A stretch of 64,000 bases of DNA from the IMG/VR virus record IMGVR_UViG_3300042874_000086, positions 25,673-89,672 of that record, one strand, 5' to 3'. The translations under genes were made by a program, and so were the position numbers. Every line of letters begins with the position of its first letter. Position 1 is the first letter of the stretch. The DNA is from a virus. This document shows positions 1 through 64,000 of this stretch, one piece after another. The notes beneath the pieces were generated by a model. That model saw nothing but the letters and a program-made list of their open reading frames with translations, ran no database searches and was not told the DNA's origin.

Positions 1-378
1 AAGATTGAAACATCATTATCTGTGTTTTTCTCTGAGCAATTATCTTCTGATACTTGGAAATGTGATATTTGCAAACAGAAGCGTTTAGATAATACACGTA
101 ATTGTGGTTTTAAACAAGATGCTCCACACAACCCTGATTTTAAGATTATGGTTAATAAAACTATCTATACGCATTGCCCTATTTTTGATGTAGACAATAA
201 CATAATATCATCTGGTATCGAGGCGTATAACGTACTAAAAGGTAGATTTTTGCCAGATTCTGGGGGTTGGGCAGACCAGACCCAGGCGTTTACCATACTA
301 TCTGTTATTGTAAATAATAAGATTGAAGAGAGAAATAAAATACAAATGGATAAAATGTTAAAAGAAAATAAAAGGTAG
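1..378 (+). CDS. Tail assembly chaperone, C-terminal part (partial at window edge)
   Basis: The frame is open from base 1, so the gene begins outside the window and about 125 residues are visible. A Cys cluster (CDIC, then CG about 13 residues on) and a later CP, followed by a PDSGGWADQTQAF stretch, resemble the second tail assembly chaperone that many siphoviruses encode directly before the tape measure gene, often by frameshifting. Position supports this: the tape measure starts 43 bases downstream. It would bind the tape measure during tail assembly and be absent from the virion. Identification rests on context and a weak pattern match. Confidence 0.55.
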   Translation, partial: KIETSLSVFFSEQLSSDTWKCDICKQKRLDNTRNCGFKQDAPHNPDFKIMVNKTIYTHCPIFDVDNNIISSGIEAYNVLKGRFLPDSGGWADQTQAFTILSVIVNNKIEERNKIQMDKMLKENKR

Positions 379-421
379 CCCCCAATACGATTATAGGGTA
401 ATAAATCCCTAAAGGGCTACA
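376..421 (+). promoter_or_regulatory. Leader of tape measure gene: late-promoter-like motif and hairpin
   Basis: ACGATTATA lies at 387-395, 27 bases before the tape measure ATG. It is one member of a motif recurring before late genes (see 15364, 18519, 34461, 40540, 41753). GTAGCCC near 375 can pair with GGGCTAC at 414-420, enclosing the motif, so the leader could also fold as a stem. Confidence 0.4.
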
Positions 422-3400
422 ATGGCTAATACTTCAATTAATATAGACTTAAAGTTTACTGGACAGGGCCTAAGAGGTCTGGAATCGTCATTAGTAAGTT
501 TAACAAAAGATACCCAGAAATTATCTAAAGCGTCGGAAACAATCTTTGCTGGGGACTTAACATCACTTAATAAAACAAAGAAGACTATTGATGGTTTAAC
601 TAATAATTTGGTTGGGTTATTTACTCAATCGCAGGAAGTATCTAAAGCTCTGTCTATTATGGGTCAGGGACTAAAAGGAAAAGAGCTTAACGAGGCGACC
701 TCAGGACTAAGCGCATCCCTAAGAAAAATGGTTAAGTCTAGTAATCTAGAGGGTTTACACTCAGAGTACCTACGAATATCAAGAGCTATGGGGGATGTAA
801 GTCTTACAACTAAGGGTTTACAGCAAGCATTTGCTGGTACTACTGTTGGAATTAAAAATAATATAGAAAACACTATAAGTGCTTTAAAACAATTAGGAAC
901 TAATACTCAAACGTTATCTAATTTCAAAACTAGACTGACGGAAGCAACTACTATTTTAAATAAAACAGGTGATAGTACTTATCTATCGAGAGTAAATAAA
1001 GACTTAGACGCTTCTTTAAAAAATACTTTAAAATTATATGACGCAAGTCAAAAGTTACAGTCTTTACAAATACAGACTAAACCTGTACAAACAGCAGTTG
1101 GTAATTTAGGAGCACTACAGCAAAAGACTGCTTCTGGCACCGCAACCGGGCAGGACGTAACATTAGCCCTTAGGGAGTCCAGCAAGTTGTATGATGAAAT
1201 TAGAGCGAAGGAAAAGGATTTGGAGGCTTCTAGAAGGGCTTCTAATAAGCTCCTTTCTGACAATATTGCATTACTGAAAGCACAAGAAACATCCCTTAAG
1301 ACTACCATTACTAATAAATCGGGTGTTGCAACTCCTACCGACATTTCGGCAGCAAAAAATAAACTTACTGAAGTAACTGCCGAGATTACCAAACTATCTA
1401 ACATAAAAGCCCCTGACGTTTTAGATACTAGGAAAATTAACGCATTTAGTAAAACAGTTCAGGCAACTACTGCAGATGTTACTAAGTTAGCCGGAGAAGC
1501 CGCTAAGGTAAAGTTTGATGTTAACTTGTCAAAGGCCTTGTCTGACGCTAAGAAGTCTGCTGGACAACTAAGCTTGGAGATGCGTGATTTTCAAAAGTCT
1601 GCAGCTACAGGTGTTGCCAGCAGTTTACAGTCTCTACGAGCACAAGCAAGCATAGTTAGGAACGACATAAGAAAGGGTAATGTACGACCGGAGGTGGCTA
1701 AAGAAGACTTAGAGTTACTTAATAAAAAGTTTAATCTGTTAAAACAATTAAATGATTTACAGTTAAAGACTAATGCAGCTACCGGAGTTATGTCTAACTC
1801 TGATATTGCTAAAGTAACCTCTGATATTGCCACGTTATCTAGGAGTGTATCAACTGCTACCGGACCCCTTGGTGTTTTTGCAGAGAGATTTAAAGAAATT
1901 AAGATAGCCGTTTCTGGTAAAATTACTTATGACGCTGGGTATGATAGAATAACCCAATCTTACGAGAAACAAATATTAGCACTCAATAACCTAATAAATA
2001 CAAAACAAAAATGGGCTAGTGACAAGAGTCTAGAGTTGGCTAGACAAAAAGTTAGAGAACTAGAGGACGCACTTAGGGGTGCAGAGGCTCGGAAAAGAGC
2101 ATTTGATTCCGCTTTTTCAGCAGACCCATCAACCGCAGTTAGGAGTGCTGCGTCCGAGGTAACTAGACTTAGGGGTGAACTAAATTCCGCTACTACCAGT
2201 GCTCGCACAGTATCTCAAGCACTGACCGAAATTTCTGGGGTTAAGTGGTTTACTAATATTGCCCAACGTGCGCTGGCGTACTCTGGTTTATTTGGTGGGA
2301 TATATAGTGTCGTTAATACAATCCAAAATGGATTGAAGTATGTTATTGAGTATGACCAAGCTATTCATACCCTATCCGCCGTTTTAGATATGAGCGCACT
2401 GTCAGCTGCAAGGCTAGAGGGTAATTTAGCTAAACTAGGTACACAATACGGCGGGGCTTTAAAAGATATTAATGAGGCCGCACTAACTTTAGGACGTGCT
2501 GGGATTGATAAAGCAGACGTTACTGAGGCCACCGAGGCTGTTATAAAAATGGCTAGACTTACAGGGGATACTTTTGCTACCTCCGCGTCTGCTATGATTA
2601 CTTATAAGGAAGTTTTTGGGAAAGTTAAAGATACTAATACTGGACTAACCCCATCTATTGAAGATTTGGGTAATATGTTAGCATATATGGCTAACCAATC
2701 TCGGATGTCTACTCAAGATATTGGAACATTCTCCAACTATGCTTTGGCCGCCGCTAAATCATCTGGTATGACGGCCGACGCGGTTAGTGCTATGGCAATT
2801 TCATTCTCTAATGCCGGGGTTAATGCTTCTACTATTGGTACACAAATTCGTAGGTTTTCTAGCGTTCTCGCCGAGACTTCTAGTGAGACTGTTAATTTCT
2901 TCGACTCTATTGGAGTAAGTCAAGAGATGATGATGGCCCGTATGAAAATGGGTACAGAAGAGTCTAATAAAGCTATGGCGGAATTCGTGGGGAAACTAAA
3001 AGGTTTAACAGACGCGGAGTTTAGCCAAATTACTAGAGGTATGGATATTCTTGCACTACAATCCCTTACTTTATTACGTAATAATGCTGACGAGTTCTTT
3101 AGACACCTACAAAAGATGCAAGGGGGTGTGGAAGGTGAGATTGATAAAGCTAACTTCATTACAGAAAGTTATGCTATTACGTGGGAAAAGTTAGGAAATA
3201 CTCTAGCACTTTCTTTTAATCAAACTGTAGGTAACTTATTGCCTTTTGGTAAGGCTATGGTCGAGTTTGCTACAGGTGCTCTGAATACTTTTAATGATGT
3301 AGTTACAACCATAATCAAAAACTGGGATATGTTTAAAACTATATTTTTCTCCGTAATCGGAGTTGCTTCGGTAGCGGCAATATCCAGAATATCAATAGCC

Positions 3401-6400
3401 CTAGCTTCTGCTACATTTTGGGCTAGCTCCTTAGGTACGGCGTTAAGGGCAGCCCAGGCTACTATGTTATTTATGTCCCGTACACCAATGGGTATAGTTT
3501 TAAGTGCTGCTGTTATCGCTGCTGGTAGTTTATATGCGTTTATGAGAGATACTAAAGAGGAGGCTGCTGGGTTAGAGGTTGAGGTAGAAAAAGCTAAAGA
3601 GCAAATAAGGGAGTATATAGAGTTAAAAAATAAAGCCCTTAAAGACCAGAATACCGTAGAGGCTGCAAGGTTAGAGTTAGTTATTACGGCGAGACAAGCT
3701 GGGGTAGATAAATTAACTACTGCCATTAATGTTAACTCTGCTTTACTGGAGGCTAAAAATTCTGCAAAAGAGGCTGAGGTATTTTTAACAGCATTTAGAG
3801 ACCAAACATCCTCGGGAGTCCTAACTAAAGTTAGTGGTGAAAAAGCACAAACTGCTCTGGTTACTACAATAGATAGTCATATTACTACTTTGACTAAAAC
3901 ATTAGGTAAAGTAGATAAAGATGATAAAGAAAGAGCAAAAGCTATTCGTAGTTTTATTGACGAATTAGAGCTAAGTAAAAAAAGGGTACAACAGGGTGAT
4001 TTTACTAGCGACGCTAATAAGAAGAATATGGACAAGTGGGTTACTGCACTAGATACTATAACAAAAACTTCTGCACAACTATCTGAGTTCTTAATTAAAA
4101 ACGTAAATCAGACTGGGACTAACCAATTTAAAAAGAGTGAACATTTTGACCCAAAACTTAGGGCACAGTACATGGATGTTTTGTTTCTCAAGAGTAAAAT
4201 AGATACAGGTCAAAATACACTACCAGTTGGAATTAGAGACAACCTAATTAAGATGTCTGGGTATTTAGCTAATATATCGGCTGGTACTGGAAAAAATTAC
4301 GACGTAACCAGTGCTTATGATTCTAGACCCGGTAACGCCAATAGCCAACATCTTAAAGGGGCGGCTGTAGATATCCAAGGGAAAGAAAAAGAGATTACCG
4401 AGGCCGCTGGGTTAGAGGCTATGAGGTATATTGCGTCCCACAGAGAGCTTTTTACTGGTATTGGCCAGGTTATTTTAGAAAAAGTACAATCAGGTAGGTA
4501 TGTACTTCACATGGGGTTGGATGAAAAAGGACAAGGTACATCTTTTGCTAGGGGGTATCAACCAAAAGGTGGTAAATTACAAAACTACGAAAATTATAAC
4601 CCACTTACAAATACTTATGCTACGAGTAAAAAAGGTGCGTCAGCTACTGCCCCATCTTTAAATAACTTACCATTAATACAAGACCCAAATACTGTTATAA
4701 AGTCATCCAGTGGGCTTGTCAGTATGATAAGTGATGAATTCTTACAAAGTATTGAAAAGTATGCGTCAATACTTAAAGAAAACTTTACTAATAACCAAAA
4801 TATTACTAAAGACTCTGGTGTATTATTAAATAAAATAACCAATACTATTGGTAAGATTGAGTCTAGCAGGGCGGTATCTTTACAAAAATTAATTGATTTT
4901 ACCCCTACTGGTGCTAAGGAATTTGCTGAAGATTTTCGTATTAAAATTAGTAAAACTAAAGACCCCCTAGAGGCTCAGGAGGTTATTGGTAAGATAACTA
5001 AAGAGATAAATGCAGCCACTGCTAGTATGACCGAGTCTGAGGCAAGTCCTTATAATGGTGTCATTGCAGCTATGAAGAAATTTGTTAAGTATTCAGAGGA
5101 TATTAAAAATCTTAAAAAAACTTTTACTGAAGTACAAGCTATCGGTAAATTAGATACTACCGAACAGACAAAAGGACTAAACAATAAACTAAATGACCAA
5201 CAACAAAAACATTTAGAAAATGTAAGTGCACTATCGTTAAATCTTTTGCAGTCTCAAGAAGAATATGATAGAGTATTAAATAACACCGTCTCTAATATGG
5301 CAGAGAGTGCAAAATTATCAGAACAAATTTTACGTGAGACTGAATCACTAAAAACATCTGAAACTAGGTTAGAAGGTCTTACAAGACTCCGTGCAGAGCA
5401 TTTAGATAAAATTGCGTACCACAATGCAAATAATGCAGGCGATAAAAAAGAGGAAGAGGCGTTAACAAAAAATCTTGCTAGGATTGATGGGGATATAGCG
5501 ACTACGTCAGGGGTTATTGATAAACACCGGGAAAATATTCTAAAGAATACTGTAAGTTCTGTTAATGCACAAACCACAGAACTCAACTTACTAAGACAAA
5601 TTAACAGGGAATACCAGGATTTCGCTAACGAAAATAACTATCAAGCAAAAAACCAAGAAAGGTTATTACGCGTAGCTAACTCCCAAAAAGCTGGTAGTTT
5701 AGACCCTTATGGTATGGAAATTAATAGGCAAGATATTCAGTACGGCAGGGATACAAAAGCACTAGATGAGAAGTATGGGATGGGATATGATGAATTTAAC
5801 CCTAACGTACAAACCACTCCTTGGTTAGCTAACCAAAAGGGTATTGAGGCTGGTAGACAAGGGGCTAATGCTGGAAAAGCCCTAATAGAAACTATCAATA
5901 AAGATTTTGACGCGGTAGCAAACACCATACAACAAAGAATGTCTACTATAGACGAGCGATATACAAATGAGTCTGCGTATAACCAATCTGGTTTAGATAT
6001 AAATGCTGGGCAACAAAATGCTGATGGAAGCACTATGTATAATCCAGAAGAGCAGATGGCAATAAAAGCCGCACAAGATGAGCTAATGTTACAACAACGT
6101 GCGTCCATAGACGCTAGAATAATAGAAATGGAGAGAGCCAAAGCTGACCTAATAGTTAATGAGAGGAAAAGGGTAGACACTATAGAGGCCGCCTCTTTTG
6201 GACTACGCTTAGGGCAAACTCAACAAATGTTTGATAGTATGCAAAATATCGCCCAAACATACTATACGCTTTCAGGTAATAAGTCAAAAGCAGCCTTTAA
6301 AACTATGCAAGCACTGTCTGTTGCCACTACTGTAATAAAAACATACGAAGCTGCACAAGCAGCTTATGCGAGTACCGTAGGTATCCCATATGTTGGTCCA

Positions 6401-6739
6401 TACCTAGCCCCTGTGGCGGCTGCAGGTGCTATTGCGGCTGGTATGCAACAAGTTGCCCAAATAAAGGCACAAACCTTTCACACAGGGGGGTACGTAGCTA
6501 ACGATAATAGAGCAGGTCTTAGAAGCGACGAAGTTCCTGCTGTTTTACAGACTGGGGAATACGTGCTATCTAGAAACGACATGAAAGCAATTCAAGGGTC
6601 TTCTAAAGGAGTGGGGGTAAGTGCTCCTACCCAACCTTCTGAGGTAGTGGTAGTTAATTCCATAGACCCTTCTATTGTTGAACAGTACCTTTCTTCTAGA
6701 GAGGGAAGACAGATAATTAATAATTCTATTAAACGCTAA
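422..6739 (+). CDS. Tail tape measure protein with internal M15-type peptidase domain
   Basis: At 2,105 residues this is by far the longest gene, as expected for the protein that sets siphovirus tail length and passes through the cell envelope at infection. The first ~600 residues are repetitive Lys/Ser/Thr/Leu-rich helix. Residues ~630-930 contain the conserved tape-measure core (ALTLGRAGIDKADVTEAT region), followed by hydrophobic segments near 965-1040. Residues ~1260-1380 carry a peptidase M15-like domain, with SQHLKGAAVD at ~1308-1317 and VLHMG at ~1361, matching the zinc ligands of D,D-/L,D-peptidases; it probably opens peptidoglycan during DNA entry. The C terminus has the usual tape-measure motif DEVPAVLQTGEYVLSRND. 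It starts at ATG after the chaperone gene and ends in TAA 12 bases before the next gene. Confidence 0.93.
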   Translation: MANTSINIDLKFTGQGLRGLESSLVSLTKDTQKLSKASETIFAGDLTSLNKTKKTIDGLTNNLVGLFTQSQEVSKALSIMGQGLKGKELNEATSGLSASLRKMVKSSNLEGLHSEYLRISRAMGDVSLTTKGLQQAFAGTTVGIKNNIENTISALKQLGTNTQTLSNFKTRLTEATTILNKTGDSTYLSRVNKDLDASLKNTLKLYDASQKLQSLQIQTKPVQTAVGNLGALQQKTASGTATGQDVTLALRESSKLYDEIRAKEKDLEASRRASNKLLSDNIALLKAQETSLKTTITNKSGVATPTDISAAKNKLTEVTAEITKLSNIKAPDVLDTRKINAFSKTVQATTADVTKLAGEAAKVKFDVNLSKALSDAKKSAGQLSLEMRDFQKSAATGVASSLQSLRAQASIVRNDIRKGNVRPEVAKEDLELLNKKFNLLKQLNDLQLKTNAATGVMSNSDIAKVTSDIATLSRSVSTATGPLGVFAERFKEIKIAVSGKITYDAGYDRITQSYEKQILALNNLINTKQKWASDKSLELARQKVRELEDALRGAEARKRAFDSAFSADPSTAVRSAASEVTRLRGELNSATTSARTVSQALTEISGVKWFTNIAQRALAYSGLFGGIYSVVNTIQNGLKYVIEYDQAIHTLSAVLDMSALSAARLEGNLAKLGTQYGGALKDINEAALTLGRAGIDKADVTEATEAVIKMARLTGDTFATSASAMITYKEVFGKVKDTNTGLTPSIEDLGNMLAYMANQSRMSTQDIGTFSNYALAAAKSSGMTADAVSAMAISFSNAGVNASTIGTQIRRFSSVLAETSSETVNFFDSIGVSQEMMMARMKMGTEESNKAMAEFVGKLKGLTDAEFSQITRGMDILALQSLTLLRNNADEFFRHLQKMQGGVEGEIDKANFITESYAITWEKLGNTLALSFNQTVGNLLPFGKAMVEFATGALNTFNDVVTTIIKNWDMFKTIFFSVIGVASVAAISRISIALASATFWASSLGTALRAAQATMLFMSRTPMGIVLSAAVIAAGSLYAFMRDTKEEAAGLEVEVEKAKEQIREYIELKNKALKDQNTVEAARLELVITARQAGVDKLTTAINVNSALLEAKNSAKEAEVFLTAFRDQTSSGVLTKVSGEKAQTALVTTIDSHITTLTKTLGKVDKDDKERAKAIRSFIDELELSKKRVQQGDFTSDANKKNMDKWVTALDTITKTSAQLSEFLIKNVNQTGTNQFKKSEHFDPKLRAQYMDVLFLKSKIDTGQNTLPVGIRDNLIKMSGYLANISAGTGKNYDVTSAYDSRPGNANSQHLKGAAVDIQGKEKEITEAAGLEAMRYIASHRELFTGIGQVILEKVQSGRYVLHMGLDEKGQGTSFARGYQPKGGKLQNYENYNPLTNTYATSKKGASATAPSLNNLPLIQDPNTVIKSSSGLVSMISDEFLQSIEKYASILKENFTNNQNITKDSGVLLNKITNTIGKIESSRAVSLQKLIDFTPTGAKEFAEDFRIKISKTKDPLEAQEVIGKITKEINAATASMTESEASPYNGVIAAMKKFVKYSEDIKNLKKTFTEVQAIGKLDTTEQTKGLNNKLNDQQQKHLENVSALSLNLLQSQEEYDRVLNNTVSNMAESAKLSEQILRETESLKTSETRLEGLTRLRAEHLDKIAYHNANNAGDKKEEEALTKNLARIDGDIATTSGVIDKHRENILKNTVSSVNAQTTELNLLRQINREYQDFANENNYQAKNQERLLRVANSQKAGSLDPYGMEINRQDIQYGRDTKALDEKYGMGYDEFNPNVQTTPWLANQKGIEAGRQGANAGKALIETINKDFDAVANTIQQRMSTIDERYTNESAYNQSGLDINAGQQNADGSTMYNPEEQMAIKAAQDELMLQQRASIDARIIEMERAKADLIVNERKRVDTIEAASFGLRLGQTQQMFDSMQNIAQTYYTLSGNKSKAAFKTMQALSVATTVIKTYEAAQAAYASTVGIPYVGPYLAPVAAAGAIAAGMQQVAQIKAQTFHTGGYVANDNRAGLRSDEVPAVLQTGEYVLSRNDMKAIQGSSKGVGVSAPTQPSEVVVVNSIDPSIVEQYLSSREGRQIINNSIKR

Positions 6740-6750
6740 AGGACATATAA

Positions 6751-8343
6751 GTGGCTTACCGAATAGGGATTAATAAAAACACCCAAGAAATGTTTAATGA
6801 TATCCACGATGTCTTAGTAGAGGACGGGTGGGAGAAAATTAGTGATGGTCTTATAAACTCTATAAAGACAAGCCGAGGTATTACTTTTAATGGTAATGCT
6901 ATAGCTGTAGAGGGTAAGTATGCTGATACTATTGGGATGTATCTATCCCACCGTAATTCACTAAAGCATTCTGAGTACTCTAGTAGTGTTGTAACAACCT
7001 CACAATACTTTGCAGAGTACCCAACCAACTTCTCATATTCCATGTGGTTTAATATGGCTAATTATAATGAGATGGACCACGCATGGGGTACTGGGGCAGA
7101 TGTTAGTACTAATGGTAATTCCTTACATGTTAACCAAGCTTTTGGGTGTGTGGAGCCGGCTATATACCCGGCGTACAGTGGGATAACCAGCACTTCGGTT
7201 AGATTACGGATTGGTGTTGGTTTAGCCTTTAGGAAAACGGGTCCTGTGGTTTTTGGGCACCATATATCTATATTACCGCTCTTGGAATGTTTTGACTTAA
7301 GCGGGGATATGACAGGTAAATCCTGGATGCACCTTACTATTACTATTGATACTACGAACTCTCTTATGCGAGCGTACTTAAATGGGCAGGAAGTACCATT
7401 TGATGGAGATTTGACACACACTTTCCGACATACAGACTTATTTGGGGCCATTTGGGGATTTAGACCCTCCCACTCTGTTACAATAGATGAAGCAATAGTT
7501 TGGAACACTGTATTATCTCCTGCTGAAGTACTATCTATTTATAATAGCCCAGTTAGTATTCCTAGTACAGACTCAAGGATTTTTGAAAAGTATACGGAAA
7601 ATATTTATACACAAATGGGAGGGTATTATAATAAGACTACGGCTACTGGGGCACAGACCACTTTTAGTATTCTAGCTAATTTAAACAATAACATTGAACT
7701 TAAAACAATGCAGTATGGGTGGGATTCTAGTATTTCTTTTGGGGAAATAAAACGAATGGCTTCTTATATTACCCTACCTAGCACCTCTATGTATATAGCT
7801 GGAGTCCACCCAACAAGCACAGTTCTTAAAAAGTATTGGGTTACCGCTAAAAACGATAGATTAATCATAGCGACAAAACTACACAATATTTCAGCTAACC
7901 GTACAACACCACTATACCAAATTGGGTATATAGGTAGAATTAGTAGTGTAGGTTCTGATGGGCAGAGTATGGCTATTGCTGGTAACACCACAACCTCTAC
8001 ATATTTATGGACTACGCTTAATACGACCGCGTTTAGAAATGGTTTATTATATAATACTAACCTACGATTTAAAATAGGTAGTACTTATATAACACCGAGT
8101 GTTGGGGCAATCACAACAACGCTTTCCTCCTTCGTTTCTATATCTAATTCTGTATTTTTAAACAATATATCCTTATACGACACTACTAATTTATATGGGG
8201 TAGCAAATGGTATATACGCGGTGTCATCCGCACAAACAAACCCAGAAGATGTAATAACCATTAATGCTATTGATTATGTCGTAGTAGATGATGCTGACGG
8301 TACTGCCGTCAGCGGTGTTCGTTTTGCAATTAGATTGGAGTAG
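6751..8343 (+). CDS. Tail-associated protein with concanavalin/LamG-like domain
   Basis: 530 residues, starting at GTG after AAAGGA. Residues ~90-270 read as a concanavalin-like (LamG_3) jelly roll, with SYSMWFNM near the start and the signature IDEAIVWNTVLSPAEVLSIYN near 250-270. Such domains bind glycans and are common in receptor-binding or tail-tip accessory proteins. The N-terminal ~60 residues (a short helix, then EDGWEKI) resemble the start of the next gene product (TSAGWVVDK), suggesting a shared virion-attachment module. It ends in TAG; the next gene is in the same frame seven bases on but has its own GGAG SD. Role in host recognition is inferred. Confidence 0.6.
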   Translation: MAYRIGINKNTQEMFNDIHDVLVEDGWEKISDGLINSIKTSRGITFNGNAIAVEGKYADTIGMYLSHRNSLKHSEYSSSVVTTSQYFAEYPTNFSYSMWFNMANYNEMDHAWGTGADVSTNGNSLHVNQAFGCVEPAIYPAYSGITSTSVRLRIGVGLAFRKTGPVVFGHHISILPLLECFDLSGDMTGKSWMHLTITIDTTNSLMRAYLNGQEVPFDGDLTHTFRHTDLFGAIWGFRPSHSVTIDEAIVWNTVLSPAEVLSIYNSPVSIPSTDSRIFEKYTENIYTQMGGYYNKTTATGAQTTFSILANLNNNIELKTMQYGWDSSISFGEIKRMASYITLPSTSMYIAGVHPTSTVLKKYWVTAKNDRLIIATKLHNISANRTTPLYQIGYIGRISSVGSDGQSMAIAGNTTTSTYLWTTLNTTAFRNGLLYNTNLRFKIGSTYITPSVGAITTTLSSFVSISNSVFLNNISLYDTTNLYGVANGIYAVSSAQTNPEDVITINAIDYVVVDDADGTAVSGVRFAIRLE

Positions 8344-8349
8344 TCAAGA

Positions 8350-9813
8350 ATGTATACTAAAATTGAAAAAGATGTTTATTACGGAGTTGAGGGGGTAACC
8401 CCTACTATAATTGATTGGTTAGCTACTCAATTTACATCCGCTGGTTGGGTTGTAGATAAAGTTGCTACCGGAATTACGCGATATGATAATGGGCAAGGGT
8501 CTATCTACCCCTTTCGTACAATTAGGATTGGGAGAATACCCTTAATAGGTACAGGCACTTATAGTAATACCTTATACTCCGGTACACATATAAGTAATGG
8601 AGCGTTGGGAGTATTTGAACATTATGGGTGGAAGAGTACAGCAGTAGGGTTCCGGTACTCTTGTACAAATTATGACTATACCAATTTTACTTTTCCTGGA
8701 TATAGCTACCTCACTACCTCGTTTGATATGTTACCCACCTACCCATACAGGCTAGCGATATCCAAATTTCGAAAAAATTTACAAGGAAATATGGGTATAT
8801 TTTGGCAAGCCTCACTAACTGCGGAGCTAGTTAGTATGCGGGTAGGGGGGTTAGAGCTTAATTCTAGTCAGGACGACTCTGGTGTATCAATTACAATTAA
8901 CTCTGACCACAATACTCGTAATATTACATTTAATGATGTAAACACCAGTAAGAAATTACTAGTATATGATACCTATACAGACAACACCAGTTCAAATGTT
9001 TCTGGGTGGTTGTTTGGGGCAACCTCCTTCACGTTGGGTACTCCGATAGCCTTACCTCCAATGAGCACAGAACTTTATGTGCATAGTATTGCTACAAACG
9101 GTGAAAGTTTATATTATTCATTCTACCATGACTGGACGAATGGGTATCTTTATATGTACACAAACAGGGGGTTTGATACAGCATTAGCAGTTAATATACA
9201 GCCTGGTACAGTATCTGCGGCGGACAACTCTGTGTATGACTACCACCGTATAGATTATCTGTTTCAGCACTTTGCTTATACCCCAGTAGACCTATACTTT
9301 TCCGGGGACCAAAACTATTTCTTTTTTAATGTATTTAGTAACTGGACTTCGAGGTATGCAGCAACTAATGTTAACGAGGCTGCGTTCAATAGAAATGAAT
9401 TTCTTTATGGTGGCTCTTTAGATAAAGCGGTGCCTTTCACTGGAGGACAAATATCGCTGGGGTCTCAATATTCCTCCTCACCATTTTACTTATATTATGA
9501 CGGGAATTATTATGGTTCCTCCATTACTACTTCAGTAACTACTAAACAGGGGTATAGTGATATGGTAACGCCTGTTAATTTTACCACCACAAATATTAAT
9601 CTATTCTCAGGTAATGTGTCATTTACCCCATATGTGGCGGGGGTTAACCTAACCCTTAATAACAACGGGGAGTACAAACCACTAGGTTTTGTTAGAAACT
9701 TATATAAATTTTATAAAGCTACACCCCTACAAAATATGACAATAAGACAGGGAACCAAGAAGTTTGCCACGTTCTTTAAGGATACAAATAATAGATATGC
9801 AGTAGAGTACTAA
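8350..9813 (+). CDS. Virion structural protein of unknown fold (tail-tip region)
   Basis: 487 residues, not recognised beyond context. It is rich in Tyr, Ser, Thr, Asn and Gly, like receptor-side phage proteins, and has no signal peptide or membrane segment. Its first ~60 residues share the general plan of the preceding protein. ATG lies after GGAG, and the stop is nine bases before the next gene. The position between the LamG protein and the tail-tip cluster suggests a virion component. Confidence 0.5.
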   Translation: MYTKIEKDVYYGVEGVTPTIIDWLATQFTSAGWVVDKVATGITRYDNGQGSIYPFRTIRIGRIPLIGTGTYSNTLYSGTHISNGALGVFEHYGWKSTAVGFRYSCTNYDYTNFTFPGYSYLTTSFDMLPTYPYRLAISKFRKNLQGNMGIFWQASLTAELVSMRVGGLELNSSQDDSGVSITINSDHNTRNITFNDVNTSKKLLVYDTYTDNTSSNVSGWLFGATSFTLGTPIALPPMSTELYVHSIATNGESLYYSFYHDWTNGYLYMYTNRGFDTALAVNIQPGTVSAADNSVYDYHRIDYLFQHFAYTPVDLYFSGDQNYFFFNVFSNWTSRYAATNVNEAAFNRNEFLYGGSLDKAVPFTGGQISLGSQYSSSPFYLYYDGNYYGSSITTSVTTKQGYSDMVTPVNFTTTNINLFSGNVSFTPYVAGVNLTLNNNGEYKPLGFVRNLYKFYKATPLQNMTIRQGTKKFATFFKDTNNRYAVEY

Positions 9814-9822
9814 AGGTAAATT

Positions 9823-11094
9823 ATGGCTGATGGATTAGCTCAACCACTAGGACTGTCTGCCACTTCTAATATTGGTACAGTTTTTGCACACTTTAAAAAA
9901 GATAGTACAGTACCTATTATAGGTACGTCCGTACAATCTAATATTGGTACAGTTTTTGCACACTTTAAAAAAGATAGTACAGTACCTATACTAGGTACGT
10001 CCGTACAATCTAATATAGGCTTCCCTAGGGTTTATAATCTGAGGGACGCCTCCTACCTATATATTATCCCTGCCAGTAACTACACCCAGTTTAATTATGT
10101 AAATGATGAAATGTTTATTGGGGTTATATCCTCACATGGTACTTTGTATACCCCCACCCCTACCAATAGAATTGGGTTTTTTATCGATGATTTACAAGAC
10201 GCATTACCTAAGTATTTTGGCCCCAACTCCTATAATGAATCAACCAACAGTGAAACACCTTATGAGGTAGTTACACAAGCAAGCAACAGAGAAGTAAATT
10301 TTGGGGTTATAACAGCGGATAAGACTATAATTTTAGCAATAGAAAATAATAGACTAGATAATATAATTCTAACGTCCCACACGGTACCTACAGAATTTGG
10401 GTGTGTAATATCAGGAGTAGATATAGGGCAGGTAATACCCCCAAATACTACTGTATACCTAATTATTACCGCAAAACTAATGGTAGGGTTGGAGGAAATA
10501 GCTGCGTGGTGCCCTATATACTTTGATAAAGTTACTATCAATGTATTTGTAAATATAACCAGACAACCAACCGTGGTGTACTCTATGTTTCCTGATAGAG
10601 ATTCTTATAAAGAATCTTATACCTTCAAGACAAATATATTTGAATCAACCTCCGGAAGAGAGACCCGCCAAACTACACTAAGTACCCCTAAAGTGGCTAT
10701 TGATTACTCTATCACTACAACTAATGTTAGGGAGACTGGGTTTGTATTAAACAATTTATATACGGGGATAGGCTCTATTATGTATCAACCTTTGTGGGCA
10801 TTTGCTACAACCCTAACTACCGAGGCCATTAATACTAATGTGTTATTGTGTGATACTTACACAGGTGTATTTTCTGTAGATAGTTATTGTGGTGTATACT
10901 TAGACGAGTTTACTGTTATATTGATGCGTATTCAGAATATATCTATAGGTAGTTTAGAATTGACCAAAAATACATCTGCACCCGCGGGGGCTTATGTAGT
11001 ACCTTTAATAGTTGGTACCCCTAATACCTCAGCTGCCTATAATTATAGTGTAAGTACCTCAAGTAAAATAAAAATGTCATTGGTGGAATTATGA
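9823..11094 (+). CDS. Putative tail-tip structural protein with N-terminal tandem repeat
   Basis: 423 residues. Residues ~15-62 consist of two nearly identical 24-residue units (SNIGTVFAHFKKDSTVP..), followed by a third aborted copy SNIG. The rest is beta-rich with Val/Thr/Ile/Tyr strands and resembles no family I can name. It overlaps the next gene by four bases (ATGA), so the two are probably translationally coupled. A virion role is inferred from position. Confidence 0.5.
   Translation: MADGLAQPLGLSATSNIGTVFAHFKKDSTVPIIGTSVQSNIGTVFAHFKKDSTVPILGTSVQSNIGFPRVYNLRDASYLYIIPASNYTQFNYVNDEMFIGVISSHGTLYTPTPTNRIGFFIDDLQDALPKYFGPNSYNESTNSETPYEVVTQASNREVNFGVITADKTIILAIENNRLDNIILTSHTVPTEFGCVISGVDIGQVIPPNTTVYLIITAKLMVGLEEIAAWCPIYFDKVTINVFVNITRQPTVVYSMFPDRDSYKESYTFKTNIFESTSGRETRQTTLSTPKVAIDYSITTTNVRETGFVLNNLYTGIGSIMYQPLWAFATTLTTEAINTNVLLCDTYTGVFSVDSYCGVYLDEFTVILMRIQNISIGSLELTKNTSAPAGAYVVPLIVGTPNTSAAYNYSVSTSSKIKMSLVEL
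9865..10008 (+). repeat. Tandem 72-bp direct repeat (2 copies)
   Basis: Units 9865-9936 and 9937-10008 differ only by a couple of bases around ATTATAGG/ATACTAGG; a third copy breaks off after about 9 bases. The 72-bp length keeps the frame (24 codons), which suggests recent slippage or unequal recombination. Confidence 0.93.
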
Positions 11095-12131
11095 AAAGAA
11101 TATACGTAGACCATTACGACGCTACTGGTTTTATTGCCCCCACCTCTAATGCACTATTTAACAATGCAGAGGCACAGTATAAGATACCGTCTAAATATAT
11201 TATGGGCGCATACTTAGAGTATTTAGGGGAAACTATATCTGACATTTATTTAACTCCAACATCTTCTTTTGTTACTTTTGAGGCTGACATATCTATCGTG
11301 GAGTCTGGGTATTATACACTTAAGGTAACAGCCACATCCGGGAGCTACCAGCTTTACGTAAACGAAGACTTAGTGTTGTCTTCATTTGAAGGTAATGGTG
11401 AGATTACAATACTTATGTATAATGGTATTGCCTCTATTAGATTTAAGTACTTAGGAACTACGGGTTACAATATTACATGGAAAGCCCCAACTAATTCAGT
11501 TTTTGTTAATATTCCGGATACTCAATTACCTGTGTATGGTCGTACAATATTTCCTTTTACTATCTATGACTCTGTAGATGTACAACTACGGAATGAGTAC
11601 AATATTATAGGGGAACTATACCAAAATAGGGTACTAAATAAATTAAAAAAACCTGGTAGGACATTTAAAGTTACCTTAAAACAAGATAATGTTTACGATA
11701 GGCTTACGGTAAAGTATTGGTTTGTATCTACCCGAGGTAAATATAAGTCGTTCTTATTTCCTTCTAATGCGTCAGATTTTATTTTAAAGTCATTACCAGA
11801 AGCTGGGGATTTGTATATAACTATATTAAAGAATTTTTCAACCATAGCTCACGAGTATACCCAAAGATTAATATACATACCCGAGTTACAGTTCATTACT
11901 CCAGTATACTCGGTAGAACCAATTCTAGAGGGGGGCATTGAGTACGAAAAACTAGTAATACCAGACGCAATACCTAGTGACGTAGGTTCATGTAATATAC
12001 AGTTAATGTTCCTTTGTAGATTAGACACAGATACCCTATCTTTTGAGTTGGAAGATATTAACTTTAGCTCTTGTGATTTTACTATAAAAGAATTATCAAA
12101 CGATAATCAATTATTAAGAATATTTACTTGA
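11091..12131 (+). CDS. Tail-tip protein with PA14-like insert (distal tail region)
   Basis: 346 residues. Residues ~35-135 (SGYYTLKVTATSGSYQLYVN, then ITILMYNGIASIRFKYLG) look like a PA14/GLEYA-type carbohydrate-binding domain. The C-terminal half (FKVTLKQ.., YWFVSTRGKYKSFLFPS, FLCRLDTDTLSFEL) matches the pattern of phage proteins encoded just before the BR0599-type hub component, where residues of the RGKYxSFLFP kind recur. It probably builds the distal tail and may bind surface glycan. It overlaps the preceding gene by four bases. Confidence 0.55.
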   Translation: MKRIYVDHYDATGFIAPTSNALFNNAEAQYKIPSKYIMGAYLEYLGETISDIYLTPTSSFVTFEADISIVESGYYTLKVTATSGSYQLYVNEDLVLSSFEGNGEITILMYNGIASIRFKYLGTTGYNITWKAPTNSVFVNIPDTQLPVYGRTIFPFTIYDSVDVQLRNEYNIIGELYQNRVLNKLKKPGRTFKVTLKQDNVYDRLTVKYWFVSTRGKYKSFLFPSNASDFILKSLPEAGDLYITILKNFSTIAHEYTQRLIYIPELQFITPVYSVEPILEGGIEYEKLVIPDAIPSDVGSCNIQLMFLCRLDTDTLSFELEDINFSSCDFTIKELSNDNQLLRIFT

Positions 12132-12140
12132 GGGAATAAT

Positions 12141-12875
12141 GTGGATTTATACAAAGTAAGCTTATTTAACAATACCTACTATTATTCCTCTGGGGTAGAT
12201 GTTACATTTTTAGGGACTCCTTACGTAGGTAAACCCATAAACCGAACCGAAATAACAGTAGAATTACAAGATTCGGATATAAGAATAACCGCCCCCTTAA
12301 ACTTAGAGCCTTTTTCAGTCTATATTACAGCTTCTCCCTCTTCAGATATGAGCCTAACCTTATATGATTATGATTCAGGGTTTGAAATGTTTTCGGGTAT
12401 TTTAATATCACTCACTTATAAAATTGACACTGGGGTTGTTGACTTAAAATTTCAGAAGAAGGAATCGTTTTTTGATAGTGAAGTTCCATATAGAACCTAT
12501 GGTACTTTATGTTCTTTTGATTTATACTCAGCGGAGTGTGGGGTCCAAAAAGCAGATAACCAAATAGTAACAGCCACCTTCACGCTTGCTGAGGATAGAC
12601 GCTCTGTTACAGTACCTGGCATATCTGGTATACTAGATAATACATACCGATACGGGGTTGTTGGTACCGATACCGGGGAAACTTCCTTCATAATCAGTCA
12701 AGTAGGAACTACGGTTGTATTTGATACACCTTTATTCATAATTCCATCTTCCATATATTTAATAAAAGGGTGTGATAAATCATTTAGTGGTTGTGGGAGT
12801 AATTTTAATAATTCTATTAGGTATGGGGGATTCCCTGTTATACCCGCAAAAAATCCAGTTACGGAGTCTATCTAA
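12141..12875 (+). CDS. BR0599/GTA-type baseplate hub protein
   Basis: 244 residues, starting at GTG after GAGGG; an overlapping ATG two bases upstream is out of frame. The C terminus has the hallmark of the phage BR0599 / gene-transfer-agent hub family: CDKSFSGCGSNFNNSIRYGGFPVIPAKNP, with paired Cys and the RYGGFP signature. The earlier SAECGV motif fits the same family. These proteins lie at the tail tip between the distal tail protein and the central hub. The stop overlaps the next start by one base. It contains an exact match to the early-region palindrome at 12482. Confidence 0.8.
   Translation: MDLYKVSLFNNTYYYSSGVDVTFLGTPYVGKPINRTEITVELQDSDIRITAPLNLEPFSVYITASPSSDMSLTLYDYDSGFEMFSGILISLTYKIDTGVVDLKFQKKESFFDSEVPYRTYGTLCSFDLYSAECGVQKADNQIVTATFTLAEDRRSVTVPGISGILDNTYRYGVVGTDTGETSFIISQVGTTVVFDTPLFIIPSSIYLIKGCDKSFSGCGSNFNNSIRYGGFPVIPAKNPVTESI
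12482..12497 (+). repeat. Early-region-type palindrome inside tail gene
   Basis: AGTTCCATATAGAACC is identical to the copy at 50340 and fits the AGTTCYAYRTRGAAC consensus, but here it is coding sequence (EVPYRTYG) of the BR0599-type gene. It may be chance or a decoy/operator site. Confidence 0.5.
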
Positions 12876-13099
12876 TGCCATGGCTTTTAATTTTTACCAT
12901 TGTTCTTTTGGTTGTTTCTTACTTATTTGCCCCTACCCCCGATGTACCTACGATGAGTCCGGCTGGTTTAGATGAGTTTTCAATACCAGAGAATAATACC
13001 TATAAGGCGGTACCAAAAGTGTATGGTACGGTATACTTAAAGGGTAATTGCATCTATTATGGTAATTTAACATCATTAGCAATAACAAAATGTGCATAG
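12875..13099 (+). CDS. N-terminal segment of central tail hub, separated by in-frame TAG
   Basis: 74 residues: an apolar N terminus (PWLLIFTIVLLVVSYLFAP), then the linker and strand pattern AGLDEFSIPEN..KAVPKVYGTVYLKGNCIYYGN that normally begins the single-chain GTA-type tail hub. The stop is TAG (13097-13099). The following ORF is in the same frame, and reading through would give CA-X-KDFKMGKSGGCQVVGYSYFL, where homologues run on without a break. The downstream ORF also has its own AAGGA SD, so two separate polypeptides are possible. Confidence 0.7.
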   Translation: MPWLLIFTIVLLVVSYLFAPTPDVPTMSPAGLDEFSIPENNTYKAVPKVYGTVYLKGNCIYYGNLTSLAITKCA

Positions 13100-13111
13100 A
13101 AGGATTTTAAA

Positions 13112-15358
13112 ATGGGCAAGAGTGGTGGGTGCCAGGTAGTCGGTTACAGTTATTTTCTAGATATGGCTTATGCATTTTGTGATTATACCGACCACATACT
13201 TGGCTTTTATCTTCAGGAGAATAATGTAGTCAGTCTCAATCTTTCTAATAATGGGCAGACGTTTACAACACCAACGGGGATTAAATCAGAGCTGGGGGGT
13301 TCTTTAGGTGCTGACGCCGTCGTTACTTACTACTCCGGTACCCAGACCACATCAGACCCTTATTTAGAGTTGAAATCGGGCAAGGCATTAGCATACCATA
13401 ATGTGTGTTACTTGGTATTTAAACAAGCATTTATAGGGGATAATGTACGTACTGTACCTACCTATGGAGTACTTCTAGAACGAACTGGGATATTATCTGC
13501 CAGTTCTTTACCTAATTATGCTACCTATAGTAAAATAATGGGTACTAAGGTAATTAGTTCTTTTTCTTACACACAAAGTTCTAGTAGCACTGGTTCTATC
13601 CCCTTAGCGGAGTTACAAAGTAGTGTTGGATGGCTTAGCCAAAGGGCAAGAGTTGTTGGTAATGAGTTATTGGTCGATATAGCTACAGCTAACCCCGCTT
13701 ATATTATTTACGATATTTTAGTAACACTACTTAAAGTAAATCCATCTTTAATAGATACTACCTCCTTCAGTACTGCTGCTGAAACTTTATATAATGAGAA
13801 ACTTGGTATTAATATAGTCTTATCCTCTTCTAAGAAGGGGGTGGACTGGATTAATGAAATACTTCGGTATGCTAGTGGAATTGTTTATTTTAATACTAAC
13901 ATAGGAAAGTATACTATAAAGTTATTTAGAAGTGATTATATAAGTAGTGACCTATTGGAGGTATCTATTGACAACGCTAATTCGATAGAATTCGAAAGAC
14001 CCTCTAGAGCTAACTTACCAAACACTTTTACTATTAAATACGCTAATATTACTGGTACTGGAGTCCCCAAAAAAGATTCATTAACACTTACTAACTATGC
14101 TAATCTAACTATTGCCGGGTTTATAAAGAATATGGAGGTAGACTTTACTTGTGTAAATACAGATGAGGCTTTAGAGTACTTAGCGAGTTTATATTTTAAA
14201 AAGTTATCTTATCCACTAGCTACAATAAAGTTCAAGATTAATATATTAGACGCTATGTACTTACAAATAGGGGAGACCTTTTCGTTTTATCACGAGACAT
14301 TAACAAGTACTGGGTCTATAATATTTAGGGTCTTAAAAGTTACTGGTGATTCATCTAAGGAGCCATACCTTACTATAGAGGCGATTGAGGACATCTTTCA
14401 TGTAGGGGAGGTTGTATCAATACATAATAGTGTATCACTGGTGCTTCCTCCCCTACTCTCCTTATACCAGCCCCCCGACAAGATGAAATTTTTTGACTGT
14501 ACCCCAGAGAGTGGTACCTACCGGGGGGTATACGTTGCCACCCATTACACCAATCCACCAGGGTCTGTAATTAGAAATTTAGTTGCGGTAGAGCCTAATC
14601 AGTCACAAATAACATTTCAATCTTGGGGGTATGGGGAAGTAATAAATATTCAGAATTACTCTGATGAATCTGTTGATTATGACTTAATTATTACCATTAC
14701 AGACCCTTATGAGTCTTTACAGGAAATACTCGGAACATCTGCGGATTTACAACGGAATGTTTACACCGCGTATTGGGGGAATGAGGGAATATCGTATAAA
14801 ACCTGTATTTTAGTTGATGTTGGTGTATATGAGATTAAAGGAATAATTAGAGGCGCAATGGGGTCTAAAACTGCCCACTCTATCGGCGAAGAATTCTGGG
14901 TAACCCCAGTATCTGCTAATCAGCTACGTCCACTACCTATTGTATCTATTACCCCAACTATTTCAGTATACGCGGAAAATAGTGTTGGGACCTCCCCAAG
15001 TATTTCAAGCACGTATACTTATAATTATTCTTTGGAAACCCCATACCCTCCCAACTCTTTGAGGGTTACCCCTATGGTTGGGTACGCCAATTTATTGTGG
15101 TCTCCTTGTGTAAGACTTGCTGGTGCTAACTACAGAAACTGTGATACTATAGTAGCGGGGCATGACGAGGGGGTTGTTGAGGGTTCCTTTAAGATATATA
15201 AAGACAACGTTTATGTTACAACCATTATCCCAAAAACCTCGGATACTTTTATTAGTTATCAAGTGACACAAACTGGAACTTGGGCTATTAGTACTGTTGT
15301 TGGTTCTTTTGAATCAGTTAAAGTTACCAGCGTAGTGTCTAGTGGTGATATTTTATAA
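13112..15358 (+). CDS. Central tail hub / phage tail protein (GTA gp15-like)
   Basis: 748 residues. The start (GYSYFLDMAYAFCDYTDHILGFYL) is the point at which known hub proteins resume after the YGTV..NCIYYG module found here in the preceding ORF. Later segments (ANPAYIIYDILVTLL, the GVDWINEILRYASGIVYFNTNIGKYTIKLFR region, and a fibronectin-like C terminus) fit the tail hub that forms the tail-tip cone and often binds the tape measure. The ATG is preceded by AAGGA at good distance. It lies in frame with the 74-residue ORF. Confidence 0.8.
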   Translation: MGKSGGCQVVGYSYFLDMAYAFCDYTDHILGFYLQENNVVSLNLSNNGQTFTTPTGIKSELGGSLGADAVVTYYSGTQTTSDPYLELKSGKALAYHNVCYLVFKQAFIGDNVRTVPTYGVLLERTGILSASSLPNYATYSKIMGTKVISSFSYTQSSSSTGSIPLAELQSSVGWLSQRARVVGNELLVDIATANPAYIIYDILVTLLKVNPSLIDTTSFSTAAETLYNEKLGINIVLSSSKKGVDWINEILRYASGIVYFNTNIGKYTIKLFRSDYISSDLLEVSIDNANSIEFERPSRANLPNTFTIKYANITGTGVPKKDSLTLTNYANLTIAGFIKNMEVDFTCVNTDEALEYLASLYFKKLSYPLATIKFKINILDAMYLQIGETFSFYHETLTSTGSIIFRVLKVTGDSSKEPYLTIEAIEDIFHVGEVVSIHNSVSLVLPPLLSLYQPPDKMKFFDCTPESGTYRGVYVATHYTNPPGSVIRNLVAVEPNQSQITFQSWGYGEVINIQNYSDESVDYDLIITITDPYESLQEILGTSADLQRNVYTAYWGNEGISYKTCILVDVGVYEIKGIIRGAMGSKTAHSIGEEFWVTPVSANQLRPLPIVSITPTISVYAENSVGTSPSISSTYTYNYSLETPYPPNSLRVTPMVGYANLLWSPCVRLAGANYRNCDTIVAGHDEGVVEGSFKIYKDNVYVTTIIPKTSDTFISYQVTQTGTWAISTVVGSFESVKVTSVVSSGDIL

Positions 15359-15363
15359 ATAAA

Positions 15364-15372
15364 ACGATTATA
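15364..15372 (+). promoter_or_regulatory. Late-promoter-like motif ACGATTATA
   Basis: Located in the 38-base gap after the hub gene, 24 bases before the fibre ATG (SD AAGAGGT). It matches the motif before the tape measure gene. Confidence 0.4.
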
Positions 15373-15396
15373 ACAATAATACTAAGAGGTAATTAA

Positions 15397-16083
15397 ATGG
15401 CACTTTTGGCTAATGGGTTAGAGACCCTCGAAATAGGGGCAACTGCTTGGCGGTTGATTGTAAATGCTAACATAGAGAAACTTTATAGTAAAACTGAATG
15501 TGATACTAAGTACGTAGCAAAAGCTGGTAGTACTATGACGGGGCTTCTAGTCCTATCCGCAAACCCATCTGCTCCCTTAGGGGCAGCTACAAAACAGTAT
15601 GTGGACGATAAAGTTACTTTAGAGAATATTCAAGATTTGCTGGGGTCTTCTTTTGTAAACTCAACTTCTATTGATTGTAGTTATAATGATATTAGTAATA
15701 ACTGGGTATTTTCTGTTATATTTGGGACAACATCTACTACCGTAGCTACCGGAAATCATAAACATAATAATATGTACTCGGTTACCATGTCCTCGGACCT
15801 ATCCCCCTCCAATATGGATATATATGATAACTTTTATATTACTCTAGGGGCTAGTATAGCAGTCAATAATCCTACCAACCATTCAGTAGGACAAACAGGT
15901 AAAGTGGTATTCAAACAAGATGTTACTGGGGCCAGGGTAGTTACTTGGGGTTCTTATTACTTATTTCCCGGGGGAACCGAGCCTACTTTATCAACTGTGG
16001 CAAATGCTGTAGATACCTTTAGTTATTTTGTACTTTCTTCTACAGAGATTCTAATTACTAACATTAATTTAGCGATGTCTTAA
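15397..16083 (+). CDS. Small tail fibre protein
   Basis: 228 residues. Residues ~45-72 hold the classic fibre repeat AGSTMTGLLVLSANPSAPLGAATKQYVDDKV, found in lambda Stf-like and other tail fibres. A His-containing TGNHKHN segment follows, as in many fibre shafts. The C-terminal half (GKVVFKQDVTGARVVTWGS.. through VANAVDTFSYFV) resembles a common beta-rich fibre tip. It is probably a trimeric fibre attached to the hub encoded immediately upstream. Confidence 0.75.
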   Translation: MALLANGLETLEIGATAWRLIVNANIEKLYSKTECDTKYVAKAGSTMTGLLVLSANPSAPLGAATKQYVDDKVTLENIQDLLGSSFVNSTSIDCSYNDISNNWVFSVIFGTTSTTVATGNHKHNNMYSVTMSSDLSPSNMDIYDNFYITLGASIAVNNPTNHSVGQTGKVVFKQDVTGARVVTWGSYYLFPGGTEPTLSTVANAVDTFSYFVLSSTEILITNINLAMS

Positions 16084-16087
16084 TAGG

Positions 16088-16723
16088 ATGAATACTTTTA
16101 TCAGAATACTTAATTATACAAAGTGTTTATGGTCGAAATATAATCCGTTTGACTTAAATGATGAATTTATAGGTATTAATGAACATCTTATAAACGTTTA
16201 TAATAAAGTTGTAGGTATAGAAAATGCAATTATTATAGAGTTGGAAACTTATAAACAAGAACGATTATATTATCATAACTTAGTAGAAGCTATTGGTGAT
16301 GTTTCTCCCGACATGTTATGGGCTAAGAATTTAGATGGTAAATATATTTATGCAAATAATGCAATAAAAAATGGACTACTGCTAGACCATGACCCAATTG
16401 GTAAAGATGATGTCACCTTAGCACTGGCCGCTAAGGAAAGATTTGGTGAAGAAAACCACACTTTCGGGGAACTTTGTGCCGACTCCGACACAATTACTTT
16501 GACAGCATTAAAAGAATGCTCTTTTTGGGAGTACGGGAAAGTTAAGGGCAGTGACTTACACTTACTGGTAAAAAAGAAACCACTCTATGTTGATGGTGAA
16601 TTGTATGGAACTGTAGGTAGTGGGAGGGATATAACAGATTTAGTTATATTATCTAACACAGTTAATAATAATTGCTCTACTTATACATCTTTTTTTGATA
16701 TCTTAGAAAAATATAAATTTTAG
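16088..16723 (+). CDS. PAS-domain protein of unknown role
   Basis: 211 residues. Residues ~72-190 form a PAS fold: VSPDMLWAKNLDGKYIYANNAIKNGLL, then a conserved IGKDD turn, WEYGKVKGSDLHLLVKKKPLYVDGELYGTVGSGRDITD, the last part being the typical PAS exit motif. There is no kinase, GGDEF or DNA-binding domain. The N-terminal ~70 residues are helical, the rest of the C terminus short. It sits between the tail fibre and the holin candidate, so it may sense a small molecule or potential to influence lysis or infection, but that is inference. The stop is TAG. Confidence 0.75.
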   Translation: MNTFIRILNYTKCLWSKYNPFDLNDEFIGINEHLINVYNKVVGIENAIIIELETYKQERLYYHNLVEAIGDVSPDMLWAKNLDGKYIYANNAIKNGLLLDHDPIGKDDVTLALAAKERFGEENHTFGELCADSDTITLTALKECSFWEYGKVKGSDLHLLVKKKPLYVDGELYGTVGSGRDITDLVILSNTVNNNCSTYTSFFDILEKYKF

Positions 16724-16731
16724 GGGTGAAC

Positions 16732-17007
16732 ATGTCAGTTGGGTCTTGGGATGAGTTAAAATTTTATCTTACTAAAACAATAGATGAGATAAAATCAGAC
16801 CTTCATTATATACGCAAAGAACAGTTGGATACTAGAGAAAAACTCACAAATGTTTCTGCACAACTCCAAGGGCTTGATATCATTAAAACAGACTTACATG
16901 TGGTACAAGAAAAAGTTACAATTATCCAAACCAAGTTACTTGTGGGGGTTGCTATAGTAGGTGTGGTTGCTTCTGCAATCGTGCAATGGCTTGGAAGATT
17001 ATTTTAA
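16732..17007 (+). CDS. XhlA-like holin or holin accessory protein
   Basis: 91 residues from the ATG at 16732; AGGGG lies before it, and the in-frame GTG at 16726 is too close to that SD. A long amphipathic coiled coil (residues ~5-65) is followed by one C-terminal membrane segment (LLVGVAIVGVVASAIVQWLG) and a basic tail RLF. This is the XhlA/haemolysin-type arrangement of phage lysis cassettes. Two M15 peptidase genes downstream support a lysis role. Confidence 0.65.
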   Translation: MSVGSWDELKFYLTKTIDEIKSDLHYIRKEQLDTREKLTNVSAQLQGLDIIKTDLHVVQEKVTIIQTKLLVGVAIVGVVASAIVQWLGRLF

Positions 17008-17016
17008 GGAACTACG

Positions 17017-17415
17017 ATGGATATAGTATATACCCAATGGGAATTTGTTAAAAATATTAGTAAACTTTTAACATTTATTGAGGGGTCTAATTTTATGGTA
17101 ACCTTAGGGGAAGCTTATAGGCCCTATGAATTACATTTGTTATATCTTCACGGGTTATCCGTAGAGGAGTATGGAGACTCACTTAATTTCGTACCCACTA
17201 AGCAAAAAGCCCGTACAAAAACTTCAAAGCACCTTAAACGTCTAGCTATTGACTTTAACTTCTTTATTAAAAACGATAATGGTGAGTACGATTTGACTTA
17301 TGATACTTACTTGTTGACCTTAATAGGTGAGTACTGGGAAACTCTAAATGAAAATAATGTGTGGGGCGGTTTTTGGAAACACCCAGACCCTACCCACTTT
17401 CAAATGTCATACTAA
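17017..17415 (+). CDS. Endolysin, M15 peptidase (L-Ala-D-Glu or D,D-peptidase type)
   Basis: 132 residues, the length of T5-like M15 endolysins. The zinc-site motifs are visible: SKHLKRLAIDFNFF (~residues 69-82, H and D ligands) and WGGFWKHPDPTHFQM at the C terminus, with the last His. GEAYRPYE is the typical N-terminal motif. No signal peptide is present, so release needs a holin, consistent with the preceding gene. Confidence 0.85.
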   Translation: MDIVYTQWEFVKNISKLLTFIEGSNFMVTLGEAYRPYELHLLYLHGLSVEEYGDSLNFVPTKQKARTKTSKHLKRLAIDFNFFIKNDNGEYDLTYDTYLLTLIGEYWETLNENNVWGGFWKHPDPTHFQMSY

Positions 17416-17425
17416 AGGGAAATAT

Positions 17426-17653
17426 ATGAAAAATTTTATTATACTTAGGTTAATTAATATGTTATTAGGTAGGGATACCTATGATGTTATTTTTAAGCTT
17501 GTATTTAATTTAGCCACAACCCAAAGCACTGGGGAAGAGAAAAAGACTAAAGTTAAAGAATCTTTAAAAGACCTTAGACTGGACGTAAAAGACTCTGTAA
17601 TAAATTTAGCAATTGAACTAGCAGTTGCCCAATTAACTTTAAAGGATAAATAA
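17426..17653 (+). CDS. Small lysis-cassette protein, unknown
   Basis: 75 residues from the ATG at 17426 behind AAAGGGAAA. It has a moderately apolar N terminus, a charged middle (GEEKKTKVKESLKDLRLDVKDS) and a helical end. It lies between the two peptidase genes and its stop overlaps the next ATG (TAATG). No family recognised. Confidence 0.6.
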   Translation: MKNFIILRLINMLLGRDTYDVIFKLVFNLATTQSTGEEKKTKVKESLKDLRLDVKDSVINLAIELAVAQLTLKDK

Positions 17654-18072
17654 TGGCTATTGTTGCTGCAGTTTGTGACTCTTACTTAAAAGAATTGTAT
17701 GAAGGTACCCACGTAGCTACCGACAATTACTACATAGCTTTATACTTGGACACTGCTAACTTGGGGAGTACTACCACAAGTTACTCAATTACTGATGAGA
17801 CCTCTGGAACGGGGTATACTGCCGGGGGGCAACTACTGGTTGGGTTTAATACACTTATAGACTCGGGCGTATCTATTTTAGATTTTAGCACTGACGCGGT
17901 GTGGTCAGTATCTACAATAACCGCTGCCGGGGCACTGATATATAACTCAACAAAATCCAATAAAGCCGTTGCAGTGCTAGATTTTGCTGGGAATGTATCC
18001 TCGGTTGATGGCGATTTTATTGTTGAATTTCCGCTTCCTACCTCTACAGCTGGATTAATAAGGATTTCATAA
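17653..18072 (+). CDS. Conserved phage virion-associated protein
   Basis: 139 residues. The pattern of an N-terminal helix, then YYIALYLDTANLGSTTTSYS, SGTGYTAGGQLL, and GALIYNSTKSNKAVAVLDFAG is one I recognise from many tailed phages, where it is annotated hypothetical or structural. It is beta-sandwich-like and likely a small virion protein. Both ends overlap neighbours (TAATG), so it is translated as part of the lysis/structural operon. Confidence 0.6.
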   Translation: MAIVAAVCDSYLKELYEGTHVATDNYYIALYLDTANLGSTTTSYSITDETSGTGYTAGGQLLVGFNTLIDSGVSILDFSTDAVWSVSTITAAGALIYNSTKSNKAVAVLDFAGNVSSVDGDFIVEFPLPTSTAGLIRIS

Positions 18073-18497
18073 TGCCAGCCTTTGGGTCATCTTCACAACA
18101 ACGTTTACAAAAGGTACACCCCGACTTAGTTAAGGTTATGAACGAAGCTATCAAACATATTGATTTTTCAATTATGTTTGGTTACCGCTCCCCAGAAGAA
18201 CAATTAGAGTTATTTAAAAAAGGTCGTTCATTCCTAAAAGGAAAATGGGTAATTACTAGCAAGAAATCTGTCGTTACATATATGGACGGTACTACTAAAA
18301 AATCAAACCATAACTTCAGTCCCGCTAGAGCAGTTGATATTATGCCTTACCCGTTCCTTCAAAGTTACTGGAAAGACTCTAAAATTTGGTATGAGTACTC
18401 CGAGGCTATTAAAAAAGCTGCCGATACTATTGGTGTAAAAATAGTTTGGGGCGGGGATTGGAAAATGTTTGACGCCCCACATTTTGAGTTAGTCTAA
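18072..18497 (+). CDS. Second M15 peptidase (VanY/CwlK-like endolysin)
   Basis: 141 residues. MFGYRSPEEQLELFKKGRSF is the typical M15_4 N-terminal motif; SNHNFSPARAVDIMPYP holds the H and D zinc ligands and WGGDWKMFDAPHFEL the terminal His. It therefore looks catalytically intact, like the 132-residue peptidase 650 bases upstream, to which it is only distantly similar. Two endolysins in one cassette may differ in cross-link specificity, or one may be replacing the other. Confidence 0.85.
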   Translation: MPAFGSSSQQRLQKVHPDLVKVMNEAIKHIDFSIMFGYRSPEEQLELFKKGRSFLKGKWVITSKKSVVTYMDGTTKKSNHNFSPARAVDIMPYPFLQSYWKDSKIWYEYSEAIKKAADTIGVKIVWGGDWKMFDAPHFELV

Positions 18498-18518
18498 ATC
18501 CACAGCTAGTTAATCCAT

Positions 18519-18527
18519 ACGATTATT
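18519..18527 (+). promoter_or_regulatory. Late-promoter-like motif ACGATTATT
   Basis: In the 69-base gap before the 641-residue structural gene, 39 bases before its ATG. The same gap has two direct copies of CTAGTTAAT (about 18507 and 18543). Confidence 0.38.
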
Positions 18528-18566
18528 GAGTAGTTATCAAAAACTAGTTAATAATAAAGGATTTAC

Positions 18567-20492
18567 ATGGCTTTAATTGCCTCCGACTGGACAGTATCTA
18601 CAAATGGTGATATAAGGTACATTGGTGCAGCACACGGTATCACCGGTGCTTCGTATGCAACAGTTATTGAGTTGCATAGATGGTTACAAGACTTAGCGGA
18701 TGACGCAAGTGCTTCTGGTGATGATTTACTTGACATTACCGGTTTAACACCTTCAGGCCGTGATACAGATAACATTATCAATCTACTTGGTACGTATAAT
18801 ATCAATCAGGCAACATCAGAACATCTTTATGATGGTACAATTAAGCAAGCGTTAGGTGCTGATATCTGGGATGGTATTGTCAACTATGGTAATGAGGGTA
18901 TTGATATTCAGCTCATCCAAAATGGTGCGTTGGTTGCAAATGACTTCTGGAATAGTCTACCTTTTGGTGCGACACTTACCGGTCTTAATCGTGATTTAGT
19001 TCAAGGTATCTCACACCGTTTCTTAGTTAAGACCCGTACAGCCGGTGTGGATATTGATGCCCGACGTATTCTAGGTATCACTCGTGAGTATGGTAAGACA
19101 TACGCTGAATTTAATATCAACGCGACTGCCTCAGGAAATAACGTTCTTGCATTGGTTAATGCACTAGATGGAAATAACACTACTGCGTCAGGAACTGTAG
19201 GGGCATGGGATAGTATTACAAATGCAAAAACCGATAGTACAACTACCGTAAATGGTACTAATGCTATTAGTTCAACTACACTCAATGTTGTGTCGGGTGC
19301 TGCATTTACTAAAGGTAACTTCATTACAATTGGGTCATTGACGCATGAGTACCAAATTACTAATATTGCAACCAATGCGTTGACAGTCACCCCGGGGTTG
19401 GAGGAAGCAACTACCGGTGGGGAAATTGTTTATAAGTTAGGTTTGGGATATAACGGAATTGATATTAATAATGATACTGTCAACGAGTTCTACTACACTA
19501 ATTGGAATCGTGATTCATACACAATTAACCAATTTTTTGAAAGAATGAAGTACCTTACTCGTGTTGGGTCTACTGGTAGAATGTATGGATTAAATGCGGA
19601 GATATTCCGTGGTATTACCCACGAGATTACTGTTGACACACCTACTGGTACATTTGCAGCTGTAGAGCGTGTTACATGGACTGGTGGTACTGGGCAGATG
19701 TTAGCTATAACCTCACCAACTACGCCTACTAAAATGTGGATTCAGTTACTAACTGGTACTGCGCCTGTTGATAACGTTGTGATTACTGGTACTGTCAGCA
19801 CTGCTACCGCTACTGTCAATGTTACCGTTACAGAGCGTACAGCACTGATTAAGCAACCATTTGCCGGAACTTCAACGGGTACAGCTTTATCGGGCGGGTA
19901 TGGTATAGGTATTGAAAAGCTTGACTTGACCGCTGCTGACAAAGTATTTGACTTAACGAATGCGCAGTACTCTCCACCTGACTATCGTGTAACTACAGTC
20001 GCTGGTTTGATTAGTACGGAGGATAGAGTTCTTGTTGGTCCAGATAATGCAGGTGCGCTTCAAGATGGTCAGTTCTTGTTGAATGCAGGTATTACATCTG
20101 GTGCAACATCAATTACCGTTAAGGTTGGTACGGAAACTCCTGGTACCAGTACGCAGTCAGCAATGGATACACCATCTGCAGGAACTTTACGTGTCAAAGA
20201 TAATACAGGTGTATATCAGCGTGTTACCTATACAGGGTTTACTGTTGCTGCAAGTACAATGACATTCACAGGATGTTCTGGTGCTCCTACAGCGGCTTTG
20301 GATAACCAAGTATTTATCTCGTATCTTGATAAGTTGGCAGACGGTACTTCGGTAACATTTACTACCATTTATCATTCGCCTAGAACATTATTTGCTCGTG
20401 TACGTGATGGTGGTGGGTCGCCTATTAAAACGTTTGAAAATACCGTTGCTCTCGGCGGATCTATTAGTGCTATCCGTACTCCAGACGTATAA
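18567..20492 (+). CDS. Large virion structural protein
   Basis: 641 residues, Thr/Gly/Ala-rich and beta-structured, without signal peptide or membrane segment. Two internal stretches (TNAISSTTLNVVSGAAFTKG and ITSGATSITVKVGTETP) look like Ig/carbohydrate-binding-type inserts flanking a conserved core (GLNRDLVQGISHRFLVKTR, NEFYYTNWNRDSYTINQFFERMKYLTRVG). I have seen this type among marine phage structural proteins but cannot name a family. Arginine is mostly CGT here, whereas the upstream tail genes favour AGA/AGG, so the gene may have been acquired. Confidence 0.55.
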   Translation: MALIASDWTVSTNGDIRYIGAAHGITGASYATVIELHRWLQDLADDASASGDDLLDITGLTPSGRDTDNIINLLGTYNINQATSEHLYDGTIKQALGADIWDGIVNYGNEGIDIQLIQNGALVANDFWNSLPFGATLTGLNRDLVQGISHRFLVKTRTAGVDIDARRILGITREYGKTYAEFNINATASGNNVLALVNALDGNNTTASGTVGAWDSITNAKTDSTTTVNGTNAISSTTLNVVSGAAFTKGNFITIGSLTHEYQITNIATNALTVTPGLEEATTGGEIVYKLGLGYNGIDINNDTVNEFYYTNWNRDSYTINQFFERMKYLTRVGSTGRMYGLNAEIFRGITHEITVDTPTGTFAAVERVTWTGGTGQMLAITSPTTPTKMWIQLLTGTAPVDNVVITGTVSTATATVNVTVTERTALIKQPFAGTSTGTALSGGYGIGIEKLDLTAADKVFDLTNAQYSPPDYRVTTVAGLISTEDRVLVGPDNAGALQDGQFLLNAGITSGATSITVKVGTETPGTSTQSAMDTPSAGTLRVKDNTGVYQRVTYTGFTVAASTMTFTGCSGAPTAALDNQVFISYLDKLADGTSVTFTTIYHSPRTLFARVRDGGGSPIKTFENTVALGGSISAIRTPDV

Positions 20493-20502
20493 GCCTATCC
20501 GT

Positions 20503-20519
20503 CCCTCCTACTTGGAGGG
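20503..20519 (+). terminator. GC-rich hairpin between structural genes
   Basis: CCCTCC-TACTT-GGAGGG forms a six-bp GC-rich stem 10 bases after the preceding stop. No U tract follows, so it could be a processing or mRNA-stability hairpin rather than a full terminator. Confidence 0.45.
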
Positions 20520-20541
20520 GCCAAATACAAAAGGATAATAT

Positions 20542-21033
20542 ATGCAATACCTAACTAAAGGTGAGTTACTAGTCGCGTTAGGTGATAGCGCAGATAGTTT
20601 CACAGCGTTCATGATGAACCCAGAGGCGTACGGCGTTACTGAACCCGCCCTAACAGCGCTGGGAGTGACTAAACAAAAATTAGATTGGACAGCAAACGTT
20701 GATATGGGCTTACCTGAAGTCAGTAGCCTCATAACTATGCTACAAAGCCTTGGGATCATTTCGCAAGCAGCAGCTGATACCTTAAGAGATACGCCAGACA
20801 GAACTGAATATGACCAATACACTATATACGTAAAAGCACAAGATGATATTACAGTAAATAACATATACGGAGCAGTGTTCGATGGCAACTTATGGAAAGT
20901 TGTAATGGACTACTACAATAACACTAAAGACATACACATCATAGAGGACGCGTACTTCAGCAGCGAGCCCACTACAGAAGAGATAACACTCCTAGTAAAT
21001 GATAAATTAACAGAGTTGAAGAGGGAGGTGTGA
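20542..21033 (+). CDS. Virion-associated protein, unknown
   Basis: 163 residues, ATG after AAAGGATAAT. Helical N-terminal half (ELLVALGDSADSFTAFMM..), mixed C terminus ending in a charged helix KLTELKREV. Not recognised. Its last codons contain GGGAGGTG, a near-perfect SD for the next gene, and it ends GTG TGA C; the next frame begins immediately after. Confidence 0.5.
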   Translation: MQYLTKGELLVALGDSADSFTAFMMNPEAYGVTEPALTALGVTKQKLDWTANVDMGLPEVSSLITMLQSLGIISQAAADTLRDTPDRTEYDQYTIYVKAQDDITVNNIYGAVFDGNLWKVVMDYYNNTKDIHIIEDAYFSSEPTTEEITLLVNDKLTELKREV

Positions 21034-21034
21034 C

Positions 21035-23659
21035 ATCGCAACTTTTACAATCACCGATACAAAAAATCTCGATGAACTGACATCAAAGGCTGGCGGGGAC
21101 ACATACAATGTCAATGGCGGTAACTTAACAATTGACGGGCACTCAAGATTCGACCTTAATGCAAGTAATGCTTCTGCATCAGCTGCTACATCCCTTGGAA
21201 CTGTAACCATCTCTGCTACTCTTGGGGGGAATTGCACATTTGATGGTACTAAAGTCAGGTTAATAGCGTATACAGATGGAAGCGGAACACTGCCAGCACT
21301 TGGCTCTACAGTGACCAAAGGTTCAGCTAGTGGCAAATTGATGTGTGTTTATTCGTCAATGACTGATATGCCAGTTGTATCAGGAACAATTCCAGCTACT
21401 GGTTGGATACAAATTAAACAATGGAATGAAGTAGAGTACACTTCAGGCGCATTGACAATCACGGACGTATCTGCCAATTCATCAGGGGCTAGTAAAGTTG
21501 GCTTCTTGGAGATTATGGGTGACGACGCAAAGAGTATTGTTGCTAATAGACTTGGTACATTTAATGTAACAGGTGCTTGGTTCAGTTTAGGTTCGACTTC
21601 GGGCTCATCTAATCAAACAATCCAAATTCCAAATCACGGGACTAAACGATTTATTAGTGGGGTGTTTATAGAAAAAACATCAGGCCAAAAGGATTATGAG
21701 TTCTATCCAAATGCTGGGACTGCTACTACAATTGGTACTGAAGCTGAACGCGGTAAAGTTGTTTGGATAGATGACACTGGATTGATTAGGATTGGACATA
21801 ATGGCACTGACCCTATGGGGTATACTCCGGTTGCTAATCTTGAAGTAGTTATCGGAAATATCTTCTTTTGTACCAATACCACATCCGCTAGAAATGAGGT
21901 GTGCATCCCCCATGCCACACCTGGTACAAGATACGATTACACTACTACCGGTGGTGGTGTTCTAAACATTGACAAGTGTGAGTCATCATGGTACCTCAGT
22001 ATAGTACAAGCTTACAGCTGTAACGTTAGTAATAGTGGGTTTGTAGACTCAGTCTATGTTCAAGAGGTGGCTACTCCTATGACGTGGAGTAATGTTGGTG
22101 TTGGTAATAAACCAAATACAGCCTTGGTGACATCGGGCTTGTTTATGTACTACAACTATGTCGGGGGTGTATTTAACGATTGTGTTTTCACTCGTGTATC
22201 ACTGGCAACCTCTGGTTCGTACACAGCTGTAATTCAAGACACTATAGGATTTACATTTAACAGGTGTGCTTTTAGGGCTAATACCCGTCAAGGGCACTCA
22301 TCAGTGTATTCTATATACGGGCTTAGGATTAAAGATACTACTTTTAACGACTGTACGATTATTCAAGGGTATAGTATGCTCAGCACTTGTGAGGATATTG
22401 TCTACAACAATACGGCATATATAAACAATGTGTCGGGGACTACTCCTACTACTTATCCAACTCATGTGTGGTACACCTCAGCTAATAGTGTGAACTGTAC
22501 GTTTAACGGGCTAAAGTTACCTGTGACTGATTGTCATCCATATACTTCGTTATTAGCCAGTACATATGGAGCTAGTAATATCAAGTTGCGCAACATCGGG
22601 ACGAGAACAGTACCCTTAAACTTAGGAACAACAAATAATTGTGCTTTCATTTATGTCATTAGCTCTAATACCTCAAATGTAAAGGTACAGCGTGTTTATG
22701 CGTCCAACACTAGAACTGGAATTATGACAGGGAACAACTCTTGTCATGAGATTACAGAAGAGAATGTGTTTGGTGACTATGCAGATGCAACAGATGTTAT
22801 GGCTTGTATCAATATGAAGCGTAAAGGCATGGGTGGCACCGGTGTATTGAACAGTCAGATATCGATTTACGGTACTCATTGGATGGACTCATTTATAAAT
22901 ACAACTGAAGGACGTATTGCCATCCTAATGAATGAGGCTTCAACAATTACTGCAGCCCAAGTGACTTTAGGTACCGGCTCATCATTCACCAGCTCGGGTG
23001 GTTTGTATATGCCAAATGTAGACCACACGGTTACGTTTGAAATGCCAGAGTATACTCTAGGACATACAGGGTTTGTTAATACCACATTAATAATGGCTGG
23101 TGGTACTAGCACAAAATACAACTATAACTACGCTATTGACAAAAATGACAATGCAGGTTGGAGTGCAATGACGACGGATAACTTCACCCCTACTACACTA
23201 GGAACTGCATTGAGTAATATCACAGGGATTGATGCTAGTAAAGGGTTTAAGTTACGGCTTAAAATTACTACAATTACTGGCAACACTAATGCTATCACAA
23301 GTGTATATGTTAAAACAACAAGTTCAGCAACAGCTCAAGATTACCAATATCCACTTGATACTGTCCCTTTGTCGTTTGCTGTTAAGCATATAGATACAGG
23401 AAGTCCGCTGGCTGGTGCTAGACTATACCTAGTAGCAGGAGCTGGTGGGCCATTAGCCCAGGGTACTCTAATTCTAAATACACTGACTGATGTCAATGGG
23501 AATGTAACTGGTGCGGTAGAGCTGTCAGGAAATCAGCCAGTAGTGGGCAGAGTTAGGTTCGGAACCACCCCCAACTTCTACAAAACAGTTCCAATTAGTG
23601 AGATTATAAATAGTACAAGTGGGTTGTCATTGAATATATCAATGATCCCCGATGCATAA
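21035..23659 (+). CDS. Large beta-helix-like structural protein, apparent ATC start
   Basis: The frame is open from the stop at 21017 to 23659, but no ATG, GTG or TTG occurs before 21311. The upstream 90 codons are clearly coding (ATFTITDTKNLDELTSKAGGDTYNVNGGNLTIDG..). The best start is ATC at 21035, giving MATFTITDTKN and 874 residues: it lies six bases after GGGAGG, a very strong SD. The alternative is +1 frameshifting from the previous gene at GTG TGA C. The body has repeated short strands with Asn/Cys ladders, suggesting a right-handed beta-helix, with an Ig-like C-terminal domain near 690-870. It is probably a tail or capsid-surface protein. Confidence 0.65.
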   Translation: MATFTITDTKNLDELTSKAGGDTYNVNGGNLTIDGHSRFDLNASNASASAATSLGTVTISATLGGNCTFDGTKVRLIAYTDGSGTLPALGSTVTKGSASGKLMCVYSSMTDMPVVSGTIPATGWIQIKQWNEVEYTSGALTITDVSANSSGASKVGFLEIMGDDAKSIVANRLGTFNVTGAWFSLGSTSGSSNQTIQIPNHGTKRFISGVFIEKTSGQKDYEFYPNAGTATTIGTEAERGKVVWIDDTGLIRIGHNGTDPMGYTPVANLEVVIGNIFFCTNTTSARNEVCIPHATPGTRYDYTTTGGGVLNIDKCESSWYLSIVQAYSCNVSNSGFVDSVYVQEVATPMTWSNVGVGNKPNTALVTSGLFMYYNYVGGVFNDCVFTRVSLATSGSYTAVIQDTIGFTFNRCAFRANTRQGHSSVYSIYGLRIKDTTFNDCTIIQGYSMLSTCEDIVYNNTAYINNVSGTTPTTYPTHVWYTSANSVNCTFNGLKLPVTDCHPYTSLLASTYGASNIKLRNIGTRTVPLNLGTTNNCAFIYVISSNTSNVKVQRVYASNTRTGIMTGNNSCHEITEENVFGDYADATDVMACINMKRKGMGGTGVLNSQISIYGTHWMDSFINTTEGRIAILMNEASTITAAQVTLGTGSSFTSSGGLYMPNVDHTVTFEMPEYTLGHTGFVNTTLIMAGGTSTKYNYNYAIDKNDNAGWSAMTTDNFTPTTLGTALSNITGIDASKGFKLRLKITTITGNTNAITSVYVKTTSSATAQDYQYPLDTVPLSFAVKHIDTGSPLAGARLYLVAGAGGPLAQGTLILNTLTDVNGNVTGAVELSGNQPVVGRVRFGTTPNFYKTVPISEIINSTSGLSLNISMIPDA

Positions 23660-23668
23660 AGGATAGTA

Positions 23669-23875
23669 ATGGATGCTTATCAAGAGTTAAATCAGAGAAA
23701 CTTCATGGCGATGTCGGAAGGTTTGAAGAGTGTGAGAGCTATGTGTGAGCGATTAGAGAATGAGGTGCGAGCTATGCGAGAAGCTAACGGAGAGCTTGTA
23801 CAAACAGTGGCTACTCTACGACAGCAAAATGGTGTGTTGTTAGCTAGATTTCACGGGACTGGAAGCACATCATGA
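23669..23875 (+). CDS. Small coiled-coil protein
   Basis: 68 residues, almost entirely heptad-like helix (LKSVRAMCERLENEVRAMREANGELVQTVATLRQQNGVLLARF). It overlaps the next gene by four bases (ATGA). It may be an oligomerising virion or scaffold accessory; function unknown. Confidence 0.55.
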   Translation: MDAYQELNQRNFMAMSEGLKSVRAMCERLENEVRAMREANGELVQTVATLRQQNGVLLARFHGTGSTS

Positions 23876-24474
23876 CTATTGATTGGGGAACTAAAGTCAT
23901 TAATATATTCAAGACTGATATGCTGTTAGTACAAGCAAGCCCTACTGAAATATGGGAATTAGATATCCCTAACTTTAAGATGTCCTTAGGTGATTTACTT
24001 GATGATGAGCACGGTATGATATACCCAGATATATTCAAACACAACCCCGAGGTATCTGTAGGGGGAGTTAGCCTAGCTAAGGTTATTGAAATACTACCTC
24101 CCTATACTATAACATTCGAGGATGGTCAATACGCAGTAAATTTAGTAGGGGCTAACAACAACGTAGGGGATAGAACTAATGTTAATCAAGTATCTATACG
24201 CTCTGCTAACTCAGCTGGGATGATTACCGTAGTAAATGGTGGTACTTCTGTTATTGATAGTAATACTATTACTAATATTGCCAATACAGTTTGGAGTGTA
24301 CCAAAAGGTAACACTGTCTACCAACGCAGTATTGGGGGGTTTCGAAAAAATTATACAAACAATACAATTATTATGCTTAATGAAGATGGTACTGATGGTA
24401 TAACTTATGCTTGTTTTGATAGATATGGGGTATCCTCCCTAACTACTGTAGATAGAATGGAATTAGTTCCGTGA
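23872..24474 (+). CDS. Conserved phage structural protein
   Basis: 200 residues. The N-terminal ~85 residues match a widespread phage protein: MTIDWGTKVINIFK, WELDIPNFKMSLGDLLDDEHGM, a HNPEVSVGGVSLAKVIEI core, then ITFEDGQYAVNLVGANNNVGD and VNQVSIRSANSAG. It is usually near other minor virion genes. The C-terminal 80 residues are less conserved. It overlaps both neighbours by four bases, indicating coupled translation. Confidence 0.7.
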   Translation: MTIDWGTKVINIFKTDMLLVQASPTEIWELDIPNFKMSLGDLLDDEHGMIYPDIFKHNPEVSVGGVSLAKVIEILPPYTITFEDGQYAVNLVGANNNVGDRTNVNQVSIRSANSAGMITVVNGGTSVIDSNTITNIANTVWSVPKGNTVYQRSIGGFRKNYTNNTIIMLNEDGTDGITYACFDRYGVSSLTTVDRMELVP

Positions 24475-24704
24475 ACCGTATAAATGTATGCTCTGGGAGA
24501 TGTTTAGAACTAATTAGTGATACTACTGGAACCCTTAGTCATACCAAAGTATCAGTATTAATGGCCAACGTAGCGGGTACGGTAGCTTTTTTATACCAAG
24601 TATTTTCAGTAGGACTTACGGTTGAATTATTACTGGGTTTCTTAGCCGCTATAGGCGCACAAAGGTATGGCTCTAAATACCTTGATATAAAAGGAGGGGG
24701 TTGA
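24471..24704 (+). CDS. Small membrane protein (DUF2644-like)
   Basis: 77 residues from a GTG overlapping the previous stop. Two apolar segments (residues ~30-65) end in AAIGAQRYGSKYLDIKGGG, a pattern I associate with small phage DUF2644 proteins found in the same cluster as the preceding family. Function unknown. Confidence 0.55.
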   Translation: MNRINVCSGRCLELISDTTGTLSHTKVSVLMANVAGTVAFLYQVFSVGLTVELLLGFLAAIGAQRYGSKYLDIKGGG

Positions 24705-24707
24705 TAA

Positions 24708-24953
24708 ATGACAGCTTTTTCATTTGCAATAGGGGGTGGAGGTCAGATTCAAATAGTTGAGGTAACTATCCCAATTCCTATGAAAGTTGAAACCAGCCCT
24801 TTCGGAACCTCTTTGGGTAGAACCCCGTTTGGTATAGGGACTATAAAAAGTGACTTTGGGGTGGTTGATAAATCCCCCATTATAAACGATAATGTTATTA
24901 GTGAATCATTTGGTGCTACACCAAAACAAATCTACTTTAATGTGAGAAATTAA
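24708..24953 (+). CDS. Small Gly-rich protein, unknown
   Basis: 81 residues with strong SD (AGGAGGGGG). Residues ~30-60 hold the repetitive SPFGTSLGRTPFGIGTIKSDFGVV, suggesting an extended or fibre-like segment. It abuts the next ATG directly. Confidence 0.5.
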   Translation: MTAFSFAIGGGGQIQIVEVTIPIPMKVETSPFGTSLGRTPFGIGTIKSDFGVVDKSPIINDNVISESFGATPKQIYFNVRN

Positions 24954-25253
24954 ATGACTGAACAAACTGAAATTATTTATGCGGGTTCTTCTATTTTTAT
25001 GGATTTTGCTATTGATGGTGGAGTAATTCCAGCTACTATGAGTTGTACGGCAAAGCTGGTAACTAAAGAGGGGGTAGTAGCAAACACCTATATAGCTACA
25101 CCAAATCTTACCGATGGTGTATTTGAGTTGCGTATTCCTTATACAGATACCACTGCGTATGCGGGGGTAATGCACACACTACTCGTACGGGTTACAGATA
25201 CTGCAACCTCATACTCTGATGTTATCTATGATAAAAAAATCAGTTGGCGTTAA
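24954..25253 (+). CDS. Small beta-sandwich virion protein (BppU-like pattern)
   Basis: 99 residues. The order GSSIFMDFAI, SCTAKLVTKEG, DGVFELRIPYTDTTAYAG, VMHTLLVRVTDTA, SDVIYDKKISW fits an Ig-like/baseplate upper protein N-terminal domain. It is the last gene of the + strand structural block; its final 14 bases overlap the end of the convergent RuvC-like gene. Confidence 0.5.
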   Translation: MTEQTEIIYAGSSIFMDFAIDGGVIPATMSCTAKLVTKEGVVANTYIATPNLTDGVFELRIPYTDTTAYAGVMHTLLVRVTDTATSYSDVIYDKKISWR

Positions 25254-25716
25254 CCAAACCTTCTGCGTATTTAGCTAAGGCATATGCATCGGCCAAATCA
25301 TCTTTCTTTTTATAGCCTTTAAACTCTTCTAAAACATCTTTAGGGAGGGTATTTATCATATCCTCTTTAGACGCTTTTCCATTTCCTGTAAAGAACTTTT
25401 TGTTTGCTGAAGGTGGTACTAAAGTTACCACATAACCTTTATGAAGCAACCCATAGTAAACTCCACCAACTAGCATACTAAGGTCAACAACTTTACCGTT
25501 AGCCATAAAAGCTGGAGCTTCAATACATACTACAACTTCAGTAGGCTTGAAGTTTGCTATAAATTTCATACAATCCCTAACTACGTAGGAGCACCTTGTA
25601 CGAATATCTGGAACCGTTGGGGATATTACTAAGTGTTTGTACAAACCACCTTTAGCGCCTAATACCACTATTGCAGTATTGGTACTAGAAGTATCTATTC
25701 CTATAAATAAACTCAA
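25240..25716 (-). CDS. RuvC-like Holliday junction resolvase
   Basis: 158 residues, the usual RuvC length. RNase H-fold acidic residues are visible in FIGIDTSSTNTA (D8), VVVCIEAP (~66) and KKKDDLADAYALAKY near the C terminus. It would cut branched replication or recombination intermediates, perhaps before packaging. The start overlaps the end of the PhoH-like gene by four bases, so the two are cotranslated. Confidence 0.8.
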   Translation of the reverse strand: MSLFIGIDTSSTNTAIVVLGAKGGLYKHLVISPTVPDIRTRCSYVVRDCMKFIANFKPTEVVVCIEAPAFMANGKVVDLSMLVGGVYYGLLHKGYVVTLVPPSANKKFFTGNGKASKEDMINTLPKDVLEEFKGYKKKDDLADAYALAKYAEGLVNAN

Positions 25717-27014
25717 GAGAAAATCTTGTCAACAAGCTTAGTCAAATCAGACCTTTGAATATGTTGTAGGTTAATAAAAGAAATCAAAGGGTTTCCTTTA
25801 CAATTAGGTAGTAACTTTTTGTAACCCTCATGTCCCGTATTTGCACCATACGTCTGTTCTGGGTCTAGTAACAAAATAAGCTTAGAGCCTCTTGCAATAC
25901 GACTCATAACCTGCTTGAGTGCTGTTGTACTAAGTAGCTGAGATTCATCTACAATAAGGATATCCCCATTAATAGAGGCGCCTTGAATACTCTCCAAATT
26001 GATAGGACTAAAGAACTCTTCAAATACAGCATTGGCACGTTCGTTCAGTACATCAGCTTCTGTAATCTCAAACAGAAATTTTAGGTTAGTCAAGAAACCT
26101 GCTAACCAGTTGCCCATTTTAGCCTCCATAGAACCAGGTAAAAACCCTATGGCTAAATTTCTATCTACAGGGATAGGGGGGCGTGTTACATAAACTTTAT
26201 TATATAGCACGTTTGTCCTACTTGCAATACCTCTAGTTCTAGCCAAAGCACCTGCAATTGACATAAGAGACTTTCCACTTCCTACTTTACCTTGTACGAC
26301 AGTCAGGGGAGTCTCACTATCAAATATCATATTGAACGCTACAGCCTGCTCAGGATGAAGAAAACTAATAGGTAGACCTAAGTCCCTTACCCGTTTAATA
26401 GAAACGCTCACAGGCTCTACCTTGTCCCCTCTACGTCGATATAATACATACTTTTCATCATACCTAATACTTGGGTAGATTATTAGATATTGGTTCTCCT
26501 CAAGGTGAGTCAATACATCCTCTTGTGTCATATATAAAGCCATCTCAGCAATAAATTCATCATACATAAACGAAGATTTATTATGAATAAGAGTTTGAGC
26601 AAAATACATGTGTTCTACATCAAATTCTACATAACCTAAGTATGATTTATCCCAGTCGGTGCCAACAGAAAAGTCCAGAACTGGTACGTCCTGTGCAAAC
26701 GCAACAACCCTTGCCCCAATATCATTAGTAATAATACTACTACCAGAGTCTTTTGCAGACTTAACAATAAGCTCATCGTTTGTTGTAAAGTTAGTAGGGA
26801 GGTCTACAATTTGAATGGACTTGTCTTTTACACATTCCCAAATTTTCTTAATTGCAGTACGGGCAGGGTAATTTAAGTTTTGGTCAAACTTCTTTTTATC
26901 AAGCTCTCTGAGAACTACATAAGGTAGTACAAAGTCATAAGTGGTAGTGTCATTTAGGATATCACTATTATCCAGTAGAATGTTTGTATCTAGTACGACT
27001 TTAATCTTTTCCAA
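25713..27014 (-). CDS. PIN-domain PhoH-like ATPase
   Basis: 433 residues from a TTG start behind AAGGA. Residues 1-125 form a PIN nuclease domain (VVLDTNILLDNSD.., then TNDELIVKSAK and IITNDIGARVVA with conserved acids). Residues ~210-430 are a PhoH-type P-loop ATPase: GKVGSGKS Walker A, DILIVDESQLL Walker B, a RGSKLILLLDPEQT sensor and the Arg-containing LQHIQRSD. This fusion is the PhoH2 arrangement, linked to RNA-targeting toxin-antitoxin modules in bacteria and common in phages. A role in RNA turnover is inferred. Confidence 0.85.
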   Translation of the reverse strand: MEKIKVVLDTNILLDNSDILNDTTTYDFVLPYVVLRELDKKKFDQNLNYPARTAIKKIWECVKDKSIQIVDLPTNFTTNDELIVKSAKDSGSSIITNDIGARVVAFAQDVPVLDFSVGTDWDKSYLGYVEFDVEHMYFAQTLIHNKSSFMYDEFIAEMALYMTQEDVLTHLEENQYLIIYPSIRYDEKYVLYRRRGDKVEPVSVSIKRVRDLGLPISFLHPEQAVAFNMIFDSETPLTVVQGKVGSGKSLMSIAGALARTRGIASRTNVLYNKVYVTRPPIPVDRNLAIGFLPGSMEAKMGNWLAGFLTNLKFLFEITEADVLNERANAVFEEFFSPINLESIQGASINGDILIVDESQLLSTTALKQVMSRIARGSKLILLLDPEQTYGANTGHEGYKKLLPNCKGNPLISFINLQHIQRSDLTKLVDKIFS

Positions 27015-27061
27015 AGGGTTTTCCTTAAATTTTTATTAAACACTTAACATAAATACTATAC

Positions 27062-28147
27062 TCAAGTGGGGCCTTTATTATAATTACTTAATAAAAAACC
27101 TCCATTTGGTATAGTTAATATAGAAAAAGCATATTTACTATGTTCAGTTAACTTAAAAGAAGCTTCATCTATAAATTTTAAAGGAGCCTTAATAAGTGTC
27201 TTAATATTCTTAAGCTTTTCTATTAGTTTACTTTTGTATTTTGTAAAAGTATTCTTACTAATCCCCCACATTTCTGCGGCTTTTCTGGAGGTAATCTTAG
27301 TAACGGAGTATAAAGGAGCAAGGTTAGAACATACTTTATTGTACAATTCATCAAACTTTTTATCAGCCTGACGTTGGGCAACTCTTTGGTTAAACTGAAT
27401 AGTACGTTCAGAAGTTTTATAATTACCCTTACGGTACTTAGTAGCCATGAAAGTATTGATAGAATGTGCTATTTTAAGCACCTCTGAGTGTCCTAGTGGC
27501 TTACTAAATATACTATTTTTTGCCAATAGGTCATTAGTAATATTGACAGTGCCAGTAGTGTATGCAAAAGCACTTCCATACTGGAATAAGGTACTATTAC
27601 GTTCCCCCTCAGGAATTTTATTGAAGTCAATAAAAAGTTGTTGAGCATATTTACTTCCTCCTACGGATTTTTTAAGCTCTACCTCGTATTCAGGTAGAAT
27701 AAATTCAGAAAAACGTACTACTTTTTCTGAAAAAACTGATGTGTGTTTTAGTGGGTTTCTCCAAATACGCCCGGAGGCCCCGGTAGTTGCATTAATATCT
27801 GCCCCAAACAACCCCTGAAGATAACGAATAATGTGTTTTAATTTATTTAATTGTTTTATATTTGATGTTTTAATAGGGTTATCCAAGAACCAGTGAATAT
27901 GTGTACCCTTCTGTGTTTCAACAATAAAAGTAGGCTCTGGTAGATTATTATCGGATATAACTTTTAGTACATCTGACTTAAAATCTATGTCAATAGATAC
28001 TGCAGGGATAAAAAATTTATTACCAAATCTTAAAAAGTTTTCTTCTAAGGCTTCCTCAAGGACTAAAAATTTATAATTGTCACCTTTATTAGGCGAACAC
28101 TGTACTTTAAAGTATGAATCAAGTTTTTCTAGTAAAAGTCTCTTCAC
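27062..28147 (-). CDS. ColE2-type replicase / primase (PriCT)
   Basis: 361 residues from a GTG at 28147, six bases after AAGGAG; an in-frame ATG at 28168 lies before that SD and is less likely. The N-terminal ~130 residues match plasmid Replicase (ColE2 Rep, archaeo-eukaryotic primase fold): IPAVSIDIDF, PTFIVETQKGTHIHWFL, LGLFGAD-like spacing and GRIWRNPLKHT. Residues ~165-240 resemble the PriCT_1 domain, and SRKAAEMWGISKNTFTKYKSKL near 295 is a helix-turn-helix. Such proteins bind a plasmid origin and prime DNA synthesis, so an origin may lie in the neighbouring intergenic region. Confidence 0.75.
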   Translation of the reverse strand: MKRLLLEKLDSYFKVQCSPNKGDNYKFLVLEEALEENFLRFGNKFFIPAVSIDIDFKSDVLKVISDNNLPEPTFIVETQKGTHIHWFLDNPIKTSNIKQLNKLKHIIRYLQGLFGADINATTGASGRIWRNPLKHTSVFSEKVVRFSEFILPEYEVELKKSVGGSKYAQQLFIDFNKIPEGERNSTLFQYGSAFAYTTGTVNITNDLLAKNSIFSKPLGHSEVLKIAHSINTFMATKYRKGNYKTSERTIQFNQRVAQRQADKKFDELYNKVCSNLAPLYSVTKITSRKAAEMWGISKNTFTKYKSKLIEKLKNIKTLIKAPLKFIDEASFKLTEHSKYAFSILTIPNGGFLLSNYNKGPT

Positions 28148-28215
28148 ATTATTCTCCTTGTGCCTCATTATTATCGTAGTATAATACGATATTATTACTT
28201 CAATCTAGCTTAAAA

Positions 28216-28283
28216 TTAATATATACTATATTATGTATTAAAGCAGTTTTAAGTACGTTAATACATAATATAGTATATATTAA
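28216..28283. repeat. Perfect 26-bp inverted repeat in divergent control region
   Basis: Arms 28216-28241 and 28258-28283 are exact reverse complements, pure A/T apart from two G/C per arm, separated by 16 bases. It lies 68 bases upstream of the replicase start and 170 upstream of the exonuclease. Origin, terminator between divergent units, or binding site are all possible. Confidence 0.85.
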
Positions 28284-28338
28284 AGTAATTCATATATTAA
28301 TTATTATACTCTTAATATACCCTTTATAATAATAATAA

Positions 28339-28390
28339 GTAAGTTAAGGTTCCTCAAAGGAGTAAACAAGTGATAGGTCTTGGGACAAGC
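28339..28390 (+). repeat. MIGLGT leader cassette, copy A
   Basis: These 52 bases are identical to 52504-52555 (opposite strand) and share 31 bases with copy C at 58347-58377. AAAGGAG at 28356 is followed by GTG at 28370, opening a 13-codon ORF (MIGLGTSIFLSCN) that ends at 28411. It lies 64 bases before the exonuclease ATG. Confidence 0.75.
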
Positions 28391-28453
28391 ATATTTTTAA
28401 GCTGTAATTAAGGATAATTACTATATTATTGTACAAATATTAAAGGAGCGGAT

Positions 28454-29365
28454 ATGGATATTGTAGTAATAGATTACAGACTTTGTGCATTTGAATATAG
28501 CTTTCATGCACATAAGCCTTTTAATCATATCTTTACAAAACTTTCGCAACTCTTACTTTCTCATAGAATTAATCCTAAGAAGTTAATTTTTGCAGTTGAT
28601 ACGGGTGCAAGTAAAAGACGGGAGATTTATCCTGAGTATAAACTACATAGAACTAAACAGCAAAAGAAAGCAACCCCTGCTGAACAACTACGAAGGCAGG
28701 AATTTGAAAGATTCTACAAGGAGTCTATTCAATGGTTAAATAAGTTAGGTACAGTTCTAGATTTAGCTGGTATTGAGGCAGATGATATTGGTTCTATTGT
28801 TGCGCATAGATTTGCTGATACAGAACACCAAATTACTTTAGTTACTTCCGATAAAGACTGGGCAAGTTTTTTGGTGGCAGATAATATACGAATATTACAT
28901 GTATCAAGAGATACTTTTATTAGTGCTAAGAATTGTGTGGAGGAATACGAACTAGACCCTTTGGGTATTTTTTGGGTTCAATGTTTCGCAGGGTCTGATA
29001 AAGAGAATGTTAAAGGTATCTTTAAGTTTGGTATTAAAACCTTTAAAAAGATTTATGATGAACAAACCCCCAAGGATTTTGATAAAATTAAAACAACAAT
29101 AGAGGAGGATTATCTGGTTAAGGGTTTCCGGGGTATGCAGCTACCCGAGGGAGTTAATTATGATGATATGTGTTCCCTTAATTACAGTCTGTTTAAACCA
29201 GTGGTGTTTGAAGATTTGTCTATGGAAGAGCAAGATTTGTTTCTACAAAAATTTCATGTCTCTACTAAAGATACTTACGATAATCTAGTGTTAGAACTCT
29301 TAATGGATTACGGGGTTAGTTTAACCCTAACCCCACAAGAGCGCTCTATTTATAAACTAAAATAA
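28454..29365 (+). CDS. 5'-3' exonuclease / flap endonuclease (T5 D15-like)
   Basis: 303 residues, close to the 291 of T5 FEN. FAVDTGASKRREIYPEYKLHR is the conserved arch/metal region, AGIEADDIGSIVAHR and LVTSDKDWASFL carry the paired acidic metal ligands, and a helix-hairpin-helix-like IWVQCFAGSDKENVKGIFKFGIKT follows. It would remove RNA primers and flaps during phage replication. ATG after AAAGGAG; first gene of the rightward replication operon. Confidence 0.88.
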   Translation: MDIVVIDYRLCAFEYSFHAHKPFNHIFTKLSQLLLSHRINPKKLIFAVDTGASKRREIYPEYKLHRTKQQKKATPAEQLRRQEFERFYKESIQWLNKLGTVLDLAGIEADDIGSIVAHRFADTEHQITLVTSDKDWASFLVADNIRILHVSRDTFISAKNCVEEYELDPLGIFWVQCFAGSDKENVKGIFKFGIKTFKKIYDEQTPKDFDKIKTTIEEDYLVKGFRGMQLPEGVNYDDMCSLNYSLFKPVVFEDLSMEEQDLFLQKFHVSTKDTYDNLVLELLMDYGVSLTLTPQERSIYKLK

Positions 29366-29375
29366 AAGGAATTTT

Positions 29376-29921
29376 ATGGCACGAGTTATTCAACTCTCTG
29401 GTAAAAAAAGAAAAGGAAAAAGTACTGTAGCAGAAATACTGACAGGTATGTTACCTAACTCTACTACGTTAAACTACGCAGACCCCCTTAAAGCTATTGT
29501 AGCTATTACTTTAGGTATGACGGTAGAGGAATTAGACCACGAAAAAAATATGAACCCTAAGTACAGGGACATTCTTCAGCGTTTTGGTACCGAGGCGATG
29601 AAACCTATTTTTGGGGATAATGTTTGGTATAATATTTTGGTAAATTCTTTAAAAGACTTTGGGGAAGATACTTATGTTATCATAGCTGACTGGCGATTCC
29701 CAGAAGAGATTATTGAAGGTTCTTTTAAAGTACGCATTACCCGGCCTGAATTTTATGACGCAGAAGACCCACATCTGTCTGAGGTTGCTTTAGACTCATA
29801 CGAGGCTTTTGATTATAACTTGGTAAATGAAGAGGGACCTGAAAACTTAGTTAAAGCTGTTACTAACTTAGCAATTAAAATTAGAGAACACTTTAATGAC
29901 CCAATCTTAGATGACGCTTAA
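29376..29921 (+). CDS. Deoxynucleoside monophosphate kinase
   Basis: 181 residues. A Walker-type loop SGKKRKGKSTVAEIL at the N terminus, DYADPLK-like NYADPLKAIV, a DILQRFGTEAMK segment and VIIADWRFPEEI match the T4 gp1/T5 Dnk family, which phosphorylates dNMPs for phage DNA synthesis. TAA overlaps the following small gene (TAATG). Confidence 0.85.
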   Translation: MARVIQLSGKKRKGKSTVAEILTGMLPNSTTLNYADPLKAIVAITLGMTVEELDHEKNMNPKYRDILQRFGTEAMKPIFGDNVWYNILVNSLKDFGEDTYVIIADWRFPEEIIEGSFKVRITRPEFYDAEDPHLSEVALDSYEAFDYNLVNEEGPENLVKAVTNLAIKIREHFNDPILDDA

Positions 29922-30097
29922 TGGTAGTAGATTTCAAGTGCACCTTTTATGGGTGCTTGGACTACAATGTAGAAAAAACTCTACACATCCGAATGGCAGA
30001 CTTAGATAAACAAGTTTGTGAACATTGTGGTAAGCCTATGCAACGGGTGTGGAATTCAAAAACTGCTATTAAAACTTCGGATGGTTATAAGTCCTAA
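29921..30097 (+). CDS. Small zinc-ribbon protein (58 aa)
   Basis: A short gene overlapping the kinase stop by one base. MVVDFKCTFYGCLDYNVE.., then QVCEHCGKPMQRVW gives two Cys pairs (C-x4-C and C-x2-C) like an FmdB-type zinc ribbon. It ends just before a strong terminator, so it closes the kinase operon. Function unknown. Confidence 0.65.
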   Translation: MVVDFKCTFYGCLDYNVEKTLHIRMADLDKQVCEHCGKPMQRVWNSKTAIKTSDGYKS

Positions 30098-30106
30098 CTA
30101 TATTTT

Positions 30107-30128
30107 GAGCACTTTCTGTGCTCTTTTT
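30107..30128 (+). terminator. Rho-independent terminator
   Basis: GAGCAC-TTTCT-GTGCTC followed by TTTTT: perfect 6-bp stem with a U tract, 10 bases after the zinc-ribbon stop. Separates the exonuclease operon from the SSB promoter. Confidence 0.9.
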
Positions 30129-30138
30129 CAAAAACACC

Positions 30139-30167
30139 TTGACATTCATTTTATTTTCTGCTATAAT
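30139..30167 (+). promoter_or_regulatory. Consensus sigma70 promoter for SSB operon
   Basis: TTGACA (30139-30144), 17-base spacer, TATAAT (30162-30167). Both boxes are perfect. The transcript would start near 30174 with a ~60-base leader to the SSB ATG. Confidence 0.88.
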
Positions 30168-30232
30168 TTTCATGTTAGACAATTACTTAGGTAACTTGCC
30201 AACTAAAAACATACCAAACACAAGGATACACG

Positions 30233-31027
30233 ATGGCTTACTCTAAAGAAGAATTAATTGCAATGGGGTTCGATGAAGCAACTGCAGTTGAAATGACAAA
30301 AAATGTTTCAGAAACAGGTGCAGGGTCTCCCTTCAAAAAAATTGGAATGAACTATAGTGACACTATTACAGATGCTTGTAATATTAAAAAAGGACACTTT
30401 ATTGCTGGTTATGTAGAGGATAAAAAAACTCTTACTGTAAAAGAGGAGGGTGTTGATTTTGGTAATGAGATTGAGTTCTATATTGTAAGTCATACATTCC
30501 AGTGTAGTCAATTTGATACCGCTACAAACTCTAATGTGTTTATGACACCTTTTTATAGTGACCACTATTCTACTAAAACGCAGAGAGATAAAAAAACAGG
30601 GCAAACCGTAGAAGAGCGTAAAGCACAAAATCACCGTGTTGTGTTTAACCAAATTCTTTTAATGATGGTGAAACAAGCGGATGGTTCATTTGCACCATAC
30701 CTACATTATCTGCACGGTACAAACTATAACCAATGGAATACTCAGCTTGAAGCAAACGGGGCAGTTATGAATTTGACTACTTTGTTTAAAATTAAGTCTA
30801 AGAAAGTTTCTACTAACTTTGCTCCAGCTTGGTGTTTTGATTTTGTATCAGCTACCGACCGTATGGCAGATGTACCAAAATCAATCAAAGAAGTTAGTGA
30901 AGCAATCAAGGCGTTCAACAAGTGGATTGATAGCTCAAATGCACAAGGAAGTTCTTCTACATCTGCCTCTACCCCACAAGCAAGCTCCGCTGTGGAAGAA
31001 GATACAGATGATGATATCGCATTTTAA
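30233..31027 (+). CDS. ssb: Single-stranded DNA-binding protein
   Basis: 264 residues. A beta-rich body with aromatic residues (GHFIAGYVEDKKTLTV, EIEFYIVSHTFQCSQF, WCFDFVSATDR) is followed by a Ser/Thr/Gln linker and the acidic tail EEDTDDDIAF, the layout of phage and bacterial SSBs whose acidic end recruits partners. Location after a consensus promoter and before recombination genes supports this. Identification is by layout rather than a clear OB-fold signature. Confidence 0.7.
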   Translation: MAYSKEELIAMGFDEATAVEMTKNVSETGAGSPFKKIGMNYSDTITDACNIKKGHFIAGYVEDKKTLTVKEEGVDFGNEIEFYIVSHTFQCSQFDTATNSNVFMTPFYSDHYSTKTQRDKKTGQTVEERKAQNHRVVFNQILLMMVKQADGSFAPYLHYLHGTNYNQWNTQLEANGAVMNLTTLFKIKSKKVSTNFAPAWCFDFVSATDRMADVPKSIKEVSEAIKAFNKWIDSSNAQGSSSTSASTPQASSAVEEDTDDDIAF

Positions 31028-31037
31028 AGATTAACTT

Positions 31038-31271
31038 ATGACTACTGAACAAAGTAAACAAGCTATTTCTTTAATAGCACAGGTGGCACATAAAAATCCT
31101 AAGGATTTTTCAGTTTACATTCCTTTATCTGCTTATAGAATGGATTCTTTAGATATGATAAGTGCCATAACCGCTATTGAGGAGGCTTTTAATATAAAAG
31201 TTCCTGATTCTGTCTTACCAGGTTTTAACTGTGGTAGTGATATTTTAGATTATTTAGAAGAGGTCGTATGA
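31038..31271 (+). CDS. Acyl carrier protein homologue
   Basis: 77 residues, the size of bacterial AcpP. The phosphopantetheine attachment motif is present: YRMDSLDMISAITAIEEAFNIKVPD, with Ser in DSL, followed by the usual helix to a DILDYLEE end. No acyl synthase or other lipid gene is nearby; it sits between SSB and SbcD and overlaps the latter by four bases. It could carry acyl groups on the host holo-ACP synthase, or act as a protein-protein partner, since E. coli ACP binds several non-lipid proteins. Family confident, role unknown. Confidence 0.85.
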   Translation: MTTEQSKQAISLIAQVAHKNPKDFSVYIPLSAYRMDSLDMISAITAIEEAFNIKVPDSVLPGFNCGSDILDYLEEVV

Positions 31272-32248
31272 CCTCTTTGTTTGTGGCTGATATACACCTC
31301 AATTTACGCTCAAATAAAGAGTGGGAACAATCAAGATTTTTAACATTGTTTAAACACCTAGCAAATCATACCGCGGATACAATTATTTTGGGTGGTGATA
31401 TCTTTGATTTACCTAAGCCCTCTTTAGAAGAAATAAATACATTCTATACTGGTATTGGGTATTTAAAAGATAAGACTGTATATTTGATTTCAGGTAACCA
31501 TGAGAATTTGTCTGAGACTAAAACAGTTTTTGACTATTTACCCCACGTCGGATTTATTTACCTAGAGAATACTATGTTATCTGTTAAGGGGTATGATTTA
31601 TATTTTGTGTCACATATCAAATGTAAACAAATTGTGGAATATAAAAAAGAACTAAGCTCATCACGAAAAAATATTTTATTTTCCCACTTTAGGGCAAATT
31701 ACGGAACTTTTATTAAAGGGGAAATTGATGTTAAGGAAGTTTCAGATATTTTTGATTTCTGCTTTGTTGGTGATATTCATCATGTGTACAGTCCTTACCA
31801 TAACGTTTACTATCCTAGTAGCCCATATGGAATACACTACGAGGTAGCTCGTGATTATGGCGTATACGTAATAGACTTTGGGGTAGAATTTAAGTTTACT
31901 TGGGAGAGATTACATCTACCCTCTAAAATTTTAGTAGAAACTACCGAGGATACTATAGATTTATCAGGATTGGATGAAAACAATAGGTATAAAGTGGTGG
32001 TAAAAGGTAGTCCTAGTACTAAAATTACCTCCACTTTGATGAAAGACACACGAGTAGCTTCTTTTGATTATAAACCAACTGAAGTAGAGGATACTGAGGA
32101 GTTTGAGAAATTAGTTGATGAGCTTTCCTCTCATATTGAAGAAGATATTACTGATACTATTATAAAGTTGGTAAAGAGCACTGACTTTGTATTAGATGAA
32201 GAAACAGAAAAATATTTAAAGGCGGTAATGTTAGATGTTAGAAATTAA
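31268..32248 (+). CDS. SbcD-like recombination nuclease subunit (T5 D12 / T4 gp47-like)
   Basis: 326 residues. Metallophosphoesterase motifs occur in order: FVADIHLN (DxH), LGGDIFDL (GDxxD), SGNHEN (GNHE), then LFSHFRA and FVGDIHHVY. It pairs with the SbcC-like product of the next gene, which overlaps by 14 bases, in the Mre11/Rad50-type complex that processes ends for recombination-dependent replication. Confidence 0.9.
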   Translation: MTSLFVADIHLNLRSNKEWEQSRFLTLFKHLANHTADTIILGGDIFDLPKPSLEEINTFYTGIGYLKDKTVYLISGNHENLSETKTVFDYLPHVGFIYLENTMLSVKGYDLYFVSHIKCKQIVEYKKELSSSRKNILFSHFRANYGTFIKGEIDVKEVSDIFDFCFVGDIHHVYSPYHNVYYPSSPYGIHYEVARDYGVYVIDFGVEFKFTWERLHLPSKILVETTEDTIDLSGLDENNRYKVVVKGSPSTKITSTLMKDTRVASFDYKPTEVEDTEEFEKLVDELSSHIEEDITDTIIKLVKSTDFVLDEETEKYLKAVMLDVRN

Positions 32249-33911
32249 GACACTAAAAGTATCTAACTATTACTCAATAGGGGAGGTAGAGTTATCCCTT
32301 CAAAAAGGTTTACATTACATAGTTGGAATAAATAAAGACATAGAGACTATCTCGGTAGCTTCTAATGGTGCTGGTAAAACTGCTATATTTTCTGCTATAT
32401 ACCAAGGATTATTTAATAAGAATATTAAGAACCCTAAAGGTGTTATTGAATCTGTAAATAATTCTGTGACTGGAAAGCCCTATAGTGTAGAGATAACATT
32501 TAGTAAAGAAGGGGACGCAGATTATAAGATTACCAACGATAGGAACAACAATAAAATAACCATTGAGCGCAACTCAAAAGAGATTCAAGTAAAGGGTATA
32601 GCAAACCAGCTTAAACAAATAAAAGATATTATTGGATTAGATTTCGAGACCTTTTCTGCTTTAACTTACATAAGCCAAAGTACTTTACAAGCTATTTTAG
32701 ATACCACCAATAAGGATAATATTCTTTACCAGTTCTTTAATGTGGAAACTATACATAAAGCTGAAGGTTTACTTAAAGATGAGCGTAAGGAGCTTAAAAA
32801 TACTAGAAACTTATTAATAGCTAGATTAAGAGGTGCTGAGAAGAATTTATCTATATTGACGGGTTTTGAGAGAGTAGACCTTGACGAGCTTGAGAGTAAC
32901 CTTAAGATTTTGACCGAGTCTTTACTATCCCTTACTAAAGATAAAAGACACATACAAGTAAAGATGTTGTCTCAACAGACTTATAAACTTAGGGAAGAGA
33001 AAGCAGTCTTAAACGCTGAGGGTATTGGACTAAAAGTACAGTTTGACCACCTACAAAAACAGCAAGAACTTTTATCTCAGAAAATTTGCCCCGTGTGTGG
33101 GTCTGATACCGAGGGAATGGACTTACATTTCCTAGACGAACTTATTACTTTAGAGAAAGCTATGGATGGGCTACGGGAGGAACTCCGAGAAAAATCTGAA
33201 TATTTAAAAATGTTAGAAGGTAAATTAACTGGTTTTGAGGATAGCTTAAGGGATGATGAAAATTCTATAGTTACTAAAATAAATCAAGTTAAATCAAAAA
33301 TTCTAGTAGTATCAGAACAAAATTCACAGTATGAAAAGATTAAGTTTCAAAAACAAGAAATAGAGTCTGATATAGCTAGTATTTATTCCGATATGGGTAG
33401 CCTGGATAAAAAATTAGGTGCTATAGAACAGTGTATTAACCTAATTAAAAATGGAGCACTTGTTAATGAATACCTTAATAAGTTTAGGAAGGTATTTGTA
33501 TCAGTTTTAAAAGAACTTATGCAGAAAACTGACTTCGGTATTACTATAAATGTGTCCGTATCTTCTGGTAAGTTATCTTACAGATTTTTTGACCGAGGTA
33601 TCGAGAAGGGGTTCAATGATTTGTCTGCTGGGGAAAAGACCAGAGTATCCCTTGTGTTGTTAATTTCAACAATTTTTACTCTAGAAAAAGTAACTGGTTT
33701 TTCTAGTAACTATTTAGTTATTGATGAGATGTTGGGAGTGCTAGATGAGGAGGGTATTGAGATGATTAAAAAGTTTCTTGAGATTATTCGTCAAGATAAA
33801 GCAGTATACTTAATAACACATCACAATGAGATACCTATAGAATTTTTTGATTCTACTATTACCTTCATAAAAGAAAAGGGTATAACCAGCTTACAAAAGG
33901 ATGTTAAATGA
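32235..33911 (+). CDS. SbcC-like recombination ATPase subunit (T5 D13 / T4 gp46-like)
   Basis: 558 residues. Walker A SNGAGKTAIFSA near residue 48, Q-loop-like TYISQSTLQ, coiled coil from ~180 to 430 with a central zinc hook ICPVCGSD near 288, ABC signature LSAGEKTRVSLV near 462 and Walker B NYLVIDEML. This is a short-coil Rad50-type ATPase, as in T4/T5. It overlaps SbcD upstream and the sigma-like gene downstream. Confidence 0.92.
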   Translation: MLEIKTLKVSNYYSIGEVELSLQKGLHYIVGINKDIETISVASNGAGKTAIFSAIYQGLFNKNIKNPKGVIESVNNSVTGKPYSVEITFSKEGDADYKITNDRNNNKITIERNSKEIQVKGIANQLKQIKDIIGLDFETFSALTYISQSTLQAILDTTNKDNILYQFFNVETIHKAEGLLKDERKELKNTRNLLIARLRGAEKNLSILTGFERVDLDELESNLKILTESLLSLTKDKRHIQVKMLSQQTYKLREEKAVLNAEGIGLKVQFDHLQKQQELLSQKICPVCGSDTEGMDLHFLDELITLEKAMDGLREELREKSEYLKMLEGKLTGFEDSLRDDENSIVTKINQVKSKILVVSEQNSQYEKIKFQKQEIESDIASIYSDMGSLDKKLGAIEQCINLIKNGALVNEYLNKFRKVFVSVLKELMQKTDFGITINVSVSSGKLSYRFFDRGIEKGFNDLSAGEKTRVSLVLLISTIFTLEKVTGFSSNYLVIDEMLGVLDEEGIEMIKKFLEIIRQDKAVYLITHHNEIPIEFFDSTITFIKEKGITSLQKDVK

Positions 33912-34477
33912 CCGCGGATATACCTAAAGATGATTATGAGTTTGTACAGAAGATTGCTTATAAGTACTTTCTACGAAGTAACTACTACGTAGAGTTGGAT
34001 GATTTAGTCCAAGAGGGTATGTTAGCTTATATCAAAGAGCGTGAGAAGTATGATGAGACTCGTAATAATTTCTTTATGGGCTACGCTTATTTAAGGGTAA
34101 GTGGAGCTATTAAAGACTACATAGGTAAAAACTCACCCAGAGGTGGGGCTACTGTACGCCCCAATTCTTCGGTAGTTAATAAAGAGGTTTATAATTTTTC
34201 CTCTATAGGATTAGACGAGAATGACTTTGAGGACACTTTCTCTCTTACTGTTGAAGATGAAATAGTTAAACAACAATACTTTGAGGAATTCTATAGGTAC
34301 TTAGGGACTTTAACTAACCTAGAAACGAGGGTATTATATGAGTATTTTATTCTCCAAAATTCGGTTGTAAAAATATCTGAACGAGTTAAAATGAGTAGGA
34401 TAAAACTTAAAAAGATACTAAATGCCTGCTTATACCACATGAAGAGTTACTTTCAAATAGACGATTATATAGTATAA
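33908..34477 (+). CDS. Sigma70-family-like factor (possible late sigma)
   Basis: 189 residues. ELDDLVQEGMLAYIKEREKYDETRNNFFMGYAYLRVSGAIKDYI reads as sigma region 2 (the core-binding LvQEG..a helix and promoter-melting helix). The C terminus LTNLETRVLYEYFILQNSVVKISERVKMSRIKLKKILNACLYHMKSYF is a region-4-like helix-turn-helix. Region 1 and 3 are lacking, as in alternative or T4 gp55-type sigmas. It is coupled to the SbcCD genes. It is the obvious candidate to read the ACGATTATW motif ahead of late genes, which is inference. Confidence 0.75.
   Translation: MTADIPKDDYEFVQKIAYKYFLRSNYYVELDDLVQEGMLAYIKEREKYDETRNNFFMGYAYLRVSGAIKDYIGKNSPRGGATVRPNSSVVNKEVYNFSSIGLDENDFEDTFSLTVEDEIVKQQYFEEFYRYLGTLTNLETRVLYEYFILQNSVVKISERVKMSRIKLKKILNACLYHMKSYFQIDDYIV
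34461..34469 (+). promoter_or_regulatory. Late-promoter-like motif ACGATTATA
   Basis: It overlaps the end of the sigma-like gene, 28 bases before the next ATG, the same distance as in the other copies. Confidence 0.35.
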
Positions 34478-34497
34478 GACTATATAAGAGAGTAACT

Positions 34498-35901
34498 ATG
34501 AATGAGTACAAAGTAATAGCCCAAATTAAAACATCCATCCCCTCCAAAGCTCAAGAGGCTTTTAAAAATGCTCTTGAGCTTTACCCAGAGCTTTTAATAG
34601 TTCTATCCTCCTTTGAGATACAAAACCCCTACAATATTTCTTTATCAATAAGACCTACCCGTAACCCTTTAAATGTTAGTTTATTAGAGGGGTTAGCTAG
34701 GGTATGTTATTGGTTAACCTTATCAGATGAAAAGGCGGCCAAGTCCGAGTTTGTTAAATTAAGTACCGAGCAACAGCAAATAATTTACGGACTCTTCAAA
34801 GGGCACTTCCAAAGGTATGTTGGTAGAGATTTTATGTTAGATAATATCCCAAAATTGTATGAATTGCAGGATTTATATGCGTCTTTTATAAAACTGCCCA
34901 GCAAACTTGAAAGTGACTTTGAGGAACATTTAGAGGGTATTAAAAAAGATTTCGATTTATCAAAAGCTAAGTTACCAGTACATATGATTATTATACCAAA
35001 AAGTAGCCGTAAGAGTTCTAAAATATACTACATTATTAAGAAAGGTAACTCAATTCATAGTAATCTTAGTAATAACCTTATACGGGAGTACTTTAAGAAT
35101 AATTTTCACTACGCCAGTTTTGGGTGTATCTTTCTATATAGTAAAGTTGCGAATAGAAGATACGGTAAGCACATTATACCTATCTGTTTCAGTCTAGAAT
35201 ACAGAAGTATACTGGAGTTATATAAAGGAAATACCGAAGTAAAATTAGAGGGTATCATTTTTGATACCAAAAAGTACTTCCCAGAAATAAAATCAAACTA
35301 CATTGACGTTAAATTCCCACAAACAAAATTATTAGGTACCTCAGAAGTATTTGAACAACATCTTAGAGGTGCTAAGGAAAATAACTTATTAGTATTCTCA
35401 AATGGAATTGTAAAGATTAACTTCATTACTAAATATAGGTCTGTAAAGGTTGCTGATTTTATTTTAGATGATGAATTCATACCTATAGGACTACTTACAG
35501 TAGAGGGCACTAAACATTTTATAAATATATCTAACGACTTTGTGGAGGGGGGACTTGATAATAGGTATATTACAGTAACCGATAGATTTTTGGGTAATAT
35601 TAAGGTAAGTACCAAGTTATTTGATATTCAAGGAAAAGGCTTATTTCAATGTAATCATTGCGGTGCAGTTACTAAAACAAATATCAAAGGGTTATGTAGT
35701 AGTTGTTATAGTAGATTTCATAACATAGCAGAGTTTTGTGGGGAGGGTATTACGATACCAGAGGGGTCTTTGAATCCATTCAATATAAAATTATGCAAGT
35801 GCGATATTAAGGGTGATTCTGAACTAACTTTTATTATTAATTATGAGAACGTAATAGGAAAGCAATTAAGCCTTCCTATTTATGAGTATTGGGTAGGGTA
35901 G
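34498..35901 (+). CDS. Unknown protein with C-terminal zinc finger
   Basis: 467 residues. No enzyme motif recognised in the first 380 residues. Residues ~380-405 hold FQCNHCGAVTKTNIKGLCSSCYSRF, a four-Cys (C-x2-C..C-x2-C) zinc ribbon, and one more CKC follows near the end. The gene is last in the replication operon, ahead of convergent genes, so a DNA- or RNA-binding role in replication or transcription is plausible. It may correspond to T5 D14-region genes, but I cannot support that. Stop is TAG. Confidence 0.55.
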   Translation: MNEYKVIAQIKTSIPSKAQEAFKNALELYPELLIVLSSFEIQNPYNISLSIRPTRNPLNVSLLEGLARVCYWLTLSDEKAAKSEFVKLSTEQQQIIYGLFKGHFQRYVGRDFMLDNIPKLYELQDLYASFIKLPSKLESDFEEHLEGIKKDFDLSKAKLPVHMIIIPKSSRKSSKIYYIIKKGNSIHSNLSNNLIREYFKNNFHYASFGCIFLYSKVANRRYGKHIIPICFSLEYRSILELYKGNTEVKLEGIIFDTKKYFPEIKSNYIDVKFPQTKLLGTSEVFEQHLRGAKENNLLVFSNGIVKINFITKYRSVKVADFILDDEFIPIGLLTVEGTKHFINISNDFVEGGLDNRYITVTDRFLGNIKVSTKLFDIQGKGLFQCNHCGAVTKTNIKGLCSSCYSRFHNIAEFCGEGITIPEGSLNPFNIKLCKCDIKGDSELTFIINYENVIGKQLSLPIYEYWVG

Positions 35902-35904
35902 AGT

Positions 35905-36162
35905 TTATAACCCTTTCTGTATTACATAGTCACCACAAGACTCACAAGGTTCATCGTCAGAATAGGTAATTTCACCAAAGCCATCTACTAAGTACCTAAT
36001 ATTATTTTCGTATTCATCTTTGGTAAATTGGATACCCTGTAGTGTTACACATAGAGCTTGCCAGGCTTCTGTAAGCTCTTCAATACTTAAGTCATCTAGA
36101 CTCTTTCCTTTATATGTTGTCCAGAACGCTGTGCAGCCGCTGCTTGTTTCAAAATCCTTCAT
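35905..36162 (-). CDS. Small protein with C-terminal CxxC, unknown
   Basis: 85 residues from the ATG at 36162; a TTG one codon upstream is also in frame. Acidic, helix in the middle (LSIEELTEAWQALCVTLQGI), and CESCGDYVIQKG at the end. It overlaps the preceding gene's stop. Function unknown. Confidence 0.55.
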   Translation of the reverse strand: MKDFETSSGCTAFWTTYKGKSLDDLSIEELTEAWQALCVTLQGIQFTKDEYENNIRYLVDGFGEITYSDDEPCESCGDYVIQKGL

Positions 36163-36347
36163 CAATCTTCCTCCTCATATACTTCTATACCATTACCCCA
36201 GAGAATTTGTATATCGTCTGGTGATAACACCCCCAACTCAATAACACAATCCCCGTCTGAACAAGATATGTAAGCGGTACCCCAGCCCGCAAATACATCA
36301 ACATGAACACTACAATCCATTCCTAAATAATATGATAGGTTTTTCAC
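36162..36347 (-). CDS. Small acidic protein, unknown
   Basis: 61 residues, SD AAGGAG. Cys-containing beta segments (YISCSDGDCVIEL) and the end SPDDIQILWGNGIEVYEEED. The DDIQIL(W/F)G string recurs at the C terminus of the 216-residue protein at 51440-52090, hinting at a shared short domain. Confidence 0.5.
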   Translation of the reverse strand: MKNLSYYLGMDCSVHVDVFAGWGTAYISCSDGDCVIELGVLSPDDIQILWGNGIEVYEEED

Positions 36348-36386
36348 ATTTTAATTCTCCTTAATATGTTAAAGGCTTCTTTAAGT

Positions 36387-37262
36387 TTATTTACTAATGA
36401 ATTCATTATAGTCTTTACAATCACTCGTGTAGAATGGTACTAAGTCTTTTAAAAGTCGGGCGTGTTTAATCTCAAAGTAATCTGAAAGGTCGCTCTGAAG
36501 ATATTTTATAACTGCCTCTTGTCCTACTTTATCTTGGTCAAACATCAAGTAGATAGTTTCAACTCCTTGCTTTAACAACTGTGATATTTTATCAGCCCCA
36601 AAGGTGTTATTAACCCCAAAGTTGAAGATTGCTGGAATACCACTTTGAACTAAAGACAGGGCGTCCATAACACCCTCACAAAGTACTATATAGGGGGTAT
36701 AAGGTTCTACAGGTGGGTATATTAAACTATATACATTTAACCCTTTAGAATACTTGTACTTCTGCATACCATCCTTGATTTCCCCTAGTGCCCTAGAGTT
36801 AAACGCTATAGGTGTTCCATCATAATCAGGCATAGGGAATATAATACGGTCTTCAAAATGGCCGTAATCACAGAAATATAACCCATATTTAGTCATGGTT
36901 TCTTTTGTAAGACCCCTCCAAACTTCTGGAAGTTCCTTTTCTGAATGAGGGGGAAATAAAACATTTACTTTTTCTTTCTCCCCAGTCTTAGAAAAGATTT
37001 CTTCCACTTTCTTATAGAGAGATTGGCGCATAATGTCATCTACCATATCTTCATCTTCAACATCAAACAACCAAAACTTCTTATTTATCTTATAAGAACA
37101 ACTAAAACAAATTCCATACCCGTTTTCTAGGTTTACTGAAAAGGATGGGTGCTTATCTTGGTGGTTTGGATTAAAACAAGTGGTAAGTATAAATCCCTTA
37201 CCAGACGGTTGAATAGGTTTACCAAGCCCTTTTATCTTTGCTTCAATTATTTCTTTTAACAT
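36387..37262 (-). CDS. DNA primase with CHC2-like zinc finger and Toprim domain
   Basis: 291 residues, matching T5-type primases of about 296. Residues ~28-60 form the zinc site (TTCFNPNHQDKHPSFSVNLE then GICFSCSY). Residues ~190-260 are Toprim: YIVLCEGVMDALSLVQSGIPAIFNFG (catalytic E) and TIYLMFDQDKVGQEA (DxD). It synthesises RNA primers with the DnaB-like helicase encoded next on the same strand. A TTGCGA/TATAAT promoter lies just upstream. Confidence 0.88.
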   Translation of the reverse strand: MLKEIIEAKIKGLGKPIQPSGKGFILTTCFNPNHQDKHPSFSVNLENGYGICFSCSYKINKKFWLFDVEDEDMVDDIMRQSLYKKVEEIFSKTGEKEKVNVLFPPHSEKELPEVWRGLTKETMTKYGLYFCDYGHFEDRIIFPMPDYDGTPIAFNSRALGEIKDGMQKYKYSKGLNVYSLIYPPVEPYTPYIVLCEGVMDALSLVQSGIPAIFNFGVNNTFGADKISQLLKQGVETIYLMFDQDKVGQEAVIKYLQSDLSDYFEIKHARLLKDLVPFYTSDCKDYNEFISK

Positions 37263-37285
37263 TCGGTCTCCTTTACTACGGTTAT

Positions 37286-37314
37286 ATTATAACATACTTT
37301 TAGCGAGTTCGCAA
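37286..37314 (-). promoter_or_regulatory. Sigma70-like promoter for primase
   Basis: Reading the minus strand: TTGCGA (37309-37314), 17-base spacer, TATAAT (37286-37291), about 24 bases before the primase ATG. The -35 lies inside the left arm of the inverted repeat described next. Confidence 0.65.
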
Positions 37315-37371
37315 AGCTTCGAGCTAACCTTCGGGTTCGCTAAAGGTATTTTAAGGAAGCTTTGCGAACTC
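37299..37371. repeat. Interleaved inverted repeats between divergent genes
   Basis: A perfect 16-bp inverted repeat (37305-37320 with 37356-37371, GAGTTCGCAAAGCTTC) is interleaved with a second pair, TTTAGCGA near 37299 and TCGCTAAA near 37337. The two cannot form as simple hairpins together except as a pseudoknot, so they suggest a switch or a mobile palindromic element. It lies between the primase promoter and the + strand GIY-YIG gene. Confidence 0.75.
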
Positions 37372-37406
37372 TTCCTCAATTTGCCTAATTTTTATTAGGA
37401 ACTTCC

Positions 37407-37814
37407 ATGCCTAAACTTAATAAAGTAGAGATAATTTGCCCAATACGTGGTAGTTTTTTACAACAGCCTAATAATCACCTACAGGGGAAGGGCTGTAGTA
37501 ATTGTCAAAAGAATGGGTTTCAGAAGGCACTCCCAGCTACTTTATATTACTTAAAAGTTACTTCTGGGGATACTGTACTATACAAAATAGGTATTACAAA
37601 TAGAACAGTTAAACAAAGGTATACCACAACAAACCATAACTTAATAAATATAGTATTTATTAAGGAGTTTAAAAGTGGTTTAGATTGTTATAATGAAGAG
37701 CAGCGGTTACTTAAAAAGTATAAAGACTACCTATATAAAGGAAGCCCTATACTGAGCTCTGGCAACACAGAACTTTTTACAAAGGATATTATGTGTCTAG
37801 AATACATTACATAA
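37407..37814 (+). CDS. Free-standing GIY-YIG-like homing endonuclease
   Basis: 135 residues, antisense to all neighbours. The N-terminal ICPIRGSFLQQPNNHLQGKGCSNCQ matches the zinc-ribbon-like module CKEHGSFFMEPKSHLHQKQNCPTC of the intron 1 endonuclease. Residues ~45-75 (TLYYLKVTSGDTVLYKIGITNRTVKQRY) hold the GIY-YIG core with its Arg. The closing LSSGNTELFTKDI also recurs in the intron enzyme. It lacks the ~100 N-terminal residues of that enzyme, so it may be a truncated relative. Insertion between primase and helicase genes is typical of such elements; its end overlaps the helicase stop. Confidence 0.72.
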   Translation: MPKLNKVEIICPIRGSFLQQPNNHLQGKGCSNCQKNGFQKALPATLYYLKVTSGDTVLYKIGITNRTVKQRYTTTNHNLINIVFIKEFKSGLDCYNEEQRLLKKYKDYLYKGSPILSSGNTELFTKDIMCLEYIT

Positions 37815-39030
37815 TAATATCAGTAGAATTAAACCGCATATGGGAGAAATCAGTACCAAGTATGTAAGTAGCTTTAGCACTATTTCTACTTTTGATAGTA
37901 AATACCCTAAGAACTTTTTCAGCGTACTCTTCTTTAGATGCATACAAATGTAAGAACAAAGTAGACGAAAATTCGAGTTCTTTTGACCCCCTGGGGGATA
38001 CGGTAATTTCATCACCCTCCAACTTTACATCAGTCATATTTACTTGTATAGGTGTCAAAATGACTATTGAAAGTTCCATCGTTAACTGATGTAATAGCTT
38101 AACTAGGTGGCTAAGTTGTTTCCAATCTTCCCCAACCCCAGTCATCTCCACTAACTGAATGTAATCAAGTACAAATAGTTGAATACCAATACTTGCCTGC
38201 TCTCTAATGGTTGTTTCTATTTCATCTGCTGAATACCTTATACTCTTAATATTAAATGCAACATCCCCAGAAAAATATTTTTGTTTCCATGAATTTACAC
38301 CCGCCACTACTACTGGGTCTGTATTACCATAAATATCTGAAAAGTTCTGACCAGTAGCATGACTATACATTCTTGATATATACTCAGTCTCCCCAAGTTC
38401 TAAATTTAATATACATGTAGGTATATTATCTACTTTAAAGGAGTATAAAGCTTGCTGTAACGCAAAGATAGACTTACCTTGTCCACTACCCGCTGATATT
38501 AAAGATAAGCCACCAAACTCCAGCCCATTACTCCTCATTGCAGAATCCCAAGGGTCTATTGTTTTAATTTTAGACGGTTCATATGTAATATCTAAAATAC
38601 TAGCAGGGGTCTTATTGGATGATGTTGTGGCTGTCTGAAGTGTATTTAATAGCAAACGTACATCTGCTATATTACGCTCTTTAGAAGCCTCTACAAGTTT
38701 CTCTAAATTCTGTTCAACCGAAGTAATAACATGGGCGTCCGCCAAGTTCTTTTTTAATTCTTCTGCACTTGGAATCTCTTTATCATAAAGCTCAAAACCC
38801 TCCAACATGCCTACGTACATTTCAGATTTATCTGCGGGTAATTGTATTTTCATAGCCTCGGCTAATACAGACACTTCAGGGATTTTTCCAAACTTATGGA
38901 AGTAACTTTTAAGTGCCTTGAAGATTACTTTGTGGCTGCCTCTATGGAATACTTTTTGGTCTAGTGATAGGAGTAATTTAATTTCCTTATGTCTCAATAA
39001 ACGTATTAATACTAACCTTTCAAAGTTCAT
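37807..39030 (-). CDS. Replicative DNA helicase (DnaB-like, T5 D6-like)
   Basis: 407 residues. N-terminal helical domain, then a RecA-like core: GGLSLISAGSGQGKSIFALQ (Walker A, ~175), CILNLELGETEYISRM (H1a), LFVLDYIQLVE (Walker B, ~280), and a late RGSKELEFSSTLFLHLY motif near 345-360. It unwinds the fork in the 5'-3' direction and works with the primase and polymerase encoded on either side. Confidence 0.88.
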   Translation of the reverse strand: MNFERLVLIRLLRHKEIKLLLSLDQKVFHRGSHKVIFKALKSYFHKFGKIPEVSVLAEAMKIQLPADKSEMYVGMLEGFELYDKEIPSAEELKKNLADAHVITSVEQNLEKLVEASKERNIADVRLLLNTLQTATTSSNKTPASILDITYEPSKIKTIDPWDSAMRSNGLEFGGLSLISAGSGQGKSIFALQQALYSFKVDNIPTCILNLELGETEYISRMYSHATGQNFSDIYGNTDPVVVAGVNSWKQKYFSGDVAFNIKSIRYSADEIETTIREQASIGIQLFVLDYIQLVEMTGVGEDWKQLSHLVKLLHQLTMELSIVILTPIQVNMTDVKLEGDEITVSPRGSKELEFSSTLFLHLYASKEEYAEKVLRVFTIKSRNSAKATYILGTDFSHMRFNSTDIIM

Positions 39031-39072
39031 TTATACTCCTTTAAATTTACCTAATAATACTAAAAGGGGGCT

Positions 39073-39656
39073 TTAAAGCCCCTTAATAGTTTTTAACACT
39101 TCTTCAATATCACTAATTGAAGCACTATTATTTAGTGTGTGTACTTCTTTCTCATTCAAACCAATGTCTAACTCAGCTTCAAGTTTTATTAACTGGTCTG
39201 GTCGGTAGTCCTCACACAAAATAGGAATCAAAGTAGTATTAACCCAAGCTACTGTTTCTGCGGTATCTTCAATGTAAAACTTAATAGAGTCGTGAACAGT
39301 ATTAGTTATTAATACTTCATTAATCTTATTATGCTTTTCTATCTCACTTTGGAACTTATGTAGTCCTCTTAGTGTTAAGAAGTTACCCGATTGTATCTTA
39401 AAGTTACTAGCTACACGCTCCTCTTTAGAACGTACATACTCATCCTTAGCGTTAATAGAGGCTAATTTAAGGCGTAACCCAGAGAACCTAGAGGTAACAT
39501 ACCCTACACCCAAAGCCTCTTGTACTGCAAGTTTATTATATTCCCTCGTAGGGGCATATAAATCCCAGTAGTTATTAAAAATCTCTTGCCCTTCTTGTAG
39601 AGGTATTCCTAGCTGACTAGCAACTTTCTTCGCCGAACTTCCGTAGTTCAATCCGA
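39073..39656 (-). CDS. DNA polymerase, exon 3 (C-terminal)
   Basis: Starts at 39656 with TC, completing the codon broken by intron 2, and continues GLNYGSSAKK. It carries the rest of the O-helix (Tyr equivalent to E. coli Y766) and motif C TNTVHDSIKFY with the catalytic HD. 193 residues follow the split codon. The tail GLNEKEVHTL.. closes the palm. No start codon is needed: it is translated from spliced mRNA. Confidence 0.88.
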
Positions 39657-39807
39657 CCTGGTGTTCAGGTAGGCTCGTTAGTTCCTACCCCGCAAAATTA
39701 CTTGCGGCTACATATTTCTATATAGAGCAGACTATATCTTCACCCCTTTCGGGGGCTATACGTTTCGGGGTACTTACCCCTACTTCCTTTCGGAATAGTC
39801 GTTGAGG

Positions 39808-40518
39808 TTAAGACTTAACCCAGAAATACCCATAAGCAGATTTTTGTCTACCACTCAGTACATTAGATATGGGACCAGCTGATTTTACTTTTAAGTATTG
39901 TACCGCCTCGGTAATATTATTAAAAATTTTAATAATATTACCATTTGTCTTATCTATCATATTTAACGTGATATCTTGTCTCTTGCTCATACCTGCGTTT
40001 TTGGCTCTTACTAATTTTTGAGAAATTAAAGAATTCTCGTAATCCTTAATAATACCTAAACGCTCTGCCGCTTCTCTAAGATGGTAACTAAGTTGTGTTA
40101 ACCCCTGATTAGTTGAATTACTAATTGAAGTTAAAGTTTCTCCAAGTAAAAATCTGTTTACTAGAATATCTTCATACTCACTTAACTGATATTTTCTTCT
40201 ATAGGGTTGTAGCCCACTGCTATATGCGTGAGCCATGTTTTCACTAAAGGTAGCCCACTCCAAATTACTAATAAAGTTATTTGTTTTGTCCCCGTCTATA
40301 TGATTAACAGTTTTCTTCCCCTCAGGGTTTGGTATAAAAGCTTCTGCCACTATTCTATGTATATACAGATTCTTGTTACTCCCATGTTCAGATATAGATA
40401 CACAAGGGTACCCAATCTTACTAACCCAAATACTCTTAGATTTGCCTGTTTCTGTGTTAATAACTTCCCCATCAACATTTATAGTGTGATGGGTACATCC
40501 ATTAATTAATCTTACCAT
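39808..40518 (-). CDS. Intron-encoded HNH homing endonuclease
   Basis: 236 residues from the ATG at 40518 behind AAGGAG; the frame extends upstream to 40569, but that part lies before the SD and promoter-like motif. Residues ~45-85 form the HNH core: YIHRIVAEAFIPNPEGKKTVNHIDGDKTNNFISNLEWAT. The N terminus resembles NUMOD4 and the C terminus (KRQDITLNMIDKTNGNIIKIFNNITEAVQYLK..SAGPISNVL) a NUMOD1-type DNA-binding module. It would cut intronless polymerase genes to spread the intron. Confidence 0.88.
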   Translation of the reverse strand: MVRLINGCTHHTINVDGEVINTETGKSKSIWVSKIGYPCVSISEHGSNKNLYIHRIVAEAFIPNPEGKKTVNHIDGDKTNNFISNLEWATFSENMAHAYSSGLQPYRRKYQLSEYEDILVNRFLLGETLTSISNSTNQGLTQLSYHLREAAERLGIIKDYENSLISQKLVRAKNAGMSKRQDITLNMIDKTNGNIIKIFNNITEAVQYLKVKSAGPISNVLSGRQKSAYGYFWVKS

Positions 40519-40539
40519 ATTAAAACTCCTTACTTTTGT

Positions 40540-40548
40540 TATAATCGT
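40540..40548 (-). promoter_or_regulatory. Late-promoter-like motif before HNH gene
   Basis: ACGATTATA on the minus strand, 21 bases before the HNH ATG. Intron endonucleases of T-even phages are known to be driven from late promoters inside the intron. Confidence 0.4.
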
Positions 40549-40676
40549 AACTAGTTTTAACTTAGGCAAAAGTTAAAGTCTTAACCTGCTGATTGCCTAC
40601 AACATCACTTGTTTAGGTGTTCCAGCATATGTATAGTTTTCTTCTACGTATTACTACGCAGTGACGCCTAAATTTA

Positions 40677-40815
40677 ACGTAATTGATTTACCTTTTTGTC
40701 TAAGGTCTGGAGCTTCTTTCTTAATTCTGTTAACTGAGTTTGCATTAGTAACATCTAGGAGTAACCCACGTTCTTCTAATTCACCTTTAAAATACGCACA
40801 GGCATTAAGGCTATG
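40677..40815 (-). CDS. DNA polymerase, exon 2
   Basis: 139 bases. Starts with CAT, giving HSLNACAYFKGELEERG after exon 1 ends in DGIDG, so motif A reads DYAALEDR..DGIDGHSLNA as in T5/T7-type enzymes. Ends KGKSIT plus the first base of the Phe codon; the Lys corresponds to E. coli K758. Forty-six codons plus one base. Confidence 0.87.
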
Positions 40816-40922
40816 CAATTTGTTATGATGTTCGTTAAACATCTCCCCTATCCCTAAGGGTATCGGACTATATCTTCACCTGGTCTAGGTGGTTGGCGTT
40901 TCGACTACACTTGTAGCCTACT

Positions 40923-41744
40923 CTACTCACTTCCTAGTGTATTAAATCCACTAGTGTTTTCGATAGTCTCTACACTCTCTAAAAGTGTTGGTAATATATC
41001 ATTAGATAGTACCTCAGTGTTACCACCCCTTGCTAGGCTAGTGTACTTGGGTACGATTAACATAAAATATTGTTTTAGTAACAAACTCTCCACGTAGTAG
41101 GCTTCTTGCTCTGTGTTATAAGATTTACTAAATAGTATAATTGGTTTTTCTACCTCACCGTTAAACCTTTGCTTAATTTTGGTAGTAACGCCCAACTTAT
41201 ATATTCCTAAACCCACAAAGAAAATATAATATAGTGTTGCTGGTCTATTAATATTAAACTTTCTTAATTTAATACTGCGAAGGTTTTGAGCACATGTAGG
41301 GCAATTCTGTTTTTGATGTAAATGACTTTTAGGTTCCATAAAAAAGGAACCATGCTCTTTACACACAATCTCAACCTTACTTGTCATTTTAATAAAAATG
41401 ACCTTAGAGTAATCATACCTATCTCCATGTACTCTCTTAAACTCTTCTATAATAGTAATACTACGTTTTTCTTTGGCTACTTGTGTGGAAGCATCCCTAC
41501 CACATCTAACACATCTAGTTATTCTATTTGTTTTAACTGCAGATTCCCTAGTAGTCACCGAGTTACCACAATCGCATTTATATAAAGATAACCATACTTT
41601 TTCGCCGTTTTTATTATTACGATATTCTACATTTTTTTCTATTAATACTAACATACTACTTTCAGATAGCTCGGGATTGGGTGTTCTACCGTTCCCCGAA
41701 TTAGCCAACTTTATTTTCTTCGTATCCCTACGAAGGACAGCCAT
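40923..41744 (-). CDS. Intron-encoded GIY-YIG homing endonuclease
   Basis: 273 residues. An N-terminal four-Cys module (CDCGNSVTTRES.., RCVRCGRD, residues ~50-85) is followed by a second zinc-ribbon-like part (CKEHGSFF..CPTCAQN, ~128-160) and the nuclease core ATLYYIFFVGLGIYKLGVTTKIKQRF near 172-200. It ends with GGNTEVLSNDILP. The layout matches T5orf172/MUG113-type endonucleases. The start is uncertain: the first ATG has no clear SD. Confidence 0.8.
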   Translation of the reverse strand: MAVLRRDTKKIKLANSGNGRTPNPELSESSMLVLIEKNVEYRNNKNGEKVWLSLYKCDCGNSVTTRESAVKTNRITRCVRCGRDASTQVAKEKRSITIIEEFKRVHGDRYDYSKVIFIKMTSKVEIVCKEHGSFFMEPKSHLHQKQNCPTCAQNLRSIKLRKFNINRPATLYYIFFVGLGIYKLGVTTKIKQRFNGEVEKPIILFSKSYNTEQEAYYVESLLLKQYFMLIVPKYTSLARGGNTEVLSNDILPTLLESVETIENTSGFNTLGSE

Positions 41745-41752
41745 ATCTACTT

Positions 41753-41761
41753 AATAATCGT
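41753..41761 (-). promoter_or_regulatory. Late-promoter-like motif before GIY-YIG gene
   Basis: ACGATTATT on the minus strand, only eight bases before the first ATG of the ORF, so either translation starts further in or this copy is not a promoter. Confidence 0.3.
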
Positions 41762-41801
41762 AGACTATACCTTTTAATGTATTCACCAAAGGTATAAGTT
41801 A

Positions 41802-43655
41802 ACCGTCAATTCCATCAGTAAATACAGCTAGTTTCATTGGGTCATTTGCCTCCACTGCAATTAGTCTATCTTCCAAAGCCGCGTAGTCCACTGCTCCAAT
41901 TACAAAACCATCATCGGGTATTAGTAATTTTTTAATAAGCTCTCCGTACTTACTATTAGAGGGCATATTTTGGAAATTCAAACCACCTGATGAGCTTAAT
42001 CGTCCTGATACAGTACCAGTTTGATTAAAGTTAGCAAACACTTTCCAGTGACCTGGCTTAACTTCAACACTACTCTCTTTAAACACTTTCAAGTAAGTTG
42101 AGTTTACTTTATCAGCGTCCATAATATCCCGCAGTAAATTAAGAAGCTCCTCTTGTTCTTTGGTAATATCAAGTTCTAACCACTCAGCAATAACGTCTTT
42201 ATCCGTTGAAGGTTTCTTAGAGGTCTTTGAAATCTTAATAACAGGTAAGTTCATCAACTCAAAGAATAAGAATTGTTTTTGGTTTGGGCTTCCTGGATTA
42301 AATGGCTCAAGGAACTCATCTTTAACATCTGCCCATTTCTTTTTATTTTTTAACCCATCATTATACTTTTTGAATCTACGCTTCGCTAAGAAATCTTCTG
42401 CTTGTCTAATGATAGGGTGGTCACGGAATGTTACTAGCTTGTCTGCAACCAGTTCATTAAGCTCCTCAATAGCACCAGACACTTTATCTTTCTTAATACG
42501 TAGACCATTCATCTTCATTTTTAGAAGTGTAACACCAATATCACGTATCTCTTCATAAACAGGTATAAGAGATTTATTCTCATCTTTACTTACCTCTTCT
42601 CGGTACTGCTTCCATATACGACAAGTAGCAATAACATCATAGTTATTATAGGTGGCTACTTTATATAAATCAGCACCGAATAGGTTCTTTTGGTCTATAT
42701 CAGAATCATATTCACCCATAAAGGAAAATACTAGTTCTTTAAGACCCAACGAAGGGCGTTCTGTACTATTGAATAGAACGTAAACAAGCAACATAGAATC
42801 TTCAAGGTTAAATAAATTAATCAAGGGCTCTTGTCTAATACCGAAGTCACTACCTCTCATAATCTCATGGGTAATAAAAGCTTGGTCAAACCCAATCCAG
42901 TTGTGTCCTACAAGTTTCCCCTTATACTGACTAAAGAACGCTTTCAAGGTCTTTGCTAGTTTTCGATAAGTATCTTCTGAGTGATACTTAGGGTGTAAAG
43001 CTACACAGAAGGCTTCTTTCTCATTACGAGCAAATGATATTGTAAGCATCTTATCAGCATACCAACGTAAACCAGTGGTCTCGATGTCCACATATAACTC
43101 TGGTTCATCAATCCATGCCTTAAGGTGGTTGTAGACCTCAGTAGGGTCTTTTAAGATTAGGTTCATATCTAAATCAAGGGTCTCAACTGGGTCAGTATAG
43201 TCTCCTAAAAGTAGATTTTTAATAACTGATAAGCCTCTATTGAGTTCCTTAAAACGTTCAGGGAACATATTTAGAATTACTGGATTAAGGATTGGTACAA
43301 TTTGGTAATTGACCATATCTTTATGACCCTCAACTACCCTTCCAATATTCAACATCATTTTCTTATCACCAGTTAGATTTTGGTAATAGTCAGCGTTACC
43401 TACAGCAATAATATTAATGCTATACATTTCACAATATTCTTTTAAGGCTACTAACTCAGTATCGAAATCAGCCTTTTTTAGTTTACCTTTTTCAGGAACG
43501 AATCCCCCAGCAAAGGCAAAGTCCTTTATATCCATTCCCAACGGGACTACAATTTTTTGTAACAAGAAATTAGCAGACCCTTTATTACAAACATTTTGTG
43601 GTAGTAACACCATTACTTTAGGTTTGGCTTGAGGGGTTAATGTAAAAACTTCCAT
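41802..43655 (-). CDS. DNA polymerase, family A (T5-like), exon 1
   Basis: 618 residues. Residues ~185-360 are the 3'-5' exonuclease: LYVDIETTGL (Exo I), VGHNWIGFDQAFI (Exo II), and YDVIATCRIW (Exo III). The thumb follows, then TGTVSGRLSSSGGLNFQNMPS and motif A VIGAVDYAALEDRLIA with the catalytic Asp. Joining exons 1-3 gives 858 residues, against about 855 in T5 polymerase. The ATG is directly after the previous gene's stop. Confidence 0.93.
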
Positions 43656-44006
43656 TTATTCTCCTTTGTTCTTTGGTTCTACCCAATTTAATATTGTACC
43701 ATCTTTAACTTGAGTATGTAATATAGCTTCTGACGGCATCAACTTAAATTGTTGTACCCACGCTTTTAAAAAGAACTCCGATTTATCTAAACGGATACTA
43801 TTAATTCTCTCGACAGCATCCGCTAGTGTTATAGGCGGAACACCTGAATGGACGCGGTCTATTGTTCTATATAGAGAATCAACCTGCTGTTCAAGGAAAG
43901 TAATATACTCTTGAGGTCTGCAGTATCTACAAGCATTACCTACCATAATATCGGCCATACTACAACTACACCTACCAGTTTTATTTTCACTAAATTTGTA
44001 ATCCAT
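43656..44006 (-). CDS. Small Cys-rich protein, unknown
   Basis: 116 residues. The N terminus (GRCSCSMADIMVGNACRYCRP) has C-x-C and C-x2-C, likely zinc-binding; a helical QEYITFLEQQVDSLYRTID stretch follows. Its stop abuts the polymerase ATG. Function unknown. Confidence 0.6.
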   Translation of the reverse strand: MDYKFSENKTGRCSCSMADIMVGNACRYCRPQEYITFLEQQVDSLYRTIDRVHSGVPPITLADAVERINSIRLDKSEFFLKAWVQQFKLMPSEAILHTQVKDGTILNWVEPKNKGE

Positions 44007-44009
44007 TGG

Positions 44010-44405
44010 CTACTCAATCAAATCAATAATATCACGAATTTGTTGACTGGTTACTTTATTATTGTTACCAAACATTTCTGATACTCTTTGTTTAGCTTCT
44101 TTTTTAGTAAGTGGCTTAATTGGTACTATGTAGTCTACTAACATAGTATGAGTACCATTAAAGTCTACTGCGTACTTATCACCGCACTTAGCATAGTATA
44201 CAGCTTGGCACATATATAAATCTTTACTGCGTAAGGTTAGTACAGGAATACCCTTTAACTCTGGAACTTCTTCCCTCTCTGGTCTAAGGTTAAGCCAGTT
44301 ATCATAACACGTTTGCATACGGTCTGCCGTACTATCCCATTCTTTTAATGATTTAATCTCAGTATCCATTCTTCTAAGTTCAATAGCCCATTCTATAATA
44401 TTCAT
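44010..44405 (-). CDS. Hypothetical protein
   Basis: 131 residues from the ATG at 44405 (SD AAGGGG; a GTG three codons earlier overlaps the SD). Helical N terminus and a beta-rich middle (LTLRSKDLYMCQAVYYAKCGDKYAVDFNGTHTMLVDYIVPI). Overlaps the previous gene by four bases. Not recognised. Confidence 0.6.
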   Translation of the reverse strand: MNIIEWAIELRRMDTEIKSLKEWDSTADRMQTCYDNWLNLRPEREEVPELKGIPVLTLRSKDLYMCQAVYYAKCGDKYAVDFNGTHTMLVDYIVPIKPLTKKEAKQRVSEMFGNNNKVTSQQIRDIIDLIE

Positions 44406-44653
44406 TTTACACACCCCTTACTATTAAATATTCTTCGTCTTAACTTATTAAGTCTGTAGATTTTTCTTAGTAGGTTGTTATGAGTTACGTGCAAACTGTC
44501 AACTAAAGTACTTTCAAGACTATTATAATCTTCTGGTTTGGTATCCCCTATAATTTCCTCACAGGTTTTCAGCCTTGTGTGATAGTTATTTAAATCCTTT
44601 TCGTAAGCTTTAAGCTCCTTATAGTACTTTAGTGTATGTTTATGTTTCTTCAT
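44402..44653 (-). CDS. Small basic helical protein
   Basis: 83 residues, Lys/Arg-rich with two predicted helices (LKYYKELKAYEKDLNNYHTRLKTCEEI.., NNLLRKIYRLNKLRRRIF). Could bind nucleic acid; no family recognised. Confidence 0.55.
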   Translation of the reverse strand: MKKHKHTLKYYKELKAYEKDLNNYHTRLKTCEEIIGDTKPEDYNSLESTLVDSLHVTHNNLLRKIYRLNKLRRRIFNSKGCVK

Positions 44654-44654
44654 A

Positions 44655-44873
44655 TCACTTCCTTTTTGGTATTTTTACTGAAGGGTCATCTAATCTGTGT
44701 ATTACAGAAGCTAACCAATCTTTTAATTCAAGGTGTCTCTTAAAGAATTGTGCTTTATCTCCATAGTAACACCCTTCATCCTCGGAGTCTAGTAACACTT
44801 GGTACAGTTGCCTGAAATGTATTAAACGTAACCCCCTAATGCCTATAGAGTCAATTGTAGTTGCCATATTCAT
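44655..44873 (-). CDS. Small protein, unknown
   Basis: 72 residues with an overlap of four bases with the upstream gene. Mostly helical, basic C terminus (SVKIPKRK). Function unknown. Confidence 0.5.
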   Translation of the reverse strand: MNMATTIDSIGIRGLRLIHFRQLYQVLLDSEDEGCYYGDKAQFFKRHLELKDWLASVIHRLDDPSVKIPKRK

Positions 44874-45601
44874 CCTTTTTTGTAAACTTCAGTGTACAAA
44901 CCTACAGAAGGTTTTATCAACACCGGGGTGTTTTTTAGGAAATAATCAATGTACTTTGTGTGCTCAAAGTAGTATGGGGTCATAACTGCTATGTAGTTTA
45001 TATCAGTAAACCTAGATAATTTCAACAAACGTTCGGTAGACTTCTCGGTTCCCCATAAGTCATGTATAAATAACTTTTTGGGAGTCTGTAGGAAGTCTAC
45101 AGTTCCCTCATACCCTTTAAAGTACTTACTAACTGCCTGCTCAAGATTTCTATTAAGGGTACCCCGTAGTTCTTTTATACCTTGTTTATTGAACTCCAGT
45201 ACCAACCTACTTGCGTTCTTAGGAATCTCTTGAACATACACTTTAGAAAGTTCCACATGGAACTCTTTGAAGTTAAAAGTTCTTGGTTCTGGTTTTAGTA
45301 AAAGTAAACCGCTAAATACAATAGCTTCTTGTTGTGAGCAATTACTTAGTAGCACATTAATCATTTCATACTCTTTCTCCCCAATGTTTACTTTAGATAA
45401 ATAATCATAATGATTTAAGAATATTGACACTTTACCCTTATATACTAGGGGGAGATTTTCTATTACCACATTTATTTTTGAATATGGGATACTAAATTTA
45501 GGTTCTTGTTGAATACTCAAAAGGGCTTTGCAGTCCTCTGAGCACCCATCAAAGTTCTTATTTAGTAGCCCATTGGTGAATTCAAGGGCTACATTCCTCA
45601 T
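44870..45601 (-). CDS. Unknown early/middle protein
   Basis: 243 residues. Alternating strands and helices (NVVIENLPLVYKGKVSIFLNHYDYL, FSGLLLLKPEPRTFNF, KKLFIHDLWGTEKSTERLLKLSRFTDINYIAVMTPYYF) suggest an alpha/beta fold, but no P-loop is visible. Coupled to the ClpP-like gene (four-base overlap). It contains the palindrome copy at 45249. Confidence 0.5.
   Translation of the reverse strand: MRNVALEFTNGLLNKNFDGCSEDCKALLSIQQEPKFSIPYSKINVVIENLPLVYKGKVSIFLNHYDYLSKVNIGEKEYEMINVLLSNCSQQEAIVFSGLLLLKPEPRTFNFKEFHVELSKVYVQEIPKNASRLVLEFNKQGIKELRGTLNRNLEQAVSKYFKGYEGTVDFLQTPKKLFIHDLWGTEKSTERLLKLSRFTDINYIAVMTPYYFEHTKYIDYFLKNTPVLIKPSVGLYTEVYKKG
45249..45264 (-). repeat. Palindrome copy inside coding sequence
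   Basis: AGTTCCACATGGAACT, a full match to the early-region consensus, lies within codons for EFHVELSK of the 243-residue gene. Confidence 0.6.
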
Positions 45602-46158
45602 GTAATGTTTACATACTTTTCGATAGTACGTAGACGGTTATTTACATCGTCTCGTAGTAACCAAAAGTCTTTATCTTCTCTCATTAAAATAATTTCTTGT
45701 TCAGTCATAAACCCGGCATACAAATCCTCAAAGATTGCTTTTGACCACTCATCATCAAATGACGCACGGGCTTTAAGTTCTGCACCTTTCCCAGAGGACG
45801 CCGTAGAAAAGTTATGAGTCATAAAGTACGAGTGTGGATACATGTAAACACCATCACAAGCAAGGGCTATTACAGTTGCAGCAGACGCAGCAAAACTGAC
45901 TAAGGCTATTGTTTGAGCCTTACACTTGCGAATATGCTCCACCAGTGCTATGGTAGTATCCAACATCCCGCCATTAGACCCAATATAAATATTAACAAGG
46001 TCATGTGACTGGGCACTATCGAGGGTTCTTAACTCTTTAATATATTCATCTGGGTATCCAATATCATCATAAATATAAATGCTATAAACATTTTTACCAT
46101 TTGAATTATCTTTGAATACAACTTTTGGTTTTGAACCTAGTGGTATTTGAACTTCCAT
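45598..46158 (-). CDS. ClpP-like serine protease
   Basis: 186 residues. VNIYIGSNGGMLDTTIALVEHIRKC is the crotonase/ClpP substrate-groove strand; SFAASAATVIALACD holds the nucleophile Ser after the oxyanion loop; YMYPHSYFMTHNFS provides the catalytic His. T5 also encodes a ClpP-like protein with its replication genes. Possible substrates are host regulators; it lacks a maturation role here, being far from capsid genes. SD AAAAGGAAAAG. Confidence 0.78.
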   Translation of the reverse strand: MEVQIPLGSKPKVVFKDNSNGKNVYSIYIYDDIGYPDEYIKELRTLDSAQSHDLVNIYIGSNGGMLDTTIALVEHIRKCKAQTIALVSFAASAATVIALACDGVYMYPHSYFMTHNFSTASSGKGAELKARASFDDEWSKAIFEDLYAGFMTEQEIILMREDKDFWLLRDDVNNRLRTIEKYVNIT

Positions 46159-46229
46159 TCTTTTCCTTTTATATTGTTTTACTATCTAATTGGTCTTACC
46201 CTAGTACTTCATATATACCCCCTTTAATG

Positions 46230-46252
46230 GTTAATATATTAACAGTTAACTG
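46230..46252. promoter_or_regulatory. Adjacent palindromes between helicase and ClpP-like genes
   Basis: GTTAATATATTAAC (46230-46243) and CAGTTAACTG (46243-46252) are both perfect palindromes sharing one base. AATATATTAAC recurs at about 46273. Likely operator or promoter DNA for the ClpP-like gene's operon; no activity can be read from sequence. Confidence 0.4.
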
Positions 46253-46279
46253 CTGATTTTACGCTTAATTACCAATATA

Positions 46280-47650
46280 TTAACTATTTCGTAATTTATC
46301 AATCATTTTCTCGTATTGAGTGCTAGTGCATTTATCATCAAACCTTTCAGCAAGTTTTGAACTGAGGGATACCCTTTCTAAACATTTATCAAAAATAGAA
46401 CCTTGAAATAACATATCAATAAACAAAGGGGTCTTCTTAGACTCATGGTGTCTCCGTAATCGCCCTATAACTTGTTCATGCCCCTCTTTAGTAAGGTTCG
46501 ATAAATTAATAATGTAGTCCAACCGTTTGATTGAAATACCTTTTTGTAAAATACTACCCGAGATTATTATATCAATTTCATCAGACTCCATCATACTAAA
46601 TATCTTCTGCCTATCTTCCTGTTTAGTTTTTTGGTTTACAACTCCCACTCTAATCCCAAGTTCTGTAAAGACTTTTTCATAGTGCTCTTGGGTTAAAACC
46701 TCGGTAGTATATAAAAGACCCCGTCTACCAACCCTCAGTAAATTTTTAGTAATCTCACAAATCTTCGGGCTTACCTTACCATTAGTCATAAACTTGCTAT
46801 AAACCTCTTTATAAGACTTACCGTACCCAAACCAAGCAGTATCCTCATTCCATACATTGATGAGGTGTACGTTTAGGTTATTATCACCAACCCCATCAAC
46901 CCTAATAGTGCCCATAACATCCTCCAGTAAAGGTGTCATGTGGTCAGAGCGTGTGGGGGTTGCACTTAACCCTATTCGGAATTTTGCATTAAATTCCCCT
47001 ACTACAATAGTAAAAACATCACTACCAACAACATGAGCCTCGTCTACTACTACTAACCCAAAGAAATCTTTATGTTGTTTGATAAAATCTAAGTTCTTAA
47101 TAAGAAACTGAAAAGTAGTAATAGTTACTGAAGCTACTTCTCTATTCTTCCCCCCAAGGATTGTTAAGTCAATTCCTGAACAGTTATTAAGGAACTCACC
47201 TTGCATTTGTATTGCCAAATTTGTTCTATCCACAATAATTAAAGTGTTTGTATTTAGTTGTTTTACCAAATAAGGTAGCGTATAACTCTTACCAAAACCA
47301 GGCTCGGCTTTTAAGATAGCTGAATTATCGTTAGAGTTTACTAAGGCTTTCGTCATATTACCCATAGCAACTTTTTGAGAGTCTTTCAAAGAAAACGTAT
47401 CAGATAACTTAAAAGGACTTTTAATGTCTGGGTAAGTTGTTTGGTCACTAATATCAAGGTTTTTACCAAAGATAACAATCAGTTTTTTGTAGTTACGGGG
47501 AACTTCAATGTGGGTCTTAGTAACAATATAAGAGTGTTTTAAAATCTCTTTGTCGGGATTCCAGTAACTAAATTTACTTTTTAAGTTAGATAGAATCTGT
47601 GGTGTAATTTCTGTTTTTGGTATTGCGTATCTACCAGTTTTAATAATCAT
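46280..47650 (-). CDS. SF2 DNA helicase (T5 D10 / UvsW-like)
   Basis: 456 residues, against about 450 in T5 D10. DSQKVAMGNMTKAL (Q motif), LKAEPGFGKSYTLPYL (Walker A), LVVVDEAHVVGSD (DEAH), GLSATPTR (motif III), TEVLTQEHYEKV, IISGSILQKGISIKRLDYIINLS and QVIGRLRR (motif VI) are all present. T5 D10 remodels branched DNA during replication and repair; the same role is expected. Confidence 0.92.
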   Translation of the reverse strand: MIIKTGRYAIPKTEITPQILSNLKSKFSYWNPDKEILKHSYIVTKTHIEVPRNYKKLIVIFGKNLDISDQTTYPDIKSPFKLSDTFSLKDSQKVAMGNMTKALVNSNDNSAILKAEPGFGKSYTLPYLVKQLNTNTLIIVDRTNLAIQMQGEFLNNCSGIDLTILGGKNREVASVTITTFQFLIKNLDFIKQHKDFFGLVVVDEAHVVGSDVFTIVVGEFNAKFRIGLSATPTRSDHMTPLLEDVMGTIRVDGVGDNNLNVHLINVWNEDTAWFGYGKSYKEVYSKFMTNGKVSPKICEITKNLLRVGRRGLLYTTEVLTQEHYEKVFTELGIRVGVVNQKTKQEDRQKIFSMMESDEIDIIISGSILQKGISIKRLDYIINLSNLTKEGHEQVIGRLRRHHESKKTPLFIDMLFQGSIFDKCLERVSLSSKLAERFDDKCTSTQYEKMIDKLRNS

Positions 47651-47671
47651 TTTAACTCCTTTATATTCCCA

Positions 47672-48166
47672 TTAAAGAAACGAGGAAGGCTTCTTTAATG
47701 GTATTACAATTTTATTTGGTACATCTAACTCGTATTGCATACAGAATTTTTGATAGGGTAGATGGGATTCAATTATAACCCAGGCACCTTTATCATATAA
47801 CTCTTTAATTAATGCCCTCAGTAGTTTAGAGGAGAACGTAGTGTTTACTGCGCGCTCCAACCCTACATTGTAAATAAACACAAAAGGTCTTTGTAGTACA
47901 TTATAATTTAACTTCTCAAACTGAGCAGTAAAGTAATCCGCAAAGTTGACCCCCCACATATCTTTTAATTCTTTTGTTTCTAACAACATAGAATAAACTG
48001 GTTGTGCAGTACCCTCAACATACATAATATGGTTTATCCCACCCTTTAAGGGTACATTAATTTTTGTATTAAGTACTACCAACTTTTCTTCGGACGCAGA
48101 AGATAATTGCATACAGTAGTTTTGGGGTAGTTGTTGGTACCCCAGTAACAACTTTTCTTTTTTCAT
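47672..48166 (-). CDS. Unknown protein upstream of D10-like helicase
   Basis: 164 residues from the ATG at 48166, overlapping the previous stop (ATGA); a TTG three codons earlier is also in frame. RPFVFIYNVGLERAVN resembles a Walker B strand and GAWVIIESHLPYQKF a sensor-like strand of RecA-type ATPases, but no Walker A is present. Function unknown. Confidence 0.5.
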   Translation of the reverse strand: MKKEKLLLGYQQLPQNYCMQLSSASEEKLVVLNTKINVPLKGGINHIMYVEGTAQPVYSMLLETKELKDMWGVNFADYFTAQFEKLNYNVLQRPFVFIYNVGLERAVNTTFSSKLLRALIKELYDKGAWVIIESHLPYQKFCMQYELDVPNKIVIPLKKPSSFL

Positions 48167-48531
48167 TTGCTGCAAGATTCGGTAAAGAAATCATTTAGTA
48201 CAATATAATGAAAGCCATCATAATGACCAGACTCATATACTTCTGGGGTAGGCTCTTTTTTGATGTGTTGTGCGAGTTGCTTTTGGATTTTCAAAAATGC
48301 TTTAGCAGAATCTTTCTGGGATTCAATCCATGAATCATCAAGAGCTAGATACATCTTTGTATTTCCCCAAACATCGGTTGCAAGTTTTTCAAATACTTTA
48401 ACACGCTCTTCAAGAACACTTTCCTTTTCTTCACATAAAACACTCAACAAACCCGGAACAATAAACCCACCCTCTACTTCTTGGAAAGTAGCCTCATACT
48501 TTTTCTCTAGTTCTTTTTTCAAGTTATTCAT
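48163..48531 (-). CDS. Unknown protein (122 aa)
   Basis: Helical, charged N-terminal part (LEKKYEATFQEVEGGFIVPGLLSVLCEEKESVLEERVKVFEKLA) and a short beta end. First gene behind the promoter at 48555. Not recognised. Confidence 0.55.
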   Translation of the reverse strand: MNNLKKELEKKYEATFQEVEGGFIVPGLLSVLCEEKESVLEERVKVFEKLATDVWGNTKMYLALDDSWIESQKDSAKAFLKIQKQLAQHIKKEPTPEVYESGHYDGFHYIVLNDFFTESCSK

Positions 48532-48554
48532 GTTATCTCCTGTTATTTTGTGTA

Positions 48555-48583
48555 ATTATATCACATTCTTAAGAAAAAGTCAA
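48555..48583 (-). promoter_or_regulatory. Sigma70 promoter (TTGACT/TATAAT, 17-bp spacer)
   Basis: Minus strand: -35 at 48578-48583, -10 at 48555-48560, start expected about 16 bases before the 122-residue gene's ATG region. It drives the helicase/ClpP/polymerase operon. Confidence 0.85.
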
Positions 48584-48585
48584 GG

Positions 48586-48951
48586 TTACAGGTCTAGTGT
48601 AACTTTTTTGAAAACTTCCAGTTTTATATTTTTATGGTTTTTCTCTTGTGTTTGAACCAACTGCCCATTAAACATAGTATTTTTAATATAAATACCACTA
48701 TTTTTTAAGTACCCTGAAACTTCTTGGAGTTGGTGCTCACAAAACGACTGAATTATAAAGTTAGCCTGTTCCTCACTAACAATAATATACTCTTTTGTTT
48801 CATGATTTTTTAACACAAAACAACCCTCAAGTTCCTTATTGGTTTGAAATGTAAAAAAGTACCTCATAGAAATATTATGGTTGCTTGAAGGCCATTTAAG
48901 ATAATGCACCCTAAAGTTATTTGTAACTTTTTTCAAATCTAAATCTTTCAT
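48586..48951 (-). CDS. Unknown protein (121 aa)
   Basis: Mixed alpha/beta: FFTFQTNKELEGCFVLKNHETKEYIIVSEEQANFIIQSFCEHQLQEVSGYLKNSGIYIKN. No family recognised. Three bases downstream of the next minus-strand gene, so part of the same operon. Confidence 0.55.
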   Translation of the reverse strand: MKDLDLKKVTNNFRVHYLKWPSSNHNISMRYFFTFQTNKELEGCFVLKNHETKEYIIVSEEQANFIIQSFCEHQLQEVSGYLKNSGIYIKNTMFNGQLVQTQEKNHKNIKLEVFKKVTLDL

Positions 48952-48953
48952 TT

Positions 48954-49319
48954 TTACTCCTCAATATAGTCATAATAAAAAGAACCATAAGCAACCCATA
49001 AGGTTTCTACAAGCTCTTCAACTTCCTTTTGGGTAGTATACCCAATAGTACCCCAAAAGGTAGGCTTTACAGTTTCTGGTTCAGTAGTTCTTGAATCAAA
49101 ACAAATACTAACTTCCATACCATAATCTTCTGGAAGATTATACTTAGTATAATCATAAACGTAAATGGTTATAAAGTACTTTGTTCTGCCATTAATAGGG
49201 TCGCTAACCCTACGCTGATATGCCATACTGGTTGCACCGTTTTTAGAATTATTTCTAAATGACTTGTACCCACTTGCGTATAATAAGTCTATTTCTTTCT
49301 CAAATTGTTGTGTAGTCAT
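48954..49319 (-). CDS. Unknown protein (121 aa)
   Basis: Start chosen at the ATG at 49319, which follows GGAAGG and overlaps the previous stop; the frame is open upstream. Beta-rich with Tyr/Thr (TKYFITIYVYDYTKYNLPEDYGMEVSICF). Not recognised. Confidence 0.55.
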   Translation of the reverse strand: MTTQQFEKEIDLLYASGYKSFRNNSKNGATSMAYQRRVSDPINGRTKYFITIYVYDYTKYNLPEDYGMEVSICFDSRTTEPETVKPTFWGTIGYTTQKEVEELVETLWVAYGSFYYDYIEE

Positions 49320-49525
49320 TCTACCTTCCTCGGGCACCTACTGTTAATAATTTGCGTAGTTTTGTCAGCAAATATAGTAAAACCAACTAAAGCCAGAACT
49401 ATGGACAGTATAAGGAAATCAGCATTAATGTACATAACGAGTAAGACCCCCTCAAGTACTCCTATAACTTGTAACCAAAAATATACCCAAGGTATAAACT
49501 TCCTGCATTTTCTTCTTTCTTGCAT
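49316..49525 (-). CDS. Small two-helix membrane protein
   Basis: 69 residues from the ATG at 49525 (SD AAAGGTG). Basic N terminus, then two hydrophobic helices (WVYFWLQVIGVLEGVLLVMYI and FLILSIVLALVGFTIF). Likely inner-membrane; function unknown. Confidence 0.6.
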   Translation of the reverse strand: MQERRKCRKFIPWVYFWLQVIGVLEGVLLVMYINADFLILSIVLALVGFTIFADKTTQIINSRCPRKVE

Positions 49526-49700
49526 TTTATACACCTTTAATTATTCCCCATCCACCGAAATATTTCCGACGCTTATGTATTATCTGCCAACGTCACAAAC
49601 GAAGGACTTACAAATGGGGGGTTGAAACTTTTGTGGAACCTACAAACCAAGATAAGCTCATGTTAGTTTAATTATAGGCTCCATTAGAAGTTCTTTTTGG

Positions 49701-49774
49701 TACCATTGGTGGGGTACAATCCCACAACCTCAGATTTAGGAAATCTGTGCTCTATTCAATTGAGCTACAACGGT
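49701..49774 (-). tRNA. tRNA-Arg (anticodon CCT)
   Basis: Minus strand cloverleaf: acceptor ACCGTTG/CAATGGT, D stem GCTC/GAGC, anticodon stem CAGAT/ATCTG with loop TTCCTAA (anticodon CCT), T stem GTGGG/CCCAC, discriminator A. It reads AGG, a frequent Arg codon in this phage. No CCA is encoded. Confidence 0.93.
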
Positions 49775-50340
49775 GAATTCCGTGTGTGCAAGCAGGGACA
49801 CGGATAATTGAGCTTGTATTTTACTGTAGCTCCATTTATTACTAAACAGTACTTCCGAATTCTTTATGCCAAACTTTCAAGTATTAAGCTGTGCTCCCAT
49901 AAATTCAAGGAAGATTGATTAATGGTGATTAGCCAACCATAAGGGTTGTGGTTCGATTCCAAACTATCGACTTAATACTCTATCAACCTACCAATCGACT
50001 TCATAGGCTGAATAGGGGATTAAAAGCTCTTTGTGGTGTAGGCACGAATTTGGGCCGTGGGTTATATGTACAGCATATCTTCCACTCACTACACCATCAA
50101 AAGCTAGGTATGCACCACTACCCCTGCTTCCCTCGGGGCACCAAGTCCGACAACTTGATTAACTATTAAGGAATTAGCTTGATTCCTACGGGGCTACCCT
50201 AACGCACACCTTTGTATCGCTGAAGTGGAAGCGTAAGCACTATTTCGTCTGCCTAGAAACGTCTATGATTATCCTCTTAGACCAGAGTAGACTGCTTGTA
50301 GTGGGAGTCAACACTGTTGCTTGTCGAAGGCAACGTAAAA
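49775..50340 (-). ncRNA. Structured RNA region, probably tRNA-like remnants
   Basis: No convincing coding frame. Hairpins follow one another: CCGTGT/ACACGG (49779-49802), GAGCT/AGCTC (~49809-49833), long-range GTATTAAG/CTTAATAC (49881-49888 with 49971-49978), GGTGTAG/CTACACC (50035-50095 area) enclosing ATATG/CATAT. Several resemble acceptor stems, and a GGTTCGATTCC T-loop is on the + strand at ~49949, but none gives a complete cloverleaf. Probably decayed tRNAs or unknown small RNAs transcribed from the promoter at 50393. Confidence 0.5.
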
Positions 50341-50355
50341 GTTCCATATAGAACC
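50340..50355 (-). repeat. Early-region palindrome (AGTTCCATATAGAACC)
   Basis: About 30-45 bases downstream of the expected start of the tRNA/ncRNA promoter at 50393. Confidence 0.8.
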
Positions 50356-50392
50356 TTTGCAATACCTTCTGACACCTTTATAGGGTGTCAAA

Positions 50393-50421
50393 ATTATACA
50401 CAATATTTTAAAGAAAGTCAA
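50393..50421 (-). promoter_or_regulatory. Sigma70 promoter for tRNA/ncRNA region
   Basis: Minus strand TTGACT (50416-50421), 17-base spacer, TATAAT (50393-50398). It overlaps the 3' end of the 82-residue gene. A TGACACC/GGTGTCA hairpin (50371-50391 area) lies in the initial transcript. Confidence 0.85.
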
Positions 50422-50666
50422 GACTCTTTTAAATCTTTTAATACTTTTTTTAAGATAGTATTTGGTACATTCATAAAGATTAAACCCACATTAGTTTCCC
50501 TAAATATAGGTATTCCCCTGTAAGTAACATAACCACATTTCATATAACACCCGGCACTTCTAGTTGATAAAAAAGAGTTAACAACTGGGTATTTTTTCTT
50601 AAAAACATGGGATATACTTACCCGTAATAATAAGTATTCCATGTAATAGAGTATATACCTAATCAT
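50418..50666 (-). CDS. Small basic membrane-associated protein
   Basis: 82 residues. ATG overlaps the stop of the transglycosylase frame (ATGA), so it is likely translated only when ribosomes finish that frame. N terminus MIRYILYYMEYLLLRVSIS is apolar; basic residues follow (KKKYPVVNS). Function unknown. Confidence 0.5.
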   Translation of the reverse strand: MIRYILYYMEYLLLRVSISHVFKKKYPVVNSFLSTRSAGCYMKCGYVTYRGIPIFRETNVGLIFMNVPNTILKKVLKDLKES

Positions 50667-51222
50667 AGTACACTCCGTGCAAACTTTTTACCTTCGGAAC
50701 AATAACCTTTATACCTATGTACAGCCTCAAACATTTCACCCTCAGATATTTTTAAATAGTGGTTTAATATATAAGCCATAGAGTAAATATTACCCTTGTC
50801 AGTGTGGGGGTTAAAGGGAAGAGCCTTAGAATCCCAAGCTCTAGTATTAATCCCACATAACCCAACTACGTAGGGGAGTGCGTGTTTTCTATGAATGAAA
50901 GAAGACTCGGAATTTGTAAGTTTTCCGAGTAATTCTACTTTCCCACATATTCACACTCCAATAAGCTGCTAGCCTTTATTAATTCTACAGCCTGTTCTTT
51001 TGTAGCACCAGCTTTTATTAAATCATACTCTTGTAGTTGGTAAGCTCTGTAACCCTCTCTATAAAACTCTAATTCACTTTTAATTTTAGATTGTTTATCG
51101 TTATAGGCTAAAATAGTCTCATTAATAATGACAACATTAAATACCAAATATAAACAAAATAAAGCCTCCGCCAAAATAATAATTAATAGAAACTTTGTCC
51201 AATGCTGTTCTAATTTATTCAT
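50663..51222 (-). CDS. Membrane-anchored lytic transglycosylase, made by -1 frameshift
   Basis: The zero frame (51222-50935) encodes 95 residues with an N-terminal membrane anchor (FLLIIILAEALFCLYLVFNVVII) and stops at TAG. The -1 frame then runs to TGA at 50663 with no usable start codon, and encodes 91 residues of an SLT-type lysozyme fold: LTNSESSFIHRK (catalytic Glu in ESS), VGLCGINTRAWD, EAVHRYKGYCSEGKKFARSVL. The switch point is G GGA AAG TAG (slippery 50944-50938), the lambda G-T heptamer, followed by a 7-base spacer and an 8-bp perfect stem (50923-50930 with 50905-50912). Fusion: 186 residues. It may cut the murein during entry or modify the envelope. Confidence 0.8.
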
Positions 51223-51232
51223 AATTTACTCC

Positions 51233-51268
51233 TTACTTTTTTATTACGCTCGTTATACCCCAAGCCAT
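51233..51268 (-). CDS. Possible 11-residue leader ORF
   Basis: ATG with SD AAAGGAG six bases before; encodes MAWGITSVIKK and stops 10 bases before the transglycosylase ATG, whose own SD (TAAGGAG) overlaps the stop. May control translation of the frameshift gene. Confidence 0.35.
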   Translation of the reverse strand: MAWGITSVIKK

Positions 51269-51269
51269 T

Positions 51270-51440
51270 TTAAACTCCTTTGTTTACTTTTTGTTCCCAT
51301 TCACTACAACTATAATTTAAATCTATTAGTATAATTGGTGTTTGTGGGTGTTGATTTGTACAAACTTTATACTTTACATCACCCTTTTGATTATACCTTG
51401 TAAAACTGTATTTACAATTTTTACATGAAACTGGTTCCAT
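51270..51440 (-). CDS. Small zinc-binding protein (56 aa)
   Basis: Overlaps the preceding stop (TAATG). MEPVSCKNCKYSF.. has C-x2-C, with further Cys at ~27 and ~44 (KVCTNQ, YSCSEW), a likely zinc site. Function unknown. Confidence 0.6.
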   Translation of the reverse strand: MEPVSCKNCKYSFTRYNQKGDVKYKVCTNQHPQTPIILIDLNYSCSEWEQKVNKGV

Positions 51441-52090
51441 TAGGAGTCAAACCCAAATAGAATTTGAATATCATCATCCAATGACATACAATCCTCATAA
51501 AAACTCATGTACAACTCAAGGTTATGTATCTTTGTATAAAAAGGTTCATCTTCCCATTTTATTTTAATATAAACGTGGTTGTTTGGGTATTCCTTCTCAA
51601 TTTGTTTTACAGTTTTGCCAAAAACTTCTGAATCAGTTAGCTTTATTACTAAATCACCGTCAATAACCCCACACCAATCAAGGGTATTAAGAGGAACACC
51701 ATCAAGGTATTTTGAATATTCCTCCAAGGTAAAGTAGCCTACTCGCCTAACGATTTGTTGAGCAAGCTCAAAATTTAATCTTAACTCCGCCAAAGTTAGA
51801 TACCCGAAGTCGTGTAAACCCCCCCAAACACCATTAGGGAAATACACACTATCTTCAGTATAGTGGCTAAAGTCAAAATCTTTAGGGAGACCTCGTTCTT
51901 TCACAAATGAATTAATCCCACTAACTTTAGAGCTTGTATACCCATTACGGACACTTGCAAGTACCGTAAAGAAATCATAGTCTCTTTCTCGGAAATGTGG
52001 AGGTAACTCAAAGTATTCCCAAGCTTTTTCTTGGGTTGTATGGTTAACCGTAACTTTCTTCCTCATAACTATATTAATATCCGTTCCCAT
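51440..52090 (-). CDS. Conserved phage protein of unknown function (216 aa)
   Basis: MGTDINIVMRKK at the N terminus, then WEYFELPPHFRERDYDFFTVLASVRNG and a RGLPKDFDFSHYTEDS segment: a family seen in many phages and some bacteria with conserved MGTDI, RDYxxFxxLAxVRN and RGLPxD motifs. It ends DDDIQILFGFDS, similar to the 61-residue protein at 36162. Function unknown. Confidence 0.65.
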   Translation of the reverse strand: MGTDINIVMRKKVTVNHTTQEKAWEYFELPPHFRERDYDFFTVLASVRNGYTSSKVSGINSFVKERGLPKDFDFSHYTEDSVYFPNGVWGGLHDFGYLTLAELRLNFELAQQIVRRVGYFTLEEYSKYLDGVPLNTLDWCGVIDGDLVIKLTDSEVFGKTVKQIEKEYPNNHVYIKIKWEDEPFYTKIHNLELYMSFYEDCMSLDDDIQILFGFDS

Positions 52091-52212
52091 CTTTTACCCT
52101 TTATGGTGTTTTGCTAATAACTTTATAAGAACTTTAATAAGTTCCAACTTACCTCACGTACTTTTTGTTTCAATTATACCAATCAACTCTTAGATGATAT
52201 TCATCTTAGTTC

Positions 52213-52419
52213 CTAACAATATAAATCAGGAAAGTAACAAAAATCATCTGTGATATGACAGAACGGGCACTGGATATTCTCTAAGTCATCCTCCTTAGTA
52301 TCAACCATTATTATGTGACCACAGTTACCACAAGTACAAATATCTATACCTGTTTGGTCTAGTATTTTATGAAACCTATCAGCTTGTTTTAAAACAAGCT
52401 CTCCAATAACTTCTTTCAT
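52213..52419 (-). CDS. Small zinc-ribbon protein (68 aa)
   Basis: CTCGNCGHIIMV.. and IQCPFCHIT give two C-x2-C knuckles after a helical N terminus. Likely nucleic-acid or protein binding; transcribed from the promoter at 52440. Confidence 0.6.
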   Translation of the reverse strand: MKEVIGELVLKQADRFHKILDQTGIDICTCGNCGHIIMVDTKEDDLENIQCPFCHITDDFCYFPDLYC

Positions 52420-52439
52420 GTTTACTCCTTTAGAGCCTA

Positions 52440-52468
52440 ATTATAACACAAATCTTAAAAATTGTCAA
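52440..52468 (-). promoter_or_regulatory. Consensus sigma70 promoter (TTGACA-17-TATAAT)
   Basis: Minus strand; -35 at 52463-52468 and -10 at 52440-52445, about 14 bases before the expected start and 20 before the zinc-ribbon ATG. Its -35 overlaps the stop codon of leader cassette copy B. Confidence 0.88.
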
Positions 52469-52555
52469 AGCCCTATTTTAGGGGGTTTGATTGATGGCGT
52501 GAGGCTTGTCCCAAGACCTATCACTTGTTTACTCCTTTGAGGAACCTTAACTTAC
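52465..52555 (-). repeat. MIGLGT leader cassette, copy B
   Basis: Bases 52504-52555 are identical to copy A. AAAGGAG, then GTG at 52524 opens a 19-codon ORF MIGLGTSLTPSIKPPKIGL, stop TGA at 52465. The AATCAAACCCC..AAAATAGGG segment that follows can form a short hairpin and recurs in copy C. Confidence 0.75.
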
Positions 52556-52610
52556 CTAATAGGTTTTAATATATCTATAATAAGAGATACTATAAAGTAA
52601 GTATATATTT

Positions 52611-52913
52611 TCAACCACTTGTTCCTGTGTAGTAGTCAAACTCTGCACCCTCTGAATTGTAGTTACGAGTACAGGGGTCACCAACTCTATCACACCATTC
52701 TTGTTTTTCATCAATCCTTTGGTAAATACACCCTACACAACTATTTAGAGACTCCAAACATTTTAAGCGACTCCTGAAAAGTTCCACCGAAACTATGTTA
52801 AGTGTTTCATTTTCTTTTTTAAGGTGTTCAATATAACCTCTAACAGCCTTTAATTCCTTCTTAACTTGTCTAAGCTCTTTTTTGGTATTATGTAATTCCT
52901 GTGCCAAGCGCAT
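52611..52913 (-). CDS. Coiled-coil protein with Cys cluster (100 aa)
   Basis: Residues 3-50 are heptad helix (LHNTKKELRQVKKELKAVRGYIEHLKKE). CVGCIYQ..EWCDRV..PCTRN follows, four Cys. An upstream AT-rich stretch of ~55 bases holds no gene. Unknown. Confidence 0.55.
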   Translation of the reverse strand: MRLAQELHNTKKELRQVKKELKAVRGYIEHLKKENETLNIVSVELFRSRLKCLESLNSCVGCIYQRIDEKQEWCDRVGDPCTRNYNSEGAEFDYYTGTSG

Positions 52914-52929
52914 AGCACCTTCATTAACT

Positions 52930-53328
52930 TTAATCGTTAAAGTACCCTATATTATTCTTAATACCTAGTACCGAGCCTCTACGTTCCAATAGGTACATTT
53001 TATTATCTTTCAACAAAACGTAAGTAGCCTCTTTGATGGGGGTTCCAAGTTTTGTTAAACGAAACTGTTGGTGCGTATAAGGATTATAAGTAATTTCATC
53101 AATTATTTTGAAATCACCCTTATGATATGGTACGTAACCAGCACACCCAACCTTAGCGTGTACGTTTTTTCTTTTGGTGTCCAGTACAACTTGTCTACGT
53201 TTTTCAGAAACTTTGAAGGTTGCTCTGAAACATACTGAACAAGTTGGGTGGTCTACAACTTTGTTTTTGTGTTGAACACTGAACGTTCCAGTATGTAAAT
53301 TTCTATAAAAATAAAACTTTGCTCTCAT
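52930..53328 (-). CDS. Unknown basic protein (132 aa)
   Basis: N-terminal half is beta-rich and basic with two Cys (TCSVCFRATFKV..), later a TYNPYTHQQFRLTKLG stretch. Not recognised. Confidence 0.5.
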   Translation of the reverse strand: MRAKFYFYRNLHTGTFSVQHKNKVVDHPTCSVCFRATFKVSEKRRQVVLDTKRKNVHAKVGCAGYVPYHKGDFKIIDEITYNPYTHQQFRLTKLGTPIKEATYVLLKDNKMYLLERRGSVLGIKNNIGYFND

Positions 53329-53368
53329 CTTAACTCCTTTATATTTCGTATATACCCCTCAGCGTCAT

Positions 53369-53384
53369 TTCTAGGTACCTAGAA
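53369..53384. promoter_or_regulatory. 16-bp perfect palindrome
   Basis: TTCTAGGTACCTAGAA in the 104-base gap between two minus-strand genes, distinct from the repeated early palindrome. Operator-like; no other copy seen. Confidence 0.4.
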
Positions 53385-53432
53385 GCAACGATTACGTAGA
53401 CCGTAGTGTGTTGATATTACTTTGGGTATAAA

Positions 53433-53651
53433 TTATGTTCTAGGGCTTGTATTTAAGTCTTCTAGACTTTCTTGTTTTCCATCTAAGTAAACAGAAACTG
53501 TGCCCGCTATTAAAATTTCAAGCTCTCTATAAATTGGGTCATCCGAATTTCCCCATACAAGGTACGGATGTCCAACTACAAATACTCCCATATAAGTACC
53601 ATTATCAAACCTAGCGGCTACGTATAAGCCAGTCTCTTTGTTTGCAATCAT
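53433..53651 (-). CDS. Unknown protein (72 aa)
   Basis: Beta-rich: GLYVAARFDNGTYMGVFVVGHPYLVWGNSD.., compact single domain. Not recognised. Confidence 0.5.
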   Translation of the reverse strand: MIANKETGLYVAARFDNGTYMGVFVVGHPYLVWGNSDDPIYRELEILIAGTVSVYLDGKQESLEDLNTSPRT

Positions 53652-53660
53652 TTTGACCCT

Positions 53661-53987
53661 TTAACCATTTACACGAAGCGCTGAACACCCCACGGTTTTT
53701 CCAAACTCATTTTTAATAGCTTTAAAGGTAGCTACAACATCTTTACGGTGAGGCAGTTTCTCTCTGACGTAATTGAGAACTGGTGCTGACACAATAAGCA
53801 TAACACCCTCTTCTGCTTTAGGGAGACCCGCAATATCTGTAAATTCAATTTCATAGATTGGTACGCCATCAACTATGCCTATTAAGTTTTGCTGTTGTGT
53901 AACTTTTACTGGACTATTTGCATGTGGGATTGTTACCCCAAGTGGTAATAAGTCTACCGAGTGTGCCGTTAAGTTTATAAATTTCAA
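53661..53987 (-). CDS. Conserved unknown phage protein (108 aa)
   Basis: MKFINLTAHSVDLLP..ITIPHANSPVKV then IYEIEFTDIAGLP and LIVSAPVLNYVREKLPHRKDVVAT. The N-terminal INLTxHxVxLL motif recurs in phage and actinobacterial proteins of unknown function. Overlaps the next minus gene by four bases. Confidence 0.6.
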   Translation of the reverse strand: MKFINLTAHSVDLLPLGVTIPHANSPVKVTQQQNLIGIVDGVPIYEIEFTDIAGLPKAEEGVMLIVSAPVLNYVREKLPHRKDVVATFKAIKNEFGKTVGCSALRVNG

Positions 53988-54262
53988 TTTTTATCCTTTT
54001 GTTTTACGAGGTGCCAATGGTGGTCTTTTCCACTTATAACACGATTAACTATATCTTCTTGGGTATACCCAAGGAACCTTAGGAAATTAGTCATTCTCTC
54101 ATTTTCATAAGTTAAATCTTCTATTCCCTCTAAATTTTCCAACACCTCAAGTTTCAAATCTTTTGTAGATTTTTCGAGGTAGTCAATATATCTATTCATT
54201 TCGTTGATTTCCCCCGACAATCCCTTACCTATACTATTATCAAGTATGTCAGACCTTTTCAT
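53984..54262 (-). CDS. Unknown helical protein (92 aa)
   Basis: Coiled-coil segment (INEMNRYIDYLEKSTKDLKLEVLENLEGIEDLTYENERMTNFLRFLGY). Coupled to the 108-residue gene. Unknown. Confidence 0.5.
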   Translation of the reverse strand: MKRSDILDNSIGKGLSGEINEMNRYIDYLEKSTKDLKLEVLENLEGIEDLTYENERMTNFLRFLGYTQEDIVNRVISGKDHHWHLVKQKDKN

Positions 54263-54272
54263 ATTAACCCCT

Positions 54273-54533
54273 TTAATTTATTTTAATATCTGGACATTCT
54301 TTACGAATGTTCTTTAAAGTGTAAATGGCATATAAGTCCTCCTCTTTTGATATGGGGCACCCAAATTTTTGTTTATCTGCCAATTTTGATAGGGACATTA
54401 TAGCATTTTCACAACTTAATGTGTTGTCTACATAAACTAAATCAACATAAAATTCAAACTGCCAATCAAGTATTTTGCAGTTATTTTGGTTTGCCAACAG
54501 TAAAACTGGAAGTAGTAATAAAAGTACTTTCAT
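54273..54533 (-). CDS. Small secreted or periplasmic protein
   Basis: 86 residues. Signal peptide MKVLLLLLPVLLLA-NQ (cleavage near residue 15), then three or four Cys (NNCKI, LSCEN, FGCPI, KECPD) that could form disulphides in the periplasm. Possibly a superinfection-exclusion or envelope factor; inference only. Confidence 0.55.
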   Translation of the reverse strand: MKVLLLLLPVLLLANQNNCKILDWQFEFYVDLVYVDNTLSCENAIMSLSKLADKQKFGCPISKEEDLYAIYTLKNIRKECPDIKIN

Positions 54534-54955
54534 TCGTTATCCTTCGGTTCATAATAATCAATAGCAATGCGTTTACAATTTATACAAGTATGTGAATTTG
54601 CTATTAATTCTGAATATTTACCCCCATTACAACTCTTTGATTCATCTGTGTATTTATCAACATATTTGCTATGTGTAAAATCTTTAGATAATTCTTTATT
54701 ATCAGATTCTAATTCTTTGATACGACCTAATAATTCATTAACTTGTATAGCATAAACATCTCTTAAATTGTCCCAACAATCATTACTACACATTTCAACT
54801 TCAACGCCTTCTACCCATTCATGCAATACATCAGCATACGGGTGACGATTAGTTCCTTTAGGGATACATACATTTGATTCAAAGAATTTATCTAAAAATC
54901 CTTTTATTTCATATTCTGAATCATAAAATTCGTTGTATAAACCCTCTTTAGTCAT
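54530..54955 (-). CDS. Unknown acidic protein (141 aa)
   Basis: N-terminal NEFYDSEYEIKGFLDKFFESN, central helix with LLGRIKELESDNKEL, and a C-terminal SHTCINCKRIA with C-x2-C. Overlaps the signal-peptide gene by four bases. Confidence 0.5.
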   Translation of the reverse strand: MTKEGLYNEFYDSEYEIKGFLDKFFESNVCIPKGTNRHPYADVLHEWVEGVEVEMCSNDCWDNLRDVYAIQVNELLGRIKELESDNKELSKDFTHSKYVDKYTDESKSCNGGKYSELIANSHTCINCKRIAIDYYEPKDNE

Positions 54956-54966
54956 AGTTTATCCTT

Positions 54967-55101
54967 TTATTTTATGTATATTCCATGTTTTGATAGTAAG
55001 TTTTTTGTTAATAAAAACACCTGTAATAAGTCATGTGGTTCCATGTCTTTAATCTGCTCAAGTATTAGTTCAAGCACTAGTCCGGACTGTTCTATATTCA
55101 T
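54967..55101 (-). CDS. Small helical protein (44 aa)
   Basis: ATG after AAAGGGG. MNIEQSGLVLELILEQIKDM.., leucine-rich helices to IYIK, ending 11 bases before the next gene. Conservation cannot be judged. Confidence 0.45.
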   Translation of the reverse strand: MNIEQSGLVLELILEQIKDMEPHDLLQVFLLTKNLLSKHGIYIK

Positions 55102-55127
55102 CTTAAACCCCTTTAGTATTTTTAAAA

Positions 55128-55143
55128 AGTTCCATGTGGAACT
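55128..55143 (-). repeat. Early palindrome AGTTCCATGTGGAACT
   Basis: Between rIIB and the 44-residue gene, flanked by A and T runs (AAAA..TTTT), so the RNA could form a 9-bp hairpin. Confidence 0.85.
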
Positions 55144-55152
55144 TTTAAGTTG

Positions 55153-56091
55153 TTAAGCGTACTGCCAAGTACACCCACCTGCTTTTGTACGGATACCTTT
55201 ACAAACCTTTGTAATGTTTGTGGCAAAGATACCAGTTTTTGTTTCAGCTTCTGCGGCGGAGGCATAAACTACTTTTACATTTTTACCCTTCTCATTGGTA
55301 ACCAACATAACTGCTTTACCCTCTTTAGGGATTTCAACTTTTGATTGTTTATAAACTTTAATATCACGAAGTACATCAAAGTTACTTGCTTTATCAGTGA
55401 CATCCTCAATTATTTCATAATCACATACCCGCATTTTAGTATCATTGTAGTCAGCCGGAATTGATACAACATCTCGTGGGTTTACCTTACAAGCCATGAT
55501 ACGATTCCCTGAACATGACCCGAAGTGTTTTAGGTATGAATAACTGCAAACATGAAGCCCATCAGAACAAGTTACTTGGGAGTTCTCATTAACCATATTA
55601 CGAGGCATACTTGGTTTCGCACCTACTGAATTATCAATAGTACCTGTGTAAATATCTTTGTAGTTTGGGCGTACTTTTTTATAAACCACAAAATGCCCGT
55701 CTTCTGTAATGGGGATTCCACCTTTTTCCAAAAACTGGTAGAGTTCCTTAACAGCTCTGTACGAAGGGTTCTCCATCAGATTGCTCAAGAAATTTATAAG
55801 AGGGTTAATATTAAACCCAGATTCCATTAAATCAAATAACTTGTCTACCACATAGTTATGTAGCTCCTTGCCTTTGTAGAGCACAACACCATCCTTGACC
55901 TCAACAGTACCATTAGAATATACTTCAATAGCTTTAGAAATATTGATGAGATTTAGAAGTTCTTCTTCGTCTGCCCCACGTTTGATTGCTTCAAGCACCT
56001 GTGTGTAATTTACATGTGTTGTATCAACAACTTTTGGAATTCCATCCAAAAGCACCGTAATTGAATTTTGTGAGATAATATAGTGTACCAT
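55153..56091 (-). CDS. rIIB: RIIB-like protein
   Basis: 312 residues from the ATG at 56091 (SD AAGGAG), the same length as T4 RIIB; the frame extends further upstream, but that overlaps rIIA. Features: MVHYIISQNSITVLLDG, LINFLSNLMENPSYRAVKELYQFLEKGGIPITEDGHFVVYKKV, CSDGLHVCSYSYLKHFGSCSGNRIMACKVNPRDVVSIPADYN. With RIIA it excludes or counters rex-like and superinfecting functions in T4; here the role is inferred. Confidence 0.88.
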   Translation of the reverse strand: MVHYIISQNSITVLLDGIPKVVDTTHVNYTQVLEAIKRGADEEELLNLINISKAIEVYSNGTVEVKDGVVLYKGKELHNYVVDKLFDLMESGFNINPLINFLSNLMENPSYRAVKELYQFLEKGGIPITEDGHFVVYKKVRPNYKDIYTGTIDNSVGAKPSMPRNMVNENSQVTCSDGLHVCSYSYLKHFGSCSGNRIMACKVNPRDVVSIPADYNDTKMRVCDYEIIEDVTDKASNFDVLRDIKVYKQSKVEIPKEGKAVMLVTNEKGKNVKVVYASAAEAETKTGIFATNITKVCKGIRTKAGGCTWQYA

Positions 56092-56092
56092 C

Positions 56093-58285
56093 TTAGACTC
56101 CTTGTTTTGTTTTAGTATTATAACAAGAATCAATCATTTTGGCAATTGATTCCACCTGAGATTTATGGGTAGAATTAACACAACTAAGCATATCGTACTT
56201 CTTCATAACCTCCTCAATTTTAGGGTCTTTAAATTCTTTCTTAACCACCTTTAAAAATGGAAGATTTTTTTCGATATTACCTTGGTCTAGGTATGGGGTT
56301 CTTGTGAGTTGCTCACCAGATTCCAACAAACTTTTCACAGCATTAATGTAGTCCTTCGGTAAGTTCATATTTACCAAATCAACCAATCTTGAGCGGTATT
56401 CATGTTGATACTTTTTAAGTAAAGCGTCCCCCACCATGGTTACAGTGCCGATTTCCCGTTTTAGAAAATCTTCATAATGTTCTCCAAACTTTGTAAAGGA
56501 TTTCTGTGTCTTACTGACAATAATAATAATCAAATCTTTATCATACTTTACTTGGTCAAGTACGGTTTTAATTGTGTTTAAAATTCTTGATGTTGAAAAT
56601 TGTTCATAACCATCAAAGTTTCGGTTAGCCAAATTATAGTCACCAGTACCATATTTAGGGATGTAAATTATTTTAGTTTTTGTATCCCCATTGACTTGTA
56701 TATTATCATTGAGGGTAAAAACACCAGCCGTACTATTTGATTTATCTACAGCAAGTACAGTTTTAACTGTGTTTAAAATTCTCGATGTTGAAAATTGTTT
56801 ATAACCACCACAGTTTTGGTATTTAGTTTTTGTATCCCCGTTGACTTGTATATTATCATTGAGGGTAAAAACACCCGTTTTATGGTAATAAGTAGCCCCA
56901 GTGATAGGTGTATATACCCCAGTTGTCCCATTTGATTTATCTATCGCAAGTCCATGCTTTTTTGCTAAGGTACTAGCAAGTTCAATAGTTACCCCACAAT
57001 TTTCGGCAAACTCTTGTATAAACTTAATTTGTTCCTCTTTTTCTATCTTATTTTTACCAGCAATCTCGGGCTGGATAGCCACAATCTTACCTAAATCTCG
57101 TTCTTTGTATAATCCAAGAACTTTATTGGTTAGTTGTTGGTTATCTGCAAAAATAATTATACCAGATAATAAACTTGTAGCGGCGTATGTATCTTTTCGG
57201 AGTCCTCTCCTCCAACTTGTATACTTTAATTGGTATCCATCAAGACCAATTTTAGGGTATGACCCTTGGTACTTAATACCTATCGGGTGGTTCCCACTGT
57301 TTGAAAAAATTGAACGAACACTATATGGCATTTTACCGATTGTATTAACAATTTGTATCAAGTTACCTTTTATATTTTTAGTCATTTCTAGGTACTGGGC
57401 AGTTAACTCCTTAGTAATTTCAGTTTCGAACTTTTTAAGGTTGGTTAAAGTTTCTTTGGTATATGAAAGTCCTTCTCGGCTACCTGACATTTGAACCTCA
57501 CCAGTTTCTGCCGAAACTACTAATCCTTGTATTTCAAGATTAGGTAAGGAATACGTAGAACAATCAATAGGGTATGCAACATTTGCCATAACTACAACAG
57601 GATTAGTCGATTCTTCAAAAATCTTCCAATTCTTGCCTTGGAAGATTGGTTTTGTAAAATCAGGGTACTCCAAATCTTGGTTACACTTAGGTTTTACTCT
57701 AAAGTGGCTATAAACGTTTACTGCTGAACGGTAAAAGTCATTAATATCTTGAACTTGAATAGGCACTGAAACTTCAACACCATTTGGTTCGTCTGTTTTA
57801 AACTCACCCAACTTTGCAATAGAAGGAACACCCGCGTCACTGAATACTGAATAGATTGACTTAGTACCGTATTGGAATGAAGTCAAAGTAAACGCACCAC
57901 CTTGAGTATATGCAAAAGGAGACTTTGAACCTACCCCTAAAGCTCCATTAAAGGCATTTGAGCCACGTTTGGAAGAACTCCCCATAGTTGAGTAAAGCTC
58001 GAATACAGTTTCCTCACTCATACCCACTCCAAAATCTCGAATTGAAAAGAAAGGTTCTAACCTAGTTGGTAAGTGTACCTCGAATGGGATATGTTCCATT
58101 CTAGCTTCAATTTGAGCATCCAAAGCATTTGTTGAAAGTTCCCGAACAACTGCCAATGGTTTGTTAGAATATAAACGGCTTGATAGTAAGTCAAACATTA
58201 CACTATTGGCTTCAATCTTACAAGCAACACTTCCTACATTACTTTCAGCTCTTACAACTGTATTTTCAATAATCATCTTAGACAC
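56093..58285 (-). CDS. rIIA: RIIA-like GHKL-ATPase protein with internal duplication
   Basis: 730 residues against 725 for T4 RIIA. GHKL ATPase motifs: AVVRELSTNALDA (N box, ~48), FSIRDFGVGM (G1), GALGVGSKSPFAYT (G2). Between ~465 and 600, GVFTLNDNIQVNGDTKTK and FSTSRILNT(V/I)KTVL occur twice, encoded by near-identical DNA (56563-56622 repeated at 56757-56816). It ends just upstream of the rIIB ATG. Confidence 0.9.
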   Translation of the reverse strand: MSKMIIENTVVRAESNVGSVACKIEANSVMFDLLSSRLYSNKPLAVVRELSTNALDAQIEARMEHIPFEVHLPTRLEPFFSIRDFGVGMSEETVFELYSTMGSSSKRGSNAFNGALGVGSKSPFAYTQGGAFTLTSFQYGTKSIYSVFSDAGVPSIAKLGEFKTDEPNGVEVSVPIQVQDINDFYRSAVNVYSHFRVKPKCNQDLEYPDFTKPIFQGKNWKIFEESTNPVVVMANVAYPIDCSTYSLPNLEIQGLVVSAETGEVQMSGSREGLSYTKETLTNLKKFETEITKELTAQYLEMTKNIKGNLIQIVNTIGKMPYSVRSIFSNSGNHPIGIKYQGSYPKIGLDGYQLKYTSWRRGLRKDTYAATSLLSGIIIFADNQQLTNKVLGLYKERDLGKIVAIQPEIAGKNKIEKEEQIKFIQEFAENCGVTIELASTLAKKHGLAIDKSNGTTGVYTPITGATYYHKTGVFTLNDNIQVNGDTKTKYQNCGGYKQFSTSRILNTVKTVLAVDKSNSTAGVFTLNDNIQVNGDTKTKIIYIPKYGTGDYNLANRNFDGYEQFSTSRILNTIKTVLDQVKYDKDLIIIIVSKTQKSFTKFGEHYEDFLKREIGTVTMVGDALLKKYQHEYRSRLVDLVNMNLPKDYINAVKSLLESGEQLTRTPYLDQGNIEKNLPFLKVVKKEFKDPKIEEVMKKYDMLSCVNSTHKSQVESIAKMIDSCYNTKTKQGV
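56559..56884 (-). repeat. Internal direct duplication in rIIA
   Basis: Two segments repeat: ~60 bases at 56563 and 56757, and ~50 bases at 56682 and 56831 (GTATCCCC(A/G)TTGACTTG..). Offsets of 194 and 149 bases show one copy gained or lost 45 bases in between. A third partial match (GATTTATCTA(C/T)..GCAAG) is at 56935. Confidence 0.8.
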
Positions 58286-58305
58286 CTTTATGGTTATATA
58301 TTAAA

Positions 58306-58321
58306 AGTTCTATATGGAACT
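58306..58321 (-). repeat. Early palindrome AGTTCTATATGGAACT
   Basis: 20 bases upstream of the rIIA ATG, where it could affect initiation or early transcription. Confidence 0.85.
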
Positions 58322-58331
58322 TTATAGTTTA

Positions 58332-58437
58332 AGTTTAAATTCCTTTAAGGAGTAAACAAGTGATAGGTCTTGGGACAGACATAATGTCGCCAATCAAACC
58401 CCACAAAATAGGGGGTTCAAATTTTCAGTTCGTTTAA
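58332..58437 (+). repeat. MIGLGT leader cassette, copy C
   Basis: Opposite in orientation to all neighbours. AAGGAG, GTG at 58360, ORF MIGLGTDIMSPIKPHKIGGSNFQFV, stop TAA at 58435-58437, overlapping the 3' end of the 122-residue minus gene. AACCCC/GGGGTT (58397-58417) forms a hairpin, the counterpart of that in copy B. Confidence 0.75.
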
Positions 58438-58802
58438 GGTTCAGCGATGATATTTCCATCTTCGTCTACTAAACCTGCTTCTTCCAGACGTTTCCACAAT
58501 TCATTTGAGATGGGTTCTGAAGCTATCAAAAACAATTCATTCATAGTTTCATCATCCATACCTTTAAGTACCCATTCCATAAGTCTGGAAATCTTCTTAA
58601 ACTTATTACTTTTTTCAAAGAACTCCGAGGTATTCATCATTGACATAGCCACCATTACTGTGGCAATCTTTTCGTCCCATGTAAACTCAACTGAACCTTT
58701 TTCAAGGATACGTTTGACCCTATCAACAATTACTACATTTGCTTTAAAATCTTCAGGAACTCCTAAGGATTTTGTAATATTTTTTGTACCATGATTAAAC
58801 AT
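58434..58802 (-). CDS. Unknown helical protein (122 aa)
   Basis: Mostly helical, acidic C terminus (AGLVDEDGNIIAEP). Overlaps the next gene's stop by eight bases. No family recognised. Confidence 0.55.
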   Translation of the reverse strand: MFNHGTKNITKSLGVPEDFKANVVIVDRVKRILEKGSVEFTWDEKIATVMVAMSMMNTSEFFEKSNKFKKISRLMEWVLKGMDDETMNELFLIASEPISNELWKRLEEAGLVDEDGNIIAEP

Positions 58803-59049
58803 AGACTTTACCCTTCATGTGAATTTCAAGTACAGTATCTTTATTTACTGCACGGTAGTCGTGTTTTTTAACATCGTAGATTGTGATAAATTTATCACGA
58901 CTAAGGGTAGATTCCCCACCTCGTAATTTTGAGGTTACGCCTAAGCGACCATTAAGATTTCTAATAGTTCCATCTTTTTTAACAAAACGGATTGTAAGGA
59001 TTTTATCTCCAGCCTCTTCCATCAGTCTTTCAAGTGTAGCTTTATTCAT
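58795..59049 (-). CDS. Unknown small beta protein (84 aa)
   Basis: RFVKKDGTIRNLNGRLGVTSKLRGGESTLSRDKFITIYDVKKHDYRAVNKDTVLEIHMKG reads as a small beta-barrel of the kind found in many phage genomes, possibly RNA- or DNA-binding. First gene behind the promoter at 59132. Confidence 0.6.
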   Translation of the reverse strand: MNKATLERLMEEAGDKILTIRFVKKDGTIRNLNGRLGVTSKLRGGESTLSRDKFITIYDVKKHDYRAVNKDTVLEIHMKGKVYV

Positions 59050-59073
59050 TTTATCCCCTTTAGGTTTTTAAAA

Positions 59074-59089
59074 AGTTCCATGTGGAACT
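59074..59089 (-). repeat. Early palindrome AGTTCCATGTGGAACT
   Basis: 25 bases upstream of the 84-residue gene ATG and ~40 downstream of the expected transcription start at 59125. Confidence 0.85.
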
Positions 59090-59131
59090 ATATGGTTGGT
59101 ATAAGAACAACTAATATTTATGAACAGTGAC

Positions 59132-59160
59132 ATTATAACATAATATTATATAAATGTCAA
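59132..59160 (-). promoter_or_regulatory. Consensus sigma70 promoter (TTGACA-17-TATAAT)
   Basis: Minus strand, -35 at 59155-59160, -10 at 59132-59137. Confidence 0.88.
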
Positions 59161-59169
59161 GAGTATTAT

Positions 59170-59397
59170 TCAAAATTTTGATAATACAGATAAATTAAAG
59201 TCCAACTTTTGTAGATTAGTGCCATTATATTCCCTATTCCACACACATTTTTTGGTTCTACGACAGTAAATCAGGTACATTGGTGAGTCAAAATGACTTT
59301 TATACACCCTATACTCCCAATTTTCATAAACTTTAGATAATTGAGGGGTAATAAAACTCTGTTTATTTCCGTCCTCTTTTAGTAGAAATGTTTTCAT
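59170..59397 (-). CDS. Unknown basic protein (75 aa)
   Basis: Tyr/Lys/Arg-rich (YENWEYRVYKSHFDSPMYLIYCRRTKKCVWNREYNG). Not recognised. Confidence 0.5.
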   Translation of the reverse strand: MKTFLLKEDGNKQSFITPQLSKVYENWEYRVYKSHFDSPMYLIYCRRTKKCVWNREYNGTNLQKLDFNLSVLSKF

Positions 59398-59419
59398 TAT
59401 ATCCCTTTAGGTTTTAAAA

Positions 59420-59435
59420 AGTTCAATATGGAACT
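59420..59435 (-). repeat. Early palindrome variant AGTTCAATATGGAACT
   Basis: One off-consensus base (A for Y). CCCAC-AAG-TGGG (59435-59445) and a further TATGGAACTTTAA half follow immediately, as if two copies were partly merged. Confidence 0.75.
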
Positions 59436-59456
59436 CCCACAAGTGGGTATGGAACT

Positions 59457-60029
59457 TTAATGTTTTTCAAAAAAGATTGGAGTACCTTCGTTGCATTTCT
59501 GCATACACCAAGTACACCCCTCACCGCAATACCGTTCACCTTTATCCTCAAGTGTATCTGGGCAAACGAACCCCCCACAACTTTTAGCAACTTCGGAGAT
59601 ACCCTTACCAAAATTTATAATACCACTACCTAAACTGTTGTGAACTACACAATTGGGTAGTGCCATAATTTTAGAGAAATCAAAATCTTGCATACGTTTT
59701 GTGTAAGTGTAAAAAATAATTTCAGGGTGTTTTCGTGCAATTTTTTCCCACTTGTCAATATACTTTTGGGAATAAAATTCACCTGAAGCATGAATACGAA
59801 CGTACTTAAATTTGTTATGAATAACAATATGGGAATCAAAGTTTTCAGCTTGGCTAGCCTCATACATCCGATTATTATAATCAGCTACCACAGGGCGTAA
59901 CTTCTGCATTTTCATAGCATAACATCCTTTACACTCTCTACCACATACTTCCATACCTGCGGTGATTGACCAAACACCTATGTGTTTTGCCAACTTTTTA
60001 TTACCGTCTTTCAGTTTTATTACTAACAT
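59457..60029 (-). CDS. Phage GP88-like Cys-rich protein
   Basis: 190 residues. GMEVCGRECKGCYAMKMQKLRP (C-x3-C-x2-C) resembles the gene-product-88 family of phages and the cluster site of radical-SAM-like proteins; HASGEFYSQKYIDKWEKIARKHPEIIFYTYTKR is the conserved core; CPDTLEDKGERYCGEGCTWCMQKC closes with four more Cys. Biochemical role unknown; an Fe-S cluster is possible. Confidence 0.75.
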   Translation of the reverse strand: MLVIKLKDGNKKLAKHIGVWSITAGMEVCGRECKGCYAMKMQKLRPVVADYNNRMYEASQAENFDSHIVIHNKFKYVRIHASGEFYSQKYIDKWEKIARKHPEIIFYTYTKRMQDFDFSKIMALPNCVVHNSLGSGIINFGKGISEVAKSCGGFVCPDTLEDKGERYCGEGCTWCMQKCNEGTPIFFEKH

Positions 60030-60054
60030 TTCATTTTACCACCTTTATATTTTT

Positions 60055-60070
60055 AGTTCCACATGGAACT
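60055..60070 (-). repeat. Early palindrome AGTTCCACATGGAACT
   Basis: 26 bases upstream of the GP88-like ATG; immediately after the stop of the 90-residue gene. Confidence 0.85.
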
Positions 60071-60072
60071 TT

Positions 60073-60345
60073 TTAGCAACACGAACCTTTACGGAACGAA
60101 TCCAAATAAACCTTGCTACCTTTTTCTTTACGTATAGACTCATATAAGTCGTTGGCATACCTCCTACGGTCTGTTTCAATATCTACTTGTTTCGATAGGG
60201 ATATACAATTTTCTTGTAGTGTTAAACAATACCTTCGGAGTTTATTCAAATCTCCCATTTTAATTGTTATTTCACTCTCTGGTACATTAACCTTGTAAGC
60301 GTCTTCAATAGCTTGAAGGATACTTGGAATTTCCTCAAATTTCAT
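60073..60345 (-). CDS. Unknown helical protein (90 aa)
   Basis: ATG at 60345 after AAGGGGG; the frame extends upstream to 60393 but that part lies before the SD. Helices (EIPSILQAIEDAYKVNVPESEI, NKLRRYCLTLQENCISLSKQVDIETDRRRYANDLYESIRKE) and CC at the end. Unknown. Confidence 0.55.
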   Translation of the reverse strand: MKFEEIPSILQAIEDAYKVNVPESEITIKMGDLNKLRRYCLTLQENCISLSKQVDIETDRRRYANDLYESIRKEKGSKVYLDSFRKGSCC

Positions 60346-60511
60346 TATAGCCCCCTTGAATTTCAGTATGTGACCATACGTAGACCTCTGCAAAATTTGT
60401 ATTACAGGTTAAACATTCCAAACATTCAGTGATAGTACTAGCACCGTAAATAGTATCAGTGACATGTACGTTACTTGAGCCACAGTTAGGGCAAGTATTA
60501 ATTTCATTCAT
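60335..60511 (-). CDS. Small zinc-ribbon protein (58 aa)
   Basis: ATG directly after the previous stop. MNEINTCPNCGSSNVHV.. and ECLECLTCNTNF give paired Cys knuckles, a zinc ribbon. Overlaps the next gene start by 11 bases. Nucleic-acid binding is likely but unproven. Confidence 0.65.
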   Translation of the reverse strand: MNEINTCPNCGSSNVHVTDTIYGASTITECLECLTCNTNFAEVYVWSHTEIQGGYNEI

Positions 60512-60853
60512 TTAGTCCTCCAAAGTTCTATTATATTTTATATCAAACGATTCATCATATTCCGCCTCTGCCTCTTCAAGCAACAAGCCCCCCTCGATGA
60601 ATTGCTCACCTTCCCAAACTTCGAAACGAGCTTCCAAATACTTGTAGTCGGCGGTATCTAAAGTTACCTCACAATCCTCTTCAGGGGTGAATAAAGAAAC
60701 CTCATTAGGTAAATACCCACTGTCCTCAATCAAATCTTGAAGGAGTGGAATAACCCACTCATCATCAGATTTTTCCCACTCGTATTCCCAAACAGAAATT
60801 CCTCTGTTCCCATCAATGTCCGCACCGTAATTTTTATCATTGTACCAAATCAT
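60512..60853 (-). CDS. Acidic protein (113 aa)
   Basis: Very acidic, Trp-rich (WEYEWEKSDDEWVIPLLQDLIED.., FTPEEDCEVTLDTADYKYLEARFEVWEGEQFIEGGLLLEEAEAEYDESF). Charge like a DNA mimic, but this is speculation. Unknown family. Confidence 0.55.
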   Translation of the reverse strand: MIWYNDKNYGADIDGNRGISVWEYEWEKSDDEWVIPLLQDLIEDSGYLPNEVSLFTPEEDCEVTLDTADYKYLEARFEVWEGEQFIEGGLLLEEAEAEYDESFDIKYNRTLED

Positions 60854-60896
60854 TTTAAACCCCTTTAGAATTTTTTAAGTTACTGGCTACTTGTTT

Positions 60897-61409
60897 TTAT
60901 AAGTAGTCCTTTCCTATAATACGTCTTAATTCAGTTTCTTGTTCTGACCATGCAGATGACCATGCAGATGACCATGCCGCTGACCGTGCCGCTGAATCTG
61001 CAGCTGAATCTGCCGCTGACCATGCAGATGACCATGCCGCTGACCGTGCCGCTGACCGTGCCGCTGAATCTGCAGCTGACCGTGCCGCTGACCGTGCAGC
61101 TAATCTAATATCATCATTTCCTGTTTCAAGCCAATCGATAATTAAGTCATAATTTTCTTCGGAGCAATATGGTTTAATCTTATCAATATTCTGCATTGCA
61201 CAAAATCTGGCAAACGCACCTATCTCTTCATTGTGCCCTTCTATAGCCCTAAAACACCAAATTGCGTCTTCGATTCCATTGCTATTTAAAATGGTTAAAA
61301 GTGATAGTTCTTCATCGTCTGCCTTAGTTTTTCCAAGTGTTTTTAAAAGCTTTTCCCATCCGTCTCTGCAGGGAGAATGCTCTCTTATTTTATTTAGTGT
61401 TGTTTTCAT
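60897..61409 (-). CDS. Protein with Ala-Arg/Asp/Trp-Ser repeat tract
   Basis: 170 residues. After a globular ~105-residue start (AFARFCAMQNIDKIKPYCSEENYDLIIDWLETGNDDIRLAARSAA), about 50 residues consist of 4-residue units of the form xSAA (AARS, AADS, AAWS, SAWS), encoded by a 12-bp tandem repeat at 60946-61110. Such tracts occur in phage and host proteins with variable copy number. Function unknown. Confidence 0.7.
   Translation of the reverse strand: MKTTLNKIREHSPCRDGWEKLLKTLGKTKADDEELSLLTILNSNGIEDAIWCFRAIEGHNEEIGAFARFCAMQNIDKIKPYCSEENYDLIIDWLETGNDDIRLAARSAARSAADSAARSAARSAAWSSAWSAADSAADSAARSAAWSSAWSSAWSEQETELRRIIGKDYL
60946..61110 (-). repeat. 12-bp tandem repeat inside gene
   Basis: Roughly 13 imperfect units of GCTGACCRTGCN with Trp/Ser/Asp/Arg variation at one codon. 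In frame and likely to change copy number. Confidence 0.8.
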
Positions 61410-61440
61410 AAGTAGTCCTTTCCACGTACGTCAAAATCAA

Positions 61441-61671
61441 TTACCCCCGAACTTGAATAACACGTTTAATAATATGCTGCAACCTTGAAGTAATACTGGA
61501 GTATTTTTCAAGGTTAAACCATTGTTCTGTGTTATTCTCACGAAACATTTGAGTATTGTATGAATACACAATATAAGTATCCCCATGCCATACAGCATAC
61601 GCAGAATTTCCTGTGAACACCTGACGATTTTTTATAAGGTCTGGAATTTGTTTATAATTAACCTGTGCCAT
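61441..61671 (-). CDS. Unknown protein (76 aa)
   Basis: Beta-rich N terminus (QVFTGNSAYAVWHGDTYIVYSYNTQMF), helical end. Next gene to a palindrome copy. Unknown. Confidence 0.5.
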   Translation of the reverse strand: MAQVNYKQIPDLIKNRQVFTGNSAYAVWHGDTYIVYSYNTQMFRENNTEQWFNLEKYSSITSRLQHIIKRVIQVRG

Positions 61672-61691
61672 TTTAAACCCCTTTATTTAAT

Positions 61692-61707
61692 AGTTCCATG
61701 TGGAACT
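61692..61707 (-). repeat. Early palindrome AGTTCCATGTGGAACT
   Basis: 21 bases upstream of the 76-residue gene ATG. The next ~95 bases (to 61805) hold no gene; a TATAAT at 61753-61758 (minus) lacks a clear -35. Confidence 0.85.
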
Positions 61708-61805
61708 TTTTCTATTATTAGAGGGAGTTGAATTTTTCCCTTTAACACCCTAATTATACCCTATTCAAATAACATTATAACCCCCTTAGGAATTTTGAGA
61801 ATCCA

Positions 61806-62063
61806 TTAAAGAGGGGTCTCGAATTTTAAGGTTTCTATAAGAGATTCAAACGGAATTTCAGCGAACCCATAAAACTCATCTTCAACATAATTTGCAATAA
61901 AAGACGTGCAACATAAATCAACCTTAAAGTATTCTTGTAAATCCTTTAAAGACCAACAACAAATCCCCCAAGAATTGTCTGAATCACCCACTGGACGAGG
62001 CGAAAACTTAGCAGTATACTGTATAGCGTCCACCGCAACACTTTCCACAATTTGATAATACAT
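61806..62063 (-). CDS. Unknown protein (85 aa)
   Basis: ATG at 62063 after GGGGTGG; a GTG three codons earlier sits in the SD. Central SWGICCWSLKDLQEYFKVDLCCTSF, several Cys. Unknown. Confidence 0.5.
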   Translation of the reverse strand: MYYQIVESVAVDAIQYTAKFSPRPVGDSDNSWGICCWSLKDLQEYFKVDLCCTSFIANYVEDEFYGFAEIPFESLIETLKFETPL

Positions 62064-62090
62064 GTGAACCACCCCTTTATCACTTTAAAA

Positions 62091-62106
62091 AGTTCCACAT
62101 AGAACT
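62091..62106 (-). repeat. Early palindrome AGTTCCACATAGAACT
   Basis: 27 bases upstream of the 85-residue gene ATG. Confidence 0.85.
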
Positions 62107-62313
62107 TTTATTACTCTCTAAATCCCCCCAAAAATTCCTTTTAGGTGGGTACTATAGTACCTTTTAAGGCACCTTTAAACCCTACATGATTTATTTTCCA
62201 CTCTCAAAGGTAACTTCAAAGTACTTTCGTATACCGAGGTTACCTTGAAGTTCCCTTGAAGGACTGTGAACCTCACCATAAAAATTTTTTTATACGGTTT
62301 TCCGTATGTTTTG
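62107..62313. other. Intergenic stretch without gene
   Basis: No supported ORF on either strand. It contains repeated GGTAACTTCAAAG / GGTTACCTTGAAG segments (62208-62270) that could pair with each other, and runs of A/T before the 42-residue gene's stop. Confidence 0.45.
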
Positions 62314-62442
62314 TCAGAACCCTAAGTGGTCGTTTAAGGTTTTTTTAAGGTTACCTTCAAATTTGTTTAAGGTTACTAAAATTACCTTTAAAGTTACCAT
62401 TAAGGTTACTCCAATTATTATCCAAGTTGCTACAAACTCCAT
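62314..62442 (-). CDS. Small membrane protein (42 aa)
   Basis: ATG after AGGGG. MEFVATWIIIGVTLMVTLKVILVTL is one membrane helix, with a basic-polar tail. Four copies of TTAAGGTTACY-type iterons lie in its reverse strand, so the coding frame and the repeat evolve together. Function unknown. Confidence 0.5.
   Translation of the reverse strand: MEFVATWIIIGVTLMVTLKVILVTLNKFEGNLKKTLNDHLGF
62345..62410 (+). repeat. TTAAGGTTACY iteron-like cluster
   Basis: Starts at 62345, 62367, 62388 (one mismatch) and 62400: spacings 22, 21 and 12 bases, about two, two and one helical turn. Further copies at 63936 and 63979. Confidence 0.6.
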
Positions 62443-62468
62443 TTTAAACCCCTTTATGTTACCTTAAA

Positions 62469-62484
62469 AGTTCCATGTGGAACT
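62469..62484 (-). repeat. Early palindrome AGTTCCATGTGGAACT
   Basis: 27 bases upstream of the 42-residue gene ATG; its last base is the first of the next gene's stop codon. Confidence 0.85.
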
Positions 62485-62720
62485 TATTTGCTTACCGTGA
62501 TAGACTTCAACTCTGCCTTTAGGGTACGTGCAAGTTCCCCTCGGTACCCACTAGCATTACTTAAAAAGCGCAATACGACACTATAAGTCCCATCAAGACC
62601 GTAGTCGTCCCTCTCCATCGCTTTAAGGTAAGGTTCAGCATACACTGATACCTTTTTCCAATCCTTTCTAATTGCTCGAGCGATACGTGCAAAGGCTATT
62701 CTTTCTGATATTTCGTTCAT
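62484..62720 (-). CDS. Unknown basic protein (78 aa)
   Basis: Helical (FARIARAIRKDWKKVSVYAEPYLKAMERDDYGL..GYRGELARTLKAELKSITV), Arg/Lys-rich, may bind nucleic acid. Transcribed from the promoter at 62857. Confidence 0.55.
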   Translation of the reverse strand: MNEISERIAFARIARAIRKDWKKVSVYAEPYLKAMERDDYGLDGTYSVVLRFLSNASGYRGELARTLKAELKSITVSK

Positions 62721-62766
62721 CTTAACCCCATTATCGTTTTGTTATATTTGTCTTGCAAATTTAGAA

Positions 62767-62782
62767 AGTTCCACATGGAACT
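62767..62782 (-). repeat. Early palindrome AGTTCCACATGGAACT
   Basis: 46 bases upstream of the 78-residue gene ATG and ~70 after the expected transcription start. Confidence 0.85.
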
Positions 62783-62856
62783 CTCAAGGAACCTTCTAAA
62801 TTTTCAGAAGGCACTATAAATCTTTTGTAACCGTATTATTTATATTTGCATAGCAA

Positions 62857-62885
62857 ATTATAACATAACCTTAAGGAAATGTCAA
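62857..62885 (-). promoter_or_regulatory. Consensus sigma70 promoter (TTGACA-17-TATAAT)
   Basis: Minus strand, -35 at 62880-62885, -10 at 62857-62862; the spacer contains TTAAGGTTAT, one iteron-like element. Confidence 0.88.
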
Positions 62886-62951
62886 GGTAACTTATGAGTG
62901 ACTAAAACTTTCTAAATTTTGTAGAACTTCCTAAAAATTACTAGAAAGCGG

Positions 62952-62979
62952 ATAATGTATAACACATGGTATACATTAT
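62952..62979. repeat. 10-bp perfect inverted repeat
   Basis: ATAATGTATA / TATACATTAT separated by eight bases, in the 368-base gap without genes (62721-63088), between the 62857 promoter and a palindrome at 62991. Confidence 0.65.
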
Positions 62980-62990
62980 GTTCCTACAAT

Positions 62991-63006
62991 AGTTCTATAT
63001 GGAACT
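62991..63006 (-). repeat. Early palindrome AGTTCTATATGGAACT
   Basis: In the 3' region of the 205-residue gene, 30 bases beyond its terminator-like hairpin. Confidence 0.85.
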
Positions 63007-63035
63007 TTTTTATTCCGTTATAGACGACTAGGAAA

Positions 63036-63052
63036 ACAGAAACGGTTTCTGT
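63036..63052 (-). terminator. Hairpin after 205-residue gene
   Basis: ACAGAAA-CCG-TTTCTGT on the minus strand followed by TTTCC. Seven-bp stem 37 bases after the stop; short U tract. Confidence 0.5.
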
Positions 63053-63088
63053 GATTAACCGTTATTAACCATCTAGGTATGGTGGGCG

Positions 63089-63706
63089 TTACCCCACCAA
63101 ATCAAAAAATGAATTTTCGTATGCTAGAATGTGTGCTTCGATTTTGTCTCGCATAACATCGGTTAATGTCCCTTTGGTTTCCATCTCTCTTAGTGTCTCT
63201 CTCATTAGTGCGACGCTCTCATCAAATAATGTGAGAGTGGGATACTTTGCCGTACTGACAACGGCGTTACGTTGTACGTTCAATACTTCGCGAACGTCCT
63301 CTACGGTATCCGCTTTAACGTCCTCTACGGTATCCTCTACGGTATCCGCTTTAACGTCCTCTACGATACCCGCTACGGTATCCGCTTTAACTGGTGACTT
63401 AATCCCTCTTAGATAGTCATACAATTTAACAAAGCCGATTGTATTACAATAGCTAATGTCTATTTTATCGGCATAAGTGCGTAATATATTAATTGACGCA
63501 AACATTTTCTTAATATAACCTTCACTCCACACGTCAGCTAACTGAAGTTTAATTTCTTTTAACTCTTCAGTACCGAGCACGGTATCACCGGCTACTGTTA
63601 ACGCCCACTTAGACCCGCTCATTTCTGTTTTAGAAATCGCTACTGCAATTTTTTTTGCTTCTGCTACCGCTTTAATAACGTGTTGCGCCGTTGTTGTTGT
63701 TTTCAT
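63089..63706 (-). CDS. Early protein with VEDVKADTV repeat
   Basis: 205 residues. N-terminal ~110 residues are alpha/beta (HVIKAVAEAKKIAVAISKTEMSGSKWALTVAGD..). Residues ~120-150 are tandem units of VEDVKADTV encoded by a 24-bp repeat at ~63295-63385. C-terminal helix. Directly behind a consensus promoter, so among the first transcribed. Function unknown. Confidence 0.65.
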   Translation of the reverse strand: MKTTTTAQHVIKAVAEAKKIAVAISKTEMSGSKWALTVAGDTVLGTEELKEIKLQLADVWSEGYIKKMFASINILRTYADKIDISYCNTIGFVKLYDYLRGIKSPVKADTVAGIVEDVKADTVEDTVEDVKADTVEDVREVLNVQRNAVVSTAKYPTLTLFDESVALMRETLREMETKGTLTDVMRDKIEAHILAYENSFFDLVG

Positions 63707-63748
63707 CTTTAACCCCTTTATGTTGTTGTTGCTTTTAATTCGAGTGTC

Positions 63749-63777
63749 ATTATAGTACGATAAAAAAATAATGTCAA
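63749..63777 (-). promoter_or_regulatory. Consensus sigma70 promoter (TTGACA-17-TATAAT)
   Basis: Minus strand, -35 at 63772-63777 and -10 at 63749-63754, ~40 bases before the 205-residue gene ATG. Confidence 0.88.
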
Positions 63778-63800
63778 GGGCATAACCTCCTTTTATAAAA

Positions 63801-63816
63801 AGTTCTATATGGAACC
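63801..63816 (-). repeat. Early palindrome AGTTCTATATGGAACC
   Basis: 24 bases upstream of the -35 box at 63772, unlike most copies, which lie downstream of promoters. Confidence 0.8.
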
Positions 63817-64000
63817 CCCTCTATCTTCAATAGTAAAAATAAATACTAACTAACAACTTAAAAGATACTTAAATGTAATATAAACGTGACCTTAAGGTGA
63901 CATCAGTGCTACCTGTGGTTACACTTAAGGTGTGTTTAAGGTTACTTTTATGCTAAAAGGGGGGAGGTTAAAGTTCCTTTAAGGTTACCAGTCGGCGCAC
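63817..64000. other. Right-end non-coding stretch with iteron-like repeats
   Basis: No ORF seen. TTAAGGTTACT at 63936-63946 and TTAAGGTTACC at 63979-63989, plus related CCTTAAGGTGAC (~63893) and CTTAAGGTGTG (~63924). Probably continues outside the window. Confidence 0.45.

Follow-up and report, generated by a model that had tools for sequence, protein, structure and literature searches.

In phage lambda, GGGAAAG is the slippery heptamer of the G-T frameshift, and the dnaX gene of E. coli combines the heptamer A AAA AAG with a downstream hairpin, its short product being a truncated form of the replication protein. The two lambda products, gpG and gpGT, are made in a low ratio, a Shine-Dalgarno (SD) element plays a role in the dnaX frameshift, SD stimulators of -1 shifts act at 9-14 nt, and GGGAAAG and CCCAAAG are paired as heptamers that are highly shift-prone in E. 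coli (PMC5009743). Among the cell-wall enzymes of phages, the endolysin of Firehammervirus F379 (F379_025, QOI69311.1) is a protein of 224 aa with a strongly hydrophobic transmembrane domain (TMD), a coiled coil and a C-terminal SLT domain, which expressed alone lyses E. coli within 30 min in a Sec-dependent manner and is restrained by a separate overlapping gene, F379_024 (PMC7692668). For the Fletchervirus endolysin (CPX gp111, F352_101), a signal peptide has been reported and a holin is required (PMC7692668).

Frames and signals at the junction

The DNA analyzed here, referred to as the window, comprises 64 kb out of an 89,672-base IMG/VR virus record; the terminase of this phage shows 26% identity to a T5-like phage terminase. 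A first-pass annotation had described a 95-residue anchor protein ending in TAG, a -1 frame of 91 residues lacking a start codon, a GGGAAAG heptamer where the two meet and, seven bases downstream, a perfect 8-bp stem with a 10-base loop. All four elements were confirmed at the following positions, the -1 frame being open up to its TGA, whereas the upstream GGAG and the overlap with the next gene are additional to those observations.

51222..50935, minus strand: zero-frame ORF, 95-aa anchor, stop TAG, ribosome-binding site AAGGAG upstream
50959..50956, minus strand: Shine-Dalgarno-like GGAG, 11 nt upstream of the heptamer
50944..50938, minus strand: in-phase slippery heptamer G GGA AAG, adjoining the TAG (zero-frame codons GTG GGA AAG TAG)
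50938..50663, minus strand: -1 frame, 91 residues from GTA (50938), SLT-like domain, stop TGA at 50665..50663
50930..50905, minus strand: hairpin with perfect 8-bp stem, ACTCGGAA (50930..50923) and TTCCGAGT (50912..50905), 10-nt loop, 7-nt spacer
50418..50666, minus strand: next ORF, 82 aa, its ATG overlapping the stop of the -1 frame (ATGA)

The anchor is a single-pass protein with a hydrophobic segment at approximately residues 11-33 and a polar helical stretch thereafter. Its best 19-residue Kyte-Doolittle mean of 2.59 is strongly hydrophobic, compared with 1.63 in the related phage G001; the criterion for SAR endolysins, against which both values were read, is a weakly hydrophobic, releasable N-terminal segment. 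The upstream limit of the -1 frame is a TGA that precedes the zero-frame stop by a few codons (TGA ATA TGT GGG AAA GTA), and the frame holds no ATG, GTG or TTG ahead of the codon for the catalytic Glu (50908..50906). The hairpin has a calculated energy of -11.2 kcal/mol (z -4.15), and none of 200 shuffles was as good, although in comparison with real downstream segments of both genomes its energy is only within the best 8.5%. A -1 frame that truly ends a gene would be expected to overlap the next ORF in this way (ATGA), and the same overlap is found in G001 where the -1 frame ends.

In its layout of N-terminal TM segment, helical linker and C-terminal SLT domain, the predicted fusion resembles the F379 endolysin. 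The latter, however, is encoded by one uninterrupted 224-aa frame, whereas the window phage and G001 carry a -1 junction; in these two phages, TMD, linker and SLT domain would be united in one polypeptide only as a frameshift product. With the Fletchervirus endolysin it shares an N-terminal hydrophobic segment, the SLT domain and the variant motifs ES.F and G..(G/A)IN, the CPX protein being 188 aa from an uninterrupted frame versus 186 aa for the window fusion. The GGGAAAG site and the two predicted products recall lambda gpG/gpGT, which is, in contrast to the membrane/cell-wall protein of the window, a tail-assembly chaperone encoded upstream of the tape measure. The location expected for a chaperone of this type, just upstream of the tape-measure gene, does not apply: the tape-measure-sized ORF (2105 aa) is located on the plus strand at 422..6739, and the frameshift gene lies on the minus strand at 51 kb. 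The order of SD-like element, slippery heptamer and downstream hairpin is that of E. coli dnaX.

The frameshift gene has rIIA/rIIB-like and other presumably early genes as neighbors on the minus strand, and judging by this neighborhood it would be early itself. Two M15 peptidases (17017..17415 and 18072..18497) are encoded on the plus strand in the late region among structural genes and could serve as the lysis enzymes of the window phage; given these two late peptidases, the anchored SLT-like product is not its sole lysin. The M15 genes are adjoined in this structural-gene region by a gene for a PAS-fold protein (PF08448, E 1.1e-5; 16088..16723, plus strand). Elsewhere in the window, a DNA polymerase gene (39073..43655, minus strand) looks by eye to be split into 41799..43655 and a C-terminal part at 39073..39651, with homing-endonuclease-like ORFs, likewise assigned by eye, between the parts at 39808..40569 and 40923..41744. 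The C-terminal half of the protein encoded at 60897..61409 (minus strand) contains a long tandem AARSAADSAARSAAWS-type repeat. At L009 9905..12673 (minus strand), a ribonucleotide reductase large subunit looks by eye as if interrupted by an intein-like insertion (CVTGDTKV ... TGNCSE). The tail-region ORF 21311..23659 (plus strand) is preceded by 92 more open codons without ATG, GTG or TTG (window 21019..23659); an ATC soon after GGAGG near 21030 (reading IATFTITDTKNLDEL) is a plausible start, the alternative being a +1 shift out of gene 20542..21033.

A relative with the same arrangement

Direct homologue searches of annotated phages with the gene yielded no match, and neither did a search of IMG/VR with either half of it. 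A helicase scan led to two related IMG/VR records, G001 (54% helicase identity) and G002 (52%). The gene is absent from G002, and profile searches extended to further related records (several of them partial), to two more distant records and to GTDB genomes revealed no third member. In G001, it begins with the following frame.

L044 11474..11776: zero-frame TM protein of G001, 100 aa, ending ..ATA AAC CCA AAG CAT TAG

The SLT domain of G001 is again located in the -1 frame, which is open to 12048 and contains no ATG, GTG or TTG ahead of its Glu. The heptamer is C CCA AAG (11764..11770), which shares bases with A AAC CCA; GGAGG lies 13 nt ahead of it, and the hairpin that follows (z -2.85 and -3.79 for two lengths) is less regularly paired than that of the window. 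With distances of 11 and 13 nt, the SD-like elements of both phages lie inside the 9-14 nt range. Comparison of the window fused protein with G001 gave a 40% identical stretch beginning at the junction (E 1.9e-10), the slip sites being at most two residues apart in the protein alignment; for the anchors, no homology was detectable by BLASTP. The first-pass annotation had proposed to look for heptamer and stem in relatives and had regarded relatives with a single uninterrupted frame and no slippery site as contrary evidence. In G001, the -1 offset recurs at the homologous position, with CCCAAAG as heptamer and with an SD-like element and hairpin of its own, and single frames were encountered only in distantly related phages, in the endolysins of the Campylobacter Fletchervirus and Firehammervirus phages.

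Residues 1-122 of the G001 fusion align to residues 1-131 of the F379 endolysin at 28% (BLASTP), across the junction at residue 99, which is also spanned by a match of residues 6-122 to PHROG 25648 (224 positions, E 1.2e-5). This PHROG is probably the family of the F379 endolysin, being of the same length. The window fusion gave no significant match to the F379 endolysin. No counterpart of F379_024 emerged: in the ORF lists of the window and of G001, the start of the anchor gene is not overlapped by an ORF from upstream. The gene immediately preceding the frameshift gene in G001 (L044 11160..11423, plus strand) encodes a TM protein with a helical, spanin-like tail, which did not match F379_024 (E 0.42).

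Based on these data, we consider a programmed -1 frameshift with an anchored SLT-like product in the window phage to be probable (roughly 0.85). The frames, the signals, their conservation in one relative and the homology across the junction in G001 can be read directly from the sequence. The strongest single argument for programming is that exactly these two heptamers are found at one homologous residue in two phages.

The first-pass annotation had named the downstream domain SLT/lysozyme-like. Pfam PF01464 gave no match at its curated cut-off for either -1 domain or for the phage records, which marks the domain as divergent. An SLT profile was built from four proteins that pass Pfam SLT (PF01464) and are independent of both phages; out of 7,735 ORFs in nine records, it picked the two -1 ORFs (1.6e-9 for G001, 1.1e-6 for the window). 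The window -1 domain contains the motifs ESSF, GLCGIN, GNIYSMAYIL and HRYKGY, of which ES, GNI and RYKG are present in both -1 domains. GLMQ is replaced by GLCG or GKCA, and because of this altered motif, activity of the predicted enzyme is not assured. Adding the zero-frame tail raised the profile score of G001 from 34.2 to 45.3 bits, the tail (..SEAYGINPK) constituting the start of the SLT domain, whereas for the window the score did not rise (21.8 to 20.7 bits). AlphaFold models of the -1 domains were poor (pLDDT 43), and the one model searched gave no useful PDB fold match. Taken as a divergent SLT-type transglycosylase domain, the assignment is thus supported by profile homology to the four PF01464 proteins, while the cut-off of the Pfam family itself is not reached.

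Proposed role of the two products

For the steps that lead from these signals to a function, namely the occurrence of the shift, its efficiency, the activity of the enzyme and a restraint by the anchor, we infer the following course. Most ribosomes would end at the TAG and release the 95-aa single-pass membrane protein without a catalytic domain. With the help of GGAG upstream and the hairpin downstream, a minority would slip by -1 on G GGA AAG and synthesize a 186-aa membrane-anchored SLT-type peptidoglycan transglycosylase. The counterpart of this fusion would be the Firehammervirus endolysin with TMD, coiled coil and SLT domain, for which Sec provides the route to the periplasm and which needs no partner to lyse E. 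coli. The shift would keep such a holin-independent enzyme low and at a fixed ratio to the excess anchor, and the latter, sharing the membrane and linker region, may pair with the enzyme and restrain it.

Export by Sec combined with holin-independent lysis demands that the enzyme stay scarce, which a slippery site beside a stop codon would achieve. Considering the self-sufficient lysis of the F379 type, the shift most likely serves to ration the enzyme, and for the frameshift rationing a lysis enzyme we regard the odds as about even. A further step, in which the frameshift would act as a lysis timer with the abundant anchor holding the rare enzyme inactive via the TM/linker region and the ratio of the two setting the time at which the wall is cut, is plausible but less likely than not. 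A single gene would then supply both inhibitor and endolysin, as opposed to the Firehammervirus phages with their separate inhibitor gene.

A tentative competing explanation, less favored but to be taken seriously, accepts the frameshift as real and places the product outside lysis, as a factor acting early on the envelope, by local opening or remodeling of the peptidoglycan or by preventing superinfection, while lysis would be carried out by the M15 peptidases. It thereby bears on the use of the protein and not on the frameshift itself. The position of the gene among rIIA/rIIB-like, presumably early minus-strand genes and away from the plus-strand M15 genes points in this direction; however, lytic genes are unclustered in Campylobacter phages too (PMC7692668), and the nearest characterized homologue is an endolysin.

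Alternative readings of the junction

Among the explanations that dispense with a frameshift, initiation of a separate, soluble SLT enzyme at a non-canonical codon (ATA 50950) or by reinitiation after the TAG is improbable. The ATA sits 5 nt past GGAG, and the tail-region ORF with the ATC after GGAGG near 21030 seems to be a second gene of the window phage that begins without ATG, GTG or TTG. In G001, however, the -1 codons past GGAGG are GTA TGG TAT AAA CCC, leaving no near-cognate start at a usable spacing, and the product would miss the export signal as well as the first part of the domain as seen in the G001 fusion (YGINP). Moreover, the heptamers and hairpins would be left unexplained.

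The probability of a coincidental occurrence of these signals was estimated with the predicted genes of the window phage and G001 as background codons. In-phase X XXY YYZ heptamers were found at 0.68% of 46,148 codons, the chance of any heptamer over the four permitted positions at the window junction being ~2.7% and that of an in-phase heptamer over the permitted overlap at the G001 junction ~9.7%. The only in-phase GGGAAAG within these 46,148 codons of the two genomes is the one at the window junction, and a perfect 8-bp stem 4-10 nt downstream is present at 0.41% of codon positions. The combination of an in-phase XXXAAAG with an SD core at 9-14 nt was counted three times in 44,636 codons of the two genomes, and these junctions account for two of the three. 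Likewise, other-frame extensions of at least 80 codons without an early start were detected in 4 out of 322 genes of three related phages, half of them represented by the junction and its homologue. Another improbable explanation is a single-frame endolysin broken by an error in sequencing or assembly, or by a deletion that inactivated it recently, with heptamer and hairpin as coincidences. It would agree with the single frames of the distant relatives F379 and CPX and with the picture that one base missing from GGG or AAA would give, but is opposed by the equal offset at the homologous place with a different in-phase heptamer in G001 (another contig), by the chance values for heptamers and stem given above, and by a -1 domain that is intact and conserved in both phages. 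In combination, the conservation in G001, the SD-like elements and the known single-frame counterpart strongly support programming of the shift and make a sequencing error or a pseudogene unlikely.

Readthrough of the TAG was rejected because the zero frame soon reaches another stop and does not read the domain, and transcriptional slippage because the site has no long homopolymer. A second putative -1 site, A AAA AAT, precedes the stop of a tail gene (12141..12875, plus strand) and of its G001 homologue (L046) by seven codons and is followed by a -1 extension of 74-79 codons. It was discarded, since in each of the two phages an overlapping ATG (TAATG) belongs to the downstream frame; the extension is probably an ordinary gene for a small hydrophobic protein that starts there.

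To our knowledge, double-stranded DNA phages have few known -1 frameshift genes beyond those of the tail-assembly chaperones. No cell-wall enzyme made by a -1 frameshift was found in a frameshifting review, in frameshift-prediction papers or in the open-licence literature. The first-pass annotation likewise knew of no described phage muramidase made in this way; the anchored SLT architecture, in contrast, was already known as an endolysin. If the proposed reading is true, translational recoding would join holins, SAR release, antiholins and inhibitors among the known controls of phage lysins, and annotation pipelines would miss such enzymes, as their catalytic half has no start codon.
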